A DNA stretch of 64,000 bases from Streptomyces sp. NBC_01294. GTDB lineage: Bacteria; Actinomycetota; Actinomycetes; Streptomycetales; Streptomycetaceae. A model generated the notes under the pieces. That model saw only the letters and a program-made list of their open reading frames with translations, was not told where the DNA came from and did no database searches. The stretch covers positions 1,612,001-1,676,000 of the forward strand of contig NZ_CP108423.1 in NCBI RefSeq assembly GCF_035917235.1. Reading direction: 5' to 3'. Every line of letters starts with the position of its first letter. Within the stretch, counting starts at the first letter, position 1. The position numbers and the translations under genes are program-made. Below are positions 1 through 64,000 of the stretch, piece by piece.

Positions 1-317
1 GCGCCCTCGGGATAGACGTACAGGTCCTTGCCGGACTGCCGCGTCTGCACGAGCGGCTGCGAGCCGTCCGGGCGCGGCATCGCGGTGGCGGCCGTCCTGC
101 CGGCCGCGTCGGTGGAGACCAGGATCCGGTCACCCGTGACGAGGGTGACGGTGACGGGTGCCGTGGGCTGCTCTCCGGCCGCCTCGCTCCCGACGAGTGG
201 TCTGTTTCCCGTTCCAGGCGCTCCGTCGGCCGGCTGCGCCGTCGACGGGCCGACGGCGGTGACGGCCAGGACGGCCGCGGTGGCCGCCCCGAGCGCCGTA
301 CGCGATATCGGACGCAT
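1..317 (-). CDS. N-terminus of secreted S8-type (subtilisin-like) peptidase, cut by window edge
   Basis: Only the first 105 codons are inside the window. The reading frame opens with ATG at 317-315 and encodes a signal-peptide-like start (MRPISRTALGAATAAVLAV, then a small-residue stretch ending near TAQPADG). About residue 50 it has the motif TVTLVTGDRILV, which is characteristic of the propeptide beginning of large Streptomyces secreted subtilases. No catalytic residue lies inside the window, so the peptidase assignment rests on this N-terminal signature and is an inference. The gene is divergent from the regulator starting at 510. The 190-bp gap between them shows no obvious regulatory repeat. 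Confidence 0.6.
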   Translation of the reverse strand, partial: MRPISRTALGAATAAVLAVTAVGPSTAQPADGAPGTGNRPLVGSEAAGEQPTAPVTVTLVTGDRILVSTDAAGRTAATAMPRPDGSQPLVQTRQSGKDLYVYPEG

Positions 318-509
318 CGCTCTCCCCAGGTGAATTCCGGCCAACCACTGCATTGCACGGCAAAGCTGCCGCGTAAATGGCTTCTGGCCAGCGGATGTTG
401 GTGCTGCGGTGGCGCCACCTTGGCAGAGGGGCGGGGGGTACGGCGATGATGTCCGAGGCGGGTTTGCGCCGTGGCCGCTTCCCGCCAGGCGCGGTGTTCG
501 AGAGGTGGG

Positions 510-1496
510 GTGGACGGGTTGCTGGGTGCCATAGGTCTGGACGAGGGGCAGGAGTCGGCGTACCGCGTGCTGGTGGCGCTCGGTGCGGCGGAGGTGCCCG
601 ACCTCGCGCACCGGCTGACCCTGCCGGTGCCGCAGACCGAACGGGCCCTGCGCCATCTGGAGCGGCAGGGGCTGGCCGCCCAGTCCTCGGCCCGGCCCGG
701 GCGCTGGGTGGCGGCCCCGCCCGGGGTGGCGCTGGGCGCCCTGCTGACCCAGCAGCGGCACGAGCTGGAGCAGGCGGAGCTGGCAGCGGCGCTGCTGGCG
801 GAGGAGTACCGGGCGGAGGCGGCCGAGCCGGCGGTGCACGACCTCGTGGAGGTGGTGCAGGGCGCGAGCGCGGTGGCGCACCGCTTCCACCAGCTCCAGC
901 TGGGCGCGGAGAAGGAGGTGTGCGCGCTGGTCAGCGGCCGGCCGCAGGTGGTGACGGGGACGGACAACGACGCGGAGGACCGGGCCTCCGTACGCGGTGT
1001 CGACTACCGGGTGGTGATCGAGCGGGAGGTGCTGACCCTGCCGAGCGGGATCCGGGAGGCCTCGTCGGCGCTGGCCCGGGGCGAGCAGGTCCGGGTGACG
1101 GCGCAGGTCCCGACGAAGCTGGTGATCGCGGACCGGACCCTCGCCATGGTCCCGCTGACGGCCCGCGGCGCGGAGCCGGCGGCGCTGGTGGTGCACGCGT
1201 CGGGGCTGCTGGAGTCGCTGACGGGCCTGTTCGAGGCGGTGTGGCGGGAGTCGCTGCCGCTGCGGCTGGGCGCGACCGGCTCGGCGGAGGAGTCCGGGGG
1301 CGGCCCCGACGCCACGGACCTGGAGATCCTCTCGCTGCTCCTGGCGGGCATGACCGACGCGAGCGTGGCGAAGCACCTGGAGCTGGGGCTGCGTACGGTG
1401 CAGCGGCGGGTCAAGGGCCTGATGGAGCTGTCCGGGGTGACGACACGGCTGCAGTTGGGCTGGCACGCGTACGAGCGGGGCTGGGTGGCCCGATAG
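510..1496 (+). CDS. TrmB-like / LuxR-type helix-turn-helix transcriptional regulator
   Basis: About 328 aa. The N-terminal 90 residues form a TrmB-like winged-helix domain (GQESAYRVLVALGAAEV, DLAHRLTLPVPQTERALRHLERQGL). The C-terminus carries a LuxR-type helix-turn-helix (DLEILSLLLAGMTDASVAKHL, GLRTVQRRVKGLMEL). The middle resembles the phospholipase-D-like sensor part of this actinobacterial family. I chose GTG at 510, preceded by GAGG 5 bp upstream, because the family starts close to the LGLDEGQE segment; an in-frame GTG at 471 would add 13 poorly conserved residues. It is followed after 24 bp by the DUF456 gene and may be cotranscribed with it. The ligand and targets cannot be told from sequence. 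Confidence 0.75.
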   Translation: MDGLLGAIGLDEGQESAYRVLVALGAAEVPDLAHRLTLPVPQTERALRHLERQGLAAQSSARPGRWVAAPPGVALGALLTQQRHELEQAELAAALLAEEYRAEAAEPAVHDLVEVVQGASAVAHRFHQLQLGAEKEVCALVSGRPQVVTGTDNDAEDRASVRGVDYRVVIEREVLTLPSGIREASSALARGEQVRVTAQVPTKLVIADRTLAMVPLTARGAEPAALVVHASGLLESLTGLFEAVWRESLPLRLGATGSAEESGGGPDATDLEILSLLLAGMTDASVAKHLELGLRTVQRRVKGLMELSGVTTRLQLGWHAYERGWVAR

Positions 1497-1520
1497 GGCC
1501 CGGTCGGTCACGCTGAGCAG

Positions 1521-2006
1521 ATGGATCTGCCTCAGCTGCTCCTGGTGGGGCTGGTGCTGCTGCTCGGGGTGCTGGGGGTGCTGGTCCCGGGCGTGCCGGG
1601 CACCTGGCTGGTGTGGGCGGGGCTGATGTGGTGGGCGCTGCACGAGCGGTCGGCGACGGCGTGGTCCGTACTGGTCGCGGCGACGGCCCTGCTGCTGGTG
1701 GTCCAGGTGGTCAAGTGGCTGCTGCCGGCCCGGCGGCTGCGGGGGGTGGGGATCACTCCCCGGATGGCGGTGTTCGCGGGGGCCGGCGCGGTCCTGGGCT
1801 TCGTCCTGATCCCGGTGCTGGGAGCGGTACCGGGCTTCGTGGGCGGCATCTACCTGTGCGAGCGGCTCCGCCTCGGGACGCACGGCGAGGCCCGGACGTC
1901 GGTGCGGACGGTGATGCGGGCGGCGGGCACGAGCGTGCTGGTGGAACTGTTCGCATGCCTGCTGGTGGTGGGGGCGTGGGTGGGGGCGGTGGTGGCGGGG
2001 ACGTAG
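1521..2006 (+). CDS. DUF456 family membrane protein
   Basis: 161 aa, very hydrophobic, with about four to five membrane segments separated by glycine-rich turns. The opening LVLLLGVLGVLVPGVPGTWLVW and the later GFVLIPVLGAVPGFVGGIYL are the internally duplicated glycine/proline motifs of DUF456. The function of the family is unknown. It lies 24 bp after the upstream regulator gene on the same strand. A large hairpin (2106-2144) separates it from the convergent rsgA gene. Confidence 0.8.
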   Translation: MDLPQLLLVGLVLLLGVLGVLVPGVPGTWLVWAGLMWWALHERSATAWSVLVAATALLLVVQVVKWLLPARRLRGVGITPRMAVFAGAGAVLGFVLIPVLGAVPGFVGGIYLCERLRLGTHGEARTSVRTVMRAAGTSVLVELFACLLVVGAWVGAVVAGT

Positions 2007-2105
2007 CGGGCGGGCGCCAGGAAGAACCGGTCACCTCACCTGGGGGAACGGCGTGCGCCGGCCCTGAAGCCCCCGTGCCGCCGCCCCGACAGGGCGCCCT
2101 GTGTC

Positions 2106-2144
2106 GACCGTGGGCGGGCGGCCTTCGGGCCGCACCGCCCACGG
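2106..2144. terminator. Hairpin between convergent genes, probable bidirectional terminator
   Basis: The segment ACCGTGGGCGG...CCGCCCACGGT encloses a second stem GCGGCC-TTCG-GGCCGC with one bulged A. It forms a nearly perfect 17-bp stem with a stable TTCG tetraloop, midway between the end of the DUF456 gene and the end of rsgA. There is no T-tract, which is usual for actinobacterial terminators. Confidence 0.6.
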
Positions 2145-2180
2145 TGACGCGTTGCGTTCGAGCAGGTCGGCGTGATCCGG

Positions 2181-3347
2181 CTACACCCGACCGCCCCGCT
2201 TCGCCGTGTAGTTGGCGCGGCCCTCCGCCGACTTCAGGCGCCAGTCGCGGCGGATCTCCGAGCGGAGGCGGGCGTCCGTCTTCGCCACGATGCGCTGGTT
2301 CTCCCGCAGGAGTTTGCGGTAGCTCTCCAGGCGGCGTTCCGCGAGTTCGCCCGAGTCGACCGCGGCCAGCACCGCGCAGCCCGGTTCCGCCTCGTGCGCG
2401 CAGTCGTGGAAGCGGCAGTGCTCCGCGTACTCCTCGATCTCCGAGAAGACCTGGCCGACGCCGACCTCGGCGTCCCAGAGGCCCACGCCGCGCAGGCCGG
2501 GCGTGTCGATCAGGACGCCGCCGCCCGGCAGGGCGAGCAGGTTGCGCGTCGTCGTCGTGTGGCGGCCCTTGCCGTCGACCTCGCGGGCCTCCTGGACCTC
2601 CATGACCTCCTCGCCGAGCAGCGCGTTGGCCAGTGTGGACTTGCCGGCGCCGGAGATGCCGAGCAGCACGCTCGTGCCGCCCGAGACGACGGCGGCGAGG
2701 ACGTCCGTGCCCTCGCCGGTGACGGAGGAGACGGTCAGGACCTGGACGCCCGGCGCCGTGGCCTCGACGTCCTGGACCAGGTGCCCGAGCGTCACCGGGT
2801 CCGGGACCAGGTCCGCCTTGGTGAGGACGACCAGGGGCTGCGCCCCCGACTCCCAGGAGTCCGCCGACTTACGCAGCAGTGCCTCACCGCTCGAACTGGA
2901 CATCGCGAGCGCGAGGAACCGTTCGATCCGCCCGAGGTCGAGTTCGACCGCGAGCGACACACAGATGACGATGTGATCGATGTTAGTGGCCAGCACCTGG
3001 CCCTCGGAGCGCTTGGACGACGTCGACCGTACGAAGGCGGTCCGCCGAGGGAGGATCGTCTGCGCGTACCGGGGGTCACTGCCCTCGGGGTCGACGGCGA
3101 CCCAGTCCCCCGTGCACACGACCTTCATCGGATCGCGGGGAACGACGAACGCGGTGTCGGCCCGGACGACGCCAGCAGGGGTGGCGACGTCGCACTGACC
3201 GCGGTCGACCCGTACGACCCGGCCCGGGACCAGGCCCTGCGCGGCGTACGGGGCGAACTCCGCTTCCCAGCCCTCATCCCAGCCGTAGGCGGCAAGGGCG
3301 TGCTGAGCATCAGAAGTGGAAGACGTGTTGAGCGAAGCGTTGAACAA
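2181..3347 (-). CDS. rsgA: Ribosome small subunit-dependent GTPase A (RsgA/YjeQ family)
   Basis: 388 aa. RsgA is a circularly permuted GTPase that checks late 30S subunit maturation. Order seen: N-terminal OB-fold (GLVPGRVVRVDRGQCDV), linker, G4 motif VVLTKADLV (about 173-181), G1 GISGAGKST (about 232-240), G3 DTPG (about 279), and a C-terminal zinc motif with Cys/His ligands (CRFHDCAHEAEPGC). All GTPase motifs are present, so it should be functional. Start: TTG at 3347, because AAGGG lies 7 nt upstream and the truncated second copy at 8521 has exactly the same TTG arrangement. It is preceded by a short leader ORF (3406-3477) and a hairpin covering the ribosome binding site (3348-3372), which suggests inducible translation. 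It may be a secondary, specialised RsgA of the strain. Confidence 0.88.
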   Translation of the reverse strand: MFNASLNTSSTSDAQHALAAYGWDEGWEAEFAPYAAQGLVPGRVVRVDRGQCDVATPAGVVRADTAFVVPRDPMKVVCTGDWVAVDPEGSDPRYAQTILPRRTAFVRSTSSKRSEGQVLATNIDHIVICVSLAVELDLGRIERFLALAMSSSSGEALLRKSADSWESGAQPLVVLTKADLVPDPVTLGHLVQDVEATAPGVQVLTVSSVTGEGTDVLAAVVSGGTSVLLGISGAGKSTLANALLGEEVMEVQEAREVDGKGRHTTTTRNLLALPGGGVLIDTPGLRGVGLWDAEVGVGQVFSEIEEYAEHCRFHDCAHEAEPGCAVLAAVDSGELAERRLESYRKLLRENQRIVAKTDARLRSEIRRDWRLKSAEGRANYTAKRGGRV

Positions 3348-3391
3348 GGGGAACCCTTCGAAGGGTGGCCCCGGCGGCGCGCTCTGCGCGC
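3348..3391 (-). promoter_or_regulatory. SD-sequestering hairpin pair upstream of rsgA (putative translational attenuator)
   Basis: On the mRNA strand the bases just before the TTG start read ACCCT-TCGA-AGGGT, flanked by GGGG on one side and CCCC on the other. The AAGGG ribosome binding site is therefore paired inside a stem of about 9 bp ending next to the start codon. A second stem, GCGCGC-TCT-GCGCGC, lies at 3377-3391. The same arrangement (ACCCT-GTGA-AGGGT, GGGG/CCCC, GC-rich upstream stem) precedes the truncated rsgA copy. The loop sequence has changed while the arms are kept, which argues for selection on structure. This resembles leader-peptide translational attenuation of antibiotic-inducible genes; the inducer is unknown. 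Confidence 0.6.
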
Positions 3392-3405
3392 GGATCGAGT
3401 GGGTG

Positions 3406-3477
3406 TCAGCCGGAGACCACAGGGGTGGAAACGATGAACTCCTGAATGCGGGCAGCGCCCGTCACCATGACAGTCAT
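3406..3477 (-). CDS. 23-codon leader peptide upstream of rsgA
   Basis: A short ORF starting MTVMVTGAARIQEF and ending STPVVSG. Its strong GGAGG ribosome site lies about 10 nt before the ATG, and its stop is 58 nt before the rsgA TTG start. A homologous 23-codon ORF of identical length and ending (VVSG-stop) lies in the same place before the second rsgA copy (8592-8663); 13 of 23 residues are identical. Conservation of peptide sequence, length and spacing supports a regulatory leader peptide read by the ribosome rather than chance. No known leader-peptide family was recognised. Confidence 0.6.
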   Translation of the reverse strand: MTVMVTGAARIQEFIVSTPVVSG

Positions 3478-3644
3478 CAATGTCCTCACCTCCTGCTTCT
3501 TCTCAACGAACCAACACCGTTCCCTCGGCAACGACACACAGCCGCGCCCTGGAACGAGCAGAACCATAGCCTCGCCCCAGGGCACGGCACCACCGATTAA
3601 ATGCGGGGCCTCACCTCCACACCACCGCGGCCGGCGGACCATCG

Positions 3645-3794
3645 TCACGCCGCGAGCCGTACAGCATCCTGGCTCGTGTCCAAGTGGGCTGTGGCTTTGG
3701 GCAACTTGGCCTCCAGCGCGTCCAGGACGTACCTCATCTGTACTGTCACCGCGTCGGTGTCGGGCTGTTCGAAGAGGTCAAGTTCTTTGAGCCA
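3645..3794 (-). pseudogene. Remnant of an IS256-family transposase
   Basis: A 50-codon open stretch encodes WLKELDLFEQPDTDAV followed by VLDALEAKLPKATAHLDTS. It resembles the region of actinobacterial IS256-type transposases just before the conserved LAFTAFP...WSNNPQERLN block. The conserved block itself is missing, the frame begins after a stop, and no inverted repeats are visible. It is therefore a decayed internal fragment left in the accessory island. The assignment is from recalled family similarity only. Confidence 0.45.
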
Positions 3795-3878
3795 TCACGC
3801 TGATCTTACGAAAGACCAGCTCAGAGCACACTTGGAAGACAGGCATTCGCTTCCAACGTCGGCCTGGATGCTGGGCGC

Positions 3879-4322
3879 TCAGTTCTCTGAGTATTCGCAC
3901 ATCGTCTTGGACCTACCGCCTTGGTTGTCCGCAACCTTCTTGCCGTCGACGGTGATCACACACTGGGCGGCGCGCAGCATGCCGTCCTCACCTTTCACGG
4001 TGCCGGGGACGACGGACACCGACAGGCCGCTCGCCTTCTCGGCGTCGGTGGTCAGAGTGATGGTCTCGGTCTTCTTCCAGGGCAGGGTCACGGTCTCAAA
4101 CTTGTTGGTGTTGAGGTTGTAGTAGACCTGCGCCTGGCCGGTCCCCAGGACTTCGAGGGTGACCTCGTGAGTGACCTCGCCCGCCGTGGTCTCCTTCGGC
4201 GAGACGTTCTGCTTCGAGTCGCCGGTCTTCTCCGCGGCGGGTCCTGTGCTGTCGCTGTTGCCGCACCCGGTGAGCAGTGCCACAGCCAGAATCAGAGCAG
4301 CACTAGCCTTGATCTTGAACAT
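3879..4322 (-). CDS. Small lipoprotein with MmpS-like domain
   Basis: 147 aa. The N-terminus is a clear lipoprotein signal peptide with lipobox LLTGC, so Cys20 would be acylated and the protein anchored outside the membrane. After a Ser/Thr/Lys-rich linker comes a beta-rich domain with the sequence pattern of MmpS-type accessory proteins (VTLEVLGTGQAQVYYN, ETVTLPWKKTETI, a Cys-x-VDGKKV strand and a closing MCEYSE). Two cysteines near the end (AQCVITVDGK, KTMCEY) probably form a disulfide. A clear AGGGGGA precedes the ATG. Gene neighbours are accessory, and no RND transporter is nearby, so the partner is unknown. Confidence 0.7.
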   Translation of the reverse strand: MFKIKASAALILAVALLTGCGNSDSTGPAAEKTGDSKQNVSPKETTAGEVTHEVTLEVLGTGQAQVYYNLNTNKFETVTLPWKKTETITLTTDAEKASGLSVSVVPGTVKGEDGMLRAAQCVITVDGKKVADNQGGRSKTMCEYSEN

Positions 4323-4403
4323 TATTCCCCCTGAAGACGAGTAAGTGATCTTAGTCGGGGCGCAACGTGCCTTACTCGCCGGGGCTCTGACAGCAGCCCA
4401 CAG

Positions 4404-4742
4404 TCACGTGATCCGGCGGACCGCCAGGATCGTGCGGCGACTGGAGAGCTCGGCCACTTCCACGACACGGCCCGGTCTCGGGGCACGCACGACCAGGCTG
4501 CCCCCGATGAACATTTCGACACGTGCTCTGGCCGGGAGCCCCCGTGAAGACACAGTCCCCGGCTGGATCGCCTTGGTCGGCACCGCGTGCCCGTCGTTGA
4601 TCTGCGTGTAGGTCGTGCGGGAGATCTGCGCGCCGCCAATTCCGTAGGAGCGCTGCATCTGGGACGAGCACTGGCGCACTCGGCTGCCCGGGACGTGCCC
4701 GCGCTGTCCCCCGCAAGAGCATGTTCTCGTCGGGAAGTTCAT
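4404..4742 (-). CDS. Hypothetical protein translationally coupled to the TPR NTPase
   Basis: 112 aa, beginning MNFPTRTCSCGGQRGHV. Its ATG overlaps the stop of the 988-aa gene in a TGATG, so it is probably translated by reinitiation. Codon usage is clearly coding (third positions almost all G/C). The N-terminus has cysteines at about 8, 10 and 25 that could be part of a small metal site. The rest is a basic, beta-rich stretch (YTQINDGHAVPTKAIQPGT, ARVEMFIGGSLVV). I recognise no family. Its coupling suggests that it works with the NTPase. Confidence 0.55.
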   Translation of the reverse strand: MNFPTRTCSCGGQRGHVPGSRVRQCSSQMQRSYGIGGAQISRTTYTQINDGHAVPTKAIQPGTVSSRGLPARARVEMFIGGSLVVRAPRPGRVVEVAELSSRRTILAVRRIT

Positions 4743-7708
4743 CAGGGCAGGGCTCGATCCCGCCTGTACCCCGCAGAGGCTTCGGCCGGTTGTGGGAGCG
4801 GTGGCGCCGACCACTCCCGGGATGTCGTCCCGTCCGCTTCCCAGCCGCTGCGCCGTAGGGACTCCGCCTCCGCACTGCGGCCAGCGGATTCCAGCATGAA
4901 CAACGCCGATGTGAACGCGCCGTGTTCGCCGACCAGTGCGCCGCGTGCGAGGCGGATCACCGCTTCGTCCACACGCCCCGCGTGGACGAGCGCTTGCACT
5001 GCTCGGTGACGCGCCTCGGTGTCGCCCGATTGTATGCCTCGCTCGTACCAGGTCAGCGCCTCATCGAGGCACCCCATCTCTGCAAGCATTCTCCCCGCGC
5101 AGCGCGGAGCTTCGATATCGCCTGCCTGAACCGCCCGCTCGTACCACTGAAGTGCCTCCGCTGTCAGACCAACCTCTGACAGCAGATCGCCTACCCGGGT
5201 CAGGGTTTCAGGAGGACTCGCCCCAGCGGCTCGTTCGCACCAGACCAATGCTTCCTCCACGAAGCCCACCCGCATCAGAAGCCAGATGGCCGTTCCGAGA
5301 GAACGAGGACGGCCCGCGTGCGCAGCTTGCTCACACCATTTCCGAGCTTCCGAGGCCCTTCCCGCGCGAACCAGAATGTCTGCTATGGGCTCAGAGGAGG
5401 AGCCCGCTGCCACCGCTCGTTCGCACCAGACCAGCGCCTCCTCCCACCGCCCCAGGTCGGCCAGCAACTTGGCTGCGGCGACGGGAGCTCTGTCACGACC
5501 GGCTCGCCTGGCACGCTCGTACCAGTCCAGCGCCTCGTTCACCCTGTCTCTGGCAGCCAGCGCCTCGGCCGCAGACAGAAGGACGGAGTTGTCTCCAGCG
5601 TCGACTGCGCGCTCGTACCAGGTCAAGGCCTCGTCCAACCGCCCGTGGGCAACCAGCACGTTGCCGCCCCGGGCGAGAGCACCACTGTGGCCGGTCTCTG
5701 CGGCCTTCTCGTACCGCGTGAGCGCCATGTCGAGCCGCCCTGCTGCAGCCAGGCTGTCGGCTGCCCAGATGAGCGCCGACGTTTCGCCCGCGTCCACGGC
5801 CCGCTCGTACCAGGGCAGGGCCTCATCCAGGTATCCGTGATCCGCCAGAGTATCGGCCACCCAGAGCAGGTCTCCGGCGTTCTGTTCTGCTGCGCGCTCG
5901 CACCAGTCCAGCGCTTCCTCCAGCCGCCCCAGTCCTACCAGGGTCGCTGCCATGGAGAAGAGAGACTCCCGGTCTCCGGCACTTGCGGCTCGTTCATACC
6001 AAGCCATCGCCTGAGGCAGGCGATCGGCCTGCTTGAGGAACGATGCTGCTGAGTGCAATGCTTCCCTGTCACCGGCCTGGACTGCTCGTTCGTACCAGGC
6101 GAGCGATTCCTCGATCCGTCCCGTCACGATCAGCACTTCGGCCACCACTAGATAGGCGTCGGTGATCCCTTTCCGGGCGGCTTCGCTCCCGAGCAGGACC
6201 GCGAGCCGGGACAGGCCCATCTCGCGGACAGCGAGGGCGATTCGGACGAGTTCTGAAGGGTCGGCGTGCTCCAGTAATGCCTCCCAGAACTCGGCAGGGA
6301 CCGGTGCCGCCGTGGCGTTCGCGCGGCCGTGCTGTTCCAGGTAGTCGGCCAGACGGTAGAGGGGGTAAGTGTGCTGGGGTTCTCCGGGCCTCAGGTGGAC
6401 ACGCGTCAGAATTCCTCCAACCCCGCGACAGTCCGCATCGGTGAAGCTGAGGGCGCCTGCCAGCCAGTCCTCCTGCCCGGCCAGCCGGTTCCACTGGATT
6501 TCGGTCAGGTAGGCAGGCGCGGCGGCCCGAAGGACAGGCAGGGGGATATCGCGGCCATGACCGAAGCGGCGGGCATCCACAGCTGCCCTTACGAGTGCTC
6601 TGGCGCCGTCAGGGGCGACCTGATATCGCTCCATCAGAACGGGCACGCCAGCGAGGTACTGAGTGATTTGCTGGCCTGCCTTGGCCAGCGCCTGGCCGAG
6701 CCTGGGATCGGCGCCGGCCGCCTCGGTGAGACGCGCCTGGTCCTCGTCGCTGGTAAAGGCAGCCGGCGTGGGAATACCGTGGCTCGTCAGCAGGGTACGG
6801 GCACGTGGATGCAAGTCGTCGGCACCAGCGGCCGGCTGGGTCGTGAGCCGGTCCCAGACTTCCTCCCACATGGTGCCGAGCAGCAGGACCGGAGCGCGAG
6901 TCGGGTCGTGGAGCAGCGTGCGCAAGCGGTTGCAGAGCCTCTCGCCCACGCGCCCCTCACGGACCCGTAAATAGCTGTTGTGGGTTTCGTCGAGCCAGAT
7001 CACGGTACGTGGCACGACGGCGTCGAGCCGATCCAAGGCCGCCTCAGCATCCGCAGGGTGCCACAGCCGCCATCCGTCCGGCAGCAGGGAGAGTGCTTCC
7101 CAGCACGCGCGCGTCTTGCCTGACGAGGATGAACCCACCAGCATGGCCAATCCGCTGGCCCCCTCGGCCGCGGCCCTGACAACTCGCCCCAAGACCATGT
7201 CGTGCTGCCGCTCGACATAGAGGGGCAACAGAGGAAGCGGCTCGCTCCCCGGCGGAGAAGCGTCAATCGCCGGGTGCACCTCCAACTGGAAGGGATCTGT
7301 GACGTCGGCCAGGGGTTGACCGGGCGCCTCAGCAGCACTCGCGGCAGCGGGCGGCATGTCGACGACCGCCGCCCGACGCCCTCCCTGCCGGCCGCGCCGT
7401 TCGTCAGCCGCCCGCCTTCGGAGAACTTCCCACCACGCGAGCTCCTGTGCCCTGTAGTCAGGGTTTCGACGGCGATCCGCCATGGCCTGCAAGCCCTCCA
7501 CCAGTACCCGGAAAGGCCTGGCGGAGGCGGGAACGGTCTTGCCGGCGATCCAGTCGCTGAGTGTGGCGTCACTGAACACCACCGGCGGACGCTGGTCCTT
7601 CCCATGTTTGATCAGGCGACGGTAGGGCGGCGCTCCCGCCCGCCTGTACAGCTCGGCCAAGGCGGAGAAGAAGTTCTCCACCGCCGGACCCTGTTGCTCA
7701 TCCGCCAC
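4742..7708 (-). CDS. Large NTPase with N-terminal HTH-like region and about 13 Sel1/TPR repeats
   Basis: 988 aa. Residues 1-110 include a segment (FSDATLSDWIAGKTVPASARPF, RVLVEGLQAM) like the small DNA-binding or adaptor helices seen in Streptomyces STAND proteins. An NTPase core follows, with Walker A GSSSSGKT at about 192-199 and Walker B TVIWLDE at about 235-241. From about 500 to 960 there are some 13 repeats of 36 residues with consensus ALxWYERAVxAGD, which is typical Sel1/TPR architecture for binding a partner. Start GTG at 7708 with AGGGGG 5 nt upstream. This layout (adaptor, NTPase, repeat sensor) is that of signal-transduction ATPases, many of which act in phage defence or development. 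That role is an inference here. It is coupled to the downstream 112-aa gene and lies in an island flanked by two rsgA copies. Confidence 0.75.
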   Translation of the reverse strand: MADEQQGPAVENFFSALAELYRRAGAPPYRRLIKHGKDQRPPVVFSDATLSDWIAGKTVPASARPFRVLVEGLQAMADRRRNPDYRAQELAWWEVLRRRAADERRGRQGGRRAAVVDMPPAAASAAEAPGQPLADVTDPFQLEVHPAIDASPPGSEPLPLLPLYVERQHDMVLGRVVRAAAEGASGLAMLVGSSSSGKTRACWEALSLLPDGWRLWHPADAEAALDRLDAVVPRTVIWLDETHNSYLRVREGRVGERLCNRLRTLLHDPTRAPVLLLGTMWEEVWDRLTTQPAAGADDLHPRARTLLTSHGIPTPAAFTSDEDQARLTEAAGADPRLGQALAKAGQQITQYLAGVPVLMERYQVAPDGARALVRAAVDARRFGHGRDIPLPVLRAAAPAYLTEIQWNRLAGQEDWLAGALSFTDADCRGVGGILTRVHLRPGEPQHTYPLYRLADYLEQHGRANATAAPVPAEFWEALLEHADPSELVRIALAVREMGLSRLAVLLGSEAARKGITDAYLVVAEVLIVTGRIEESLAWYERAVQAGDREALHSAASFLKQADRLPQAMAWYERAASAGDRESLFSMAATLVGLGRLEEALDWCERAAEQNAGDLLWVADTLADHGYLDEALPWYERAVDAGETSALIWAADSLAAAGRLDMALTRYEKAAETGHSGALARGGNVLVAHGRLDEALTWYERAVDAGDNSVLLSAAEALAARDRVNEALDWYERARRAGRDRAPVAAAKLLADLGRWEEALVWCERAVAAGSSSEPIADILVRAGRASEARKWCEQAAHAGRPRSLGTAIWLLMRVGFVEEALVWCERAAGASPPETLTRVGDLLSEVGLTAEALQWYERAVQAGDIEAPRCAGRMLAEMGCLDEALTWYERGIQSGDTEARHRAVQALVHAGRVDEAVIRLARGALVGEHGAFTSALFMLESAGRSAEAESLRRSGWEADGTTSREWSAPPLPQPAEASAGYRRDRALP

Positions 7709-7896
7709 GGCGCCCCCTGCACGACTCCGGCCACGGATCCGGACCGGAAACCGCCCGGATTCTTCGTCATCGACGCGGTGACCAGCATAGGGATGCTCGT
7801 GCGACGACGTGGCAGTTCACCGGATCGGCGCCCGGAAGTGCCTGATGACGTCACCTCCCGACCGGGCGGCACGGACACACGGAGTGGACACTTCCC
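7709..7896. other. Intergenic stretch upstream of the NTPase gene
   Basis: No convincing gene on either strand. This segment must hold the promoter of the large NTPase gene. No unambiguous -35/-10 pair or inverted repeat was seen. Confidence 0.4.
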
Positions 7897-8025
7897 ATGG
7901 CCGATCGAACGAACAACAGCAGCTCGACGAGCATGCGCGAACGACTGACACTGGCCGCGGTACGCGGAGCAGCCTCCGGCGCCTCTCGAGCCATTGTCAC
8001 CTGGCTCATCGAGCTGCTCCGCTGA
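7897..8025 (+). CDS. Possible 42-aa amphipathic microprotein
   Basis: A small ORF beginning MADRTNNSSSTSMRERL and ending IVTWLIELLR. GGAG lies about 12 nt before the ATG, and the third codon positions are GC-biased. The C-terminal 30 residues would form an amphipathic helix with alternating hydrophobic and Arg/Glu positions. Its stop is 20 bp from the stop of the truncated rsgA on the other strand. No family was recognised. It could be spurious, but coding bias and a complete start-stop unit make it worth listing. Confidence 0.35.
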   Translation: MADRTNNSSSTSMRERLTLAAVRGAASGASRAIVTWLIELLR

Positions 8026-8044
8026 AGGAACCGGAAGTTCAAGC

Positions 8045-8521
8045 TCACAGAGGCCCCCGCCCCGCTGCACGACCCGCACCGCTCTCCCAGGCCAGGGCGA
8101 GGAAGCGCTCGATGCGCCCCAGGTCCAGTTCGACGGCGAGGGAGACCGCGATGATCGCGTGGTCGACGTTGGCGGCGAGGATCTGGCCCTCGGACCGCTG
8201 CGAGGAGGTGGACCGTACGAAGGCGGTCCGGCGCGGCAGGTACGCCTTCACGTAGCGCGGGTTGCCCGCCGTCTCGACGGCGGCCCAGTCGCCGGTGCAG
8301 ATGACCCGGAGCGGATCGTGCGGGGTGACGAAGGCGGTGTCGGCGCGGACGATGCCGTCCGCGGTCATGACGTCGCACTGGCCGCGGTCGACGCGTACGA
8401 CCCGGCCGGGTACGAGGCCCTGCTCGGTGTACGGGGTGAACTCGGCCGCCCACGCGTCGTCCCAGCCGAAGGGGGTGAGGTCGTGCGAGGGGGAAGCCTG
8501 CGGGAAAGAGGAGAAAGACAA
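8045..8521 (-). pseudogene. Truncated second RsgA copy (OB-fold part only)
   Basis: 158 aa from TTG at 8521. The first 140 residues align with RsgA at roughly three-quarters identity (GLVPGRVVRVDRGQCDV, RRTAFVRSTSS, LAVELDLGRIERFLALA). After WESGA the sequence leaves the family and stops 8 residues later. The G4, G1 and G3 GTPase motifs and the zinc domain are absent, so it cannot be a GTPase. The same leader ORF and SD hairpin as the intact copy are preserved upstream. It is either a decayed paralogue or, less likely, a shortened ribosome-binding protein that keeps the OB fold. Confidence 0.7.
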
Positions 8522-8591
8522 GGGGAACCCTTCACAGGGTGGCCCCGGCCGTGCGCGCCCGCTCGACGGCGGCGCGCGAAGAGGTGTGAGG
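8522..8591 (-). promoter_or_regulatory. SD-sequestering hairpin upstream of truncated rsgA
   Basis: On the mRNA strand ACCCT-GTGA-AGGGT, bracketed by GGGG and CCCC, pairs with the AAGGG ribosome site directly before the TTG at 8521. A GC-rich stem (GCGCGCC with GGCGCGC) sits upstream. The architecture matches 3348-3391, with a changed loop and conserved arms. Confidence 0.5.
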
Positions 8592-8663
8592 TCAGCCGGA
8601 GACCACGGAAGTGACATTGATGGTCTTCTGAGTGCGGGCAGCGCCCTGCGCAACGACAGTCAT
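8592..8663 (-). CDS. 23-codon leader peptide upstream of truncated rsgA
   Basis: A short ORF starting MTVVAQGAARTQKT and ending TSVVSG. GGAGG lies about 11 nt before the ATG. It has the same length as the leader at 3406-3477 and the same ending; 13 of 23 residues match. The stop lies 70 nt before the TTG of the truncated rsgA. Two independent copies of leader, spacing and hairpin support a real regulatory unit. Confidence 0.55.
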   Translation of the reverse strand: MTVVAQGAARTQKTINVTSVVSG

Positions 8664-8866
8664 CAACGAACTCACCTCCGGGTCATGCACGTACTGGCCG
8701 TTCGGCCGTTCCCCACCGGTCGGCGGGAACGGCCCCACCGTAACAACACCTCCCGCGCTGCTGCCACTCGTTTATCCGGGAGGTCGCCGCCACCAGTGGC
8801 ATGTGGCCCGCGACCGGTGTCCGTTTCGTTCAAGACGGGCGGCCGGGGCCTGCCTAGGCTGCGGAC

Positions 8867-9280
8867 ATGACTCCCCGACTCGACATGATCGGCCTGGTCG
8901 TCTCCGACATGGCCGCCTCGCTCGCCTTCTACCGCCGCCTCGGGCTGGACGTCCCGGCCGACGCCGACGGCCTGCCTCACGTGGAGGCCGTCCTGCCCGG
9001 GGGGATGCGGATCGGGTGGGACACGGAGGAGACCATCCGCTCCTTCGACCCGTCCTGGACCCGGCCCGCCGCCGCCGGCGGAGAACGGATCGGGCTTGCC
9101 TTCCTGTGCGACTCCCCCGCCGGGGTGGACGCGCTGTACGCCGAGCTGACCGGCGCCGGCCACCCCGGCCACCTGAAGCCCTGGGACGCCTTCTGGGGCC
9201 AGCGCTACGCCGTCGTCCTCGACCCGGACGGCTGCGGGGTCTCCCTCTTCGCCCCGCTGGAGCCCGCCGAGGACGCCTAG
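8867..9280 (+). CDS. VOC family (glyoxalase/bleomycin-resistance fold) protein
   Basis: 137 aa with the two beta-alpha-beta-beta-beta modules of the vicinal oxygen chelate fold. The opening is DMIGLVVSDMAASLAFYRRLGLDVP and the closing strand is AVVLDPDGCGVSLFAPL. The family includes metal-dependent lyases, dioxygenases and drug-binding proteins; which activity applies cannot be told. A -10-like TAGGCT at 8855-8860 ends 6 nt before the ATG, so the transcript is probably leaderless. Its stop codon shares the palindromic CTAG with the stop of the convergent AraC regulator. Confidence 0.8.
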   Translation: MTPRLDMIGLVVSDMAASLAFYRRLGLDVPADADGLPHVEAVLPGGMRIGWDTEETIRSFDPSWTRPAAAGGERIGLAFLCDSPAGVDALYAELTGAGHPGHLKPWDAFWGQRYAVVLDPDGCGVSLFAPLEPAEDA

Positions 9281-9975
9281 GACGCCGCACCCGCCGATCC
9301 CGCGGTGTAGGCACTCAGCGTCGTGCCGGCCAGCGTGCGCACCTCGCGGGCCAGATGCGCCTGGTCCGCGTACCCGGCCGCGCACGCCACCTCGGCGTAC
9401 GCCAGCCCCGAGCGGGCCAGGGCGAGGGCGCGGCGCAGCCGCAGGATGCGGCCGAGGGTCCGCGGGCCGTACCCGAAGGCGTCGAGCGAGCGCCGGTGCA
9501 GCTGCCGCTCCCCGAGGCCGACCGCCGCGGCGATCCCGGCCACCGCCTGCCCGGCCCGGAGCCGGGCCGCCACCTCGGCGGCCAGCGGGTCCGGCGGCCC
9601 GGCCTCGGCCGCGCGGGTCCGGGCCAGCGCTTCGAGCCCCGCGCGCGGGTCCCCGTACGCCGCCACCCGCCCGGCGAGGCGCCGCACCTCCCGCCCGGGC
9701 CACAGGTCGGCGAGCTCGACGCGCGCGTCGCGCAGCACGTGGGCCGGTACGCCGAGCAGCGCGGGCGCGGTGCCGGGCGCGAGCCGGATCCCGGCGAAGG
9801 CGCCGCCCCGGACTTCCCCGGCGGGATGCGGCCCGGTGTCGGGTCCGGCCACCAGCAGCCGCCCGTCGACCCACAGCAGGTCCATGCAGCCGTCGGGCAG
9901 CACCAGCCCGCCACCGCCCTCGGCCCGCCACAGCACGGCCCCGGGGACGATCGCCGACGGCGTTTCCTCGTACAC
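9277..9975 (-). CDS. AraC family transcriptional regulator with DUF6597-type N-terminus
   Basis: About 232 aa. The N-terminal half (VPGAVLWRAEGG, LPDGCMDLLWVDGRLLVAGPDTG) matches the DUF6597 sensor domain found in actinobacterial AraC proteins. The C-terminal half has the two AraC helix-turn-helices (VAGIAAAVGLGERQLHRRSL and YAEVACAAGYADQAHLAREV). GTG at 9975 was chosen because the conserved domain begins immediately after it; longer versions run through non-conserved sequence. The stop overlaps that of the VOC gene by 4 nt. It may regulate that neighbour. Confidence 0.75.
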   Translation of the reverse strand: MYEETPSAIVPGAVLWRAEGGGGLVLPDGCMDLLWVDGRLLVAGPDTGPHPAGEVRGGAFAGIRLAPGTAPALLGVPAHVLRDARVELADLWPGREVRRLAGRVAAYGDPRAGLEALARTRAAEAGPPDPLAAEVAARLRAGQAVAGIAAAVGLGERQLHRRSLDAFGYGPRTLGRILRLRRALALARSGLAYAEVACAAGYADQAHLAREVRTLAGTTLSAYTAGSAGAAS

Positions 9976-10063
9976 CCCTCCAGAGTAGAACGAAGATCGC
10001 TGGCATCCCCTGCCAGGGCGCCGTAGGGTCGCCGTATCCGTTGGTTCCAGGGGGAGTTGAGAC

Positions 10064-10906
10064 GTGAGCGACAGCACGGGACAGCAGGATCCGGGGAGGA
10101 TCCCGCCGATGCCGGCCCAGCCGCCGCAGCCGGGCCCCGTCCCGCCGGCCGCGCCGATCACCCACCCGCCCCGCTGGGCCTGGTGGGTGATCGGGATCGT
10201 GGTGCCGGTGACGGGGACCGTGGCCACGGTGCTCGCCACGTCGGGGAAGAACGACACACCGCCGCCCGCCACAGGCGGGGGCGCGCCGGTGTCCGCCACC
10301 TCGGCCCCGCAGCCCACGAGCGCGCCGTCGCAGTCTCCGACGCCGTCCGTCGCCCCGCTGTCCCCTTCGCCCGGCCCGTCCTCGGCGTCCGCGAGCCCCT
10401 CCGGCGTCCCGGACCTGTCGGCTCCGGCGGGCTACCGGCCGACCCAGGGCAGGTGGGGCATCGCGCCTCCGATCTGCGGGGAGACCCTGCTCGTCGACCT
10501 CGACGCGGGGGTGTCCACGTCCGCCGTGCTGGAGGCGACCGCGGACAGCGCGCCGCCGGAGCGGACCGCCACGACGGAGCTGGAGTACCGGCCCGACCGC
10601 CAGGGCTGCGGCATGTCCGGCATCACTCCCTCGTCCACGGAACTGCGCTCGGCCCCCGGCCGCCAGGTGGGCGTGCTGCGCGCGGGGCAGCCCCAGACCT
10701 TCGAGAACTGCAGGGCGGCCGCGGGCACGGGCTTCGGCGCGGTGGGTCTGGGAGGCTCCACGGCGACGGAGCGGGGCCTGGTGCGCGGCGCCGCCGTGTG
10801 CTCCGTCACCGACCGGGGCTCGGTGGCCATGGCGCTCGTCGAGGACCTCGGCACCGGGCCCGCCCCGGCCCTGGGCGGGCGGCTCGTCGTCTGGTCCAAG
10901 GGCTGA
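10064..10906 (+). CDS. Single-pass membrane protein with Pro/Ser-rich linker and extracellular domain
   Basis: 280 aa. A proline-rich cytoplasmic start is followed by one membrane helix (WWVIGIVVPVTGTVATVLAT, about 43-62). A long Thr/Pro/Ser linker (about 68-120) leads to an extracytoplasmic domain of about 150 residues with four to five cysteines (ICGETLL, GCGMSG, FENCRAA, AVCSVTD) that probably form disulfides. GTG start at 10064, with GGGGGAG about 6 nt upstream. No enzymatic motif was seen. It resembles other uncharacterised cell-surface proteins of Streptomyces. Confidence 0.7.
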   Translation: MSDSTGQQDPGRIPPMPAQPPQPGPVPPAAPITHPPRWAWWVIGIVVPVTGTVATVLATSGKNDTPPPATGGGAPVSATSAPQPTSAPSQSPTPSVAPLSPSPGPSSASASPSGVPDLSAPAGYRPTQGRWGIAPPICGETLLVDLDAGVSTSAVLEATADSAPPERTATTELEYRPDRQGCGMSGITPSSTELRSAPGRQVGVLRAGQPQTFENCRAAAGTGFGAVGLGGSTATERGLVRGAAVCSVTDRGSVAMALVEDLGTGPAPALGGRLVVWSKG

Positions 10907-10946
10907 GCCCAAGGGCGGAACCCCACCACGGAGCCCCACCACGGAG

Positions 10947-11024
10947 CCCGAACGCTGGGCCCCACCACGGAGCCCGAACGCTGGGCCCGACCACGGTGCC
11001 CGAACGCTGGGCCCGACAGCCCGG
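10947..11024. repeat. Three tandem 26-bp repeats between convergent genes
   Basis: The unit CCCGAACGCTGGGCCC plus ten further bases (ACCACGGAG-type) recurs at 10947, 10973 and 10999 with a period of exactly 26 bp and few mismatches. Partial units precede it. It fills the gap between the stops of the membrane protein gene and the brkB-type gene. Confidence 0.75.
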
Positions 11025-11050
11025 TTCGGGCACCCCCCGGCCCGGCCCGG

Positions 11051-12166
11051 TCAGTGCTTGCGCAGCCGCGACGAGTAGTCCTCCGGCGGGAGGAACTTCG
11101 ACCAGCGCTCCGGGAACTCCGACGGCATCCCCTCGTCCTCGTCGTCCTCCGACTCGCCCTCCGCCATCGCCCGCCAGGCGGCGGCCCGCGCGATCAGCTG
11201 CGCGGCCTCCAGCTCGCGGGCCCGTTCGTTCGCCTCGCGGGCCGCGGCCGTGGCCACGGACGGCCAGACGCGGTCGATGGCGGCGTTGACGGCGGCGCCG
11301 ACGAGCACCGCGAAGGCCGAGATGCCGATCCACAGCAGGACGGCCACGGGCGCGGCCAGCGATCCGTAGATCGTCGGCCCCTCCACGGTGTTGGTGAGGT
11401 AGATGCGCAGCAGGAACGAGCCCAGCACCCACATGGCGAGGGCCACCAGCGCCCCCGGCACGTCCTCGATCCACGGCGAGCGCACCGGTACGGACACGTG
11501 GTAGAGCGTCGTCAGGAAGGCGATGGACAGCAGGGTCACGGTCGGCCAGTACAGGACGGCGATCACCTCGGTGCCCCAGGGCACCAGCCGTACGACCGCG
11601 TCCGGCCCCACCACCATCAGCGGCAGCACGATCGCGCCGATCAGCAGCGCGATGATGTAGAGCAGGAAGGCCAGCAACCGGGTCTTGACGATGCCGCGGT
11701 GGCCGTCGAGCCCGTACATCACGGTGATGGTGTCGATGAAGACGTTCACGGCGCGCGAGCCCGACCAGAGGGCGAAGGCGAAGCCGAGCGAGATCAGGTC
11801 CGGGCGGCCGCGCCCGGTGACGTCGTCGAGCAGGGGCCGGGCGATGTCGTTGACGCCGCGGTCGGAGAGGACCGTGCCGACCGCGCCCAGGATGTTCTCC
11901 TCGATGCTCTCGACGGTCCGGGTGTCGGTCCAGCCGTCCACGTAGCCGAGCAGGCCCAGCAGGCCGAGGAAGAGCGGGGGCAGCGAGAGCAGCGTGAAGA
12001 AGGCCGCCTCCGCGGCGAGTCCGAGGATCCGGTACTCGATGCACGAGTTGACGGTGTCCTTCAGCAGCAGCCAGCCCATCTTCCGCTTCGAGACGTTGCG
12101 GTAGAGGGCGCGGGCCCGGTGGAGCCGTCCTGGGATCCGCTCGGGTGTTTCTTTTGCTGGCTGCAC
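11051..12166 (-). CDS. YihY/BrkB family inner membrane protein
   Basis: 371 aa with about six membrane helices. An N-terminal amphipathic region (GWLLLKDTVNSCIEY) precedes FFTLLSLPPLFLGLLGLLGYV, FALWSGSRAVNVFIDTI, LLAFLLYIIALLIGAIVLPLM, VLYWPTVTLLSIAFLTTLYHV and VLLWIGISAFAVLVGAAVNA, the YihY/BrkB (UPF0761) pattern. The C-terminal 70 residues are charged and cytoplasmic (EGESEDDEDE). The family is historically misnamed as RNase BN; its function is unclear. The GTG start lies only 17 bp from the divergent acyl-CoA dehydrogenase start. Confidence 0.85.
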   Translation of the reverse strand: MQPAKETPERIPGRLHRARALYRNVSKRKMGWLLLKDTVNSCIEYRILGLAAEAAFFTLLSLPPLFLGLLGLLGYVDGWTDTRTVESIEENILGAVGTVLSDRGVNDIARPLLDDVTGRGRPDLISLGFAFALWSGSRAVNVFIDTITVMYGLDGHRGIVKTRLLAFLLYIIALLIGAIVLPLMVVGPDAVVRLVPWGTEVIAVLYWPTVTLLSIAFLTTLYHVSVPVRSPWIEDVPGALVALAMWVLGSFLLRIYLTNTVEGPTIYGSLAAPVAVLLWIGISAFAVLVGAAVNAAIDRVWPSVATAAAREANERARELEAAQLIARAAAWRAMAEGESEDDEDEGMPSEFPERWSKFLPPEDYSSRLRKH

Positions 12167-12183
12167 GTCCTTACGGTATCCGC

Positions 12184-13827
12184 ATGGCAGCCACCACCCA
12201 CACAGTCAGCAACCAGGCCCCGCCCCTGGTCGGCCACGACGTCTACGGCGGCGATCGGGCCCTCACCGAGGGCATCGAGCGTCACCTCGGATCCGCGGAC
12301 CCCGAACTCCTCGGCGAGGTACGGCAGGAGCTCACCGACCTCGGGCGCGCGGCGGGTTCCGCGCAGGCCCAGGAATGGGGTGTACAGGCGAACGAGAATC
12401 CGCCCAAGCTGCGGACGCACGACCGGTACGGGAACCGCATCGACGAGGTGGATTTCCACCCGGCCTGGCACCAGCTGCTCGGGCACGCGGTCGGCTCGGG
12501 GCTCACCGACGCCTGGGGGCGGCCGGCCGGGCACCTGCGCCGCGCCGCCGGGTTCTTCCTGTGGTCGCAGGCCGAGGCCGGGCACGGGTGCCCGATCTCG
12601 ATGACGCACGCCGCCGTACCGGCGCTGCGGGCCGATCCGGCGCTGGCCGCCGAGTGGGAGCCGCGGCTGACCTCGCACGTGTACGAGCAGGGCCTGCGGC
12701 CGGCCGCGCAGAAGGCCGGTGTGCTGTTCGGCATGGGGATGACGGAGAAGCAGGGCGGCAGCGACGTACGGGCGAACACGACGGCCGCGGTGCCGCTGGA
12801 CGCGTCCGGCGAGTACCTGCTGACCGGGCACAAGTGGTTCTGCTCGGCGCCGATGTGCGACGGCTTCCTGGTGCTGGCGCAGGCTCCCGGCGGGCTGACC
12901 TGCTTCCTGGTGCCGCGGGTGCTGCCGGACGGTACGCGCAACGTCTTCGCGATCCAGCGGCTCAAGGACAAGCTGGGCAACAAGTCGAACGCGTCGAGCG
13001 AGGTGGAGTTCGACGGGACCTGGGCGCGCCGGGTCGGTGAGGAGGGCCGGGGGGTGCGGACCATCATCGAGATGGTCGCGGCGACCCGACTGGACTGCGT
13101 GATCGGCTCGGCCTCGCTGATGCGGCAGGCGCTGACCCAGGCCGTCCACCACGCGGAGCACCGCTCTGCTTTCGGAGCGCCGCTCATCGACCAGCCGCTG
13201 ATGCGCAACGTGCTGGCCGACCTCGCCCTGGAGTCGGAGGCCGCCACCACCCTGACCCTGCGCCTGGCGGCCGCCTACGACGCCGGGACCGAGCAGGAGA
13301 AGGCCTTCCTGCGCCTCGCCGTGCCCGCCGCCAAATACTGGGTGACCAAGCGCTGTACGCCGATGGTCGCGGAGGCCCTGGAATGCCTGGGGGGCAACGG
13401 CTACGTCGAGGAGTCCGGGCTGCCGAGACTGCTGCGCGAATCGCCGCTGAACTCCATCTGGGAGGGCTCGGGCAACGTACAGGCACTGGACGTGCTGCGC
13501 GCCCTCCAGCGCGAACCGCAGGCACTGGGGGCCTTCCTCCAGGAGGTCGGCCAGGCCCGCGGCGCCGACCACCGGCTGGATTCGGCCATCAAGGACCTGC
13601 TGACGGAGCTCGCCGACCTGGAGGGCATCGAGGCGCGGGCCCGCCGCGTCGTGGAGCGCATGGCGCTGGTCCTGCAGGGATCGCTGCTGGTGCGGTGGGC
13701 CCCGCCGGAGGTCGCGGACGCCTTCTGCGCCTCGCGGCTGGGGGGCGACTGGGGCGCGGCCTTCGGCACGCTGCCGCACAGCCTCGATCTGCGTGCGGTG
13801 GTGGAACGGGCGCGGATCGCGGGCTAG
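12184..13827 (+). CDS. AidB-like acyl-CoA dehydrogenase family protein
   Basis: About 547 aa, an FAD flavoprotein of the acyl-CoA dehydrogenase superfamily. The pattern GMGMTEKQGGSDVRANTT, then GHKWFCSAPMCDGFLV and RLKDKLGNKSNASSEVEF, is typical of the AidB/isovaleryl-CoA-like subgroup. LGGNGYVEESGLPRLLRESPL and IWEGSGNVQALDVLRAL complete the C-terminal helical part. AidB proteins are linked to alkylation-damage response in E. coli, but the true substrate in actinobacteria is not known. ATG at 12184; TACGGT at 12172-12177 is a plausible -10 giving a leaderless transcript. Confidence 0.85.
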   Translation: MAATTHTVSNQAPPLVGHDVYGGDRALTEGIERHLGSADPELLGEVRQELTDLGRAAGSAQAQEWGVQANENPPKLRTHDRYGNRIDEVDFHPAWHQLLGHAVGSGLTDAWGRPAGHLRRAAGFFLWSQAEAGHGCPISMTHAAVPALRADPALAAEWEPRLTSHVYEQGLRPAAQKAGVLFGMGMTEKQGGSDVRANTTAAVPLDASGEYLLTGHKWFCSAPMCDGFLVLAQAPGGLTCFLVPRVLPDGTRNVFAIQRLKDKLGNKSNASSEVEFDGTWARRVGEEGRGVRTIIEMVAATRLDCVIGSASLMRQALTQAVHHAEHRSAFGAPLIDQPLMRNVLADLALESEAATTLTLRLAAAYDAGTEQEKAFLRLAVPAAKYWVTKRCTPMVAEALECLGGNGYVEESGLPRLLRESPLNSIWEGSGNVQALDVLRALQREPQALGAFLQEVGQARGADHRLDSAIKDLLTELADLEGIEARARRVVERMALVLQGSLLVRWAPPEVADAFCASRLGGDWGAAFGTLPHSLDLRAVVERARIAG

Positions 13828-14136
13828 GGAGGAAGCCCCCGTCGGGCTCCGCTGCGGTCCCCAAACCGCTCCGGGCCCGGATCCGGGCCCGTCGACCGGT
13901 ACAGAGGTGGCGCCGCGCCGACTCGGCACCACCCCTGATCCGAAGCCCCGAGGAGGAGCTGTCACGCCGCTCGGCGGCGTCCGGACAGTTTCGGTCGGCC
14001 GACCGGGACTTGGCGAGAGTTGCATACCGTTGCAACCTTTGAGTCGGCAGCTGCCCGTCGGGATGCCGGGCAAGCGACACCCGCGGACCGCCCGGGCGGC
14101 TCGCGACGTACGTCCTGTTCGCACGGGGAGGTTCCG
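13828..14136. promoter_or_regulatory. Palindrome-rich leader of the GAF regulator gene
   Basis: No gene. It contains three inverted repeats: a perfect 20-bp palindrome CGGGCCCGGATCCGGGCCCG at 13872-13891 (probably the terminator of the upstream gene), a 14-bp palindrome CGGTCGGCCGACCG at 13992-14005, and GTTGCA-TACCGT-TGCAAC at 14019-14036. The last two lie about 100-140 bp before the GTG start at 14137, in the right position for operators. Confidence 0.45.
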
Positions 14137-15447
14137 GTGGCCGACACCACAGGCAGCGCGGCCGAGGTGGCACGCATCTCGGCCATGGACGCGCGGGAGG
14201 CCGCGCGTATGCTCAAGGGGGTGCGGGCGGCCGCGCTGGCCGGGGACCGGCCGCCGGCCGCGCCGAGACCGGAGATCGCGGAGTCCTGGCGGCGGATGCT
14301 GGCCGGCGGGGTGCACCCGGACCGGGACGCGCGCTCGCGGATGCTGTCGGCCGCCGAGACCGAGGAGCGGCGGCACGGATCGCCGCTGCGGGAGGTCCTG
14401 CCGGTGCTGCGGGAGGGACTGCTGCCCGCGCTCGACGGGGCGCTGCACATCATGGTCGTCGCGGACGCGGACGGGCGGCTGCTGTGGCGGGAGGGCCACA
14501 CCTCCATCCTGCGCAAGGCGGACCGGCTCGGTTTCGGCGTGGGGGCCGACTGGGACGAGGCCGTCGTCGGCACGAACGGGGTCGGCACCGCCCTGGTGAC
14601 CCGGCGGCCGGTCCAGGTGTTCTCGGCGGAGCACTTCGTCTCCAGCCACCACGACTGGACCTGCGCCGGGGCGCCCGTGCGGGACCCGCGGGACGGGCGG
14701 CTGCTGGGCGTGGTCGACGTCAGCGGGCCGCTGGCCACCATGCACCCGGCGACGCTGGCGTGGGTGAGCTCGGTGGCCCGGCTCGCGGAGCAGGAGTTGC
14801 GGATCCGGCACCTGGAGTCGCTGGAGCGGCTGCGGGCGGTGGCGGCCCCGCTGCTGGCCCGGATGCCGGGGCGGGCGCTGGCCGTGGACCCGAACGGCTG
14901 GACGGCGGCGGTGACGGGCCTGGCTCCCACGGAGCGGATCCCGCTGCCGAAGACCTTCGGGCCGGGCCGGGTGTGGGTGCCGCAGCTCGGCGACTGCGTG
15001 GTGGAGCCGCTGCCCGGCGGCTGGCTGCTGCGGATCGCGCAGGACCGTACGGGCACGGCGGCCACCCGGATCGTCCTGGACCTCAGCCGGTCGGGATCCT
15101 GGTCGGCGACCGTGTACGGGTCCTCCGGGAGCTGGTCGCAGGAGCTGAGCCCGCGCCACGCGGAGCTGCTGTTCCTGCTGGCGGAGAGCCCGCGGGGACG
15201 CTCGGCCGCGGAGCTGGCCGCGGATCTGTTCGGGGACCCGACGCGCACGGTGACGGTCCGCGCGGAACTGTCCCGGGTACGCCGGCACCTCGCGGGCGTC
15301 CTGACCCACCGGCCGTACCGCTTCGCGGAGGACGTGGAGGTGGAGCTGATCCGCCCCCAAAACCCGGCCGCGCTGCTCCCGCACTCGACGGCCCCGGCGG
15401 TGGTCCGGGCCCGCCTGGGGTGCGAGGGACCCGGCATGGTTCCCTGA
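14137..15447 (+). CDS. GAF domain-containing transcriptional regulator
   Basis: About 436 aa. A central GAF sensor (about residues 90-230) includes MVVADADGRLLWREGH, WDEAVVGTNGVGTALVTRRPVQV and DGRLLGVVDVSGPL. The C-terminus is a winged-helix-like segment (SPRHAELLFLLAESPRG, ELAADLFGDPTRTVTVRAEL). This is the layout of actinobacterial regulators usually found near aldehyde or acetoin metabolism genes. No such partner is adjacent here, so the regulon is unknown. GTG at 14137, preceded by GGGGAGG with 5-nt spacing, is preferred over an ATG at 14020 that would add 39 non-conserved residues. Confidence 0.78.
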   Translation: MADTTGSAAEVARISAMDAREAARMLKGVRAAALAGDRPPAAPRPEIAESWRRMLAGGVHPDRDARSRMLSAAETEERRHGSPLREVLPVLREGLLPALDGALHIMVVADADGRLLWREGHTSILRKADRLGFGVGADWDEAVVGTNGVGTALVTRRPVQVFSAEHFVSSHHDWTCAGAPVRDPRDGRLLGVVDVSGPLATMHPATLAWVSSVARLAEQELRIRHLESLERLRAVAAPLLARMPGRALAVDPNGWTAAVTGLAPTERIPLPKTFGPGRVWVPQLGDCVVEPLPGGWLLRIAQDRTGTAATRIVLDLSRSGSWSATVYGSSGSWSQELSPRHAELLFLLAESPRGRSAAELAADLFGDPTRTVTVRAELSRVRRHLAGVLTHRPYRFAEDVEVELIRPQNPAALLPHSTAPAVVRARLGCEGPGMVP

Positions 15448-15452
15448 AGTGC

Positions 15453-16016
15453 ATGAGCGCCATCACTCTCACCACCTGGTCCCTGGACATGACCTCCGCT
15501 ACGGACCTGGTCCCGGCCACCCCGCCGGGACCGGAGGTCGCCATCGTGCGGGCGGAGGTCCCCTCCCCCGAGTTCAGCCGCTTCCTGTACGCGTCCGTGG
15601 GCGGTGACATCCACTGGACGGACCGGCTGTCCCTGACCCGCGCGCAGTGGGTGGAGCAGCTGGACCGGCCGGGCGTGGAGACGTGGGTGGCGTACGACCG
15701 CGGCACGCCCGCCGGGTACGTGGAGCTCGACCCCCAGGACGACGGCGTGGTGGAGATCATGTACTTCGGCCTCCTCCCGGACTTCCGCGGCCGCCGCATC
15801 GGCGGGCACCTGCTGTCGGTGGGCGTCGCCCGGGCTTGGGACCTCGCGTCGCGCTGGCCGGACCGGGAGCCGACCCGCCGGGTGTGGGTCCACACCTGCA
15901 GCCAGGACGGCCCGACGGCGATGGACAACTACCTCAAGCGCGGCTTCACGGTCTTCAAGACGGAGACGGAGCAGAAGGAGGAGACCCCGACCCCCGGCCC
16001 TTGGCCCGGCGCGTAG
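15453..16016 (+). CDS. GNAT family N-acetyltransferase
   Basis: 187 aa with the GNAT acetyl-CoA fold: VEIMYFGLLPDFRGRRIGGHLL is motif A with the R/Q-x-x-G-x-G/A loop (RGRRIGGH), and the tail VWVHTCSQDGPTAMDNYLKRGFTVF is the usual C-terminal strand and helix. The acceptor substrate is unknown. The ATG is 5 nt after the stop of the GAF regulator, so the two are likely cotranscribed. Confidence 0.8.
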   Translation: MSAITLTTWSLDMTSATDLVPATPPGPEVAIVRAEVPSPEFSRFLYASVGGDIHWTDRLSLTRAQWVEQLDRPGVETWVAYDRGTPAGYVELDPQDDGVVEIMYFGLLPDFRGRRIGGHLLSVGVARAWDLASRWPDREPTRRVWVHTCSQDGPTAMDNYLKRGFTVFKTETEQKEETPTPGPWPGA

Positions 16017-16081
16017 CCGCTGCGCGGGCCCCGCAGATCAGTCTGGCGGCCCCGGCGCTCGCCCCTTCCGGGCCGTGCCCG

Positions 16082-16533
16082 GGCTGCGGCCCGGTGGCCG
16101 CGCCTCAAGCGCCGGCGGGGCTGGGTGGTGCGTCCTCGGCGGAGGCGTGGGCTTCGGGCCGGGCAGGGTGATGGCTTCGGGTGGGGCGGTGCCCCTCCGG
16201 GGGCTCTCCTCGGCTCGCGCCTGCGGCCGTGGTTCTGCCGTGCGGCCTGGGTTGCGCGCTCGTCCTGCGGGGAGCCCCCGGAGTGTCCCCGCCCCACGGC
16301 CCCGCTTCGTCCGAGACGGGGCGCGGATCCGCCGGGTGGGGGTGTGGGGACGGTGGGGGGTGTCCCCGCAGGACGAGCGCGCAACCACCCCGTACGGCCG
16401 GGACATGCCCGCAGGCGCGAGCCGAGGAGACACCCCCCGGCGGCACCGCACCCCCACCCCCGGTCCCGACCCCGTCCAGGGCACACATCCCCAGCCCCGC
16501 CGGCGCTTGAGGCGCGGCCACCGGGCCGCAGCC
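16082..16533. repeat. Long imperfect inverted repeat (about 450 bp) of Streptomyces interspersed type
   Basis: Three blocks are arranged symmetrically: A, 44 bp (16082-16125 against 16490-16533); B, 22 bp (16205-16226 against 16409-16430); C, 24 bp (16250-16273 against 16363-16386). Each pair is identical or nearly so in reverse complement, and the sequence between blocks has diverged. The whole could fold as one large hairpin with a loop of about 90 bp. The core CCAGCCCCGCCGGCGCTTGA also occurs, slightly changed, at 53139. The reading frames that cross it on both strands are produced by this GC-rich repeat and are not genes. Confidence 0.7.
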
Positions 16534-16662
16534 GGGGAACACCGGCCCCACCGGCCACTCCCGCGCGTGACCCCGGTCACACCGTCTCGCGATCCGGGAC
16601 GAGTCCGTCCGAATCGTGGACAGTAGTGGACTCCTCCAAGAAGCACATGACACGCTTCCGCC

Positions 16663-16746
16663 ATGAATGGAGCTGGAATTGCCTTGGTGAGTCGGCGGCA
16701 CGTCGACCTCGGCCGCATGTCCAGCGCCATCTGTCCGGCGCGCTGA
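16663..16746 (+). CDS. Putative leader peptide (cysteine-type uORF) upstream of sulfur operon
   Basis: 27 codons: MNGAGIALVSRRHVDLGRM followed by SSAICPAR. The block SRRHVDL-x-R-x-SSAIC is the signature of a family of actinobacterial leader peptides found ahead of sulfur-metabolism genes. The near-terminal Cys codon would let cysteine availability control ribosome progress and expression of the operon. In mycobacteria cysteine-responsive leader ORFs have been demonstrated; for this gene the role is inferred. The stop is 217 nt upstream of the sulfite reductase start. An alternative ATG lies 4 nt downstream but is out of frame. Confidence 0.65.
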   Translation: MNGAGIALVSRRHVDLGRMSSAICPAR

Positions 16747-16963
16747 CGGAACCAGCCACGCCGCACGTCGTCGCCGTCCCCGCCGCCGCGGACGCCGCCG
16801 ATCACCCGCCAGCCCCCTGAGGCCGATGTACCGCCCTGCCCGCCGGCAACCCCGGCAACAGTGCGGCAATCAGCCACACCCGCTCAGTGTCGCCGACCTG
16901 ACAGGGGTATGCCGCAGCCTCCCCCTGCCCTTGCCTTGAGCCGCCGAAGAAGGACGTACCGCC

Positions 16964-18667
16964 ATGGCCGCCACCCCCGAAACGCCTGCAGCCGCACCCG
17001 CAGCCGCGCGCCGCAAGACCGGCCGTCACCGCGGTGAGGGCCAGTGGGCCGTCGGACACCACACGCCCCTCAACGGCAACGAGCAGTTCAAGAAGGACGA
17101 CGACGGTCTCAACGTGCGGACGCGCATTGAGACGATCTACTCCAAGCGGGGCTTCGACTCGATCGACCCCAACGACCTGCGCGGCCGCATGCGCTGGTGG
17201 GGCCTCTACACCCAGCGCAAGCCCGGGATCGACGGCGGCAAGACCGCGATCCTGGAGCCGGAGGAGCTGGACGACGAGTACTTCATGCTGCGCGTCCGCA
17301 TCGACGGCGGCCGGCTGACCACCGAGCAGCTCCGCGTCATCGGCGAGATCTCCGAGGAGTTCGCGCGCGGCACCGCCGACCTCACCGACCGCCAGAACGT
17401 GCAGTACCACTGGATCCGGATCGAGGACGTTCCCGAGATCTGGCGCCGGCTGGAGGCCGTCGGCCTGTCCACCACCGAGGCCTGCGGTGACACGCCCCGC
17501 GTCATCCTCGGTTCGCCGGTCGCCGGCATCGCGCAGGACGAGATCATCGACGGCACCCCCGCCATCGACGAGATCTACCGCCGCATCGTGGGCAACAAGG
17601 ACTTCTCCAACCTGCCCCGCAAGTTCAAGTCCGCGATCTCCGGCTCGCCGCTGCTCGACGTGGCGCACGAGATCAACGACATCGCGTTCGTGGGCGTGAA
17701 CCACCCCGAGCACGGTCCCGGCTTCGACGTGTGGGTCGGCGGCGGTCTCTCCACCAACCCCAAGCTCGGTGTGCGCCTGGGCACCTGGGTCTCGCTCGAC
17801 GAGGTCCCGGACATCTACGAGGGCGTCATCTCGATCTTCCGCGACTACGGCTACCGCCGGCTGCGCACCCGCGCCCGCCTGAAGTTCCTCGTCGCCGACT
17901 GGGGCCCGGCCAAGTTCCGCCAGGTCCTGGAGGACGAGTACCTGAAGCGGAAGCTGACCGACGGCCCCGCGCCCGCGCAGCCCACCGGCCAGTGGCGCGA
18001 CCACGTCGGCGTCCACCAGCAGCAGGACGGCCGCTTCTACGTCGGCTTCGCGCCCCGCGTGGGCCGTGTCGACGGTGCCACCCTGACCAAGATCGCGGAC
18101 GTCGCCGAGCAGCACGGCTCCGGCCGCCTGCGCACCACCGCCGAGCAGAAGATGATCGTGCTCGACATCGAGGCCGACCGGGTCGACTCGGTGGTCGAGG
18201 CGCTGGAGGCGCTGGACCTGCGGGTCAAGCCGTCCCCGTTCCGCCGCGGCACGATGGCCTGCACCGGCATCGAGTTCTGCAAGCTGGCCATCGTCGAGAC
18301 CAAGGCGCGCGGCGCCTCGCTGATCGACGAGCTGGAGCGCCGCCTGCCGGACTTCGCCGAGCCGCTCACCATCAACATCAACGGCTGCCCGAACGCCTGC
18401 GCCCGTATCCAGGTGGCGGACATCGGTCTCAAGGGCCAGCTGGTCCTGGACGACGACGGCAACCAGGTGGAGGGCTACCAGGTCCACCTGGGCGGCGCCC
18501 TCGGCCTGGAGGCCGGGTTCGGGCGCAAGGTCCGCGGCCTCAAGGTCACCTCGGCCGGTCTGCCCGACTACGTCGAGCGGGTCGTCAAGAGCTACGAGGA
18601 GCAGCGCGAGGACGGCGAGCGCTTCGCGGCGTGGGTCGCCCGCGCGGACGAGAAGAGCCTGTCGTGA
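16964..18667 (+). CDS. sir: Ferredoxin-type nitrite/sulfite reductase (assimilatory sulfite reductase)
   Basis: 567 aa. It reduces sulfite to sulfide with six electrons using siroheme and a [4Fe-4S] cluster. The duplicated ferredoxin-like halves and siroheme domains are visible. The cluster ligands are the two cysteines in MACTGIEFCKLA (about 430-437) and the pair in NGCPNAC (about 473-477). Other signatures are LTDRQNVQYHWI and STTEACGDTPRVI. Position in a CysH/C/D/N operon behind a cysteine-type leader indicates sulfite rather than nitrite as substrate. AAGAAGGA lies about 10 nt before the ATG. The stop overlaps the next start (GTGA). Confidence 0.9.
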   Translation: MAATPETPAAAPAAARRKTGRHRGEGQWAVGHHTPLNGNEQFKKDDDGLNVRTRIETIYSKRGFDSIDPNDLRGRMRWWGLYTQRKPGIDGGKTAILEPEELDDEYFMLRVRIDGGRLTTEQLRVIGEISEEFARGTADLTDRQNVQYHWIRIEDVPEIWRRLEAVGLSTTEACGDTPRVILGSPVAGIAQDEIIDGTPAIDEIYRRIVGNKDFSNLPRKFKSAISGSPLLDVAHEINDIAFVGVNHPEHGPGFDVWVGGGLSTNPKLGVRLGTWVSLDEVPDIYEGVISIFRDYGYRRLRTRARLKFLVADWGPAKFRQVLEDEYLKRKLTDGPAPAQPTGQWRDHVGVHQQQDGRFYVGFAPRVGRVDGATLTKIADVAEQHGSGRLRTTAEQKMIVLDIEADRVDSVVEALEALDLRVKPSPFRRGTMACTGIEFCKLAIVETKARGASLIDELERRLPDFAEPLTININGCPNACARIQVADIGLKGQLVLDDDGNQVEGYQVHLGGALGLEAGFGRKVRGLKVTSAGLPDYVERVVKSYEEQREDGERFAAWVARADEKSLS

Positions 18668-18843
18668 GCGAGCGCGCCGCACCGTTCTACTGCCCGTACT
18701 GCGGCGACGAGGACCTGTTTCCCCACGAGACGGGTCACGGCGCCTGGGAATGCAGGGCCTGCAACCGAGCCTTCCAGCTGAAGTACCTCGGGCTGCTGGC
18801 CCGGGGCGTTCGGTCCGATTCAGCTGGAGGGGACGGAATATGA
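18664..18843 (+). CDS. 59-aa zinc-ribbon miniprotein of the sulfur operon
   Basis: GTG at 18664 overlaps the sulfite reductase stop, and its own stop overlaps the cysH start (ATGA), so it is translationally coupled on both sides. The protein has two CxxC knuckles (FYCPYCGDEDLF and WECRACNRAF), forming a one-zinc ribbon of about 40 residues with a short basic tail. A small ORF in this slot is, as far as I recall, common in Streptomyces sulfur operons, but no function is known. It may bind metal or act as an electron-transfer or assembly partner of the reductase. Confidence 0.75.
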   Translation: MSERAAPFYCPYCGDEDLFPHETGHGAWECRACNRAFQLKYLGLLARGVRSDSAGGDGI

Positions 18844-19568
18844 CCACCATTCAGGACGCCGGTCTCAAAACCGCGACGCTCAAGACGGCGACGCTCAAGG
18901 GCGTGGCCGAGCAGGCGGGCCGGGACCTGGAGGACGCCTCCGCGCTGGACATCCTGCGCTGGGCGGCCGACACCTTCGGCAAGAGGTTCGCGGTGACCTC
19001 CTCCATGGAGGACGCGGTCGTCGCGCACCTGGCCTCGCGGGTCTTCCCCGGTGTGGACGTGGTCTTCCTCGACACGGGCTACCACTTCGAGGAGACCATC
19101 GGCACCCGTGACGCGGTCGAGGCGGTGATGGACGTCAACGTCATCACGCTGACCCCGCGTCAGACGGTGGCCGAGCAGGACGCCGAGTACGGCCCGAAGC
19201 TGCACGACCGCAACCCCGACCTGTGCTGCGCCCTGCGCAAGGTCAAGCCGCTGGAAGAGGGCCTGACCGCGTACGACGCGTGGGCGACGGGCCTGCGCCG
19301 CGACGAGTCCCCGACCCGGGCGAACACCCCGGTGGTCGGCTGGGACGAGAAGCGGCAGAAGGTCAAGATCTCGCCGATCGCCCGCTGGACCCAGGACGAC
19401 GTGGACGCGTACGTCGCCGAGCACGGGGTGCTCACCAACCCGCTGCTGATGGACGGTTACGCCTCCGTCGGCTGCGCCCCTTGTACGCGGCGTGTCGCGG
19501 AGGGCGAGGACGCCCGCGCCGGCCGCTGGGCCGGGCGCGGCAAGACCGAATGCGGACTGCACGGCTGA
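18840..19568 (+). CDS. cysH: Adenylyl-/phosphoadenylyl-sulfate reductase CysH, with Fe-S cysteines
   Basis: 242 aa. It reduces activated sulfate to sulfite with thioredoxin. The PP-loop-type core (VTSSMEDAVVAHLA, VFLDTGYHFEET) and the catalytic C-terminal ECGLH motif are present. The pair CC (DLCCALRKV, about 128-129) and CxxC (GCAPCTRR, about 211-214) are the four [4Fe-4S] ligands of the APS-reductase branch, which argues that APS rather than PAPS is used. The N-terminus holds a short duplicated peptide LKTATLKTATLKG, produced by a 15-bp tandem repeat. ATG at 18840, with GGAGGGG upstream. Confidence 0.88.
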   Translation: MTTIQDAGLKTATLKTATLKGVAEQAGRDLEDASALDILRWAADTFGKRFAVTSSMEDAVVAHLASRVFPGVDVVFLDTGYHFEETIGTRDAVEAVMDVNVITLTPRQTVAEQDAEYGPKLHDRNPDLCCALRKVKPLEEGLTAYDAWATGLRRDESPTRANTPVVGWDEKRQKVKISPIARWTQDDVDAYVAEHGVLTNPLLMDGYASVGCAPCTRRVAEGEDARAGRWAGRGKTECGLHG

Positions 19569-19615
19569 TGACGACCAGCGTGACGACGACCGAAGAACTT
19601 ACGGAGACAGAGCAG

Positions 19616-20161
19616 ATGAGCGTGAGCGACCAGGGCGCCACCGTGTGGCTGACCGGGCTGCCGAGCGCGGGCAAGACCACCATCGCCTACGCGCTGGCCG
19701 AGCGGCTGCGCGCCGAGGGCCACCGCGTGGAGGTGCTCGACGGGGACGAGATCCGCGAATTCCTGTCCGCCGGCCTCGGTTTCAGCCGCGAGGACCGGCA
19801 CACCAACGTGCAGCGGATCGGCTTCGTCGCCGAACTCCTCGCGAGCAACGGCGTGAAGGCGCTGGTGCCGGTGATCGCGCCGTTCGCGGACAGCCGCGAG
19901 GCCGTCCGCAAGCGGCACGCCGCCGAGGGCACCCCGTACCTGGAGGTCCACGTGGCCACCCCGGTCGAGGTCTGCTCCGAGCGCGATGTGAAGGGCCTGT
20001 ACGCCAAGCAGGCGGCGGGCGAGATCTCCGGTCTGACCGGGGTCGACGACCCGTACGAGGCACCGGAGTCCCCGGACCTCCGTATCGAGTCGCACACGCA
20101 GACCGTGCAGGAGTCGGCCTCGGCCCTGCACGCGCTGCTCACCGAGAGGGGTCTGGCATGA
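19616..20161 (+). CDS. cysC: Adenylyl-sulfate kinase
   Basis: About 181 aa. It phosphorylates APS to PAPS. Walker A GLPSAGKTT (about 14-22), the DGDEIREFL substrate loop, GFSREDRHTNVQRIG and VCSERDVKGLYAKQ are diagnostic. I prefer ATG at 19616, which has GGAG 8-9 nt upstream and lies just before the conserved start. ATG at 19568 overlaps the cysH stop as TGATG and would add 16 low-complexity residues, so it remains possible. The gene overlaps cysD by ATGA. If CysH uses APS directly, CysC would serve PAPS-dependent sulfation rather than assimilation. Confidence 0.88.
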   Translation: MSVSDQGATVWLTGLPSAGKTTIAYALAERLRAEGHRVEVLDGDEIREFLSAGLGFSREDRHTNVQRIGFVAELLASNGVKALVPVIAPFADSREAVRKRHAAEGTPYLEVHVATPVEVCSERDVKGLYAKQAAGEISGLTGVDDPYEAPESPDLRIESHTQTVQESASALHALLTERGLA

Positions 20162-21099
20162 CCACGGCCGCACACCTGCACACCGATTCCGGCTCCGACG
20201 CTCCGTACGCGCTGTCGCACCTCGACGCGCTGGAGTCCGAGGCGGTGCACATCTTCCGCGAGGTGGCGGGCGAGTTCGAGCGGCCGGTGATCCTGTTCTC
20301 CGGCGGCAAGGACTCCATCGTCATGCTGCACCTGGCGCTGAAGGCGTTCGCGCCGGCGCCGGTGCCCTTCACGCTGCTGCACGTCGACACCGGGCACAAC
20401 TTCCCCGAGGTGCTGGAGTACCGCGACCGCACGGTCGAGAAGCACGGCCTGCGCCTGCACGTGGCGTCCGTCCAGGACTACATCGACGCGGGCAAGCTGC
20501 GCGAGCGCCCGGACGGCACCCGCAACCCGCTGCAGACGCTCCCGCTGACCGAGGCGATCCAGAGCCTCAAGTTCGACGCCGTCTTCGGCGGCGGCCGCCG
20601 CGACGAGGAGAAGGCCCGCGCCAAGGAGCGCGTCTTCAGCCTCCGCGACGAGTTCTCCCAGTGGGATCCGCGCCGCCAGCGGCCCGAGCTGTGGCAGCTC
20701 TACAACGGCCGCCACGCGCCCGGCGAGCACGTGCGCGTCTTCCCGCTCTCCAACTGGACCGAGCTGGACGTCTGGCAGTACATCGCCCGCGAGGGCATCG
20801 AGCTCCCCGAGATCTACTTCGCCCACGAGCGCGAGGTGTTCCTCCGCAACGGCATGTGGCTGACGGCCGGCGAGTGGGGCGGTGCGAAGGAGGGCGAGAC
20901 GCCCGAGACGCGCCTGATCCGCTACCGCACCGTCGGCGACATGTCCTGCACCGGCGCCGTCGACTCCGACGCCGCCACGCTCGACGCCGTGATCGCCGAG
21001 ATCGCCGTCTCCCGCCTCACCGAGCGGGGAGCGACCCGCGCCGACGACAAGATGTCCGAGGCCGCGATGGAAGACCGCAAGCGCGAAGGGTACTTCTAG
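20158..21099 (+). CDS. cysD: Sulfate adenylyltransferase subunit 2
   Basis: 313 aa. It is the catalytic ATP-sulfurylase subunit, making APS from ATP and sulfate together with CysN. The PP-loop SGGKDSIVMLHLA (about 46-58), HVDTGHNFPEVLEYRD, FGGGRRDEEKARAKERVFS and the C-terminal DKMSEAAMEDRKREGYF are all family signatures, and the length is normal. Its ATG overlaps the cysC stop; cysN follows 2 nt after its stop. Confidence 0.93.
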   Translation: MTTAAHLHTDSGSDAPYALSHLDALESEAVHIFREVAGEFERPVILFSGGKDSIVMLHLALKAFAPAPVPFTLLHVDTGHNFPEVLEYRDRTVEKHGLRLHVASVQDYIDAGKLRERPDGTRNPLQTLPLTEAIQSLKFDAVFGGGRRDEEKARAKERVFSLRDEFSQWDPRRQRPELWQLYNGRHAPGEHVRVFPLSNWTELDVWQYIAREGIELPEIYFAHEREVFLRNGMWLTAGEWGGAKEGETPETRLIRYRTVGDMSCTGAVDSDAATLDAVIAEIAVSRLTERGATRADDKMSEAAMEDRKREGYF

Positions 21100-21101
21100 A
21101 C

Positions 21102-22442
21102 ATGACCAGCACCACCGAGCAGTTCGCCGATCTGTCGGCGACCACCCTGCTGCGCTTCGCGACCGCCGGATCCGTCGACGACGGCAAGTCCACCCTGGTG
21201 GGCCGGCTGCTGCACGACTCCAAGTCGGTCCTGACCGACCAGATGGAGGCCGTCGAGGCCGTCTCCGCCCAGCGCGGCCAGGACGCCCCCGACCTCGCAC
21301 TGCTCACCGACGGCCTGCGCGCCGAACGCGAGCAGGGCATCACCATCGACGTCGCCTACCGCTACTTCGCCACCGCGCGCCGCCGGTTCATCCTCGCGGA
21401 CACCCCCGGGCACGTGCAGTACACCCGCAACATGGTCACCGGCGCCTCCACCGCCGACCTCGCCGTGGTCCTGGTCGACGCCCGCAACGGCGTCATCGAA
21501 CAGACCCGCCGCCACGCCGCCGTCGCCGCCCTCCTGCGCGTCCCCCACGTCGTCCTCGCCGTCAACAAGATGGACCTCGTGGGCTACCAGGAGTCCGTCT
21601 TCGCGGCCATCGCCGAGGAGTTCACCGCCTACGCCTCGGACCTGGGCGTCCCGGAGATCACCGCGATCCCGATCTCGGCCCTGGCCGGGGACAACGTGGT
21701 GGACCCGTCCGCCAACATGGACTGGTACGGCGGCCCGACGGTGCTGGAGCACCTGGAGACCGTCCCGGTCAGCCACGACCTCACCGCCTGCCCGGCGCGT
21801 TTCCCGGTGCAGTACGTGATCCGTCCGCAGACCGCCGAACACCCGGACTACCGGGGCTACGCCGGCCAGATCGCCTCCGGCGTGCTGCGCGTCGGCGAGG
21901 CCGTGACCGTCCTGCCGTCCGGCCGCACCTCGGTCATCGAGGGCATCGACGCGCTCGGCGAGAGCGTCGACATCGCCTGGGCCCCGCAGTCCGTGACCGT
22001 GCGGCTCAAGGACGACATCGACATCTCGCGCGGCGACCTGATCGCGCCGTCCGCGAGCGCCCCCGCCACCACCCAGGACGTCGAGGCGACGGTCTGCCAC
22101 GTGGCCGACCAGCCCCTCTCCGTCGGCGCCCGAGTGCTGCTCAAGCACACGACCCGTACGGTGAAGGCGATCGTCAAGGAGATCCCCTCGCGGCTGACCC
22201 TGGACGACCTGTCGCAGCACCCGAACCCCGGGCAGCTGGTGGCCAACGACATCGGCCGTGTCGTCGTCCGCACCGCCGAGCCGCTCGCGCTCGACGCGTA
22301 CGCCGACTCGCGCCGCACAGGGTCCTTCCTGCTGATCGACCCGGCCGACGGAACCACCCTGGCGGCGGGCATGGCGGGCGAATCCTTCGCCTCCAAGGCC
22401 GAGACCACCGTCCAGGCAGACGAAGAAGGGTGGGACTTCTAG
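21102..22442 (+). CDS. cysN: Sulfate adenylyltransferase subunit 1 (GTPase)
   Basis: 446 aa. It is the EF-Tu-like GTPase that drives APS formation by CysD. G1 GSVDDGKST, switch AEREQGITIDVAYRYF, G3 DTPGHVQYTRNM and G4 NKMDLVG are intact. Two beta-barrel domains follow. There is no C-terminal CysC fusion, which agrees with a separate cysC. It ends with DEEGWDF. Confidence 0.93.
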   Translation: MTSTTEQFADLSATTLLRFATAGSVDDGKSTLVGRLLHDSKSVLTDQMEAVEAVSAQRGQDAPDLALLTDGLRAEREQGITIDVAYRYFATARRRFILADTPGHVQYTRNMVTGASTADLAVVLVDARNGVIEQTRRHAAVAALLRVPHVVLAVNKMDLVGYQESVFAAIAEEFTAYASDLGVPEITAIPISALAGDNVVDPSANMDWYGGPTVLEHLETVPVSHDLTACPARFPVQYVIRPQTAEHPDYRGYAGQIASGVLRVGEAVTVLPSGRTSVIEGIDALGESVDIAWAPQSVTVRLKDDIDISRGDLIAPSASAPATTQDVEATVCHVADQPLSVGARVLLKHTTRTVKAIVKEIPSRLTLDDLSQHPNPGQLVANDIGRVVVRTAEPLALDAYADSRRTGSFLLIDPADGTTLAAGMAGESFASKAETTVQADEEGWDF

Positions 22443-22657
22443 ATCATGCGTGCCGATCTGTACTCCTCCTTCGCGAAGGAGGGCGGCCGCGTAGGCAGCG
22501 GCTCCCTCGGCAGCGGCCAGGGAGGGGTGGCGCGATGTGCGCGATGACGTACGCGCACCGCATGCGCGCCCACACCCCCCACCAGCTGCACCTGCCCCCG
22601 CTCCACAGACGAAGACGTGCGTCATGAGATGACCACGTCACGAGAGGAAGCCCTCCC
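22443..22657 (+). other. Segment between cysN and the ABC importer, with a palindrome and two overlapping mini-ORFs
   Basis: A perfect 18-bp palindrome CCTCCTTCGCGAAGGAGG lies around 22466-22483. One ORF (22446-22547) starts MRADLYSSFAKEGG 3 nt after the cysN stop, so it could be translated by reinitiation. Another, in a different frame (22535-22627), starts MCAMTYAHRMRAHTPH, is His- and Arg-rich, and has GGAGGGG about 9 nt upstream. At most one is likely to be real. The segment probably holds a leader or attenuator for the importer genes. Confidence 0.35.
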
Positions 22658-23782
22658 GTGCCTGCCACCGGTATCACCCGCACCACCCTGCGCCGCGGCG
22701 CCGTCGCCGCCGCGGCCCTGCCGCTCCTGATCGGCGCTCTCGCCTCCTGCGGCTACGGCTCCGAGGCGAAGAAGGAAGACGAGAAGGCCAACGTCGCGGC
22801 CACCGACGGCAAGAAGCTGTCGGCGTCCGAGGTCCGCATCGGCTACTTCCCGAACCTGACGCACGCCACCGCGCTCGTCGGCCTCCAGGAGGGCCTGATC
22901 GAGAAGGAACTGAACGGCACCAAGATCAAGCCGCAGGCCTTCAACGCCGGTCCGTCCGAGATCGAAGCCCTCAACGGCGGCTCTCTCGACATCGGTTTCA
23001 TCGGCCCCTCCCCGTCGATCAACGGCTATGTGAAGTCCAAGGGTTCCAACCTGCGGATCATCTCCGGCTCCGCCTCCGGTGGCGTGAAGCTCGTGGTGAA
23101 CCCGGACAAGATCAAGACCCTGGACGACCTCAAGGGCAAGAAGATCGCCACCCCGCAGAAGGGGAACACGCAGGACGTCGCGTTCCTCAACTGGATCTCC
23201 GAGAAGGGCTGGAAGGTCGACCCGGAGTCCGGCAAGGGTGACGTCTCCGTCGTCCGCACGGACAACAAGGTCACCCCGGACGCCTTCAAGCAGGGCTCGA
23301 TCGACGGTGCCTGGGTGCCGGAGCCGACCGCTTCCAAGCTCGTCTCCGACGGCGGTTCCGTCCTCCTGGACGAGACCGCCCTGTGGCCCGAGAAGAAGTT
23401 CGTGATCACGAACATCATCGTGTCGCAGAAGTTCCTCAAGGAGCACCCGGACGTGGTCGAGGCCGTGCTGCGCGGCACGGTGAAGACCAACGAGTGGATC
23501 AACGCCAACCCGGACCAGGCGAAGGCGTCCGCGAACGCGAAGCTCGCGGCGGAGAGCGGCAAGCCCCTCGACGCGAAGATCATCGACCCGGCGTGGCCGA
23601 GCATCGCGATCACCGACGACCCGCTGGCCACGACGCTGAAGACGCAGGCCGACTACGCGGTCAAGGCCAAGCTCATCGAGCAGCCCGACCTGGCCGGCAT
23701 CTACGACCTGACGCTCCTGAACAAGGTCCTGAAGGCCGCGGGCAAGCCCGAGGTCTCCGACGCCGGTCTCGGCGTCAAGTAA
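22658..23782 (+). CDS. ssuA: Sulfonate/taurine-type ABC transporter substrate-binding lipoprotein
   Basis: 374 aa. The Arg-containing signal peptide ends in lipobox ALASC, so it is a membrane-anchored lipoprotein. The body is an SsuA/TauA-type periplasmic-binding fold: VRIGYFPNLTHATALVGLQEG, GPSEIEALNGGSLDIGFIG, GVKLVVNPDKIKTLDDLKGKKI and a GAWVPEPTASKLV hinge segment. It probably captures aliphatic sulfonates or sulfate for the sulfur operon; the exact ligand is inferred from context. GTG at 22658, with GAGAGGAAG upstream. Confidence 0.82.
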   Translation: MPATGITRTTLRRGAVAAAALPLLIGALASCGYGSEAKKEDEKANVAATDGKKLSASEVRIGYFPNLTHATALVGLQEGLIEKELNGTKIKPQAFNAGPSEIEALNGGSLDIGFIGPSPSINGYVKSKGSNLRIISGSASGGVKLVVNPDKIKTLDDLKGKKIATPQKGNTQDVAFLNWISEKGWKVDPESGKGDVSVVRTDNKVTPDAFKQGSIDGAWVPEPTASKLVSDGGSVLLDETALWPEKKFVITNIIVSQKFLKEHPDVVEAVLRGTVKTNEWINANPDQAKASANAKLAAESGKPLDAKIIDPAWPSIAITDDPLATTLKTQADYAVKAKLIEQPDLAGIYDLTLLNKVLKAAGKPEVSDAGLGVK

Positions 23783-23814
23783 CCCCAGTCCAGCAACCCC
23801 AGGAGGTGACGACC

Positions 23815-24609
23815 ATGGCCACCACGCTCGCCAAGGCCGCCGAGGGCTTCGTAGCGGAGCAGACGCACGCCGCCCGCATCGCGCACGTCTCGAAGTCCTT
23901 CTCCGGCCCGGCCGGATCGCAGCTCGTCCTGGACGACATCAACCTCGATGTCGCTCCCGGAGAGTTCGTCACCATCCTGGGAGCCTCGGGCTGCGGCAAG
24001 TCCACCCTGCTCAACCTGGTCGCGGGCCTCGACAAGCCGACCGCGGGGTCCATCGAGACCCCCGGCGGCCGCCCGGCCCTCATGTTCCAGGAACACGCCC
24101 TCTTCCCGTGGCTGACCGCGGGCAAGAACATCGAACTCGCCCTGCGCCTGCGCGGAGTCGCCAAGGCCGACCGCCGTCCCGAGGCCGAACGCCTGCTGGA
24201 GCTGGTCCGCCTGGGCGGCGCCCACGGCAAGCGCGTCCACGAACTGTCCGGCGGCATGCGCCAGCGCGTCGCCCTGGCCCGGGCCCTCGCCCAGGACAGC
24301 GAACTCCTGCTGATGGACGAGCCGTTCGCCGCGCTCGACGCCATCACCCGCGACGTCCTGCACGGCGAACTCACCCGCATCTGGGAAGAGACGAACCTGT
24401 CCGTCCTGTTCGTCACCCACAACGTGCGCGAGGCCGTCCGCCTCGCCCAGCGCGTGGTCCTGCTCTCCTCCCGGCCCGGCCGGGTCGCGAAGGAATGGAC
24501 CGTGGACATCCCGCAACCGCGCCGCATCGAGGACGCGGACGTCGCGGAACTGTCCCTCGAGATCACTGAACACCTGCGTGGGGAGATCCGCCGCCATGGC
24601 CAGCACTGA
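23815..24609 (+). CDS. ssuB: ABC transporter ATP-binding protein (sulfonate type)
   Basis: 264 aa. Walker A GASGCGKST (about 60-68), Q-loop ALMFQEHALFPWLTA, signature LSGGMRQRVALARAL, Walker B LLLMDEPFAALD and the H-loop VLFVTHNVREAV are complete. The family is that of nitrate/sulfonate/taurine importers. AGGAGGTGA precedes the ATG by about 5 nt. It overlaps the permease gene by 14 bp. Confidence 0.88.
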   Translation: MATTLAKAAEGFVAEQTHAARIAHVSKSFSGPAGSQLVLDDINLDVAPGEFVTILGASGCGKSTLLNLVAGLDKPTAGSIETPGGRPALMFQEHALFPWLTAGKNIELALRLRGVAKADRRPEAERLLELVRLGGAHGKRVHELSGGMRQRVALARALAQDSELLLMDEPFAALDAITRDVLHGELTRIWEETNLSVLFVTHNVREAVRLAQRVVLLSSRPGRVAKEWTVDIPQPRRIEDADVAELSLEITEHLRGEIRRHGQH

Positions 24610-25501
24610 CACCGCCCGGAGGGCCACGGACGTCAAGGGCACGCGCGACGACCTGGCCGGCCTGGAGGCGGGCCTCGACGCGCTCGACGCGGTCCAGACC
24701 CACCGCACCCCGGTCCGCGAGGTCCTCGTCCAGAAGGTCCTCCCGCCGCTCCTGGCCGTGAGCCTCGTGCTCCTGGTCTGGCAGATCCTCGTCGCGACGA
24801 AGGTCATCGAGGAGACCAAGCTGCCCGCGCCGTCCGCGGTCTGGGACAGCCTGTCCGCGATGTGGCTGCAGGGCACCCTGCTGGAAGTGATCTGGACCTC
24901 GGTCTCGCGCGGTCTGCTCGGCTTCCTGCTGGCCCTGGCCATCGGCACGCCGCTCGGTCTGCTGGTCGCCCGGGTGAAGTTCGTGCGCGCCGCGATCGGC
25001 CCGATCCTGCAGGGCCTGCAGTCCCTGCCGTCGGTGGCCTGGGTACCGCCCGCCGTGCTCTGGTTCGGCCTGAACGACGCCATGATGTTCACGGTCATCC
25101 TGCTCGGCGCCGTCCCCTCCATCGCCAACGGCCTCGTCTCCGGCATCGACCAGATCCCGCCGCTCCACCTGCGGGCCGGCCGCACCCTGGGCGCCACCGG
25201 CCTGAGCGGGGCCCGGCACATCGTCATGCCGGCCGCGCTGCCCGGCTACCTCGCCGGCCTGAAGCAGGGCTGGGCGTTCTCCTGGCGCTCGCTGATGGCC
25301 GCCGAGATCATCGCCTCCTCGCCCGACCTCGGCCTCGGCCTCGGCCAGTTGCTGGAGAACGGCCGCAACAACATCGACCTGCCCGGCGTGTTCCTCGCGA
25401 TCATCCTGATCCTCGTGGTCGGCATCGCCATCGACCTGCTGATCTTCAGCCCGGTCGAGCGGTGGGTGCTGCGCAGCCGCGGCCTGCTGGTCAAGAGCTG
25501 A
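24596..25501 (+). CDS. ssuC: ABC transporter permease (sulfonate type)
   Basis: About 301 aa with a 45-residue cytoplasmic lead-in, then about six membrane helices (LLAVSLVLLVWQILVA, GLLGFLLALAIGTPLGLLVA, PSVAWVPPAVLWFGLNDAMMF, VFLAIILILVVGIAIDLLIF). The EAA coupling loop appears as RAGRTLGATGLSGARHIVMPAAL. ATG at 24596 with GGGGAG 10 nt upstream; an in-frame GTG at 24578 is an alternative. Confidence 0.87.
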   Translation: MASTDTARRATDVKGTRDDLAGLEAGLDALDAVQTHRTPVREVLVQKVLPPLLAVSLVLLVWQILVATKVIEETKLPAPSAVWDSLSAMWLQGTLLEVIWTSVSRGLLGFLLALAIGTPLGLLVARVKFVRAAIGPILQGLQSLPSVAWVPPAVLWFGLNDAMMFTVILLGAVPSIANGLVSGIDQIPPLHLRAGRTLGATGLSGARHIVMPAALPGYLAGLKQGWAFSWRSLMAAEIIASSPDLGLGLGQLLENGRNNIDLPGVFLAIILILVVGIAIDLLIFSPVERWVLRSRGLLVKS

Positions 25502-25506
25502 GTCCG

Positions 25507-26283
25507 ATGTCCCCCGCACCCGCCCTCCTGGTCATCGCCCACGGCAGCCGCGACCCGCGGCACGCCGCGACCGTGCACGCCCTCACCCGGCGTACGCGGG
25601 AGCTGCGGCCCGGGATGCGGGTCGAGACGGCCTTCCTCGACTTCAACACCCCTTCGGTGGGGCAGGCCCTGTCCGCGCTCTACCTCTCGGGCGTACGGGA
25701 GGTCGTCGCCCTGCCGCTCCTGCTCACCCGCGCCTTCCACGCGAAGTCCGACATCCCGGCGGCGCTGGCCGAGTCCACGGCCCGGCTGCCGGGGCTGTCC
25801 GTACGGGTGGCGGACGTGCTGGGCCCGTCCCCGCTCCTGCTCTCCGCCCTCGAACGCCGGCTCACCGAGGCCGGCCTCACCCCGGCGGACCGCGCCACCA
25901 CCGCGGTGGTGCTCGCGTCCGCCGGCTCCACAGACCCGGAGGCGATCGCAGTGATCGCTGAAATCGCGCGGGAGTGGCGGCACACCGGTTGGTGCGCCGT
26001 GCGACCTGCGTTCGCCTCCGCTGTCCTTCCCCGTACGGAAGACGCCGTACGGGCCCTGCGCGCCGAGGGCTTCGCCCGCGTGGCGGTGGCCCCGTACGTC
26101 ATCGCCCCGGGCCGGCTGCCGGACCGGATCGCGGCGGGCGCCGAAGCCGCGGGGGCGGATGTGCTGGCGGGCGTCCTGGGCGCCGCGCCGGAACTGGCCC
26201 GTCTCCTGCTGCGCCGCTACGACGCCGCCCTCACCCCCCTCGACTCGGCCCTGCCGGCCCCCTCGCCCGCCCTCACCGCGTAG
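25507..26283 (+). CDS. Sirohydrochlorin chelatase (CbiX/SirB-like)
   Basis: 258 aa, two-domain CbiX type. The N-terminal LLVIAHGSRDPRHAATV contains the metal-binding His of the chelatase site, and the second half repeats the fold with a degenerate motif (VVLASAGSTDPEA). The probable role is to insert iron into sirohydrochlorin to make the siroheme needed by the sulfite reductase at the start of this cluster. It is 5 nt after the permease stop and is the last gene of the strand-uniform sulfur cluster. Confidence 0.82.
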   Translation: MSPAPALLVIAHGSRDPRHAATVHALTRRTRELRPGMRVETAFLDFNTPSVGQALSALYLSGVREVVALPLLLTRAFHAKSDIPAALAESTARLPGLSVRVADVLGPSPLLLSALERRLTEAGLTPADRATTAVVLASAGSTDPEAIAVIAEIAREWRHTGWCAVRPAFASAVLPRTEDAVRALRAEGFARVAVAPYVIAPGRLPDRIAAGAEAAGADVLAGVLGAAPELARLLLRRYDAALTPLDSALPAPSPALTA

Positions 26284-26607
26284 TCGCCGGGGCATCGCCC
26301 GGGCACGGTCCGGGGAGGTGCTCGGGGCGTGCGCGCCGGACCGGCTGGTGCCAGACTGAGATCAGGGGTACCGCGCCGCTGACCGGCGGAAACGTGAGCC
26401 ATCCGGGGCGTGCACCGTGACCAGGGACGTACGGATCACTGTCGGGCGTAGCGACGGCCGCGCAGACGACGAAACCGAGTCGCTGCAACCTCGGATGAAG
26501 GTCCTGCGCCGGGATCCGCTCCTGCTAGACGTGGAGCGGGTACGGCATCCCCGCGCCGGTCCGGCTCCCCGCGGAACGCGCGGCACCGCCGCACGGCAGG
26601 GGGACCC
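26284..26607. other. Intergenic region upstream of the caspase-like gene
   Basis: No gene is supported. A 64-codon frame from GTG at 26417 ends in an overlap with the caspase ATG. It has weaker codon bias and no recognisable domain. The region is expected to hold the promoter of the caspase-like gene. Confidence 0.35.
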
Positions 26608-29007
26608 ATGACCAGGCCGGAACCGGGCAGACACGCGCTGGTCGTCGTGACCAGTACGTACAGCGATGAGGGGCTGGGGGCGCTGCGGGCTCCGGTGAAC
26701 GATGCGGCCGGACTCGCCGAGGTGCTCGGTGACCCCGCCATCGGCGACTTCGACGTGGAGGTGCTGACCGACCCCACCGCCCAGCACGCACGGCTCGCCG
26801 TGGAGGACTTCTTCGCGGACCGGTCCACCAAGGACACCCTGCTCCTGCACTTCTCCTGCCACGGGGTGAAGAACGCCGCGGGCAAGCTCTTCCTCGCCGC
26901 CACCGACACCCTCCGTACCCGACTGGCCGCGACCGGGATCCCGGCCGAGTACGTGAGCGGTCTGATGCTCGAGAGCCGCGCCCAGCGCGCGGTGCTGCTC
27001 CTGGACTGCTGCTACGCCGGGGCGTTCGAGCGGGGCATGCTCGCCCGGGGCGCCGCGGAGGCAGAGGTCCAGGAGAACTTCCAGAGCCTGAGAGCCACCG
27101 CGGGGAAACGGGGACGCGCGGTCTTCACCGCCTCCAGTGCCGTGGAGTACGCGTTCGAGGGCGACCACCCCGTGCCCGGCACTCCGGAGAACGGGGGCGG
27201 CGGACCCGGGCCCTCCCTGTTCACCGGCGCTCTGGTGGAGGGCCTGCGCACCGGCGAGGCCGACCTCGACAACGACGGAGAGGTCGGCATGTCCGAGTTG
27301 GCGGACTACGTCAGCGAGCGGATCCGCCTCGTGACTCCGCACCAGACCCCGCAGCTGTGGCTCTTCGGCTCCCAGGGCGACCTGTCGATCGCACACACCG
27401 GCCGGCCCCGGCCCAGGCCCGCGAACCTCCCGCCGCCGCTCGCCGACGCGGTCCGCTCCGAAAGCCGGGAACGGAAGCTCTGGGCGGTCGAGGACCTGGG
27501 AACCCTGCTGTGCGGCCCGGACGTGGGCGTGGCACTCACCGCCCACATGGCCCTGTCCGAACTGGCCGCCGACGACAGCCGGCGGGTGGCCGACCGCGCC
27601 ACGCACGCCCTGGCCCGGGCCGCTCCCGTGGTCGACACCTGGGCCCTGGAAGTGGGGCCCACCGAGACGGCCGTGGTCAAGGTGATGGGCCCGCCGCTCG
27701 TCCTCGCCACGCTGGAGGCCAAGACCGAACCGTGGCTGAAGGTCCGGTACGTGGACGGCGGCATCGAGCTGGCCCCGGACGTGGCCGCGCAGGGGCGCTA
27801 TGCGGGGACGGTGCAGCTCCGGACGGTGTCCGGGGAACTGGCGATCGCGGTGGCGACAAAGGTGGAGGCGGAACCCGAACCCGAACCCGAACCCAAGCCC
27901 AAGCCGGCACCGGTGGCGGAAACGGCGGCGGTGCCGGAGACCAGGACCAGCGGGACCCGGGAGCGGAACGGAACGCCCCCTCCGGTGGCGGAACCGCGCG
28001 CCCACCGGGTGCGGCAGGAGCAGGCCAGACCATCCGGACCGCACCAGGCGACCGGAACACCCCGCACACGTGCAACCGGAACACCCCTGCTGAGCCAGTG
28101 GCCTTTCCCGCTCGCGGCCGTCGCGATGGTGTGGGCCCTGTGCGTGCCCTTCTACGAGAATCTCGAACCACCCACCGACCGGCACACCATGTGGCTCGTG
28201 GCACCGATGGAGTGGATCTGGCCGATGGGAGCAGCGGGCCCGATCCTGTTCGTGCTGACGGTTCTGAGCGCCGTCACGTGTGCCACGGCCGGAGTCATGG
28301 TCAGGGGCCGCTTCCCGGCCCTCGGTCGGCCGGTGCTGCGCTGGTGGTGCGGCGCACTGGCGGCGCTGACCCTCGGCGCCATGGTGACGGTGTCGTTCAT
28401 CGCCTCCGTCGTGGCCGGCAGGTTCGACCCCCTCGCCGGCTGCCTGGCCTTCGCCGTGGGCAGTCTGCTGCAGGCATGCGGCGCCGCGCAGCTGTGGCCG
28501 CAAGGGTCCGTGGCGGGCACCGGGCCGCCGGAGCCCACCGATCCCCGCTCGCTCCTGCCGTTCAAGCTCTCGGCGCCGGTGCTGGGCCTGGTGCTGCCGC
28601 TGCCGCTCATCAGAGGCGACCCGGACTGGCGGCTCATCGAAGGGCTGCACCCGGACAGCAGCCGGTCACCGGCGGCGTGCGCGCTGGCGCTGCTCGGCCT
28701 GATCGCCTGCGTGGTCGTCGGGTTTGAGGCCTGGCGCGGCGTCCCGGTGGCCCGGCTGCCCAAGGTGCGCTGGTGGTACAGCGGCCTCGCCCTGCTGACG
28801 CTGGGGACGTCCCTCTACTTCTGGAACCACGAGAACCCGGCCGCCTCCGGCCTGTACGTCCTCACGTTCGGCTGTGCCCTCCAGCTCTGGGCCTCGGCCA
28901 CCCTCTGGCTCGCCGGACCGTCCCCCGGGCGGACCGCGGCCACCCGCGGCCGCGCCACCGTTGCAGGCCACCCACCGACCGTCCCCCGGGCAAGCCCCGG
29001 TCGCTAG
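26608..29007 (+). CDS. Caspase-like (C14) peptidase with C-terminal membrane domain
   Basis: 799 aa. Residues 1-250 form a caspase/metacaspase p20-like domain: the strand TKDTLLLHFSCHG gives the catalytic His (about 85), and AVLLLDCCYAGAF gives the catalytic Cys (about 135). An acidic loop DLDNDGEVGMSELADYV follows. A middle region of about 150 residues is mixed. A Glu-Pro/Lys-Pro tract (about 420) and a basic linker lead to about eight membrane helices (about 490-790), such as FPLAAVAMVWALCVPF and GPILFVLTVLSAVTCATAGVMV. Bacterial caspase-like proteins with membrane modules are known or suspected suicide effectors. That role is inferred; no sensor gene is adjacent. The ATG overlaps a short doubtful ORF. 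Confidence 0.8.
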   Translation: MTRPEPGRHALVVVTSTYSDEGLGALRAPVNDAAGLAEVLGDPAIGDFDVEVLTDPTAQHARLAVEDFFADRSTKDTLLLHFSCHGVKNAAGKLFLAATDTLRTRLAATGIPAEYVSGLMLESRAQRAVLLLDCCYAGAFERGMLARGAAEAEVQENFQSLRATAGKRGRAVFTASSAVEYAFEGDHPVPGTPENGGGGPGPSLFTGALVEGLRTGEADLDNDGEVGMSELADYVSERIRLVTPHQTPQLWLFGSQGDLSIAHTGRPRPRPANLPPPLADAVRSESRERKLWAVEDLGTLLCGPDVGVALTAHMALSELAADDSRRVADRATHALARAAPVVDTWALEVGPTETAVVKVMGPPLVLATLEAKTEPWLKVRYVDGGIELAPDVAAQGRYAGTVQLRTVSGELAIAVATKVEAEPEPEPEPKPKPAPVAETAAVPETRTSGTRERNGTPPPVAEPRAHRVRQEQARPSGPHQATGTPRTRATGTPLLSQWPFPLAAVAMVWALCVPFYENLEPPTDRHTMWLVAPMEWIWPMGAAGPILFVLTVLSAVTCATAGVMVRGRFPALGRPVLRWWCGALAALTLGAMVTVSFIASVVAGRFDPLAGCLAFAVGSLLQACGAAQLWPQGSVAGTGPPEPTDPRSLLPFKLSAPVLGLVLPLPLIRGDPDWRLIEGLHPDSSRSPAACALALLGLIACVVVGFEAWRGVPVARLPKVRWWYSGLALLTLGTSLYFWNHENPAASGLYVLTFGCALQLWASATLWLAGPSPGRTAATRGRATVAGHPPTVPRASPGR

Positions 29008-29103
29008 TCGGCGTGTCGTGCCGATCAGGCCGGGCCGGCCGGCAAGAGGCCCCCCTAGGTTGTGGCGTCAAAGTCCCGTCTGGCCGGCGGGGCCTGGCGC
29101 GCC

Positions 29104-30105
29104 CTAGATCCGGGCCGTGGCCTCGTCGGCCAGGGTCGTCAGGTCTTCGATGGACATCGCGCCCGGCGGCAGCGACTCCCGCGCGAAGATGTTCGCCGCG
29201 TGCCGCAGGACGTCGTTGACGGGGGTCGGGATCCCGTGCAGCCGGCCCAGCAGGCAGATCTCCCCGTTGAGGTAGTCCGCCTCCACCGAGCCCGTCCCCC
29301 GCGCCAGGCTCTGCCAGGACGACCCGCCCCGCACCCCCGGCGGCTGGTCCACCTTGCCGTCGCGCGCCTGCGCCTGCTCGGCGTCCGAGGCGTACGCGAT
29401 GCCCGCGGCCCCGAAGGCCGCCTTCGCCTCGCGCACGGCCCGCAGCAGCAGCGCCGCCTTCGCCGGTTCCGGCTCCGGGCCGGTCGTGGCCTGGATCGCG
29501 TTGCCCAGGTTCCCCAGCAGCTTCGCGTACTTCCACCGCATCACGTCCTCGACGAGCGGCGCCTCGAAGCCGGCCTTGCCGAGGTCCTCCGCGACCGCAC
29601 GGGACAGGGCGTCCGTGCCGCCGGCCGCCCGGCCCAGGTGCAGGATGCCGGTCAGCGGCGTGCACAGCGCCGAGACCACGCCCGGCTCCAGGAAGGTCGC
29701 GGGCAGCCATACGCACACCCCGTACACGCGCGCGAAGCGCCGTAGCGCCAGCCGCTCGCTCTCCACGCCGTTCTGCGCGCACAGCACCGGCAGCCGCTGC
29801 GCCGCCGTGCCGCCGCCCGCGACCTCCGCGTCACCCCACGCGTCGAGCGCGGCGATCGCGTCCTGGGTCTTCACGGACAGCAACAGCACGTCGTCCGGCC
29901 GCAGTTCCCCGAGTTCGTCCGGTCCGGTGACCACGGGCAGCCGGTGTACCCGCTCCCCGTCGGCCGTCGTGAGCCGCAGCCCGTCGGCCCGCAGGGCCTG
30001 CGCGTGCGCGCCGCGTGCGACGAGTACGACCTCGCCGCCCGCCCCCGCGAGCCGTCCGCCGATGGTGGCGCCGACCGCGCCCGCGCCGATGATGATGTAA
30101 CGCAT
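29104..30105 (-). CDS. 2-dehydropantoate 2-reductase family protein (PanE-like)
   Basis: 333 aa. An N-terminal Rossmann fold with IIIGAGAVGATIGGRLA binds NADPH; the middle LCAQNGVESE and ERLALRRF follow. The C-terminal ketopantoate reductase domain includes DVMRWKYAKLLGNLGNAIQA (catalytic Lys) and the late SSWQSLARGTGSVEADYLNGEI, with the Ser and Glu of the active site. It may make pantoate for coenzyme A or act on another 2-keto substrate, since Streptomyces carry several paralogues. It stands alone between convergent neighbours. Confidence 0.82.
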   Translation of the reverse strand: MRYIIIGAGAVGATIGGRLAGAGGEVVLVARGAHAQALRADGLRLTTADGERVHRLPVVTGPDELGELRPDDVLLLSVKTQDAIAALDAWGDAEVAGGGTAAQRLPVLCAQNGVESERLALRRFARVYGVCVWLPATFLEPGVVSALCTPLTGILHLGRAAGGTDALSRAVAEDLGKAGFEAPLVEDVMRWKYAKLLGNLGNAIQATTGPEPEPAKAALLLRAVREAKAAFGAAGIAYASDAEQAQARDGKVDQPPGVRGGSSWQSLARGTGSVEADYLNGEICLLGRLHGIPTPVNDVLRHAANIFARESLPPGAMSIEDLTTLADEATARI

Positions 30106-30214
30106 GCCCCCGAGCCTGGCACATCCCGCCCCCCGCGTTGCCGTCGGGGCGGGGTGAAGAGGTACCGGATCCCGGCGGGGAGCCGCCCGTACGGGGAGCG
30201 GTTCGCCCGAGGGG

Positions 30215-30733
30215 TCAGCGCACGTCGGTGCGCAGGTGCGTGCGGGCGGTCTCGAAGAGGCCGGTCAGGGCCGAGGCCCCGGCCACGTGCTGGTCCTCGA
30301 CCAGCAGTTTGCAGACCTGGCCCTGCTCGCCCGCGACGAAGAGGTCGACGCGGTGGGCGGGCACGCTCTCGCCCTCCCAGCGGAAGTCCAGGTCCAGCCG
30401 GACGGCGTTCTTCCCGCCCTGCTCCAGCGGGGTGGAGGTGTGGGTGAGGTCCTGCATCTTGGACTCGGCGGTCTTGCGGTACCAGGCGAGCTCGCCGATG
30501 GAGGCGGCCTGCGCGGTGCTGCCGTAGGTGCTGTCGCGCTTGAGGCCGATCACGTAGCGGCCGTCCGGGGAGACCCAGTTGACGTGCAGCGCGTCGTCGT
30601 CCTTGATCTTCCAGCCGTCGGGCACGGCGAGCGACGCGGTGAGCGCCACGGCGGCCACCTCCGCCATCCGCCGGGTCCGTGTCGGGTGCGTCGCGGGCGG
30701 TGTGTCGTCTCCTGCGGGCAGGCTGCCGCTCAT
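30215..30733 (-). CDS. Hypothetical secreted or membrane-associated protein
   Basis: 172 aa. A short N-terminal hydrophobic segment (RMAEVAAVALTASLAV) precedes a domain beginning VPDGWKIKDDDALHVNWVSPDGRY. The pattern VP-x-GW...W-x-SPDGRY with late RVDLFVAGEQGQVCKLLVEDQ resembles the extracellular sensor-like domains attached to actinobacterial Ser/Thr kinases, here free-standing. The start ATG at 30733 has an excellent GGAGGGGGAG site. No catalytic motif was seen. Confidence 0.6.
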   Translation of the reverse strand: MSGSLPAGDDTPPATHPTRTRRMAEVAAVALTASLAVPDGWKIKDDDALHVNWVSPDGRYVIGLKRDSTYGSTAQAASIGELAWYRKTAESKMQDLTHTSTPLEQGGKNAVRLDLDFRWEGESVPAHRVDLFVAGEQGQVCKLLVEDQHVAGASALTGLFETARTHLRTDVR

Positions 30734-30798
30734 CACTCCCCCTCCGTGATCCCCACCCCCATTGAAACCGAACTGACTTTGCCCCGGGTTGAGTTCGG

Positions 30799-31347
30799 TC
30801 AGACCGCGGTCAGCTCGACGAGCTTGGCGACGGTGTTCCAGTTGCGGGTCGTCGCGTCGATCCCCTTGACGACGGCGGGCTTGGCGAGGGCCTCGGCCAG
30901 TTTGGAGCGGCCCAGTCCGTTGGGGGCGTAGAGGTAGAGGACGTGGTCGCCGAGGCGGTACTCCTCGGGGAGGTACGCCGCCTCGTCGAGCGCGGCGAAG
31001 CGCTCCGCGCCGGGCTGTTCCGAGAAGAAGGTGGCGTGGAGCTGCTTGCCCTCCAGCTCCGCGGCCGGGAAGGGGCAGGCGTCGGCGACGGCGCGCAGGT
31101 ACGCGCCGTCCACCACCAGGCACGCCACTCGGAAGCCGAAGTGGTCCTCGATGGCCTTCTCCAGCTCCCGGGCGAGCGTCCCCGGGTCCTTCTTCGCGCT
31201 GCTGAAGACGGCGTTGCCGCTCTGCAGGTACGTCTGTACGTCGCCGTGGCCGAGCCCCTCCAGCAGGGAGCGCAGCTCCGCCATCGGGACCTTCTTGCTC
31301 CCGCCGACATTGATCCCGCGCAGCAGCGCCGCGTATTTCTTGCTCAT
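30799..31347 (-). CDS. DUF1697 domain-containing protein
   Basis: 182 aa. The start KYAALLRGINVGGSKKVPM and the following DVQTYLQSGNAVFSS are the signature of DUF1697, and the family's usual length is about 180. Its biochemical role is unknown. It is 20 bp downstream of the glycosyltransferase gene on the same strand and may be cotranscribed with it. Confidence 0.85.
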   Translation of the reverse strand: MSKKYAALLRGINVGGSKKVPMAELRSLLEGLGHGDVQTYLQSGNAVFSSAKKDPGTLARELEKAIEDHFGFRVACLVVDGAYLRAVADACPFPAAELEGKQLHATFFSEQPGAERFAALDEAAYLPEEYRLGDHVLYLYAPNGLGRSKLAEALAKPAVVKGIDATTRNWNTVAKLVELTAV

Positions 31348-31367
31348 GAGGGCACCCTAGGACCCGG

Positions 31368-32570
31368 CTACGACAGTTCGGCCTCGATGAGGTCGGCGGC
31401 CTGGCGTGCGCCGCCCTCGGCGGCCATCCCCGCGCGGACGGCCTCGGCGCGGGCCGCGACCCCGGGGTCGGTGACCAGGGCGAGGACCGCCTCCCGGAGG
31501 GTCACGGCGTCCGCGTCGGCCATGGGGACGTGCCAGGCCACTCCGAGCGAGACCAGCATGTCGGCGTTGCCGAACTGGTCGACGGCCTGCGGGACGGCGA
31601 CCATCGGGGTGGCGGTGGCGAGCCCCTCCTGGCTGCCGCCGGCGCCCGCGTGCGTGATGAAGGCGTCCGCCTGGCGCAGGATGTCCAGCTGCGGAACCCA
31701 GCGGTGGACCTCGACGTTGGCGGGGATCTCGCCCAGGTCGGCCTCGTCGGTGAACGCGCCGATCTGGAGGACGACGTGCCAGTCGGCCAGGTCCGCGAAG
31801 GCGTCGATGCAGGCGCGGTAGAAGACGGGCTGCTTGGTGAAGGCGGAGCCGAGCGAGACCAGCAGCACCTTCTTGCCCTCGGCGGCGGCCGGCCTCTCCC
31901 AACTGCCCTGCGTGGCCGAGCGGTCACCCTGGCAGGCGCCGACGAAGGTGTGTACGGACCGGTCGACGCGGTCGGCGTGGGGCTGGAGCGCCTCGGGGAT
32001 CAGGACGAGGCTGCGGCGCGGGCGGCTCTGGAGGCGTTCGATCTGGCCGTCGAGACCGTTCTCGGTGAGCCAGGCGGCGAACCGGGCGTAGTACGCCTGT
32101 CCGCGCTCGGAGGCCTTCAGCCCGGCGAACATCGGCTCGGCCACCTCCTCGTCGTAGCCCTCCCAGGCGACGAGGTTCGGGGAGAGGGAGACGGCGGGCA
32201 CGCCCCAACGGTGGGCGAGGACGGGTGCCGGGTAGGAGGTGATGTCGTGGATGACCAGGTCCGGCTCGTCGCCCGCGAAGGCGGCGCCGAGCTGCGGGAG
32301 GACCTGGATGGCGTCGTTCAGGAAGGGCTCCAGGTTGTCGATGAGTTCAGTGCCCCAGGCCTCGGGGTCGTCGTCGGTGGGGAGGGTGGAGGTGTAGACG
32401 ACGGGCGTGGCGCCGGTCTCGGCGACCTTCTCGGCGAAGGCGGCGGGGATGGCGTAGCTGACGCGGTGACCGCGGGCGACGAGCTCCCGGATCACCTCGA
32501 TGCTCGGGTTCACGTGGCCGTGGGCGGCGATGGAGAACATGGCGATGTGCGCGGGCTTGGCTGAGGTCAT
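31368..32570 (-). CDS. mgt: Macrolide-type UDP-glycosyltransferase (MGT/OleD family)
   Basis: 400 aa, GT1 family, GT-B fold. The N-terminal acceptor domain starts [20 protein letters not shown] with the catalytic-base His of the SIAAHGH motif. The C-terminal donor domain carries [21 protein letters not shown], followed by [18 protein letters not shown] and DQFGNADML, the UDP-sugar signature. The family (OleD, OleI, MgtA) glucosylates macrolides and related phenolic compounds and so inactivates them. The promoter has a 19-bp perfect operator between -35 and -10 (separate entry), and the ATG is 6 nt from the -10, giving a leaderless transcript. Function is assigned by family; the actual acceptor is unknown. 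Confidence 0.82.
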
Positions 32571-32576
32571 GATCGA

Positions 32577-32605
32577 ACCATAACGAGACGATACGTCTCG
32601 TGCAA
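32577..32605 (-). promoter_or_regulatory. mgt promoter with TetR-type operator in the spacer
   Basis: Reading toward mgt: -35 TTGCAC (32605-32600), 17-bp spacer, -10 TATGGT (32582-32577), then the ATG 6 nt later. The spacer is almost entirely covered by the perfect palindrome ACGAGACGATACGTCTCGT (32583-32601). Such a 19-bp operator between the promoter elements is classical for TetR-family repression. No TetR gene is adjacent, so the repressor must be encoded elsewhere. Confidence 0.7.
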
Positions 32606-32633
32606 CCTTTTTCGCGCCCGGCCGGCCGCGAAA

Positions 32634-34808
32634 TCAGCCCGTACCGGCCGGACCCTGGGGACCCAGGGGAGCCTCGATGCGCTCGACATCGGTGGCGAGC
32701 GAGTCCATCCAGGTAAGAGCGGCGAAGAACCGCGGCGACCCCACACCCGGCTCCGCGCCCGCCGCCACACCCCCGTCTCCTGCGGCGACGCCCGTGGCGG
32801 GCCCCGCGGCCGGAGATTCGGTGGCCGGAGATTCGGTGGGCGGAGATTCGGTGGGCGGCGGGTCCGGGGTCGCGCGGTCGGCTGCCGCTCGCATGCCGGC
32901 GGTCACCACGACCGAGCGGTCGTGCAGCAGTGAGGCGTTCTCCGGGACGAGGGGCGGGCCTCCGTGGGCGAGGAGGCGGCGCGAGCCCCAGAGCACGTGG
33001 TGGCCCGACATCATGGCCGCCTGCCAGTCCGGAGCCCCGCCGGCGGGCGCCCGCGGCTCGCTCTGGTGCTGCGCCCACGCGGACTCCGCCAGCGTCAGCG
33101 CGCGCTGGAGCGGCCGGTCGTCGGGGATGTTCCCCGGCGTGCCCGCCACCACGGCGGCCGCGGTGCCCTCCACCGTCTCGGCCTCCCGCGTCAGCAGCAG
33201 GGCGACCGCCCGGCGCAGCTCCTCCTGCGCCCCCCGCGGCCAGGCGAGCAGCCCGAACACGATGCCGATCATGCTGCCGATGACCACGTCCATGATCCGG
33301 ATCTCGGCCAGCCGCCACGTCACGGGCGCCAGCTGCGCGAAGACGAACGACACCACGAGGGTGAACATGCCCTGGGCCCAGCCCACCCCCCGCACCGGCC
33401 CCACCCGGAACGCGACGAGCATGACGAACGGCAGCGCGATGGCGTAGACGGTGGTGCGGCCGCCGACCAGGGCCAGCACGGCGGCGGCCGTCAGGGCGCC
33501 AACCAGCGTGCCCGTGAGCGCCAGGCGCACGGTCGCCCGGGTCTGGGCGGCCGTGGTGCGGGTCAGGCTGAGGACGGCCAGCATGGCCCAGAAGCCGTGG
33601 GGCAGCGACTCCACGCCCGCGATCGTCCGGGCGGCCGCGAGCGCGAGGCTGATCCGGACGGCGTTCTGGAAGTGCACCGACCGGGGTCCGGCGTGGGCCG
33701 CCAGCCGGTGCCACCACAGGCGGGGCGGGAAGTGGCCGGCGTACCAGAAGCGGCCGGCGTCGGTCTCGGCCGGAAGCCGCGCGCGCCGGCCCCGCACCGC
33801 CAGCTCGGCCGCCGTCGTGAAGGCCACGGCGGCGTCCGCCATCTCCAGCAGCGCCGCCCGTCGGCGGCCCCGGGCCGGGGGCGAGGACTCTTCCAGTACG
33901 GCCGCGGCCGTGGCCTGCGCCCGTACCCGCCGCAGGGCGCCGGCCTCGTCGGTGGCGTCGGCCTCGCCGTCCAGCAGTGCGGCGGTCTCGGCGGCGGCCC
34001 GGCCGACCGCGATCAGCACCTCGGGCCCCTGCTCCGGCGGCAGCCCGCCCGGGGGAGGCGCGGGCAGCCGCGCCATGCGGTTGAGGAGGGTGCGGGCGGC
34101 CAGGCCCGCGTGGGCGAGGGCGCGGTCCCGCAGCCCCGGCCCGGCGGGCCGGTCCGCCTCGTCGACCCGGGACGGACGCAGCGCCTCGCCGACCGTCCGG
34201 GCCGCCTCGATCGAAGCGGCGGAGAGCGTGTACGGCGCGCGGTGCAGCTCGGCGGCGCAGCGGGCGGCGGTGCCGGCCGCCTCGGCGGCCAGCCGCCGGT
34301 AGGAAGGGCCGGGCTGCTCGGGCAGGACGAACAACTCGGCGAGGACCAGCAGGACGAGGCCGAACATCGCCCCCGCGAGCCGCTCGTCGAGGGTGTCCGG
34401 CGCATAGGGCGGGAAGCTCGGCAGGATGTACAGCAGTTGCAGCCCGGGCGCGGCGCCCCCCGCCCGGGGCCCGGCCGCGGCCACGAAGGCCAGGAGGAAG
34501 CCGATCAGCAGCATGCCGGCCACGGCGCTCCAGGTCCGTACCGCGAGGTAGGTGCCGAGCACGATCAGCACCCCGGCCACGGGCGCCGTCCTGACCAGGA
34601 CGGCCGCCCGCTGGCGCCCGGTGCCCGGGATGTGGGAGAGGGCGGCCATGGACACCACCCCGAAGAGGGCGTACGTCGCCGCCACGGGCTCGTCCAGTCC
34701 GTACAGGCACACGAAGAACGCGGCACACGCGGCGAGGGTGGTGCGCAGGGCGCGCCGGGTCACGCTCGCCGGGCCGCGGCGGGCGCCTCCGTCACGTTGG
34801 GCGGCCAT
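32634..34808 (-). CDS. FUSC family (aromatic acid exporter-like) membrane protein
   Basis: About 724 aa. Two sets of membrane helices, N-terminal (LAACAAFFVCLYGLDEPVAATYALFGVVSMAAL, LLIGFLLAFVAAAG, GAMFGLVLLVLAELFVL) and C-terminal (SVHFQNAVRISLALAAARTIAG, LTGTLVGALTAAAVLALVGG, IGSMIGIVFGLLAWPRG), are separated by a long cytoplasmic helical region. This is the FUSC/YccS-like architecture. The tail has a PPTESPPTESPATESPA peptide from a 15-bp DNA repeat. ATG at 34808, with GGAG 5 nt upstream, was preferred over longer versions. Substrates of the family include aromatic acids; here unknown. Confidence 0.75.
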   Translation of the reverse strand: MAAQRDGGARRGPASVTRRALRTTLAACAAFFVCLYGLDEPVAATYALFGVVSMAALSHIPGTGRQRAAVLVRTAPVAGVLIVLGTYLAVRTWSAVAGMLLIGFLLAFVAAAGPRAGGAAPGLQLLYILPSFPPYAPDTLDERLAGAMFGLVLLVLAELFVLPEQPGPSYRRLAAEAAGTAARCAAELHRAPYTLSAASIEAARTVGEALRPSRVDEADRPAGPGLRDRALAHAGLAARTLLNRMARLPAPPPGGLPPEQGPEVLIAVGRAAAETAALLDGEADATDEAGALRRVRAQATAAAVLEESSPPARGRRRAALLEMADAAVAFTTAAELAVRGRRARLPAETDAGRFWYAGHFPPRLWWHRLAAHAGPRSVHFQNAVRISLALAAARTIAGVESLPHGFWAMLAVLSLTRTTAAQTRATVRLALTGTLVGALTAAAVLALVGGRTTVYAIALPFVMLVAFRVGPVRGVGWAQGMFTLVVSFVFAQLAPVTWRLAEIRIMDVVIGSMIGIVFGLLAWPRGAQEELRRAVALLLTREAETVEGTAAAVVAGTPGNIPDDRPLQRALTLAESAWAQHQSEPRAPAGGAPDWQAAMMSGHHVLWGSRRLLAHGGPPLVPENASLLHDRSVVVTAGMRAAADRATPDPPPTESPPTESPATESPAAGPATGVAAGDGGVAAGAEPGVGSPRFFAALTWMDSLATDVERIEAPLGPQGPAGTG

Positions 34809-35014
34809 GACTCCAGCATCGGGCCGCCCGCCGGAAGCCACCACACGCCGGCGGACGGGCCGGTCGGACGGGCTCCGGGACGCTCCCCCGCCCACCCGGG
34901 CCGGGCGGTGGTAGAACAGGACGGCGCATCCACGGCGATCACGATCACCATCACGATCACCGTCAGGGCCACGATCAGGACCACGGCGACCCGGCGAAGG
35001 GCGAGACCAGCGGC
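34809..35014. promoter_or_regulatory. Divergent intergenic region with GATCAC microrepeats
   Basis: Between the FUSC gene and the phosphotransferase gene. Positions 34937-34985 contain imperfect tandem hexamers (GATCAC, CATCAC, GATCAC, GGCCAC types). No gene is seen, and no clear operator beyond the microrepeat. Confidence 0.4.
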
Positions 35015-35881
35015 ATGGACGAGGCGCGGGCCAGGGACGTACTGACGGCGGCGGGCCTCACGCGGGAGGACGCGCGGCGGGCACCGGCGCTCCTCGCGCT
35101 CGGCGAGAACGCCGTCTTCGCCGTCGGTGACCTGGTGGTGAAGGTGGGCCGGGAGGCGTCGCTGCTGGAGCGGGCCGAGCGGGAACTCTCGGTGGCCGCC
35201 TGGTTCGCCGCGTCCGGGGTCCCGGCGGTCCGCCCGGCCGAGCCGAAGGCGCGGCTGGTGGACGGGCACCCGCTGACCCTGTGGCACCGGCTCCCGGACG
35301 CGGTGCGGCCCGCGGGCCCGGCGGACCTGGCGGTGCTGCTGCGCGCCGTCCACGCACTGCCCGCGCCGCCGTTCGCGCTCCCCCCGCGGGACCTGCTGGA
35401 GGGGGTCGAGCGCTGGCTGCGGCTGGCGGGGGACGCCGTCGACCCGGCCGACGCGACGTACCTGCGGGCCCGCCGGGACGCCTACGCCGGTGAGGTGGCG
35501 GCCCTGACCCCGCACCTCCCGCCGGGCACGGTCCACGGCGACGCCCTCCCCCGCAACGTCCACGTGGGCCCGGACGGCCCGGCCCTGGTCGACCTGGAGA
35601 CCGTGTCGGCCGATCTGCGCGAGCACGACCTGGTGGTGATGGCCCTCTCCCGCGACCGGTACGGCATGCCCGCCGAGGAGTACGGGGCGTTCGTGTCGGC
35701 CTACGGCTGGGACGTCCGCGACTGGGCGGGCTGCGCGGTCCTGCGCGGAGCCCGGGAGACGGCCAGCTGCGCCTGGGTGGCCCAGCACGCCCCCGGCAAC
35801 CCCGGGGCACTGGCCGAGTTCCGCCGCCGCGTGGCCTCCCTCAGGGACGGTGACCGGGAAACGCAGTGGCATTCGTTCTAG
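35015..35881 (+). CDS. Aminoglycoside phosphotransferase-fold (APH) protein
   Basis: 288 aa with protein-kinase-like APH fold: nucleotide loop LALGENAVFAVGDLVVKVGR with the ATP-binding Lys, catalytic loop VHGDALPRNVHV (HGD-x4-N) at about 175, and the metal-binding Asp in GPALVDLETV. The family covers antibiotic kinases and many metabolic small-molecule kinases. Nothing here ties it to aminoglycoside resistance. The stop overlaps or abuts the next gene on the same strand. Confidence 0.78.
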   Translation: MDEARARDVLTAAGLTREDARRAPALLALGENAVFAVGDLVVKVGREASLLERAERELSVAAWFAASGVPAVRPAEPKARLVDGHPLTLWHRLPDAVRPAGPADLAVLLRAVHALPAPPFALPPRDLLEGVERWLRLAGDAVDPADATYLRARRDAYAGEVAALTPHLPPGTVHGDALPRNVHVGPDGPALVDLETVSADLREHDLVVMALSRDRYGMPAEEYGAFVSAYGWDVRDWAGCAVLRGARETASCAWVAQHAPGNPGALAEFRRRVASLRDGDRETQWHSF

Positions 35882-35901
35882 CACCCGGATACCAAGTGAC
35901 C

Positions 35902-36540
35902 ATGGAGTTTCCCGTCACCGTCCACCGGGCCCGGCTCGGCCCGCAGGAGTTCAAGGTCGTCCGCCCCGCCCGCCCGCCGGAGCACGCGGTGCTCCTGGAC
36001 GACGGCTGGTTCCTGAACGCCTACCTCGACGAGGCGGCCGCACGGCTCATGGCCGGGCTGTGGAGGCTGGCCGCGACCTCGCCGCGCTCACTGATCCATC
36101 TGCCGCTGCGACGCGGTGCCGGCACCGGCGCCGCCGCCGGCACCTCGGAGGCCGGGGCGCGCCCTCTCGACCTCGTCCTGCTGCACCATTCGCTGCAGTT
36201 CGCGCCGTCGCGCTGGAAGGAGCTGCGGGGCAGGCTCGGCCCGGGCCTGCGCCGGAGCGTCACCGTGCCCGCCTCGGATCCGGAGACCGGCCACGCGGCC
36301 CTGCACCACGCGGAGAACCGCGACCTGTTCCACCAGCACCTCCACGCCGAGACGCTGTTCGTGACGGGCAGCGCGAAGGTGTTCCGGGAGACCGCCGGGG
36401 CCTTCCGCGAGGTCGCCGACCACGGCCCGCGACACGCCCGCGACGGTTCGCCGGGCGGGCATTACTGCGCACGCCTGGGCTCCGGCGACGACGGCGCGCG
36501 CGACATCCACATCGAGTACAGCGACGCGCGGGAGCCGTAG
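35902..36540 (+). CDS. Hypothetical protein
   Basis: About 212 aa, beginning MEFPVTVHRARLGPQEFKVV. It is rich in His near the middle (LLHHSLQFAPSRWKELR, HAALHHAENRDLFHQHLHAE). The end DIHIEYSDAREP is acidic. No family was recognised with certainty. It follows the APH-type gene by 20 nt and may be cotranscribed. ATG at 35902 was chosen; GTG at 35866, overlapping the previous stop, would add 12 residues. Tandem copies of a 26-bp repeat begin right after its stop. Confidence 0.55.
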   Translation: MEFPVTVHRARLGPQEFKVVRPARPPEHAVLLDDGWFLNAYLDEAAARLMAGLWRLAATSPRSLIHLPLRRGAGTGAAAGTSEAGARPLDLVLLHHSLQFAPSRWKELRGRLGPGLRRSVTVPASDPETGHAALHHAENRDLFHQHLHAETLFVTGSAKVFRETAGAFREVADHGPRHARDGSPGGHYCARLGSGDDGARDIHIEYSDAREP

Positions 36541-36612
36541 CCCTCGCCGCTCAGGCCGGGGCATAGCCCTCGCCGCTCAGGCCGGGGCGTAGCCCTCCCC
36601 GCTCAGGCCGGG
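36541..36612. repeat. Tandem 26-bp repeats at the end of the split exonuclease gene
   Basis: Units of 26 bp (CCCTCGCCGCTCAGGCCGGG plus GCATAG or GCGTAG) begin at 36541 and 36567, with a partial third unit at 36593. The third unit contains the stop codon region of the exonuclease C-terminal fragment (TCAGGCCGGG). The array looks like duplication of the last bases of that gene. Confidence 0.75.
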
Positions 36613-37020
36613 ACCAGGCCCCGCAGCGGCCAAGCCGTGTCGATCACCGCGTCCGGGGTGCCCTGCCGGCGCAGGTACGACTGGAAGTCCCGCGCCCAGC
36701 GCGCGTGCCAGGTGCCCTGCCGGTCGTGCAGGTCGGCCGGGGTCAGCGCCGCCACATCCGGATGGCGCTCGGCTATCGCACGGGCCACCTGGACCGCCGC
36801 CAGCGCGTCCGCCCCGGCGTCGTGCGCGTCGTCGAGGGTGACCCCGTACACCCCGCAGACCGCCTCCAGGGTCCGCTTGCCCCGCCGGTAGCGGTCCACG
36901 GCCCGGTCGATGGTCAGCGGGTCCACCACCGGCCCGGTCTGCGCCCCGCCCAGCCGGTCGGCGAGCGACGGCAGCCCGTGCCGGGCCAGTTCGGCGGTCA
37001 GCAGGGTCAGGTCGAGGGCC
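36603..37020 (-). pseudogene. C-terminal fragment of the DnaQ-like exonuclease split by the element
   Basis: It encodes, from DLTLLTAELARHGLPSLADR to the end AWPLRGLVPA, the second part of a DEDDh 3'-5' exonuclease, including the Exo III segment LDDAHDAGADALAAVQ (catalytic His and last Asp). The Exo I and first part of Exo II are missing. They lie 8.26 kb away at 45281-45606 on the same strand. A GTG inside the terminal repeat (37028) could start translation, but the product would lack half the active site. The fragment ends in the 26-bp tandem repeat. Confidence 0.85.
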
Positions 37021-37035
37021 TTATCCACGCACGCC
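37015..37035. repeat. Left end of element: 6-bp core plus 15-bp terminal inverted repeat
   Basis: AGGGCC (37015-37020) is followed by TTATCCACGCACGCC (37021-37035). The right end carries the same 15 bp in reverse complement and the core AAGGCC. Just inside lies the palindrome CGTGT-CTC-ACACG (37036-37048), a possible accessory binding site for the recombinases. Confidence 0.8.
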
Positions 37036-37084
37036 CGTGTCTCACACGTCCGCGATTCGTTGACGGTCCAGGGGGTGCGATCAG

Positions 37085-38563
37085 ATGGAGATCTTCTTCA
37101 CGGACCCGGATGCGCTGGAAGCGGCCGGGGTAAGCGATGCTCAAAGGGCACTTGAACGACATGGCTTGCACGCTGGCGCGCCGTTCATCCTCAGCCACGA
37201 CGGCAGCTACGACGTCCAGCTCAACCGCTTCCTGTGGTCCCTGCCGACCCTCGGGGTGAGGTCGGTTCACTCCTGGCGCGCGTACGCTCTCGATCTGCTG
37301 ACCTGGGGGCGGTTCCTCCAGGAACATCGCGGCAAGACCGTGTGGCACGCGGACCGTGACGACGTCACGGTGTTCCACCGAGCCCGGCGTGTCTCTCCCG
37401 ATCCGACGCAGGTCGTCTCGGCTTCAACCTGGAACCGGGCGGTCGCGGCCTTGGACAAGTTCTACACATGGGCGGTGGACGAGGCTCTGATCGAACGGAC
37501 ACCATTCAAGTACTACGAGAGTTCACGCCACTCGCACTTCGGACAGCAGGTACGCGTCCGCAACAACCGCGCCGTCGAGAAGGCCGCCAAGCGCAGCAAC
37601 GTGAAGTTCCTCTCCGTAGACCGCTATGCGGCCTTTCGTGACATCGGCCTACGGGGTCAGCTCCGGACGGGCACCACCGATTCGACCTTCCGAGGCCGTA
37701 ATGCGGAGCGAAATGCCCTCATGGCGGAGCTGTTGGTCACCACTGGCTTACGCATCGAGGAGGCCGCTTCGCTCTGCTGGCCGGAACTCCCGGACCTGGA
37801 CAGCCAGAGAGACGTGAAGAGCGTGCCGTTCGACCTGGCGCCGCCGACCGCCAAACGGGACAAGGGGCGCAGGATCCTCTTGCCCAACCGAGTCCTTCGC
37901 GCCCTGGCCGATTACGTGGAGATCGAGCGTTCCCTGATGCTCGACCGCTGGCGCGCCCGCGACTGTCCGCTGCCGACCGGCGCGGTACTGGGGAGCCAGG
38001 CCGACCGGCGAGGTGTACGGATTCCCATGAAGGACGGACGACTCCGGAAACTCCCCTGGTCACGCGTGCCACCGGCAGTCCGGGCTCGGCTGTACCTCGT
38101 TGACGAGCAGGGCCGTCCTCTAGGCCCTGCGTGCCTCTGGCTGGGCCAGGAAGCTCGTCCCGTGACCCTGTCGGCCTGGGAGTCGGTCTTCGTGCGGGCC
38201 TCGGAGAGATGCCGTGTGTACGGGATCGACGTCGCCGCCACACCCCACGTCCTCAGGCATACCTTCGCCGTGCATCTGTTGTCTGCACTGATTCAGGAGC
38301 AGATCGGCTCGGTGGAGAAGGACGAGATGAGTGACGGCGTGTACCGACGCATCATCGGCGATCCACTCGATCACCTGCGCCGTCTGTTGGGGCACTCCTC
38401 GATCACGACGACGTACATCTACCTCGACTGCACCGACCAAGCCCAGGCCCTGATCGACGGCGCGGTGGATGCCTGGACGTCCGAGGTCGTGGACACGGCA
38501 CATCGCGTGTCGCAGGAGATCGACAACTCCTCTGCTCAGGCGCAGGGAGCAGCCCCGTGGTAG
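37085..38563 (+). CDS. Tyrosine recombinase 1 of the trio (canonical, TnpA-like)
   Basis: 492 aa. It has the full catalytic set of tyrosine recombinases: Arg I in TTGLRIEEAASL (about 223), HxxR in ATPHVLRHTFAVHLL (about 388-391), His in LLGHSSITTTYIYLD (about 437) and the nucleophilic Tyr at about 446. An N-terminal SAM-like core-binding domain (SWRAYALDLLTWGRFLQEH) precedes it. AGGGGG lies 9 nt before the ATG. It is the first gene of the element's operon, and its stop overlaps the second recombinase by 7 bp. It probably carries out strand exchange together with the third recombinase. Confidence 0.88.
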   Translation: MEIFFTDPDALEAAGVSDAQRALERHGLHAGAPFILSHDGSYDVQLNRFLWSLPTLGVRSVHSWRAYALDLLTWGRFLQEHRGKTVWHADRDDVTVFHRARRVSPDPTQVVSASTWNRAVAALDKFYTWAVDEALIERTPFKYYESSRHSHFGQQVRVRNNRAVEKAAKRSNVKFLSVDRYAAFRDIGLRGQLRTGTTDSTFRGRNAERNALMAELLVTTGLRIEEAASLCWPELPDLDSQRDVKSVPFDLAPPTAKRDKGRRILLPNRVLRALADYVEIERSLMLDRWRARDCPLPTGAVLGSQADRRGVRIPMKDGRLRKLPWSRVPPAVRARLYLVDEQGRPLGPACLWLGQEARPVTLSAWESVFVRASERCRVYGIDVAATPHVLRHTFAVHLLSALIQEQIGSVEKDEMSDGVYRRIIGDPLDHLRRLLGHSSITTTYIYLDCTDQAQALIDGAVDAWTSEVVDTAHRVSQEIDNSSAQAQGAAPW

Positions 38564-40371
38564 GCCGGGGGCGGCGCAGCGCCCGGCTGAACGCACCCGC
38601 ACTCCAGCCGGTCGACCCGACTCCAGCCATGCTCGGAGTTTTGAGGATCGAGGTCACCTTCCCGGACAACCGGCCGGCCGTCGTGGACTGGACGCGGGAG
38701 CCTCAGCAGCGGCTGCTGGGGGCACTGGGAGCCGAGTTGGCGGCCTCGTGTGACGTGGGGCAAGGAACTGGTTCACCGCATACGCTCCGCAATCGCGCAC
38801 GCTCCTGCCTGCTCTGGGCGCGGTGGCTCGACTCCATGGAAGCGATGGACATGCGCGTAAGCGACCTCCTTCCGCGCCACCTCGACGGATTCGAGAGCCA
38901 CCTCAGGGAGAGCCATCCAGAGTTCTCCCGGACTCCCTACGCGCGAATCGCTGACGTCGTGTGGGTCCTGCGCCGACTCGGCGAGAAGGAGCACGGACTG
39001 TCCCCGTCGATGATCCGCAGGCTCTCCTATACATCCACTGGTCCGGTCGGCTCGTACTACCCTCGCGACGCTTACTCGCCTCACATCGTCAACCAGTTAC
39101 GCGCTTCCGCGCGAGCCGACGTCGACGACGCAGTCCGACGGCTGACGCTACAAGGTCCGGCCCTACTGGCGCAGGGGCGGGATCCGCGAAGAGCAGGCTG
39201 GGACTCCGATGCCAACGTGCTCTGGGAAATCCGTCACCGCGATGGGCAGTTCACCAGGCAAATGTTGGCACAGGCAGTCGGTGATCAGCACGCGAACGCG
39301 CACACTCCCGGTCGTCTTGCGCCTCTGCTGTACCCGACCAGCCGGGACGTGTTCGCCCTACTCCTGTTGTTCTGCCTGGAGAGCGGCATGGAGCTGGAGG
39401 CAGCCAGAGAGCTGACTTCCGACTGCCTGAAGAATCCGAATCGCGGTTACGTACAGATCGAGTACCTCAAGCGGCGGCGGCACGGGCAGGAGTGGAACGT
39501 GATCCGGGTGCGGGACGGCTCTCCCAACTCACCTGGCGGGCTGATTCGGTTGGCACTACGCCTTACGTCGTCTGTCAGAGAAGCCACCGGCGCCCCCGCG
39601 CTGTGGCAGTTTCGGACAAAGGACGGCCCTCTGTCCGCAGGACTCAGCCCCGGCACGGCGAGCAAGATGGCCCGGAACTTCGTCTCAGTACATCAGCTGA
39701 CCGACGAAGGGCGCCCTGTCGACCTCCGCCTGTCCCGGCTCCGTAAGACGTACAAGGCAGCCGTCTACAAGACGACCGGCGGGAAGATGTCGGCGTTCGT
39801 TCAGGGCCATTCCCCAGACATCGCCGCCGCGCACTACGCAGACATCCCCTCGCTACGCCGCCTCCACGAGCAAGCCGTGGCAGACGGCCTGCAGGACGCG
39901 CTGGCGGACGCACAGGCGCCCACCATCCTTACGCCCGAGGAAGAAGAGGCATTCAGGCAGCCGCCGTCGAATGGAACTGAGTCGCCGGGCCCTGCCGACC
40001 CGGAGCTGCCGCAATTTCTGACCGGCGAGTCCGATCTGTGGTTGTCGTCCTGCCGCAGCTTCTTCGACTCGCCCTTCGGCACGAAAGGGAAGCCCTGCCC
40101 GGTGTCCTTCTTCGCCTGTCTCGGATGCAGCAATGCAGTGATCACCCGAGGGAAGCTCCCAGCCATCCTGTCGTTTCTCAACCACATCGAATCCGAACGC
40201 ACAAAGACGCCGGCAGAGGAGTGGGCGGCGCGTTTCGGCAGAGCCCGCCAGCAGATCTTGGAACTGATCATCCCAAGGTTCAGTGAGGACGACGTGCTGC
40301 ACGCCAGGGCAGTCGCCGAGTCTGAAGCATCGCTGATCTTCCTGCCCCAGAGCATGCTGGGAGGCCACTGA
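38557..40371 (+). CDS. Tyrosine recombinase 2 of the trio, catalytically divergent
   Basis: 604 aa. The fold is recognisable from LLLFCLESGMELEAARELTSD, VDLRLSRLRKTYKAAVYKTT and GHSPDIAAAHYADIPSL. The usual Arg I position reads GMELEA rather than GMRxxE, and box II reads LSRLRKT instead of HxLRHT. The final His and Tyr positions seem kept. A C-terminal cysteine cluster (about 515-535) spans SCRSFFDS, GKPCPVSF and FACLGCSN and could bind zinc. GTG at 38557 with AGGGAG 8 nt upstream. It may be a structural or directionality partner rather than an active strand exchanger. Its stop overlaps the next start as TGATG. Confidence 0.75.
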   Translation: MVGRGRRSARLNAPALQPVDPTPAMLGVLRIEVTFPDNRPAVVDWTREPQQRLLGALGAELAASCDVGQGTGSPHTLRNRARSCLLWARWLDSMEAMDMRVSDLLPRHLDGFESHLRESHPEFSRTPYARIADVVWVLRRLGEKEHGLSPSMIRRLSYTSTGPVGSYYPRDAYSPHIVNQLRASARADVDDAVRRLTLQGPALLAQGRDPRRAGWDSDANVLWEIRHRDGQFTRQMLAQAVGDQHANAHTPGRLAPLLYPTSRDVFALLLLFCLESGMELEAARELTSDCLKNPNRGYVQIEYLKRRRHGQEWNVIRVRDGSPNSPGGLIRLALRLTSSVREATGAPALWQFRTKDGPLSAGLSPGTASKMARNFVSVHQLTDEGRPVDLRLSRLRKTYKAAVYKTTGGKMSAFVQGHSPDIAAAHYADIPSLRRLHEQAVADGLQDALADAQAPTILTPEEEEAFRQPPSNGTESPGPADPELPQFLTGESDLWLSSCRSFFDSPFGTKGKPCPVSFFACLGCSNAVITRGKLPAILSFLNHIESERTKTPAEEWAARFGRARQQILELIIPRFSEDDVLHARAVAESEASLIFLPQSMLGGH

Positions 40372-42404
40372 TGCCGACGCAGCCGCTGCCAGTCGGTCAT
40401 GGCGACATCCGTCCTCTCGGCACGACGCCCGTTCTCTCCGGACGTCCTCTCACCGTCGATCCTGGTGCCGTGCCCAGATTCGCTGACCGTGTCTGGAACC
40501 TTGCGGTTGCTGGGCACGCAGGAAACCGCTACGCCAGCGAGTTCCTCATCGACTTCGACTCGCTCAGCAATACCGCACGGCGCGAGGCCGCTCGCGAGTT
40601 TCTATTCTGGAGGCTCAACACACGTCCGGTTCGTGGCCCGCTGCCCTCCATCTCGACAGTAGCGGCGGAGTGGTGGAACCTGCGGTGCTTCCTCCGGTTT
40701 CTCGACACTGAGCACGATGGGATTCGCATGCGCACGGTGACGCAGTCAGTCCTGGACTCCTACCTGGCCAGCTGCCGCAGCGAGGGCCTGATGAAGAGCA
40801 GCTTGCGCCAACGGCTCCAGGTGATTCCGCGTCTTCACCTCGCTGCAGAAGCCATGCCGACGGACGCGCTGGAGGTGAATCCCTGGAACGGGCGCCCCCT
40901 CTCCCGCGTCATCGGAAGTCCGGTGGTGAGCACACACGAGAACCAGACTCCCCGTATCCCACCCCAGGTCGTCGCCCCGCTGGTCCAGGCTGCCCTGTTC
41001 TACGTCCATACCGCGGCGCCCGACATCATCAACGCACGAGCCGAACTGACGGCGCTGGAAGCCTCCGTCGGGGAGATCCACGGTCTGTCACTCACCCGGC
41101 TGAACCACTATCTCGGCAGCCTCGCGGCCGGCGGACGTGGGGTTCCAGTGCTGGACGGTACCGGTCGCCAACCCCACCTGGCCGGTACGCCTGCGTACAC
41201 GTACGTCATGCGGAAGTCGGGAGCTGGCCAGGCGATCGCCAGCGGCTCGTATAACGACCGCATCGACCGTGCTCTGCAACAGCTGGGGCCTGAGCCCGGC
41301 GGCATGGACACTCCCATCACGCTCCACCCGCAGAGCGGGCAGCCTTGGCGTGAGAGATTCAGCCCTCCCGCGATCCCCCGCGAGGAACGTCTCCTGCGAG
41401 CCGCCTGCTACATCCTCATCGCCTATCTGTCCGGCATGCGCGACTCCGAAGTCAAGGAACTCCGAGACGGCTGCCACTTCACCGAGCGAAGCGCTGACGG
41501 CGTCGTCGTACGGCACAAGGTGCGCTCACAGCTCGTCAAGGGTGGCCGGGGAACCTCGGAGAGCTGGATTGTCATCGAGCCGGTCGCCTACGCCATCAAT
41601 GTTCTGGAACGCCTGCCCCACCGTGACCTGCTGTTCTGCCGGCCGGTAACTGGCCGTCCACACTCGACGATCTCTGCCAACCGCATGAATGACAACCTCA
41701 ACGAGTTCCTGACGCACTGCGCGGACATCGGCTATCCGGTACCCGATGTCAATGGGGAACCGTGGAATCTTACGACCCGCCAATTCCGCAGGACCGTGGC
41801 CTGGCACATCGCCCACCGCCCGTTCGGCACCGTGGCCGGGATGATTCAGTACAAGCATCTCTCCGTGGCCATGTTCGAGGGGTACGCGGGTACTTCCCCC
41901 TCGGGCTTCCGCGCGGAGGTAGCTGCTGAGGAGGCGCTGGCCCGCCTGGCCGATGTCGTGGAGCGCTACGAGGATTTCAAGGCGGGCGTACGCTCGACCT
42001 CCCCAGGCGGACCACGGACCGACAACGAGTTCGCGCGTGTCCAGAAGGAGCTCCAGGACTTCCCGGGCAGGTTGGTCGATGAGCGCCGCCTGCACGCCAT
42101 GCTCAAGGCTTCCGCACGCACCCTGCATATCGGCACGGTCAACGACTGCTACTACCAGCCCGAGACCGCCCTGTGCCGCACACCGAGCGGCGAGGACCGG
42201 CCTCTGCTCAACAGCTGCCGTCCCGATCGCTGCGGGAACTCGACCATCACGACCCGGCATCGCATCGGTTGGGAAGCAGCACGCGGAGACACCGAGCGCG
42301 CGCTGGCCTTCGTCGGCCTCTCCGATCTCCAGCGAACGGCTCTGCGAGGGCACCTCAACGACGTCACCAAAGTGATCGAGGGTATCGACTGTGCCAACGA
42401 CTGA
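40371..42404 (+). CDS. Tyrosine recombinase 3 of the trio (TnpB-like)
   Basis: 677 aa. Arg I in AYLSGMRDSEVKEL (about 355), box II as NLTTRQFRRTVAWHIAHRPFG (about 465-485) and the end KHLSVAMFEGYAGTSP with the presumptive nucleophilic Tyr (about 508). The TTRQFRRT-HRPFG pattern is typical of the large TnpB-type recombinase of Tn554-like elements. A cysteine-rich C-terminus (NDCYYQPETALCRTP, NSCRPDRCGNS) probably binds metal. ATG overlaps the previous stop (TGATG), and the stop overlaps the TnpC-like gene by 14 bp. Confidence 0.82.
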   Translation: MPTQPLPVGHGDIRPLGTTPVLSGRPLTVDPGAVPRFADRVWNLAVAGHAGNRYASEFLIDFDSLSNTARREAAREFLFWRLNTRPVRGPLPSISTVAAEWWNLRCFLRFLDTEHDGIRMRTVTQSVLDSYLASCRSEGLMKSSLRQRLQVIPRLHLAAEAMPTDALEVNPWNGRPLSRVIGSPVVSTHENQTPRIPPQVVAPLVQAALFYVHTAAPDIINARAELTALEASVGEIHGLSLTRLNHYLGSLAAGGRGVPVLDGTGRQPHLAGTPAYTYVMRKSGAGQAIASGSYNDRIDRALQQLGPEPGGMDTPITLHPQSGQPWRERFSPPAIPREERLLRAACYILIAYLSGMRDSEVKELRDGCHFTERSADGVVVRHKVRSQLVKGGRGTSESWIVIEPVAYAINVLERLPHRDLLFCRPVTGRPHSTISANRMNDNLNEFLTHCADIGYPVPDVNGEPWNLTTRQFRRTVAWHIAHRPFGTVAGMIQYKHLSVAMFEGYAGTSPSGFRAEVAAEEALARLADVVERYEDFKAGVRSTSPGGPRTDNEFARVQKELQDFPGRLVDERRLHAMLKASARTLHIGTVNDCYYQPETALCRTPSGEDRPLLNSCRPDRCGNSTITTRHRIGWEAARGDTERALAFVGLSDLQRTALRGHLNDVTKVIEGIDCAND

Positions 42405-42798
42405 CGCAACCGAATCAGCCCTCCGAGCGGCTTCCGAACGCCTACTCCGAGGAGAGCCCACCCGTAGCGACGGTTCCCTGACCGTCGCCTCTCTAGCCGT
42501 CGAGGCCGGTGTCAGCAGAGCGAGCGCATACCGCCACCCTCGTGTTCTGGCAGAGTTCCAAAACCTCGTAGCCGATCGAGAGGATGCAGCCGCACCCTCA
42601 ACCTCCCTCCGGCAGGAGGTCCAGACCCTGAAGGCAGCCGAGCGCCGGCTCCGCCAAGAGCATGCACGCGAGGTGCGGGAGCTACGCTCCTCGATCAACG
42701 TCCTCGCACAGCAGGTTCAGCTCCTCGCCCTGGAGAATCAACGTCTCTCCATGGCGGCCGACCGAAGCGATCGCGTCACTCGCATCGATCGTCGCTGA
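42391..42798 (+). CDS. Small HTH/coiled-coil accessory protein (TnpC-like, DUF6262 type)
   Basis: 135 aa. A short helix-turn-helix (LTVASLAVEAGVSRASAYRH) is followed by a long coiled coil (about 65-120) that includes EVQTLKAAERRLRQEHAREV and LLALENQRLS. This size, order and position after the recombinases match the small TnpC/DUF6262 accessory proteins of Tn554-like elements, which influence frequency and orientation of insertion. GTG start lies inside the end of recombinase 3, so translation is coupled. Confidence 0.72.
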   Translation: MPTTDATESALRAASERLLRGEPTRSDGSLTVASLAVEAGVSRASAYRHPRVLAEFQNLVADREDAAAPSTSLRQEVQTLKAAERRLRQEHAREVRELRSSINVLAQQVQLLALENQRLSMAADRSDRVTRIDRR

Positions 42799-42969
42799 TC
42801 TACTCGGCCCGATGCGGCATGATATCTCGCTTGCAGAAGGTGATCTCGATGGCCATCCTCGCAGGTGGCGAGGCAGATCGGGCGGTGCTGTGCTGGACCA
42901 TCCCGCCCTACGCTCCCGATCACGAGATCGACGGCTGAGCGAGCATCGTCATCAACCACGGGGAGCAAC

Positions 42970-44496
42970 GTGCCGCCTTTCGTCTACCGGATCACCAAGT
43001 ACGACCCTGCCGACCGCGACGAGCACGGCAGCTACATCGGCGCTGAGGACTCGACCAGCGACCACGGACCAGTCGAGGCTGCATATCTGCAAGCGATTGC
43101 CACCTTCGCCGAGGACACCGGCATCGACCGCCTGGCCATTCGTGAGCCGGGGATCTCCGGCCTTACCCACTTCGGCCTGGAGCCGGCGATCGACGGCCAC
43201 GGCCTTGCCGGGCTCTTCCCACCCGACCTCAGCGGGTTCCACGACGGTGCGGAGGTGCCCGTCTCCCTCGGCCTGGAGCTGGTCAGGGGCATGCTCCGCG
43301 ACAGCGGTGCCTGGTGCCGTCTGGCGGTGGAGGACAAGTTCGACGTGCAGGTCGGTTGGGACCAGTACGTCTACGTCAGCAGCGACAAGCCCTGCGAGCG
43401 CGCCTTTGCCCGCACCCGGGCTCTCGGTCTCTTCCCGGAGCGGCTGGAGGCCTCGCCCTACGACGCGGACTTCGACGAGCCCGGCGTGCAGCGGCCCGCC
43501 GACGAGGACTACTGGGCCCGTCTTCGCTGGTCCATCGCCATGCGGCACGCAGCGATATTGGAGGAGGGGTACCTCCACAATGCCTCCCGCTGGCATCGCC
43601 TCACCGATGGGAACCTCGATGCGGTACGCGCCCGACTCACCCCTCGTGCCCAGTTGACCGTCTGGCCGGACCTGTCCACCGATGTCGACGCGGTCCTTGC
43701 CTCGCTTCCCGACGAAGGTCCGGCGGAGTTCGTATGGGAGGACGAGAACGGGGCTATCTCCAGCACGGTGGCCGACGAGTCCGAGTACAGGGAACTGGCC
43801 GCCCAGGTGGCAGGCGCCCGTGCCGCTACGGCCCTGTCCTTGACCCTCGACGAACGCCACCCGCTGTTCACCGCGGTCCTGCCCGACAGCGACGGCGTCC
43901 TGCGCGCGCGGTGGAGGACCGAGCCGACTCCGAGCGACCGGAACTGGGCCTTCCTTAAGACTCTCCACCGTGGGCAGATCTGCACTGGCACGGTCACGGA
44001 GATCGCCAGCTTCGGTGTGACCTTTGTGGACATCGGCGGCTTTACCGCGATGATCAACATTCCGGAGCTGTCCTGGCGCCGTTTCAATCACCCATCCGAC
44101 GTCGTCAGTATCGGCCAGAGGATCTCGGCCGAGATCCTCGACGTCGACCTGGTGAGGGAGCGCGTGCCGCTGTCCCTGAAGGCATTGCAAGAGGACCCGA
44201 TGCCGCAGTTCATACAGCAGGTCGGCCAGACCACGAACGGCGTCGTGACCAAACTCGTACCGTTCGGCGCCTTCGTCCGTATCGAAGACAGAGAGGACGG
44301 CCTTGAAGGCTTCGTTCACCTCACCGAGCTGGCCGAAGGACACGTGGACCGGCCCGAGGATGTTGTTCAGGTCGGAGACAGCCTCACCGTGAAGATTCTG
44401 GACGTCGACCTTCCACGACGTCGGATCACCCTCTCCTACCTGCAGGCTCTCCCGCCCGGAGAGCTGACCAGCGCGGTCATCGCCTCCGGGGAATGA
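42970..44496 (+). CDS. S1 RNA-binding domain protein (element cargo)
   Basis: About 508 aa. The C-terminal third has two S1 OB-fold repeats: GQICTGTVTEIASFGVTFVDI through the segment ISAEILDVDLVRERVPLSLK, and GQTTNGVVTKLVPFGAFVRI with TVKILDVDLPRRRITLSYLQ. The first 330 residues are an uncharacterised domain found attached to S1 in some Streptomyces proteins. GTG at 42970 with GGGAG 5 nt upstream was chosen because conserved sequence begins directly after it. A 171-bp gap before it probably contains its own promoter. The end overlaps the convergent exonuclease gene by 20 bp. How an S1 protein would serve the element is unknown. Confidence 0.75.
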   Translation: MPPFVYRITKYDPADRDEHGSYIGAEDSTSDHGPVEAAYLQAIATFAEDTGIDRLAIREPGISGLTHFGLEPAIDGHGLAGLFPPDLSGFHDGAEVPVSLGLELVRGMLRDSGAWCRLAVEDKFDVQVGWDQYVYVSSDKPCERAFARTRALGLFPERLEASPYDADFDEPGVQRPADEDYWARLRWSIAMRHAAILEEGYLHNASRWHRLTDGNLDAVRARLTPRAQLTVWPDLSTDVDAVLASLPDEGPAEFVWEDENGAISSTVADESEYRELAAQVAGARAATALSLTLDERHPLFTAVLPDSDGVLRARWRTEPTPSDRNWAFLKTLHRGQICTGTVTEIASFGVTFVDIGGFTAMINIPELSWRRFNHPSDVVSIGQRISAEILDVDLVRERVPLSLKALQEDPMPQFIQQVGQTTNGVVTKLVPFGAFVRIEDREDGLEGFVHLTELAEGHVDRPEDVVQVGDSLTVKILDVDLPRRRITLSYLQALPPGELTSAVIASGE

Positions 44497-45190
44497 GCGG
44501 CCAGGCCGGCTCGACGACTGTCGTCGGATCCGCAGTACGCCGCAGATAGGCCTGCAACGAGACCGACTGTTCAGCCGCCGCGCGTACCTGAAGGTCATGC
44601 AGATCCGCCAATGGCATCAGGCCGACGGGCTGGTGCTTCTCACCCATGCGTCGCACCACGCGGCCGGCAGCCACGGCGTCCGCCCTCGCATCGTGCGCGT
44701 CATCGAGCGACACCCCGTAGTGAGCACACAACGCGTGGAGGGCCCGCTTGCCCTTCCGGTACTTGTCGACGTGCTTGTCGATCACCAGCGGATCGATGAC
44801 GGGCGAAAGCACACTGCCCAGCCGCTCACTGATCGACTCGACCTCGTGCCGCCGACACTCACGGTCCAGCAGCGACAGGTCGTAGCGTGCGTTCATCACC
44901 ACCAGAGGCATCCCCAGACGCAGCCCCTCGGCGACGGCCTGCGCGATCTCCTCGATGGCGGAAGCAGCCGGTACCCCGTGCTCGCGAGCATGCGCTGTCG
45001 AGATGCCATGGATCGCCGACGCCTGTTCTGGTATCGCCACCCCTGGATTGAGCAGCCAGGTCCGTTCTTCCGAGACGGATCCGTCCGGATCCAGCCGCAC
45101 GACCGCGGCTGTGACGATGCGGTCGGTCTCAACGTCGGTGCCCGTGGTCTCCAGGTCGAAGGCCACCAATGGCCCACTGATCCAGCTCAT
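44477..45190 (-). CDS. Replacement DnaQ-like DEDDh exonuclease carried by the element
   Basis: 237 aa with a complete active site: Exo I LVAFDLETTGTD (Asp and Glu), Exo II VVMNARYDLSLLD (Asp), Exo III LDDAHDARADAVAAG (His and Asp). It is homologous along its whole length to the split host gene: N-terminal half to 45281-45606 (AASAIHGIST, RIVTAAVV shared), C-terminal half to 36603-37020 (RRGKR/RKGKRAL, AWPL shared). Its ATG overlaps the stop of the interrupted host frame as TGATG, so it should be translated by reinitiation from the host gene's own ribosome entry and promoter. It probably substitutes for the destroyed enzyme. Confidence 0.85.
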   Translation of the reverse strand: MSWISGPLVAFDLETTGTDVETDRIVTAAVVRLDPDGSVSEERTWLLNPGVAIPEQASAIHGISTAHAREHGVPAASAIEEIAQAVAEGLRLGMPLVVMNARYDLSLLDRECRRHEVESISERLGSVLSPVIDPLVIDKHVDKYRKGKRALHALCAHYGVSLDDAHDARADAVAAGRVVRRMGEKHQPVGLMPLADLHDLQVRAAAEQSVSLQAYLRRTADPTTVVEPAWPLIPRRR

Positions 45191-45606
45191 CACGCGGCCA
45201 CCATTCCGGCATGGGCTGCCGGCCGGCGTCGCGCTTCGCCGTCATGAGACACCTGAGACGTGACTGGCGTGCGTGGATAAAAGGCCGCGTTGTACGCGAC
45301 GACCACCGCACCCGCCCGCCAGTGTCCGACCAGCGCCCGCGCGACCTCGTCCGCGACCTCCCGCACCGGGCGGCCTTCGGCGACCGCCCGCTCCGTGCTG
45401 ATCCCGTGGATCGCCGAGGCGCCCTCCGGGATCGGTATCCCCGGGTCCGCGAGCCAGCCGCGCCGCTCGCGCACCACCCCGCCCCGCACCTCGACCACGG
45501 CCGCCGTCACGATCCGCGACTCGCCCGGCTCCGTGCCGGTCGTCTCCAGGTCGAACCCGATCAGCACACCGCCGTGCCAGTCCCCCATGCCGCGCCAGTC
45601 CTCCAC
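45190..45606 (-). pseudogene. N-terminal fragment of the split DnaQ-like exonuclease, running into the element
   Basis: GTG at 45606 (GGAGG about 8 nt upstream) opens VEDWRGMGDWHGGVLIGFDLE, with Exo I FDLETTGTEPGE, the block ASAIHGISTERA and the start of Exo II VVVAYNAAF. The host sequence ends at 45281. The frame continues through the 15-bp terminal repeat for 29 foreign codons (YPRTPVTSQVSHD...) and stops with TGA at 45192-45190, overlapping the start of the replacement gene. The product lacks Exo III and should be inactive. In-frame host continuation lies at 36603-37020. Confidence 0.85.
45266..45286. repeat. Right end of element: 15-bp terminal inverted repeat plus 6-bp core
   Basis: GGCGTGCGTGGATAA (45266-45280) is the exact reverse complement of the left 15-bp repeat; AAGGCC (45281-45286) follows. 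Inside the end, the motif GTGTCTCA (on the minus strand) recurs as at the left end, at a different spacing. Confidence 0.8.
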
Positions 45607-45722
45607 CCCGTGCCCCTCCCCCGTACACCTTCGGTCAACGGCTTTCAGCGTGCCACGGGGCACTGACAAGCCGGACGACACCCCCCTCGGGTGGACCTCA
45701 AGGGCCTCGTGTACCCCACGAA

Positions 45723-45777
45723 CCGCACCGACCTCATGAGCCGCACCGACCTCACGGACCGCACCGACCTCACGACA
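45723..45777. repeat. Three tandem 18-bp repeats at the 3' end of the HEPN gene
   Basis: CCGCACCGACCTCATGAG, CCGCACCGACCTCACGGA and CCGCACCGACCTCACGAC follow each other with period 18. The last unit enters the stop codon of the HEPN gene. This is the third case in the window of a short tandem array at a gene's 3' end. Confidence 0.7.
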
Positions 45778-47047
45778 CCGGGCGGGAGTCCTCCCACATC
45801 GACTCGAATTCCTCCCGGTACGTCGTGAACAGCCCGTGGTCCGCGTCCTTCGGCACTCCGCGCCCGCCGCCCCGCAGGACCAGGACGGGGGACTCCATGC
45901 CCCGCGCCCGCCGCAGGTACGACTGGACCACGGCGATGCCCGAGTTCTGCCCCTCCACCAGGTAGGCGGTGAAGCGCGGCGTCTCGTCGAAGACGTGGAT
46001 CTCGAAGCGCGACGGATCCCGCAGCCCGGCCCGGACCCGGCGCACGTGCAGGATGTTCATCTCCACCGAGCGGCTCAGCTCGCCCTTGCGCAGACCCAGT
46101 TCCCGCTCGCGCCGCTTGACCGCGCTGCTCGCCGGGTTCAGGAACAGCAGCCGCACGCGGCAGCCGGCCTCCGTGAGCCGGACGAGTCTTCGGCCCGAGA
46201 AGTTCTGGACCAGCAGGTTGAGCCCTATCCCGATGGCGTCGAGCCGCCGCGCGCCGCCGAAGAGGTCCTCGGCCGGGAGCTGGCGCTGCAGCCGCACCCG
46301 GTCCGGGTGGACGGAGACGACGTCCGCGTACCGGTCGCCCACCAGGTCCTCGACGGCGTCGATCGGCAGCCGGTCGGCCGAGGGGCTGCCCGCGCCCCCG
46401 CCCAGTACTTCCAGGAGCCGCGCCGAGGCCCGCTCCGCCTGCTCCAGCACGGGCCGCGACAGCGCCCGGTTGCGGGAGACGACGTTGCGGGTGACCTCCA
46501 GCTCGTCCAGGGCCAGCTCGATCTCGCGCCGGTCGTCGAAGTACGGCTCGAAGCACGGCCAGTGCTGGACCATCAGCTCCCGCAGCTGGGGCAGGGTCAG
46601 GAAGCTCAGCACGTTGTCGTCGGCCGAGTCGAGCAGGTAGCCCTTGCGCCGGCTGACCTCGCGCACGGCCACGGCCCGCTGCACCCACTCCTGTCCGGCG
46701 GGCCCGGCGGCCGCGACCACCCAGTCGTCCCCGCCGTGCACCGGCTCGTAGATCGGCCGCAGCACCGCCCCCACCACCGAGCGCAGCCGCTGTTCGATCA
46801 GGTTCAGCCAGATGTACGCACGGCCCGCGCGCTGGGCCCGGGTACGGACCTCGCTCCAGGCCTCCGTGCTCCAGTCCAGCTCGGCGCCGGCCCGTACGCT
46901 CCCGGCCGCCGCCGGTCCGCCCGCCAGGGAGACCGCACCGGCCGCGACCCCCGCAGGCGCCCCGCCGGGGACACCCCCTGGGGCGTCCGCCGGGCCACCC
47001 TCGTGACTGCTGTCACCAGGGGGCAGCTCCAGACCTCCCGAGCTCAC
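45770..47047 (-). CDS. SAV_2148-like HEPN domain protein
   Basis: About 425 aa. A Gly/Pro/Ala-rich N-terminus (about 60 residues) precedes a helical region with WSTEAWSEVRTRAQRAGRAYI and NLIEQRLRSVVGAVLRPIYE, then VTRNVVSRNRALSRPVLEQAERASARLLEVL, which contains the R-x4-H-like HEPN position (here RNRAL). The C-terminal half resembles a phospholipase-D-like or sensor domain (RRLVRLTEAGCRVRLLFLNPAS). It matches the conserved Streptomyces family named after SAV_2148. HEPN proteins are often RNases, but this family is untested. GTG at 47047 was chosen with AAGGCGG upstream. Confidence 0.75.
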   Translation of the reverse strand: MSSGGLELPPGDSSHEGGPADAPGGVPGGAPAGVAAGAVSLAGGPAAAGSVRAGAELDWSTEAWSEVRTRAQRAGRAYIWLNLIEQRLRSVVGAVLRPIYEPVHGGDDWVVAAAGPAGQEWVQRAVAVREVSRRKGYLLDSADDNVLSFLTLPQLRELMVQHWPCFEPYFDDRREIELALDELEVTRNVVSRNRALSRPVLEQAERASARLLEVLGGGAGSPSADRLPIDAVEDLVGDRYADVVSVHPDRVRLQRQLPAEDLFGGARRLDAIGIGLNLLVQNFSGRRLVRLTEAGCRVRLLFLNPASSAVKRRERELGLRKGELSRSVEMNILHVRRVRAGLRDPSRFEIHVFDETPRFTAYLVEGQNSGIAVVQSYLRRARGMESPVLVLRGGGRGVPKDADHGLFTTYREEFESMWEDSRPVS

Positions 47048-47184
47048 CCGTGCACCGCCTTCTGCGTCTGGACGCCCGTCTCCAGTGATCACGGAAGGGT
47101 ACTCCGCGCGCGCGGCCCGATGCAGCCCGATGGCCCTTACACCGGCTGCCCGTTGACCCATTATCGGATGCGCACACAGTCCGC

Positions 47185-47211
47185 TGACCCGCATATCAGC
47201 TCTGCGGGTCA
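47185..47211. promoter_or_regulatory. Perfect 9-bp inverted repeat between HEPN gene and glgX
   Basis: TGACCCGCA (47185-47193), a 9-bp spacer and TGCGGGTCA (47203-47211) lie in the 288-bp divergent region. Symmetry and position suggest a dimeric regulator site acting on glgX, on the HEPN gene, or on both. No other structure was seen in this gap. Confidence 0.5.
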
Positions 47212-47335
47212 CCCGGTAGGACCCCTCCCAAGTCCGCGCATGGCGCCCCTCTTTCGGGGAAGATCGGGTGCAGTGACGTGGTCCACGCCGGATCAGCCGG
47301 GACACCCTCCGACAATGCGGGAAGAGTCGTTATCT

Positions 47336-49434
<2,099 letters not shown>

Positions 49435-49450
<16 letters not shown>

Positions 49451-50721
49451 GCGGCGCCGCTCTCCCCGGCTGTCGGCGAGGCGGCCCGCCGGGCCGGTAC
49501 GGAGGCCTTGACGGTGTGCGTACGGGCGGCGGGCACCCGCGTGACGAGGGCCAGGGCCAGGCAGAGCGCGGCCGCCCCGACGGCCACGGCGAAGGCCCCG
49601 GCGGGGCCGTACCGCTCGGCGAGGCGGCCGCAGAGGACGAGGGCCGTGGCCTGTCCGGCCACCAGGCAGCTGGCGGCGAAGGCCATCGACGTGGAGAGCC
49701 GGGCCGGTTCCACGGCCCGCTCGGTCAGCGCGAAGGCGGTGATCAGGTGGGGTGCGTAGGCGGCCCCGAGCACGGTGACGACGGCGTACAGCGGCCACAG
49801 GCTGTCGGTGAACAGCAGCGGCACCGAGAGCACCAGGGCGGCTCCGGTCGCCACCCGCCAGCGCAGCCGCAGTCCGAAGCGGGCGGGCAGCGCGCCGAGC
49901 GAGAGGCCGACGGCCGCACTGACGACGCCCATGGCGGAGTAGACGACGGCGGCCTGGTCCGGGACGCCGAGGCGGATGGTGAGTGCGGTGATGCCGGCCT
50001 GGCAGGCACCGAACATGGCTCCCTGGAGGGCGAGGGAGCCGCGCACGGCGTAGACCACGCCGGGCGGCCGGACCCGGCTCCCCTTGGCCCGGTCCCGCGC
50101 GGGTGCCCCGGCCGTGACGGCGGCGGTCGGGTGCAGCGCGTAGACGGTGCCGAAGACGGCGACGAGTCCGGCCGCGCCGGCGAGGGCGAAGGCCGGGTGG
50201 GCGAGGAGCGCGGCGAGGCCGACGAGGGCGGGTCCGAAGACGAAGGAGACCTCGTCGAGGGTGCCTTCGAGCGCGTGGACGGCTCCCACGACGCTCTCGT
50301 CGGACTTGGCGCGGCGGGCCAGGGCCACGGAGCGGGTCCGGGCGAGCGGCCCGATCAGCGGGACGGAGGCGCCGGTGACGGCGCCGATCGCGGCGAGCGG
50401 GACGGTCGCGAGGTGGGTGAGCGCCCCGGCGACCAGTGCGGCGGTGGCCACGGCGTTGACGGCGGCGGCGGCCAGCACGACGGGCCGCTGTCCGTGCCGG
50501 TCGGCGAGCCAGCCGAGGACGGGCCCGAAGAGGACCTGTCCGAGGGAGAGGGCGCCTCCGACCATGCCGGCGGTGGCGAGCGATCCGCTGGTGTGGGCGA
50601 CCAGCAGGAAGCTTCCGAACTGGGACATCGCGACGGGCAGGCGGGCGAGGAAAGAGACGAGCGGAAGTAGGGGCCCGGTCAGGGCTATGACGTGTCGATA
50701 GGTGTTGACGGTTCCAACCAC
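49435..50721 (-). CDS. MFS transporter
   Basis: 428 aa with about 12 membrane helices. The motif-A loop GWLADRHGQRPVVL between helices 2 and 3 is typical of the major facilitator superfamily. The rest is composed of Ala/Leu/Val-rich helices such as ALHPTAAV-separated bundles. The drug- or sugar-export role is unknown. It is divergent from treY with an 82-bp gap. Confidence 0.82.
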
Positions 50722-50803
50722 TTGATCAACGCTAACCCGGCGGAGTCACTCGGATGCATTGGGTAATGGCACGGAATCCGGCAGGCTGGGTACGTACGTT
50801 CTC

Positions 50804-53068
50804 ATGAGCCAGCCGTACGCGACCACCGAATCGGAATCTGATGTTCCGACACCCGTCACCCCGGCGTCGACCTACCGCCTCCAACTGCGTCCGGAGTTCC
50901 CCTTCGCGGCGGCCGAGGCAGCCGTACCGTACATCGCCTCGCTCGGCGTGTCACACCTGCACCTCTCCCCCGTCCTGGAGGCGGTGCCCGGCTCGGCGCA
51001 CGGGTACGACGTCACCGACCACTCCCGCGTACGCGGCGAGCTCGGCGGCGAGCCGGGCCTGCGCGCCCTGGCCCGGACCGCCCGGGCGCACGGGCTCGGA
51101 CTGGTCCTCGACATCGTGCCCAACCACATGGCGGTGCCGACGCCGCTGCGGCTGAACGGGCCGCTGTGGGAGGTGCTGCGCGACGGGCCCGCCTCGCCGT
51201 ACGCCCGCTGGTTCGACATCGACTGGGAGGCAGGCGGCGGGCAGGTGCTGCTGCCGGTGCTCGCCGGGCCGGCGGACTCCTGCGAGCTGCGGGCCGACGG
51301 CGAGGTGCTGCGCTACGGGGAGCAGGAGTTCCCGCTGCGGGAAGGGACCGCGGGGCTGGCGCTGCCCGAGCTGCTCGCCGCGCAGTGGTACCGGCCGGCG
51401 TGGTGGCGCGAGGCACGGACCGACCTCAACTACCGCCGTTTCTTCACCATTTCGGATCTGATCGGGGTCCGGGTGGAGGATCCGGAGGTGTTCGCGGCCA
51501 CCCACGCGAAGGTGCTGGAGCTGGTCCGGGACGGGGTCGCGCAGGGGCTGCGGATCGACCACGTGGACGGCCTGGCGGACCCGCGGGAGTACCTGGGACG
51601 GCTGCGCGCGGCGGCGGGGGACGGCTGCTGGGTGGTGGTCGAGAAGATCCTGGCCCGCCACGAGCGGCTGCCCCCCGCCTGGCCGGTGGCGGGGACCACC
51701 GGGTACGACGCGCTGCACCGGGTGGACGGGGTGTTCACGGACCCGGCGGGGGCCGCGGAACTGGCGGACCGGTACGGGCGGTCCACCGGCCTGCCGCAGT
51801 GGCCGGAGGCGGCCCGGGCTTGCGCGCGGGAGGTGCTGACCGGGGACCTGGCGGCCGAGCTCGCGGCGCTGGAACGGCAGGCCGGGCCGGAACTGTCCGA
51901 GGCCGTAAGGGAGTTGCTGATCGCCTTTCCCGTCTACCGGCCGTACCCCGGCGATCCGGAACTGCCGTCGCAGGCGCTGGAGCAGGCGGCCGCGGCGGCC
52001 GGTCCGGGCGCGGTGGCCGGCGTACGGGAACTGCTCCTGCGGGATCCGGCCTTCGCCGCCCGCTTCGCCCAGACCTCGGCGGCCCTGCGCGCCAAGTCCC
52101 TCGAGGACCGGGCCTTCTACCGGTACGCGCCGCTGCTGTCGGCCACCGAGGTCGGCGGGGAGCCGGGGCATCCGGCGGTGTCCGCCGAGGAGTTCCACGC
52201 GTACTGCGCCGCGCTGGCCCGGGACTGGCCGGGGGCCGGGACCGTGCTGTCCACGCACGACACCAAGCGCAGCGCGGACGTCCGGGCCCGGATCTCGGCG
52301 CTCTCGCAGGCGCCGGAGCTGATGGGCAGCCCCGCGGGTCCCGACCCGCACCTGGCCTGGATGGCCCGGCAGACCGCGCTGGGCCTCGGCCGGGTCCCCG
52401 AGGCGGTGCCCCGGCTGGCCGACGCCCTGCTCAAGGCGGTCCGCGAGGCCGCCCTGCACACCAGCTGGACCGACCAGGACGAGGGCTACGAGGCGGGCAT
52501 CCCCGCGTACGTCCCGGCCCCCCTCGACCTGCCGGCGGAGCTGGCGGAGGCGGCCCGCGCCAACCTGCTCGGCATGACGCTGCTGCACTTGGCGATGCCG
52601 GGGGTCCCGGAGGTCTACCAGGGCGCGGAGACCGAGTACCGGGCCCTGGTCGACCCCGACAACCGGCGCCCGGCCCACTTCCCGCGCACGGCGCTGGCCC
52701 GGCTGGACGCGGGGGCCGCCCCCGACGGCCCGGCCGAGGAGAAGCTGGCCCTCACGGCCGCCGTGCTGCGGCTGCGCCGGGACCGGCCGGAGCTCTTCCG
52801 CGGCTACGCGCCGGTCGCGGTCCGGGGGCCGGCAGCGGGCCATCTGGTGGCCTTCACCCGGGCCCCCGGCCTGCTGGTGGCGGCCACCCGGCTGTCCCAC
52901 CGGCTGGCCGCGTCGGGCGGCTGGCGCGACACCCGCCTGCGCCTGCCCCCGGGGAAGTGGACCCCCGCACTGCCGTCGCACCCTCAACCCCGTCCGTCGC
53001 ACAGCGGTGCGACGGACGTGGCCGCCCTGCTGGACGGCCGTCCCGTGGGCGTCTGGCTCCGCCGGTGA
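50804..53068 (+). CDS. treY: Maltooligosyl trehalose synthase
   Basis: About 754 aa, GH13. It rearranges the reducing-end bond of maltooligosaccharides to make maltooligosyl trehalose. The start TPASTYRLQLRPEFPFAAAE, LGVSHLHLSPVLEAVPGSAHGYDVTDH, VLDIVPNHMAV, QGLRIDHVDGLADPREYL (nucleophile Asp) and WVVVEKILARHERLP (Glu) are hallmarks. TTGYDALHRVDGVF and GTVLSTHDTKRSADVRARI follow. ATG at 50804 is preferred; a TTG at 50759 would add 15 residues. It works with TreZ (55829-57577) and GlgX. Confidence 0.92.
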   Translation: MSQPYATTESESDVPTPVTPASTYRLQLRPEFPFAAAEAAVPYIASLGVSHLHLSPVLEAVPGSAHGYDVTDHSRVRGELGGEPGLRALARTARAHGLGLVLDIVPNHMAVPTPLRLNGPLWEVLRDGPASPYARWFDIDWEAGGGQVLLPVLAGPADSCELRADGEVLRYGEQEFPLREGTAGLALPELLAAQWYRPAWWREARTDLNYRRFFTISDLIGVRVEDPEVFAATHAKVLELVRDGVAQGLRIDHVDGLADPREYLGRLRAAAGDGCWVVVEKILARHERLPPAWPVAGTTGYDALHRVDGVFTDPAGAAELADRYGRSTGLPQWPEAARACAREVLTGDLAAELAALERQAGPELSEAVRELLIAFPVYRPYPGDPELPSQALEQAAAAAGPGAVAGVRELLLRDPAFAARFAQTSAALRAKSLEDRAFYRYAPLLSATEVGGEPGHPAVSAEEFHAYCAALARDWPGAGTVLSTHDTKRSADVRARISALSQAPELMGSPAGPDPHLAWMARQTALGLGRVPEAVPRLADALLKAVREAALHTSWTDQDEGYEAGIPAYVPAPLDLPAELAEAARANLLGMTLLHLAMPGVPEVYQGAETEYRALVDPDNRRPAHFPRTALARLDAGAAPDGPAEEKLALTAAVLRLRRDRPELFRGYAPVAVRGPAAGHLVAFTRAPGLLVAATRLSHRLAASGGWRDTRLRLPPGKWTPALPSHPQPRPSHSGATDVAALLDGRPVGVWLRR

Positions 53069-53138
53069 CCGGCCCGCCACTTCCAGCCCGGGCTCCGCCC
53101 AGGCCCCTGGCGCTCCGCCCCAGACCCCGCTGAAATGT

Positions 53139-53226
53139 CCAGCCCCTCCGGCGTTTGAGGAGCGGGGTTCGGGGCGGAGCCCCGGCCTGTGAGCCCGGTC
53201 GGCGATTGAGGCGCGGGGACCGGGAA
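53139..53226. repeat. Streptomyces-type intergenic repeat
   Basis: CCAGCCCCTCCGGCGTTTGA (53139-53158) and a second degenerate unit ending TCGGCGATTGAGGCGCGGGG are flanked by inverted GGGCTCCGCC and GGCGGAGCCC blocks. The core equals, with a few changes, the 44-bp block of the long inverted repeat at 16082-16533. It lies between treY and the peptidase gene and contains no reading frame of its own. Confidence 0.6.
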
Positions 53227-53267
53227 CTGCCTGGCCCGCGCAGCAGTAGGCGGCGGGCCCGGCGGGC

Positions 53268-54587
53268 ATGGCATCCCTTGTGACTCTCCTCCGTGACATG
53301 TGCTACCCCACCCCGCAGGAACTCGGGCTGGCCGCCCGCGCGCTGGCGGACGAACACCCCGGCGAGGTCCGGCTGCGCCAGGCCGGCACCTCCCGGGGCG
53401 GGCAGCCGCTCTGGGTCCTGTCCGTCGCCGCGTTCGCCGCGGCCGCCGTAGCCGCCGCGCCGCGCGGGGCCGGCCGCAACGTCCTCGTCGTCGCCGGGGC
53501 GCACGCCAACGAGCCCGTCGGCGGCGCCACCGCCCTCTCGCTCGCCCGCCGGCTCCTGCACGACCCGGCGCCGCGGGCCGGCTGCGACTGGCACTTCCTG
53601 CTCTGCGCCGACCCGGACGGCGCGGACCTGCACCGTACGCCCCGCCCGTACTCGCTCCTGGACTACCACCGCAGCTTCTTCCGGCCGCCCGGACCCGAAC
53701 AGCCCGAGTGGGCGCCGTCTTTACTGCCCCCGGACCGGCTGCCGCCCGAAACCCTGGCCCTGACCGCGCTCATCGACGAACTGCGGCCCGTCCTCCAGGT
53801 CTCCCTGCACGCCACCGATCTCGGCGGCTCCTGGGTCCAGCTCACCCGGGACATCCCCGGCCTCGCCGAGCCGTTCGCCAAATCGGCCGCCGAGCTGCGC
53901 ATCCCGGTGGAGAACGGGGCCTCGGACGCCGCCGGCTGGCCGTCCCCGGGGCCCGGGATCTTCGTGATCCCGCAGCCGGGGAGCGAGGCCGCCGGTGCCT
54001 TCCACCCGGAGGACACCCGGCTCAGCACCTGGTACCACGCCCACCGGTACGCCGGCACCACCGCGATCGTCGAAGTCCCCATGTGGGCCTCCGACCTGGT
54101 GGACGACCCGGCCCCGCACCCCGACCCGCGCGGCGCCCTGCGGATGCTGGCCGAGCGGCTCACGACGGACTCCGCGCTGGTCGCCGGGGTACGGGCGCTG
54201 ATCGGGCCGGGTCCGGCCCCCTACGAGGACCCGGCCGCCGCGCCGCTGCTGCGCGCGGTGGACTGGACGCTCGCGCTGATCCCCCGGGTCACCGTCGAGT
54301 GGACCGGCGCCGAGGCCCCCGCGGAGGCCACGGCGGCGTACATCGCCAGCATCGACGCCTTCGGGCGGCGGCTGTCGCTGCGCGCCGCCGCGATGCTGCT
54401 GCGGGTGCTGCGCGCGCAGGGCCATCCGGCGGCGCCCGGGCTGGACCGGCTGGTCACCGGGTGGTGCGAGGATTTCGCGGCCCGCTTCGGGGCCCGCTGG
54501 GTCCCGGTGGCCACCCAGGTGGAACACCAGTCCCGGACCGTCCTGGCCGCCTACGAACGCCTCGTGGCGGCCGGCCGGCCGTCCTGA
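53268..54587 (+). CDS. M14-type zinc carboxypeptidase-like protein
   Basis: 439 aa. The zinc ligands His and Glu appear in VVAGAHANEPVGG (HxxE, about 83-86), and the third ligand His in LQVSLHATDLGG (about 182). AIVEVPMWAS holds the presumptive catalytic Glu, giving the M14 HxxE...H...E order. DPDGADLHRTPRPYSLLDY adds the substrate-binding Arg region. There is no signal peptide, so it is probably cytoplasmic. It may trim peptides or amide conjugates; the substrate is unknown. Confidence 0.72.
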   Translation: MASLVTLLRDMCYPTPQELGLAARALADEHPGEVRLRQAGTSRGGQPLWVLSVAAFAAAAVAAAPRGAGRNVLVVAGAHANEPVGGATALSLARRLLHDPAPRAGCDWHFLLCADPDGADLHRTPRPYSLLDYHRSFFRPPGPEQPEWAPSLLPPDRLPPETLALTALIDELRPVLQVSLHATDLGGSWVQLTRDIPGLAEPFAKSAAELRIPVENGASDAAGWPSPGPGIFVIPQPGSEAAGAFHPEDTRLSTWYHAHRYAGTTAIVEVPMWASDLVDDPAPHPDPRGALRMLAERLTTDSALVAGVRALIGPGPAPYEDPAAAPLLRAVDWTLALIPRVTVEWTGAEAPAEATAAYIASIDAFGRRLSLRAAAMLLRVLRAQGHPAAPGLDRLVTGWCEDFAARFGARWVPVATQVEHQSRTVLAAYERLVAAGRPS

Positions 54588-54596
54588 GCGCCCGCG

Positions 54597-55094
54597 CTAG
54601 GAGGAGGAAGGGGAAGGGGAAGGGGAGGCGGCGGGCTCCACGGGCAGGGCGTACCGGCGCTTGGAGTGCCCGGTGGCCCCGAGCCGGTCGTAGAAGCGGA
54701 TCGCGCCCTCGTTCCAGACGGGGGTCTGCCACTGGACGTGGTCGAGGCCGAGCTCGCGGGCCAGGCCCGTCACGCCGTCCATCAGGGCGGCGCCGAGCCC
54801 GTGACCGCGGGACTCCTCCGCCAGGTAGAGGCAGTCCATGTGCAGGTGGTCCCGCGCGTCCCAGAAGGAGAACTCGGCCGAGCAGGCGGCGTATCCGGCG
54901 ACCAGGCCGTCCGGGGTCTCGGCGAGCAGCACCCACAGCCGGGCCCCCTCGGCGAACAGCTGCGGACCGAGCTGCTCGGCGAGGCCGGACGGGCGCGGCG
55001 CCGACTTCTCGTAGGCGATGTGCTCGTGCATGAGCTCGGCCAGGCGGGGCAGGTCCCCGACGCGGGCGCGGCGGATGGCAGACGTGTGTTCCAT
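54597..55094 (-). CDS. GNAT family N-acetyltransferase
   Basis: About 165 aa. The GNAT fold is evident from AIRRARVGDLPRLAELMHEHI, MDCLYLAEESRGHGLGAALMDGVTGLA (motif A with RGHGLG) and NEGAIRFYDRLGATG (motif B). The tail is a Ser/Pro repeat (SPSPSPSSS). Two starts are possible, ATG at 55103 or 55094; the latter has GGATGG 5 nt upstream and matches the usual family start. Confidence 0.8.
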   Translation of the reverse strand: MEHTSAIRRARVGDLPRLAELMHEHIAYEKSAPRPSGLAEQLGPQLFAEGARLWVLLAETPDGLVAGYAACSAEFSFWDARDHLHMDCLYLAEESRGHGLGAALMDGVTGLARELGLDHVQWQTPVWNEGAIRFYDRLGATGHSKRRYALPVEPAASPSPSPSSS

Positions 55095-55154
55095 GTCCGC
55101 CATCCTGCGCGGTGCCTCCCGGCGGGCCACCGGCAGGGTCCGGGTCCCGCGTGC

Positions 55155-55718
55155 CTAGTGCGCCGAGAGCCGGAAGGTCATCTTCCCGAAGCTGACCTGG
55201 TCACCGTCGCGGACCACCGCGGAGCCGGTCACCCGGCGCCCGTTGACCGTGGTCCCGTTGGTGGAGCCGAGGTCCTTGAGCACCCACATCCCGCCCTGCA
55301 GGCTCAGTTCCGCATGGGCCCGGGAGACCGTCTCGTGGCTGAGCCGCAGCCCGTTGCCGGGGTCGCGGCCGATCCGCAGGCCCGCCGCGCTCGGATGCGG
55401 GAGCAGCAGCTTGGGCAGTTTCTCGGCGGCCCAGGCGCGCCGGATGCCGACGGACACGGCCGAGGCCCGGCCGACCCAGCCGAACAGCCGACGGGTCCAC
55501 GGGCTTTCGGCGGCCTCCCTGGCCTGGAGGTCGGCCGTGAGGACGGCGAGGTCCTCGGAACGGCGTGCGACCAGGGCGAGTTCCATCCGGCGCAGGAAGG
55601 TGTCGTGGGACAGCTTGCCCAGGGCAGCACCCTCCCTGAGCTGGCCCAGCGCCCGGTCGCGCTCGGCGTCCGAGAGCCGTGGCGCGGGGAAGGCGGGGAA
55701 CTCGAAACTCGACGTCAC
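55155..55718 (-). CDS. DUF1707 and FHA domain protein
   Basis: About 187 aa. The N-terminal third is a DUF1707 module (RLSDAERDRALGQLREGAAL, LSHDTFLRRMELALVARRSEDL). The C-terminal third is an FHA domain with GLRIGRDPGNGLRLSHETVSRAHAEL and LKDLGSTNGTTVNGRRV, which has the phosphothreonine-binding Arg, Ser and Asn. It is a phospho-signalling adaptor that probably reads a Ser/Thr kinase. TGGACA and GACAAT, 18 bp apart, end 7 nt before the GTG at 55718, suggesting a leaderless transcript. Confidence 0.8.
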   Translation of the reverse strand: MTSSFEFPAFPAPRLSDAERDRALGQLREGAALGKLSHDTFLRRMELALVARRSEDLAVLTADLQAREAAESPWTRRLFGWVGRASAVSVGIRRAWAAEKLPKLLLPHPSAAGLRIGRDPGNGLRLSHETVSRAHAELSLQGGMWVLKDLGSTNGTTVNGRRVTGSAVVRDGDQVSFGKMTFRLSAH

Positions 55719-55828
55719 AGGGTGATTGTCGGCCCGTCGGGGCCGGAGTGTCCAGAACACCCGCGCCACGCCCGGAATGATGGGCAGGATACGCATGCTG
55801 GACACCGCCGGAGACGAGGGGACCGTCC

Positions 55829-57577
55829 GTGCAGTTCGAGGTATGGGCACCGCTGACAGGTCACGTCGTCATGCGACTCGACGACGTGACGTACGACATG
55901 GCGCGCGATCCGGACCGGGACGGCTGGTGGACCGCGGAGGCCCCTGCCGCCGACGGGAGCCGCTACGGATTCCTGCTGGACGGCGACACCGTCCCGCGGC
56001 CGGACCCGCGCGGGCGGCGGCTGCCGGACGGGCCCGACGGCCTGTCTGCGGTGGTCGACTTCGAAGCGCTCGACCCGCTGCGGGCGCCGTCGCCGCACGT
56101 CCCGCTCCAGGACGCGGTCCTGTACGAGCTCCACGTCGGCACCTTCACCCCCGAGGGCACCTTCGACGCGGCCGCGGCCCGCCTCGGGCACCTCACCGCC
56201 CTCGGCGTCACGCACGTGGAGCTGATGCCGGTCTGCTCCTTCGCCGGCCGGCACGGCTGGGGGTACGACGGGGTCGCACCCTGGGCGGTGCACGAACCGT
56301 ACGGCGGCCCGGCCGGCCTGGCCCGCTTCACGGCGGCCGCGCACGCGGCCGGGCTGGGCGTGGTCCTGGACGTGGTCCACAATCACCTCGGCCCCTCCGG
56401 CAACCACCTGCCCGCCTTCGGCCCGTACTTCACCGACACGCACCACACCCCGTGGGGCTCCGCGGTGAACCTGGACGCGCCCGGCTCCGACGAGGTGCGC
56501 GCGTACCTCCTCGGCTCGGCGCTGGCCTGGCTGCGCGACTACGGGATCGACGGCCTGCGGCTCGACGCCGTGCACGCGCTGGCCGACGGGCGGGCGCTGA
56601 CCTTCCTGGAGGAACTGGCCGCGGCCGTCGACGAGCTGGCGGCGGACAGCGGCCGTCCGCTGTTCCTGATCGCCGAGTCCGACCGGTGCGACCCGCGCAC
56701 CACCACCCCGCGGGCCGCCGGGGGCCTGGGCCTGCACGCCCAGTGGAACGACGACTTCCACCATGCCCTGCACTGCGCGCTGACCGGTGAGTCCCAGGCG
56801 TACTACGCCGACTTCGCCGAGGCCCCGCTCGCCGCCCTCGCCAAGACCCTGACGCGGGCGTTCTTCCACGACGGGACCTGGTCCTCGTTCCGCGGCCGCA
56901 CCCACGGCCGCCCGGTGGACCGCCGCCGGACCCCGGCCCACCGCTTCCTCGGCTACACCCAGACCCACGACCAGATCGGCAACCGGGCCCTCGGCGACCG
57001 GCTCGCCGCCTCGCTCTCCCCCGGGCTGCTGGCGTGCGCCGCGACCGTGGCCCTGACCGGGCCGTTCGTGCCGATGCTGTTCATGGGCGAGGAGTGGGGC
57101 GCGGGCACCCCCTGGCAGTACTTCACCGACCACCCCGACCCGGAGCTCGCCGAGGCGGTGCGGACCGGCCGGCGCCGGGAGTTCGCGGCGCACGGCTGGA
57201 AGGCCGAGGAGATCCCGGACCCGCAGGACCCGGCCACCCGGGACCGCTCCTGCCTGGACTGGGCGGAGCCCGAACAAGCCGGTCACGCCCGCCTGCTGGA
57301 CTGGTACCGCACCCTGGTCGCGCTCCGCCGCACCCACCCGGACCTGCGCGACCCGGACCTGGCGGCGGTCCGGGTCGCCCACGACGAGGAGCGGCGCTGG
57401 CTCACCTTCCGGCGGGGCGACGTACGGGTGGCCGTGAACCTCTCCCCGGAACCGGTGACGATCGCGCTGGGCCGCAACGGCGTACGGGTGCTGGCCGCCT
57501 GGGAACCGCTCGAACACCCGGGTCCGGACGGGCGGATCCACCTGCCGGGCGAATCGGCGGTGGTCCTCGGCCCGTGA
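55829..57577 (+). CDS. treZ: Malto-oligosyltrehalose trehalohydrolase
   Basis: 582 aa, GH13. It releases trehalose from the TreY product. An N-terminal CBM48-like domain starts MQFEVWAPLTGHVVMRLDDV. The barrel has VVLDVVHNHLGPSGNHLP (region I), IDGLRLDAVHALAD (nucleophile Asp), LFLIAESDRCDPRTT (Glu) and GYTQTHDQIGNRALGDRL (HD). Typical TreZ features are HGWGYDGVAPWAVHEPYGGP and MLFMGEEWGAGTPWQYFTDH. GTG at 55829, with GAGGGG upstream. It is separated from treY by three unrelated genes. Confidence 0.92.
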   Translation: MQFEVWAPLTGHVVMRLDDVTYDMARDPDRDGWWTAEAPAADGSRYGFLLDGDTVPRPDPRGRRLPDGPDGLSAVVDFEALDPLRAPSPHVPLQDAVLYELHVGTFTPEGTFDAAAARLGHLTALGVTHVELMPVCSFAGRHGWGYDGVAPWAVHEPYGGPAGLARFTAAAHAAGLGVVLDVVHNHLGPSGNHLPAFGPYFTDTHHTPWGSAVNLDAPGSDEVRAYLLGSALAWLRDYGIDGLRLDAVHALADGRALTFLEELAAAVDELAADSGRPLFLIAESDRCDPRTTTPRAAGGLGLHAQWNDDFHHALHCALTGESQAYYADFAEAPLAALAKTLTRAFFHDGTWSSFRGRTHGRPVDRRRTPAHRFLGYTQTHDQIGNRALGDRLAASLSPGLLACAATVALTGPFVPMLFMGEEWGAGTPWQYFTDHPDPELAEAVRTGRRREFAAHGWKAEEIPDPQDPATRDRSCLDWAEPEQAGHARLLDWYRTLVALRRTHPDLRDPDLAAVRVAHDEERRWLTFRRGDVRVAVNLSPEPVTIALGRNGVRVLAAWEPLEHPGPDGRIHLPGESAVVLGP

Positions 57578-57640
57578 GGACCGTGACGACCGGACCCGTG
57601 AGGACGACGCGCCCGCGGGTCCACGAGTCCACGGGTGGGG

Positions 57641-58765
57641 CTATTCGACGACGGCCATCTCGCGCGGGGCGTTGTTGAGGCGGCGCCCGCCCTCCTCGGT
57701 GACGGTCACGATGTCCTCGATGCGGACGCCGAACCGGCCCGGCAGGTAGATGCCCGGCTCCACGGAGAAGCACATGCCGGGGACCATCGGCTGCTCCTCG
57801 CCCTCGACCATGTACGGGGGCTCGTGCGTGGTCACGCCGATGCCGTGGCCGGTGCGGTGGATGAAGCGGTCCCCGTAGCCGAACTCGGTGATCACGGCGC
57901 GGGCCGCCCGGTCCACCTCCTGGCAGGAGGCCCCGGGCCGGACCGCCGCCACGCCGGCCTGCTGGGCCTCGCGGACGATGTCGTGGACCCGCTGCTCCTC
58001 GGCGGTGGGCTCGCCGACGTGCACGGTGCGGGAGATGTCGGAGCCGTAGCCGAAGCGCAGGCCGCCGAAGTCGAGGACCACCATGTCGCCGCGCCGGATG
58101 ACGCGGTCGCCGGCCTCGTGGTGCGGGTTGGCCCCGTTGGGGCCGGAGCCGACGACGGTGAAGTCGACCTGGGAGTGGCCGTGCGCGCGCAGCAGGGCGG
58201 CCAGTTCGTCGGCGACGTCGGTCTCCCGGCGGTCGGCGAAGGGGAGGTGGAGGATCTGCGCGTAGGCCGCGTCGGCGGCGGCGGCCGCCGCGGCGAGGCG
58301 CTCCAGTTCCCGCTCGTCCTTCACCGCGCGGAGCATGGGCAGGCAGTCGGTGAGCGGCGCGTAGGAACTGCTCGGCAACTCCTGCTGGAGGCCCAGGAGA
58401 TGCAGGGCCCAGGTGTTGTCGCTGACCCCGAAGCGCCCGCGGAAGTCCAGCAGCGGGGCGGTCAGGGCGTACGGGTTCTTCCCGTCGGGCCAGTCCCGCA
58501 GGGCCAGCGCGGCGGCGCCCGGGGCCTTGGCCGCGTCGGGGGCCTCCAGCGCGGGCACGACGAGCACGGGCTCCTGTCCGGCGGCCAGCACGAGCAGGGT
58601 CAGCCGTTCGGTCTCGGCGGTGGGCCGGTATCCGGTGAGGTGCGTGAGGTCGGGCCCGGGGGCGATGAGCAGCCCGGCGAGTCCCGCGTCGGCGGCGGCC
58701 CCGGCGGCCGCGGTCATCCGGGCGGCGTAGTCGTCGGCCGTGAAGGGTGCGGGTTCACGTGTCAT
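57641..58765 (-). CDS. M24 family Xaa-Pro peptidase
   Basis: 374 aa. The N-terminal creatinase-like domain (AGLLIAPGPDLTHLTGYRP) is followed by a pita-bread catalytic domain with metal ligands Asp in VVLDFGGLRFGYGSDISRTV, His in FIHRTGHGIGVTTHEPP, Glu in CFSVEPGIYLPG and Glu in GVRIEDIVTVTEEGG. It cleaves Xaa-Pro bonds in peptides, probably in the cytoplasm. Its ATG overlaps the stop of the LysR gene (ATGA), so the two are coupled. Confidence 0.87.
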   Translation of the reverse strand: MTREPAPFTADDYAARMTAAAGAAADAGLAGLLIAPGPDLTHLTGYRPTAETERLTLLVLAAGQEPVLVVPALEAPDAAKAPGAAALALRDWPDGKNPYALTAPLLDFRGRFGVSDNTWALHLLGLQQELPSSSYAPLTDCLPMLRAVKDERELERLAAAAAAADAAYAQILHLPFADRRETDVADELAALLRAHGHSQVDFTVVGSGPNGANPHHEAGDRVIRRGDMVVLDFGGLRFGYGSDISRTVHVGEPTAEEQRVHDIVREAQQAGVAAVRPGASCQEVDRAARAVITEFGYGDRFIHRTGHGIGVTTHEPPYMVEGEEQPMVPGMCFSVEPGIYLPGRFGVRIEDIVTVTEEGGRRLNNAPREMAVVE

Positions 58766-59625
58766 ACGGGTGATCCTGCCGCGAGCCGGGCCGCGAGGGC
58801 AGCGGCCGCGCCGGTCGCCCTCGTCCCCCCTACGGGCTGCCCGGGTGAGAGCAGTTCCGTACGGTGCACCAGGCGCGGGGCGGACAGCGGTACGGCGACC
58901 CCCGCGCCGGCGGCCTCGGCAACGCGGCGCGGCAGCAGCACGAGGCCGTGTCCGGCGGCGGCGAGGGCGCAGAGGGCGAACACGTCGGTGCCGTCGTAGC
59001 GCACGGAGGCCCGGGCGGCGGTGAGCGGCAGCCCCACGCCGGGGGCGTCGATCCAGCGCGCGTCGGCGAGGTCGTCCAGCCGGACGGCGGCCCGCCCGGC
59101 GAGGGGGTGCCCGGCGGGCAGCAGCACGGCCAGCTCCTCCTCCCCCACGCCGGTCACGGTGAGCGGTGCCACGTCGGGCAGCCGCAGCGGGTCGCTGGGC
59201 GCGGCCGGACCGTCCACGAGGCCGAGGTCGCAGCCCCCGGTCGCGACGGCGGCGGGCACCTCGGCCGGGGGCAGCACCCGCAGGGTGACCCCGGTGGCGG
59301 GCAGGGCCGCGAGCAGCCGGGGCCCGACGGCGAGCGGGGACGCCGCGAGGGTGATCCGCCCGGGCGGGGCGGCGGCCAGCCGCAGCACGTCGGCCCGCGC
59401 GGCGTCGAGCCGCAGCAGCAGCGGACCGGCGTGCTCCAGCAGCCGTGCTCCGGCCGGGGTCGGCGCGACGGGCCGGCGGGTGAGCAGCTCGGCCCGCAGG
59501 TCCCCTTCCAGCGCGGCGATGTGCTGGGAGACGGCCGACTGGGTGTAGCCGAGCTCGCGGGCGGCCGCGGAGAAGGAGGAGAGCCGGGTCACGGCGACGA
59601 AGGTGCGGAGCAGGTGCGGATCCAT
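58762..59625 (-). CDS. LysR family transcriptional regulator
   Basis: About 287 aa. The N-terminal winged HTH MDPHLLRTFVAVTRLSSFSA followed by AARELGYTQSAVSQHIAALE is canonical. The effector-binding domain begins at GRITLAASPLAVGPRLLAALP. It is translationally coupled to the Xaa-Pro peptidase and divergent from the amidotransferase-like gene. In-frame ATGs at 59631 and 59640 are alternatives. It may autoregulate through CACTT-ATCTA-AAGTG at 59638-59652. Confidence 0.85.
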   Translation of the reverse strand: MDPHLLRTFVAVTRLSSFSAAARELGYTQSAVSQHIAALEGDLRAELLTRRPVAPTPAGARLLEHAGPLLLRLDAARADVLRLAAAPPGRITLAASPLAVGPRLLAALPATGVTLRVLPPAEVPAAVATGGCDLGLVDGPAAPSDPLRLPDVAPLTVTGVGEEELAVLLPAGHPLAGRAAVRLDDLADARWIDAPGVGLPLTAARASVRYDGTDVFALCALAAAGHGLVLLPRRVAEAAGAGVAVPLSAPRLVHRTELLSPGQPVGGTRATGAAAALAARLAAGSPV

Positions 59626-59637
59626 GGTCATCAGGAT

Positions 59638-59652
59638 CACTTATCTAAAGTG
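59638..59652. promoter_or_regulatory. Inverted repeat in LysR divergent promoter region
   Basis: CACTT-ATCTA-AAGTG is a 15-bp interrupted palindrome that includes a T-N11-A (TTATCTAAAGTGCA) as expected for LysR sites. It lies directly upstream of the lysR start and about 50 bp before the divergent gene. Confidence 0.4.
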
Positions 59653-59702
59653 CACGAACAATCGTTGGCGCTGAAGCGGGGTCCGGTCGCAGGATGATCC
59701 GC

Positions 59703-60491
59703 ATGACCACCGCACCGCCTGCACGGACCGCGCCCGGGACCGCACGGATCGCCCTCGTCGGCGACCGCTCCCCGCACGTGAAGTCCCACACCCGGATCCC
59801 GCTCCTCCTCGACGCGCTGGCCTCCCGCGACGGGCTCGTCCTCGACGCCTACTGGATCCCCACCGGCGACGCCGAGGCCGAGGCGGCCGCCGGGACGCTG
59901 GCCCGCTTCGACGCCGTGTGGGTCCTGCCCGGGAGCCCGTACGCCAGCGAGGCCGGGGCGCTGGCCGCGATCCGGGTCGCCCGCGAGGAGGGCATCCCGT
60001 TCCTCGGGACCTGCGGCGGCTTCCAGCACGCCCTGCTGGAGTACGCCCGGGCGGTGTGCGGTCTGACCGAGGCCGCGCACGCCGAGAACGACCCCGGGGC
60101 GGCGGACCCGCTGATCGCCCCGCTCGCCTGTTCGCTCGTCGGGCACGAGGGCCTCGTACGGACCGAGCCCGGCTCGCTCGCCGAGGCCGCGCTGGGGGCG
60201 GAGCGGTCGATGGAGCGCTACCACTGCAGCTACGGGCCCGCGCCCCGCCACCTGCCGACGCTCACCGCGCACGGCCTGCGGCTGTCGGGGCACGACGAGG
60301 ACGGCCGGGCGCGCATCGCCGAGCTGCCCGGGCACCCCTTCTTCCTGGCCACGCTGTTCCAGCCGGAGCTGCACGGGGACGGGACGAGGCCGCACCCGAT
60401 CGTCCGGGCCCTCGCCGCGGCCGCCGTCGCCCACGCCCACGCCACCGACACCGCCGCGGCCTCCGCCTCCACCTCGGCCGGAGCGGAATAA
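59703..60491 (+). CDS. CTP synthase C-terminal-like glutamine amidotransferase domain protein
   Basis: About 262 aa. A class I amidotransferase-like domain with nucleophile elbow PFLGTCGGFQHALLEYARA, preceded by FDAVWVLPGSPYASEAGALA, and a late HPFFLATLFQPELHG. This matches the stand-alone proteins related to the C-terminal region of CTP synthase. There is no synthetase domain, so it is not PyrG. ATG at 59703 with AGGA 8 nt upstream; ATG at 59694 is also possible. It is divergent from the LysR gene, a likely regulator. Confidence 0.75.
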   Translation: MTTAPPARTAPGTARIALVGDRSPHVKSHTRIPLLLDALASRDGLVLDAYWIPTGDAEAEAAAGTLARFDAVWVLPGSPYASEAGALAAIRVAREEGIPFLGTCGGFQHALLEYARAVCGLTEAAHAENDPGAADPLIAPLACSLVGHEGLVRTEPGSLAEAALGAERSMERYHCSYGPAPRHLPTLTAHGLRLSGHDEDGRARIAELPGHPFFLATLFQPELHGDGTRPHPIVRALAAAAVAHAHATDTAAASASTSAGAE

Positions 60492-60565
60492 CGCGTCGCA
60501 GGACCACCCCTCTGATCGGCTATGCTGTGCATGCACATCGAACGGGTGGTCCGCCGCCCTTCGTG

Positions 60566-60638
60566 GTGGGTGTAGCTCAGTTGGTAGAGCACCTGGTTGT
60601 GGTCCAGGTGGCCGCGGGTTCAAGTCCCGTCACTCACC
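60566..60638 (+). tRNA. tRNA-His (anticodon GTG)
   Basis: The cloverleaf is complete: acceptor GTGGGTG with CACTCAC, D-arm GCTC-AGTTGGTA-GAGC, anticodon arm CCTGG-TTGTGGT-CCAGG with anticodon GTG, T-arm GCGGG-TTCAAGT-CCCGT. G at 60565 and C at 60638 give the extra G(-1):C73 pair that identifies tRNA-His. CCA is not encoded. A TATGCT at 60521-60526 is a plausible -10. Confidence 0.95.
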
Positions 60639-60643
60639 CTGAT

Positions 60644-60687
60644 CCCGTGGGGGTACGAGGTTCTCCTCGTACCCCCACGGGTTTTTT
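60644..60687 (+). terminator. Rho-independent terminator of tRNA-His
   Basis: A perfect 17-bp stem, CCCGTGGGGGTACGAGG paired with its complement across a TTCT loop, is followed by six T residues, directly after the tRNA. Confidence 0.93.
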
Positions 60688-60722
60688 CCGTTCACGGCCG
60701 GGACGAAGATCATCCCTCGGGC

Positions 60723-61478
60723 CTAGACGCGGAGGAAGGCCTCTACTTCGGTGGCGAAGGCCACGGGCGTCTCGTGCGGCGGGTAGTGGCCTGAGCCCCG
60801 GAGCGTGACGATCCGGCAGTTCGGGTACCAGGCCTGCCAGGTGGCGCGCATCACTTCCTCCGTCAGCGCGAGGTCGTACTCCCCCACCAGGACCAGCACC
60901 GGGACCGTGTTGCCCTTCACCGCGGAGGACAGGTCGAGCGGCTGCCAGCTCGCGAGGTAGGCGGCGAAGGCCTCGGGGCGGGAGACGCCCAGGGAGTGCT
61001 CGACCATGCGGTCCAGCCAGTGGCGGCTCGCGCGGTTGCCGGTGACCAGGTCGAGGATGGCGCGGCGCTTGGCGGGGTCCTCGGCGGCGCCGTGGAAGAG
61101 GGCGTGGGCCGCGTCGTCCAGCTCGTAGGGCGCGGCCGGGACGGGGGCGATGCCGATCAGCTTCTCGATGCGCTCGGGGGCCCGGACGAGGACCTGCTGG
61201 GCCGCCTTGCCGCCCATGGAGTGGCCGAGGAGGGAGAAGGTGTCCCAGCCGAGCTGATCGGCGAGCTCCAGGACGTCGTCCGCGATCTCGCCGAGGCTGT
61301 AGCGGCCGGACACGTCCCGGCGCTCGCCGTAGCCGCGGTAGTCGAGGAAGGCGTACGAGAACCCCTCCGGATCCAGGTGCTCCAGGACGGAGCCCCAGTT
61401 CGCGGACGTCCCGAACCAGTCGTGCAGCACGATGACGCGAACGGGTCCGGTGCCGATCCTGCGGTGGGCGATGGCCAT
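60723..61478 (-). CDS. Alpha/beta hydrolase
   Basis: About 251 aa. The oxyanion segment VIVLHDWFGTSANW, nucleophile elbow SLLGHSMGGKAAQ (Ser about 97), acid Asp in VLVGEYDLALT and the catalytic His in GSGHYPPHETP make a complete triad. The substrate is unknown. ATG at 61478, with GGGAG about 6 nt upstream. Much longer frames extend upstream but are non-conserved. Confidence 0.83.
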   Translation of the reverse strand: MAIAHRRIGTGPVRVIVLHDWFGTSANWGSVLEHLDPEGFSYAFLDYRGYGERRDVSGRYSLGEIADDVLELADQLGWDTFSLLGHSMGGKAAQQVLVRAPERIEKLIGIAPVPAAPYELDDAAHALFHGAAEDPAKRRAILDLVTGNRASRHWLDRMVEHSLGVSRPEAFAAYLASWQPLDLSSAVKGNTVPVLVLVGEYDLALTEEVMRATWQAWYPNCRIVTLRGSGHYPPHETPVAFATEVEAFLRV

Positions 61479-61550
61479 GCGTTCTCCCTCGATGACGGGG
61501 CGGAGAAAACCGACGCCGTACGTTCTGCCCACCCGGCCTACGATCACACC

Positions 61551-62282
61551 GTGAAGCCGATATCCCGCACGGTCCGCATCGCCGTCACGCACGCCTTCGC
61601 CGGCAGGGACCACCCGGTCCACCCGGTCCACCCGGCCGAGTACGAGATCCTCGACCGGGACGAGATCGCGGAGGTGCTCGCGGCCTGGCCCCCCGCGGAG
61701 CCGCACGACGGCTTCGAGTGCATGTGCCACGGGTGCGGCGGGGTCTCGTTGTACGAGGCCGGCGGCGAGCGCATCGGGTCCGTGGACCCGACCGGGCCGC
61801 TCCGGCCGCTGTTCGATTCCCGGGATCCGGCGGGGCTGCCCTCCCGGCACCGCGCCCGCTGGGTGGCCGCGGCGCCCGAGGACCTGCGCGAGTACGCAGG
61901 CGCCTGCGCCCGCGGCGAGGAGCCCCGGCCGCCGCGCGGAGTACCGCTGAGCGCGGTCTTCAGCTGGCTCGGCACCGTGCGGGAGCATCCCGGGGACGCC
62001 GCGCGGCTGCTCGCCGCCCTGGCCCCGCAGCGGCTGCTGGCTCCGGCGTCCGCGGACGAACTCGCCTGGGCCGTACGGGAGACGGACCGGACCGGGCTGG
62101 ACGGCGCCGTGCGGTTCTTCGCGAGTGAGGCCTTCACCACCCGCCACCCGAAGCGGCGCCGGGTCCCGGACACCGCCCGCGATCTCCTCCTCCGCCACGC
62201 CCGCAGCCACCGCCCCAAGGACCTCCCGGTCCTGGAACGGCGGCTGCTGCACACACCGGAGGACCGCGTCAGGCGGTCTTGA
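61551..62282 (+). CDS. Hypothetical protein
   Basis: About 243 aa, from GTG at 61551. A small Cys/His motif (FECMCHGCGG, about 53-62) could bind metal. The rest is helical and Arg-rich with no known motif. A TACGAT at 61539-61544 ends 6 nt before the GTG, so the transcript may be leaderless. It overlaps the convergent phospholipase gene by 14 bp. No family was recognised. Confidence 0.6.
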   Translation: MKPISRTVRIAVTHAFAGRDHPVHPVHPAEYEILDRDEIAEVLAAWPPAEPHDGFECMCHGCGGVSLYEAGGERIGSVDPTGPLRPLFDSRDPAGLPSRHRARWVAAAPEDLREYAGACARGEEPRPPRGVPLSAVFSWLGTVREHPGDAARLLAALAPQRLLAPASADELAWAVRETDRTGLDGAVRFFASEAFTTRHPKRRRVPDTARDLLLRHARSHRPKDLPVLERRLLHTPEDRVRRS

Positions 62283-64000
62283 TCGCCGGGTCGGAGATGC
62301 CCGGGGCGCCCGTCTCGACGTGGCCCGCGAAGCGGCGGAGGAAGGTGGTGTCGGCGTCGGAGACGACCTTCACGTCGTACCAGCGGCCCGTGGCGGCGAG
62401 GGTCACCGTGTGGGCGACCGTGGCGCCGGCCGCGACCCTGATGGTCTGGGCCGCGCCGCCGTAGGTGTTGGTCACCGTCAGGTTCACGGCCGCCGTACCG
62501 GTGTTGGTGAGGGTCAGCGCCAGGTTCCCGCTGCCCGTCACGTGGCGGGCCGTCACCTCGGGGCCGGCCTTCTTCGCCGGGCCCTTCCAGGTGCGCAGGA
62601 AGCCGTTCGGGCCCCACACCGTCAGGTTGATCTGGTTGCCGGTGGAGCCGCTGGTGGACCACGTGTCCGAGAGGGTCTTGCCCGCCTCGACCGTGTAGGG
62701 CCACGGGCCGTCCGTACGGTTGCCCGACGTGCTGTGGAAGTGGGCGCCCAGGTTCGGCCCGGAGGCGAAGGTGAGGGTGAACTTGCCGGTGGAGACGGTG
62801 CGCGCACCGTCCACGTACGGAACGTAGCCCAGGGCGCGGGTCGGCTTGGCGCCCGCCTCCTGCCCGGGCAGGGTGCCCGTCGCCGGCGGGGTCGGGTGGT
62901 AGGACGGGTGACGGTCCTTGTCCGGCGGGACGTACCCGGCCGTGGACGGCAGCGCGGCGGGCGCGGCATCGGCGCGGGTGAAGTCGAAGGCCGAGGTCAG
63001 GTCACCGCAGACCGCGCGGCGCCACGGGGAGATGTTGGGCTCGTGCACCCCGAAGCGCTTCTCCATGAAGCGGATCACCGAGGTGTGGTCGAAGGTCTCG
63101 GAGCAGACGTAGCCGCCCTTGCTCCACGGGGAGACCACGATCATCGGGACGCGCGGGCCGAGCCCGTACGGTCCGGCCGAGTAGCCGCCACCGCCCGCGT
63201 ACAGGTCGCCCTTGACGTCGGCCGTGGACAGGCCCCAGGCCGAGGAGGCCGGCGGGTACGGCGGGACCACGTGGTCGAAGAAGCCGTCGTTCTCGTCGTA
63301 GGTGATGAACAGGGCGGTCTTCGCCCACACCGCCGGGTTCGCCGTCAGCGCGTCCAGGACCTGCGAGATGTACCAGGCGCCGAAGTTCGTCGGCCAGTTC
63401 GAGTGCTCGCTGAACGCCTCGGGGGCGGCGATCCAGGAGACCTGGGGCAGGGTGCCGTTCACCACGTCCGCGCGCAGCCGGTCGAAGTAGCCGTCGCCCG
63501 CCTTGACGTTCGTACCCGTGCGCGCCTTCTCGTACAGGGCGCTGCCGGGCTGGGCGTTGCGGTAGGTGTTGAAGTACAGCAGCGAGTTGTCGCCGTAGTT
63601 GCCGCGGAAGGCGTCGTTGATCCAGCCCCAGTGACCGGCCGCGTTCAGGCCGTCGCCGATGTCCTGGTAGACCTTCCACGAGACGCCGGCGGACTCCAGG
63701 CGCTCGGGGTACGTCTTCCAGCCGTACCCCAGCTCCTGGTTGCCGAGGACCGGGCCGCCGCCCACCCCGTCGTTGCCCGTGTAACCCGTCCACATGTAGT
63801 AGCGGTTCGGGTCCGTGGCGCCGATGAAGGAGCAGTGGTAGGCGTCGCACACCGTGAAGGCGTCGGCGAGGGCGTAGTGGAACGGGATGTCGTTCCGGGT
63901 CATGTACGACATGGTCGTGGCCGTCTTGGCCGGGATCCACTTGTCGTACTTGCCGTTGTTGTACGCCTGGTGGCCGCCGGCCCAGTCGTGGTTCAGCCCC
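62269..64000 (-). CDS. Phosphocholine-type phospholipase C, C-terminal part (cut by window edge)
   Basis: 577 codons are inside the window, and the N-terminus lies beyond position 64000. The catalytic phosphoesterase domain is visible from LNHDWAGGHQAYNNGKYDKW (a conserved region of the acid phosphatase/phospholipase C family) through FCDAYHCS-type segment FTVCDAYHCSFIGATDPN, LFITYDENDGFFDHVVPP and VPMIVVSPWSKGGYV. Two beta-sandwich C-terminal domains (DUF756 type) follow from about AYVP...VSTGKFTLTF to the end. The protein is usually exported by the Tat route and hydrolyses phosphatidylcholine, which serves phosphate scavenging; that is family knowledge. Confidence 0.88.
   Translation of the reverse strand, partial: GLNHDWAGGHQAYNNGKYDKWIPAKTATTMSYMTRNDIPFHYALADAFTVCDAYHCSFIGATDPNRYYMWTGYTGNDGVGGGPVLGNQELGYGWKTYPERLESAGVSWKVYQDIGDGLNAAGHWGWINDAFRGNYGDNSLLYFNTYRNAQPGSALYEKARTGTNVKAGDGYFDRLRADVVNGTLPQVSWIAAPEAFSEHSNWPTNFGAWYISQVLDALTANPAVWAKTALFITYDENDGFFDHVVPPYPPASSAWGLSTADVKGDLYAGGGGYSAGPYGLGPRVPMIVVSPWSKGGYVCSETFDHTSVIRFMEKRFGVHEPNISPWRRAVCGDLTSAFDFTRADAAPAALPSTAGYVPPDKDRHPSYHPTPPATGTLPGQEAGAKPTRALGYVPYVDGARTVSTGKFTLTFASGPNLGAHFHSTSGNRTDGPWPYTVEAGKTLSDTWSTSGSTGNQINLTVWGPNGFLRTWKGPAKKAGPEVTARHVTGSGNLALTLTNTGTAAVNLTVTNTYGGAAQTIRVAAGATVAHTVTLAATGRWYDVKVVSDADTTFLRRFAGHVETGAPGISDPAIKTA

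Follow-up and report, generated by a model that had tools for sequence, protein, structure and literature searches.

The window analysed here, a stretch of 64,000 nt from Streptomyces sp. NBC_01294, very probably contains an integrated element that has three genes of the recombinase family, cuts a host exonuclease gene, and carries a divergent copy of this gene that likely replaces the lost enzyme. The complete arrangement is also present in other genomes and thus goes beyond what chance would produce.

Position and ends of the element

The integrated element comprises 8,260 bp (37021-45280, no strand assigned) and is delimited by inverted repeats, cores, and the split gene. The left inverted repeat TTATCCACGCACGCCCGT (37021-37038, plus strand) and the right inverted repeat (45263-45280, minus strand), both belonging to repeat family I20, match at 17 of 18 positions and are perfect over 15 bp. 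They are flanked by 6-bp cores, which read AGGGCC on the left (37015-37020) and AAGGCC on the right (45281-45286) and are thus one base apart. In three other copies with both ends read, G108, G235, and G150, the left core equals the right core. The host exonuclease is cut between Phe and Asp of the motif NAAF/DLTLL, just ahead of the Asp of ExoII. In close relatives without the element, the exonuclease gene, as read by motif, is uninterrupted at 29 of 30 loci, and in the closest relatives the empty site reads AAGGCC, as does the right core. Such an empty site had been predicted in a preliminary description of this DNA, and the 8,260-bp element splitting a DnaQ-like exonuclease inside Exo II, which was proposed there, is borne out by the repeats, the cores, and the fragments matching PRK07942 (see below).

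Genes of the element

The first gene (37085-38563, plus strand) encodes a GinA/IntA-like tyrosine recombinase with matches to PF00589 and PF02899, in which the Arg, Lys, His-x-x-Arg, His, and Tyr residues are kept. It is followed by genes for a second (38557-40371) and a third (40371-42404) recombinase-family protein, both on the plus strand and both without a Pfam match; their boxes were assigned by eye in alignments A3 and A4, respectively. In the third protein, the catalytic residues are present by eye, and Arg357 is kept in 7/7 aligned sequences. The second protein has Glu at position 279 where the Arg of box I is expected, again in all seven aligned sequences, and is therefore probably not catalytic. 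Thus, two of the three tyrosine recombinases proposed initially stand as such, while the second is a degenerate relative. A small protein encoded at the place of GinD/TnpC/Srap (42391-42798, plus strand) has a weak match to DUF6262 below the cut-off and is conserved together with the trio. The next gene (42970-44496, plus strand) encodes a cargo protein with two S1 domains (PF00575); this gene comes and goes and is missing from several sister elements. Judged from its sequence, the element is probably mobile.

Host and carried exonucleases

The host gene, referred to as type A, is present as an N-terminal fragment (45281-45588, minus strand; PRK07942 positions 3-102) and a C-terminal fragment (36603-37020, minus strand; positions 102-228), the family having a length of 232 positions. 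At the right end of the element, an intact exonuclease gene (44477-45190, minus strand), referred to as type B, matches RNase_T (PF00929) and the full length of PRK07942. Both exonucleases are DnaQ-like, with type B being about 50% identical to type A, which agrees with the full-length homologue noted at this place in the preliminary description. The acidic and His residues of type B are retained in 6/6 aligned relatives, and carried copies are under purifying selection with dN/dS values of 0.10-0.24 in 16 pairs. A search of a profile of the carried exonucleases against solved structures gave nothing at 1e-10. The core ends in TT in 33/33 type-A genes and in TA in 66/67 type-B genes.

Through a linker (45190-45280, minus strand), the host frame is continued into the element up to a TGA, and this stop shares bases with the ATG of the carried gene (TGATG). 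Such an overlap of the host stop with the type-B start was found in all ten junctions counted, where it is in frame throughout despite five different linker lengths, and expression of the host fragment and of type B is therefore likely coupled. Against five intact genes, the split type-A gene of the window has dN/dS values of 0.10-0.19 and thus shows no degeneration so far; we therefore infer the loss of its function from the cut alone. The carried type-B enzyme likely takes over the job of the broken exonuclease.

Type A and type B across Streptomyces

In 67 of 392 genomes of the genus, type B stands alone at the locus without recombinase genes. A truncated type-A remnant lies right upstream of type B at nine of these 67 loci, although three of the nine comprise just 28-33 residues and resemble A only slightly more than B. 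One type-A remnant is still joined to the inverted repeat of the element, and one remnant-bearing locus retains the S1 cargo. Conversely, no type-B remnants were found beside type A at 33 type-A loci, where type-A queries gave one weak match (E 0.006) adjoining the type-A gene. For the comparison with these 33 loci, which are a non-random sample mostly from the top of one hit list, Fisher's test gives p = 0.028 with relatedness ignored. The remnants in related species suggest that the replacement gene persisted after the element was lost and is now the only copy, and the route at type-B loci would probably lead from insertion via decay to replacement.

Alternatively, types A and B might be old alleles that are exchanged by homologous recombination of the flanks, with the element having picked up type B and playing a minor role in its spread. 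The distribution of A and B needs 14 changes on a tree of the flank genes, which omits L155 because only one flank gene is present there. In the tree of the exonucleases, from which one mis-framed paralogue row was left out, type A nevertheless forms one clade, which together with the 14 changes favours replacement. A deep type-B group, however, branches as in the tree of the flank genes; part of type B is thus old and vertically inherited. This agreement is in line with old alleles, as are the 58 of 67 type-B loci that are free of remnants and the occurrence of both types at the locus in another genus. The one-sided pattern of remnants, including the ones with an inverted repeat and S1 cargo, speaks against it. 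Furthermore, S. fumigatiscleroticus, which has an intact element, adjoins in both trees L145, L147, and L148, all of which have remnants. An exchange of old alleles is therefore considered rather unlikely, and we infer that the direction of change in the individual lineages would presumably have been from A to B.

Recurrence of the carried gene and other targets

In the lineage of the window element, 11 of 12 loci have the exonuclease in the corresponding position, as had been anticipated for other elements with these recombinases; the twelfth, L037, consists only of a 78-residue recombinase fragment without an exonuclease. Nine loci of the lineage have type-A fragments on both sides of the carried gene, and an exonuclease-carrying element is also present in a second genus (L242). 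Strains with intact elements include S. canus 299MFChir4.1 and S. fumigatiscleroticus JCM 3101. Kin of the element are found in Streptomycetaceae and on alphaproteobacterial plasmids. Related elements split an HNH nuclease gene and carry an HNH copy in 4/4 loci found. An ArdC-like zincin gene is the target on alphaproteobacterial plasmids, with a full copy present in eight of ten split loci; of the remaining two, one has no copy and the other a truncated one. At the zincin loci, the copy sits behind the recombinase genes, and frame coupling is therefore not common to them.

The constancy of the exonuclease within its lineage, where other cargo varies, would also be expected if this enzyme assisted the element in moving, for example by trimming ends, with its likeness to the target being secondary. 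However, elements hitting the HNH gene carry an HNH gene, those hitting the zincin gene carry a zincin gene, and the HNH-type locus L034 gave no match to the exonuclease, which makes a helper function very improbable. Chance pick-up of a target homologue without relevance for the survival of the element, which would fit the varied cargo of GInts (PMC5385486) and the missing target copy in some relatives, is hardly credible given three targets in two phyla, each with its own copy, a fourth case, bcp, in print (PMC9345347), and the reading frame kept at the junctions. As each carried gene corresponds to the gene that is hit, both readings are rejected.

Target copies are not universal. L127 is an element with clear ends inside an EF-G-like gene that carries no target copy. 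Self-comparison of 30 distant Streptomyces loci including L127 (13 loci, L038-L050, and 17 loci, L115-L131, in ranges of up to 20 kb), most of which have undefined ends, revealed no pair of fragment and copy. Several of these distant loci contain other repeated ORFs (e.g., L039, L119, and L131), which were judged unrelated or left unfollowed. The plasmid loci L262, L265, L266, and L267 gave no pair in self-comparison. As L268-L278 were searched with zincin and exonuclease proteins only, targets of another kind may be present at L272, L273, and L276. When element ends were sought by script at 34 loci, mostly chance pairs were returned, and ends were accepted only if they agreed with a split gene or, for L127, if repeat and core matched.

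Proposed mechanism and its implications

According to the replacement reading, the recombinases would use a 6-bp core within codons that hosts can hardly alter, so that a landing site would nearly always be present. Insertion at the core would break the host exonuclease gene, while the right end would prolong the host frame to a stop overlapping the carried start, which would place the replacement under the host promoter and supply it with host ribosomes. Since its core sequence is different, the carried gene should escape being targeted in turn. Once the recombinase genes have decayed or been deleted, it would be left as the only copy, resulting in an A-to-B replacement in place. The same design would apply to the related elements with the HNH nuclease gene and the ArdC-like zincin gene. 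With moderate confidence, these elements can be regarded as a widespread gene-replacing class, characterized by a cut at the active site, a divergent recoded surrogate, takeover via stop-start overlap in two of three lineages, and decay to the only allele; the exonuclease would have been swapped repeatedly across Streptomyces, with about one sixth of the sampled species now being of the surrogate type.

If this is true, the slowest-changing codons can be used as a dependable landing site without the damage being paid for, and a foreign version can take the place of a gene in situ with no need for homologous recombination. The origin of in-place xenologous gene displacements would then become directly testable. 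What was remarked of one Vibrio element would thereby apply to a design that has several targets and occurs in at least two further groups of bacteria; in ordinary annotation, this design is visible only as 'exonuclease' or 'metallopeptidase' genes next to each other.

Relation to known elements

The initial view that nothing of this kind had been described does not hold. SE-6283-like elements, which are strand-biased circularizing integrative elements (SEs), reside inside Vibrio bcp and carry a bcp homologue; like the window element, they are thus inserted into a protein gene and bring a homologue of their target (PMC9345347). Their gene order of recombinase, degenerate protein, recombinase, and small protein (PMC9345347) is also that of the window element, in which the second protein lacks the Arg of box I while the first and third keep their residues. 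SEs have imperfect inverted repeats of 13-19 bp and a 6-bp core, comparable to the 18 bp with one mismatch and the 6-bp cores of the window element. Their strand-biased circularization proceeds without an empty site. In contrast, the target of the SE-6283-like elements is a peroxiredoxin gene of Gammaproteobacteria and not an exonuclease gene of Streptomyces, and the available sections of the report contain no mention of frame coupling, remnants, or lasting replacement of the host gene (PMC9345347). SEs were reported as confined to Gammaproteobacteria (PMC10214605), whereas the elements described here occur in Streptomycetaceae and on alphaproteobacterial plasmids.

GInts are genomic islands with ginABCD; like the window element, they have at one end three genes of the recombinase family together with a small fourth one, followed by cargo, and they use fixed sites and a 6-nt staggered exchange (PMC5385486). 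Their excision as a circle is reported to require all four genes. However, GInts are mainly located in intergenic positions or at the ends of genes and not in the middle of a gene, their degenerate protein without the first Arg is the third and not the second, and a target copy is not mentioned in the accessible part of their description (PMC5385486). Direct repetition at the junctions read here is confined to the 6-bp core, compared with imperfect direct repeats of 10-17 nt in GInts. RIT elements likewise have three adjacent overlapping recombinase genes, but a possible catalytic motif is described for all three families, and the portion of the source at hand does not mention a small fourth gene (PMC3414803). 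Tn554 resembles the window element in its TnpC-like small protein, its fixed intragenic site, and its 6-bp footprint, but has two recombinases and no counterpart of the middle protein (PMC10214605, PMC3414803). Its site is radC instead of an exonuclease gene. We know of no target copy in Tn554.

Some integrases restore the end of their target gene, as in tRNA genes, prfC, icd, and similar cases. Such integrases and the window element have in common that harm to the target gene is avoided, but the former only rebuild an end of the gene they enter (PMC5704250), whereas the window element brings a whole divergent gene for one that is cut in the middle.

The element and the split gene

The element at 37021–45280 (8,260 bp), delimited by its inverted repeats, its cores and the split host gene, is located in a genome of 8.5 Mb and interrupts a DnaQ-like exonuclease gene (type A) between the codons for Phe and Asp (NAAF/DLTLL). 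Both host fragments and the intact exonuclease carried by the element (type B) match the DnaQ-like family PRK07942, and a genome search returned, fragments and copy aside, two further paralogues with 47% and 36% identity. The inverted repeats are perfect over 15 bp and have one mismatch over 18 bp, and the 6-bp cores are AGGGCC on the left and AAGGCC on the right. Both repeats start with TTATCCACG (37021–37029 and 45272–45280), which resembles a DnaA box (TTATCCACA). Immediately downstream of the host exonuclease fragment, a 26-bp unit is repeated three times in tandem (36536–36621).

The preliminary description had predicted an uninterrupted exonuclease gene with AAGGCC as the empty site, and this was confirmed in relatives. 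The joined host protein had matches in 374 of the 392 Streptomyces genomes, and the codons at the site, as read by motif, were uninterrupted in 29 of the 30 intact loci returned; the one other locus, L067, did not match the motif used. In the five nearest relatives (95–97% identical), the coding strand reads GGCCTT at the site, equivalent to AAGGCC and hence to the right core of the window. Consequently, the left core AGGGCC is either foreign or mutated later, and a single base cannot decide which.

Related elements and their cargo

Searches with the third recombinase (40371–42404) and an exonuclease search in the family gathered twelve loci of the same lineage. These are the window, G108 (L031), Streptomyces sp. 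APSN-46.1 (L086), S. canus (L087 = L032), S. fumigatiscleroticus (L088), S. colonosanans (L089), S. niphimycinicus (L090 = L033), S. populi (L091 = L036), G055 (L035), G364 (L037), G441 of another genus (L242), and a linear plasmid of S. antimycoticus (L278). An exonuclease, the gene that the preliminary description proposed to look for in elements with this recombinase trio, is carried in 11 of the 12, the twelfth (L037) being just a 78-residue recombinase fragment. Both parts of a split type-A gene flank the element in nine loci (the window, L031, L086–L091, and L242); in L278, the N-terminal part belongs to an exonuclease that is more distant (38%), and no recognisable host fragment was found in L035.

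The carried exonucleases have dN/dS values of 0.10–0.24 (16 pairs), and Asp13, Glu15, Asp105, His167, and Asp172, presumably the DEDDh set, are conserved in all six aligned copies. The copies would presumably be expressed as active enzymes, and the elements are probably mobile. The S1 cargo (42970–44496), which encodes a protein resembling ribosomal protein S1 and containing two S1 domains, is common to the window, L031, L086, L089, L091, and the element-free locus L096. It was not found in other sister elements, among them L087, L088, L090, L035, and L242, all of which retain the exonuclease. The element in L278 (9–13.8 kb) is decayed; alongside the exonuclease copy it holds genes for an MFS transporter and a regulator. 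In the RefSeq annotation, the fragment and the copy appear as two 3'-5' exonucleases that overlap.

Reading frame across the junction

On the coding strand, the frame of the host fragment stays open across the inverted repeat and a linker up to a stop codon overlapping the start of the carried exonuclease. At ten junctions, the linkers have 21, 28, 29, 29, 30, 30, 40, 40, 40, and 40 codons (two of them, L086 and L089, from a manual count on the sequence). The junction ends with TGATG in nine of the ten and with ATGA in L089. L035 reads similarly and was left out of the count because its host gene is not recognised. That five different linker lengths are all in frame, with a chance of 1/3 each, speaks for a kept frame.

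Probable replacement of type A by type B

A profile built from six carried exonucleases (E up to 1e-95) matched in 73 of the 392 genomes, namely in six element loci and 67 non-element loci. All 67 non-element type-B genes were fetched and are located near the genes flanking the locus of the window; R1 (45770–47305) and L2 (35015–35881) are both within the fetched stretch in 64 cases and one side only is in three. A truncated type-A remnant of 28 to 113 aligned residues lies immediately upstream of type B in nine of the 67 (L092, L094, L096, L134, L135, L136, L145, L147, and L148). Type-A queries score higher than type-B queries on all nine, by a narrow margin on the short ones in L092, L134, and L135. 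The L148 remnant runs into the inverted repeat precisely at the junction, L147 has a C-terminal remnant as well, and L096 retains both a C-terminal remnant and the S1 gene. The string TGATG, counted regardless of frame, is still present in three of these nine loci and gone in six. No type-B remnants were found around 33 type-A genes, and this contrast (9/67 vs. 0/33) has a Fisher p of 0.028, relatedness ignored. The finding of a split exonuclease gene next to a full carried homologue, as described preliminarily, is real and reaches further than first thought.

In the exonuclease tree (109 rows), type A forms a single clade with a support of 100, and the nine element copies need six changes among type-B genes, at least four of them forced by strong branches; with family members added (111 rows), six changes are needed, at least three of them forced. 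A tree built from three flank genes (107 rows) requires 14 changes between types A and B. In both trees, S. fumigatiscleroticus, whose element is intact, adjoins the remnant-bearing L145, L147, and L148. Eighteen type-B rows form a deep group that is congruent between the two trees, so part of type B is old and vertically inherited. The architecture and its recurrence, the open frame, the occupancy of the locus, and the remnants are directly visible in the sequences; the share of replacements that the element brought about is inferred. In other genera of the family, matches of 57–65% occur in 35 of 51 genomes; they are read as type A, and the six that were checked are all at the locus. One other genus has type B at the locus in three genomes and type A in a fourth.

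Other target genes

In G266, G272, G257, and G198 (L034, L112, L113, and L114, respectively), elements with recombinases about 35–50% identical to those of the window are inserted in an HNH nuclease gene (PF07510), which they split at a conserved Asn-Asp; the cores are ACGACC or ACGACA where both ends are visible. An intact HNH gene is located just inside each element, and at all four junctions the host frame runs to TAG, with the next codon, ATG or GTG, opening the frame of the copy. Joining the flanks in silico restored the frame in L034, L112, and L114; L113 has the N-terminal part of the split gene only. Subterminal TGTCTCA repeats, which may be binding sites for an element protein, are common to exonuclease-type and HNH-type elements and lie close to both ends (37038–37044 and 45225–45258 in the window; 9420–9445 and 17390–17450 in L034).

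Among plasmids, the third recombinase matched 290 records, of which 17 were fetched, 15 of them alphaproteobacterial. In 10 of these 15 loci, the interrupted gene encodes an ArdC-like zincin, the EE(L/I/V)VA/EL-type junction being read directly in nine. The zincin copy is full in eight of the ten and truncated in L269, and L266 has none. Here the copy is placed behind the recombinase genes, so the zincin lineage lacks the frame coupling. In L266, L268, and L271, a reverse-transcriptase (group II intron-like) gene lies between two pieces of the N-terminal part of the split zincin gene.

The insertion site is within a conserved motif in all three lineages. The carried exonuclease copies differ at the core, as does, by eye, the carried zincin gene in L263; in L034, the carried HNH gene is one base off there.

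Relation to known elements

The preliminary description had regarded such a design as undescribed, which did not hold: SE-6283-like elements are located in the peroxiredoxin gene bcp and carry bcp, the same idea with another target (PMC9345347). The present design is a variant of a little-noticed known kind. In a literature search largely confined to journals outside subscription, neither exonuclease, HNH, or zincin versions nor a kept frame or permanent replacement of a host gene by the copy were found reported. The gene order matches that of strand-biased circularizing integrative elements by way of the degenerate second recombinase-family protein (38557–40371), but their host range, as reported in PMC10214605, does not fit the present elements.

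Some lineages, but not all, carry their target. L127 is a 14.3-kb relative (1949–16239) with clear ends (TTCTCCACAC) and the core CCGTCC on both sides; it cuts an EF-G-like gene that has no copy within the element. A pair of fragment and copy was found in none of 30 more distant Streptomyces loci including L127, in most of which the ends were not located. Two different recombinase trios lie in tandem in L048 of G324 (3.5–8.9 kb and 11.7–17.5 kb), and in L119 two full-length homologous ORFs with 63% identity (1537–2889 and 11726–13075) flank a distant recombinase trio.
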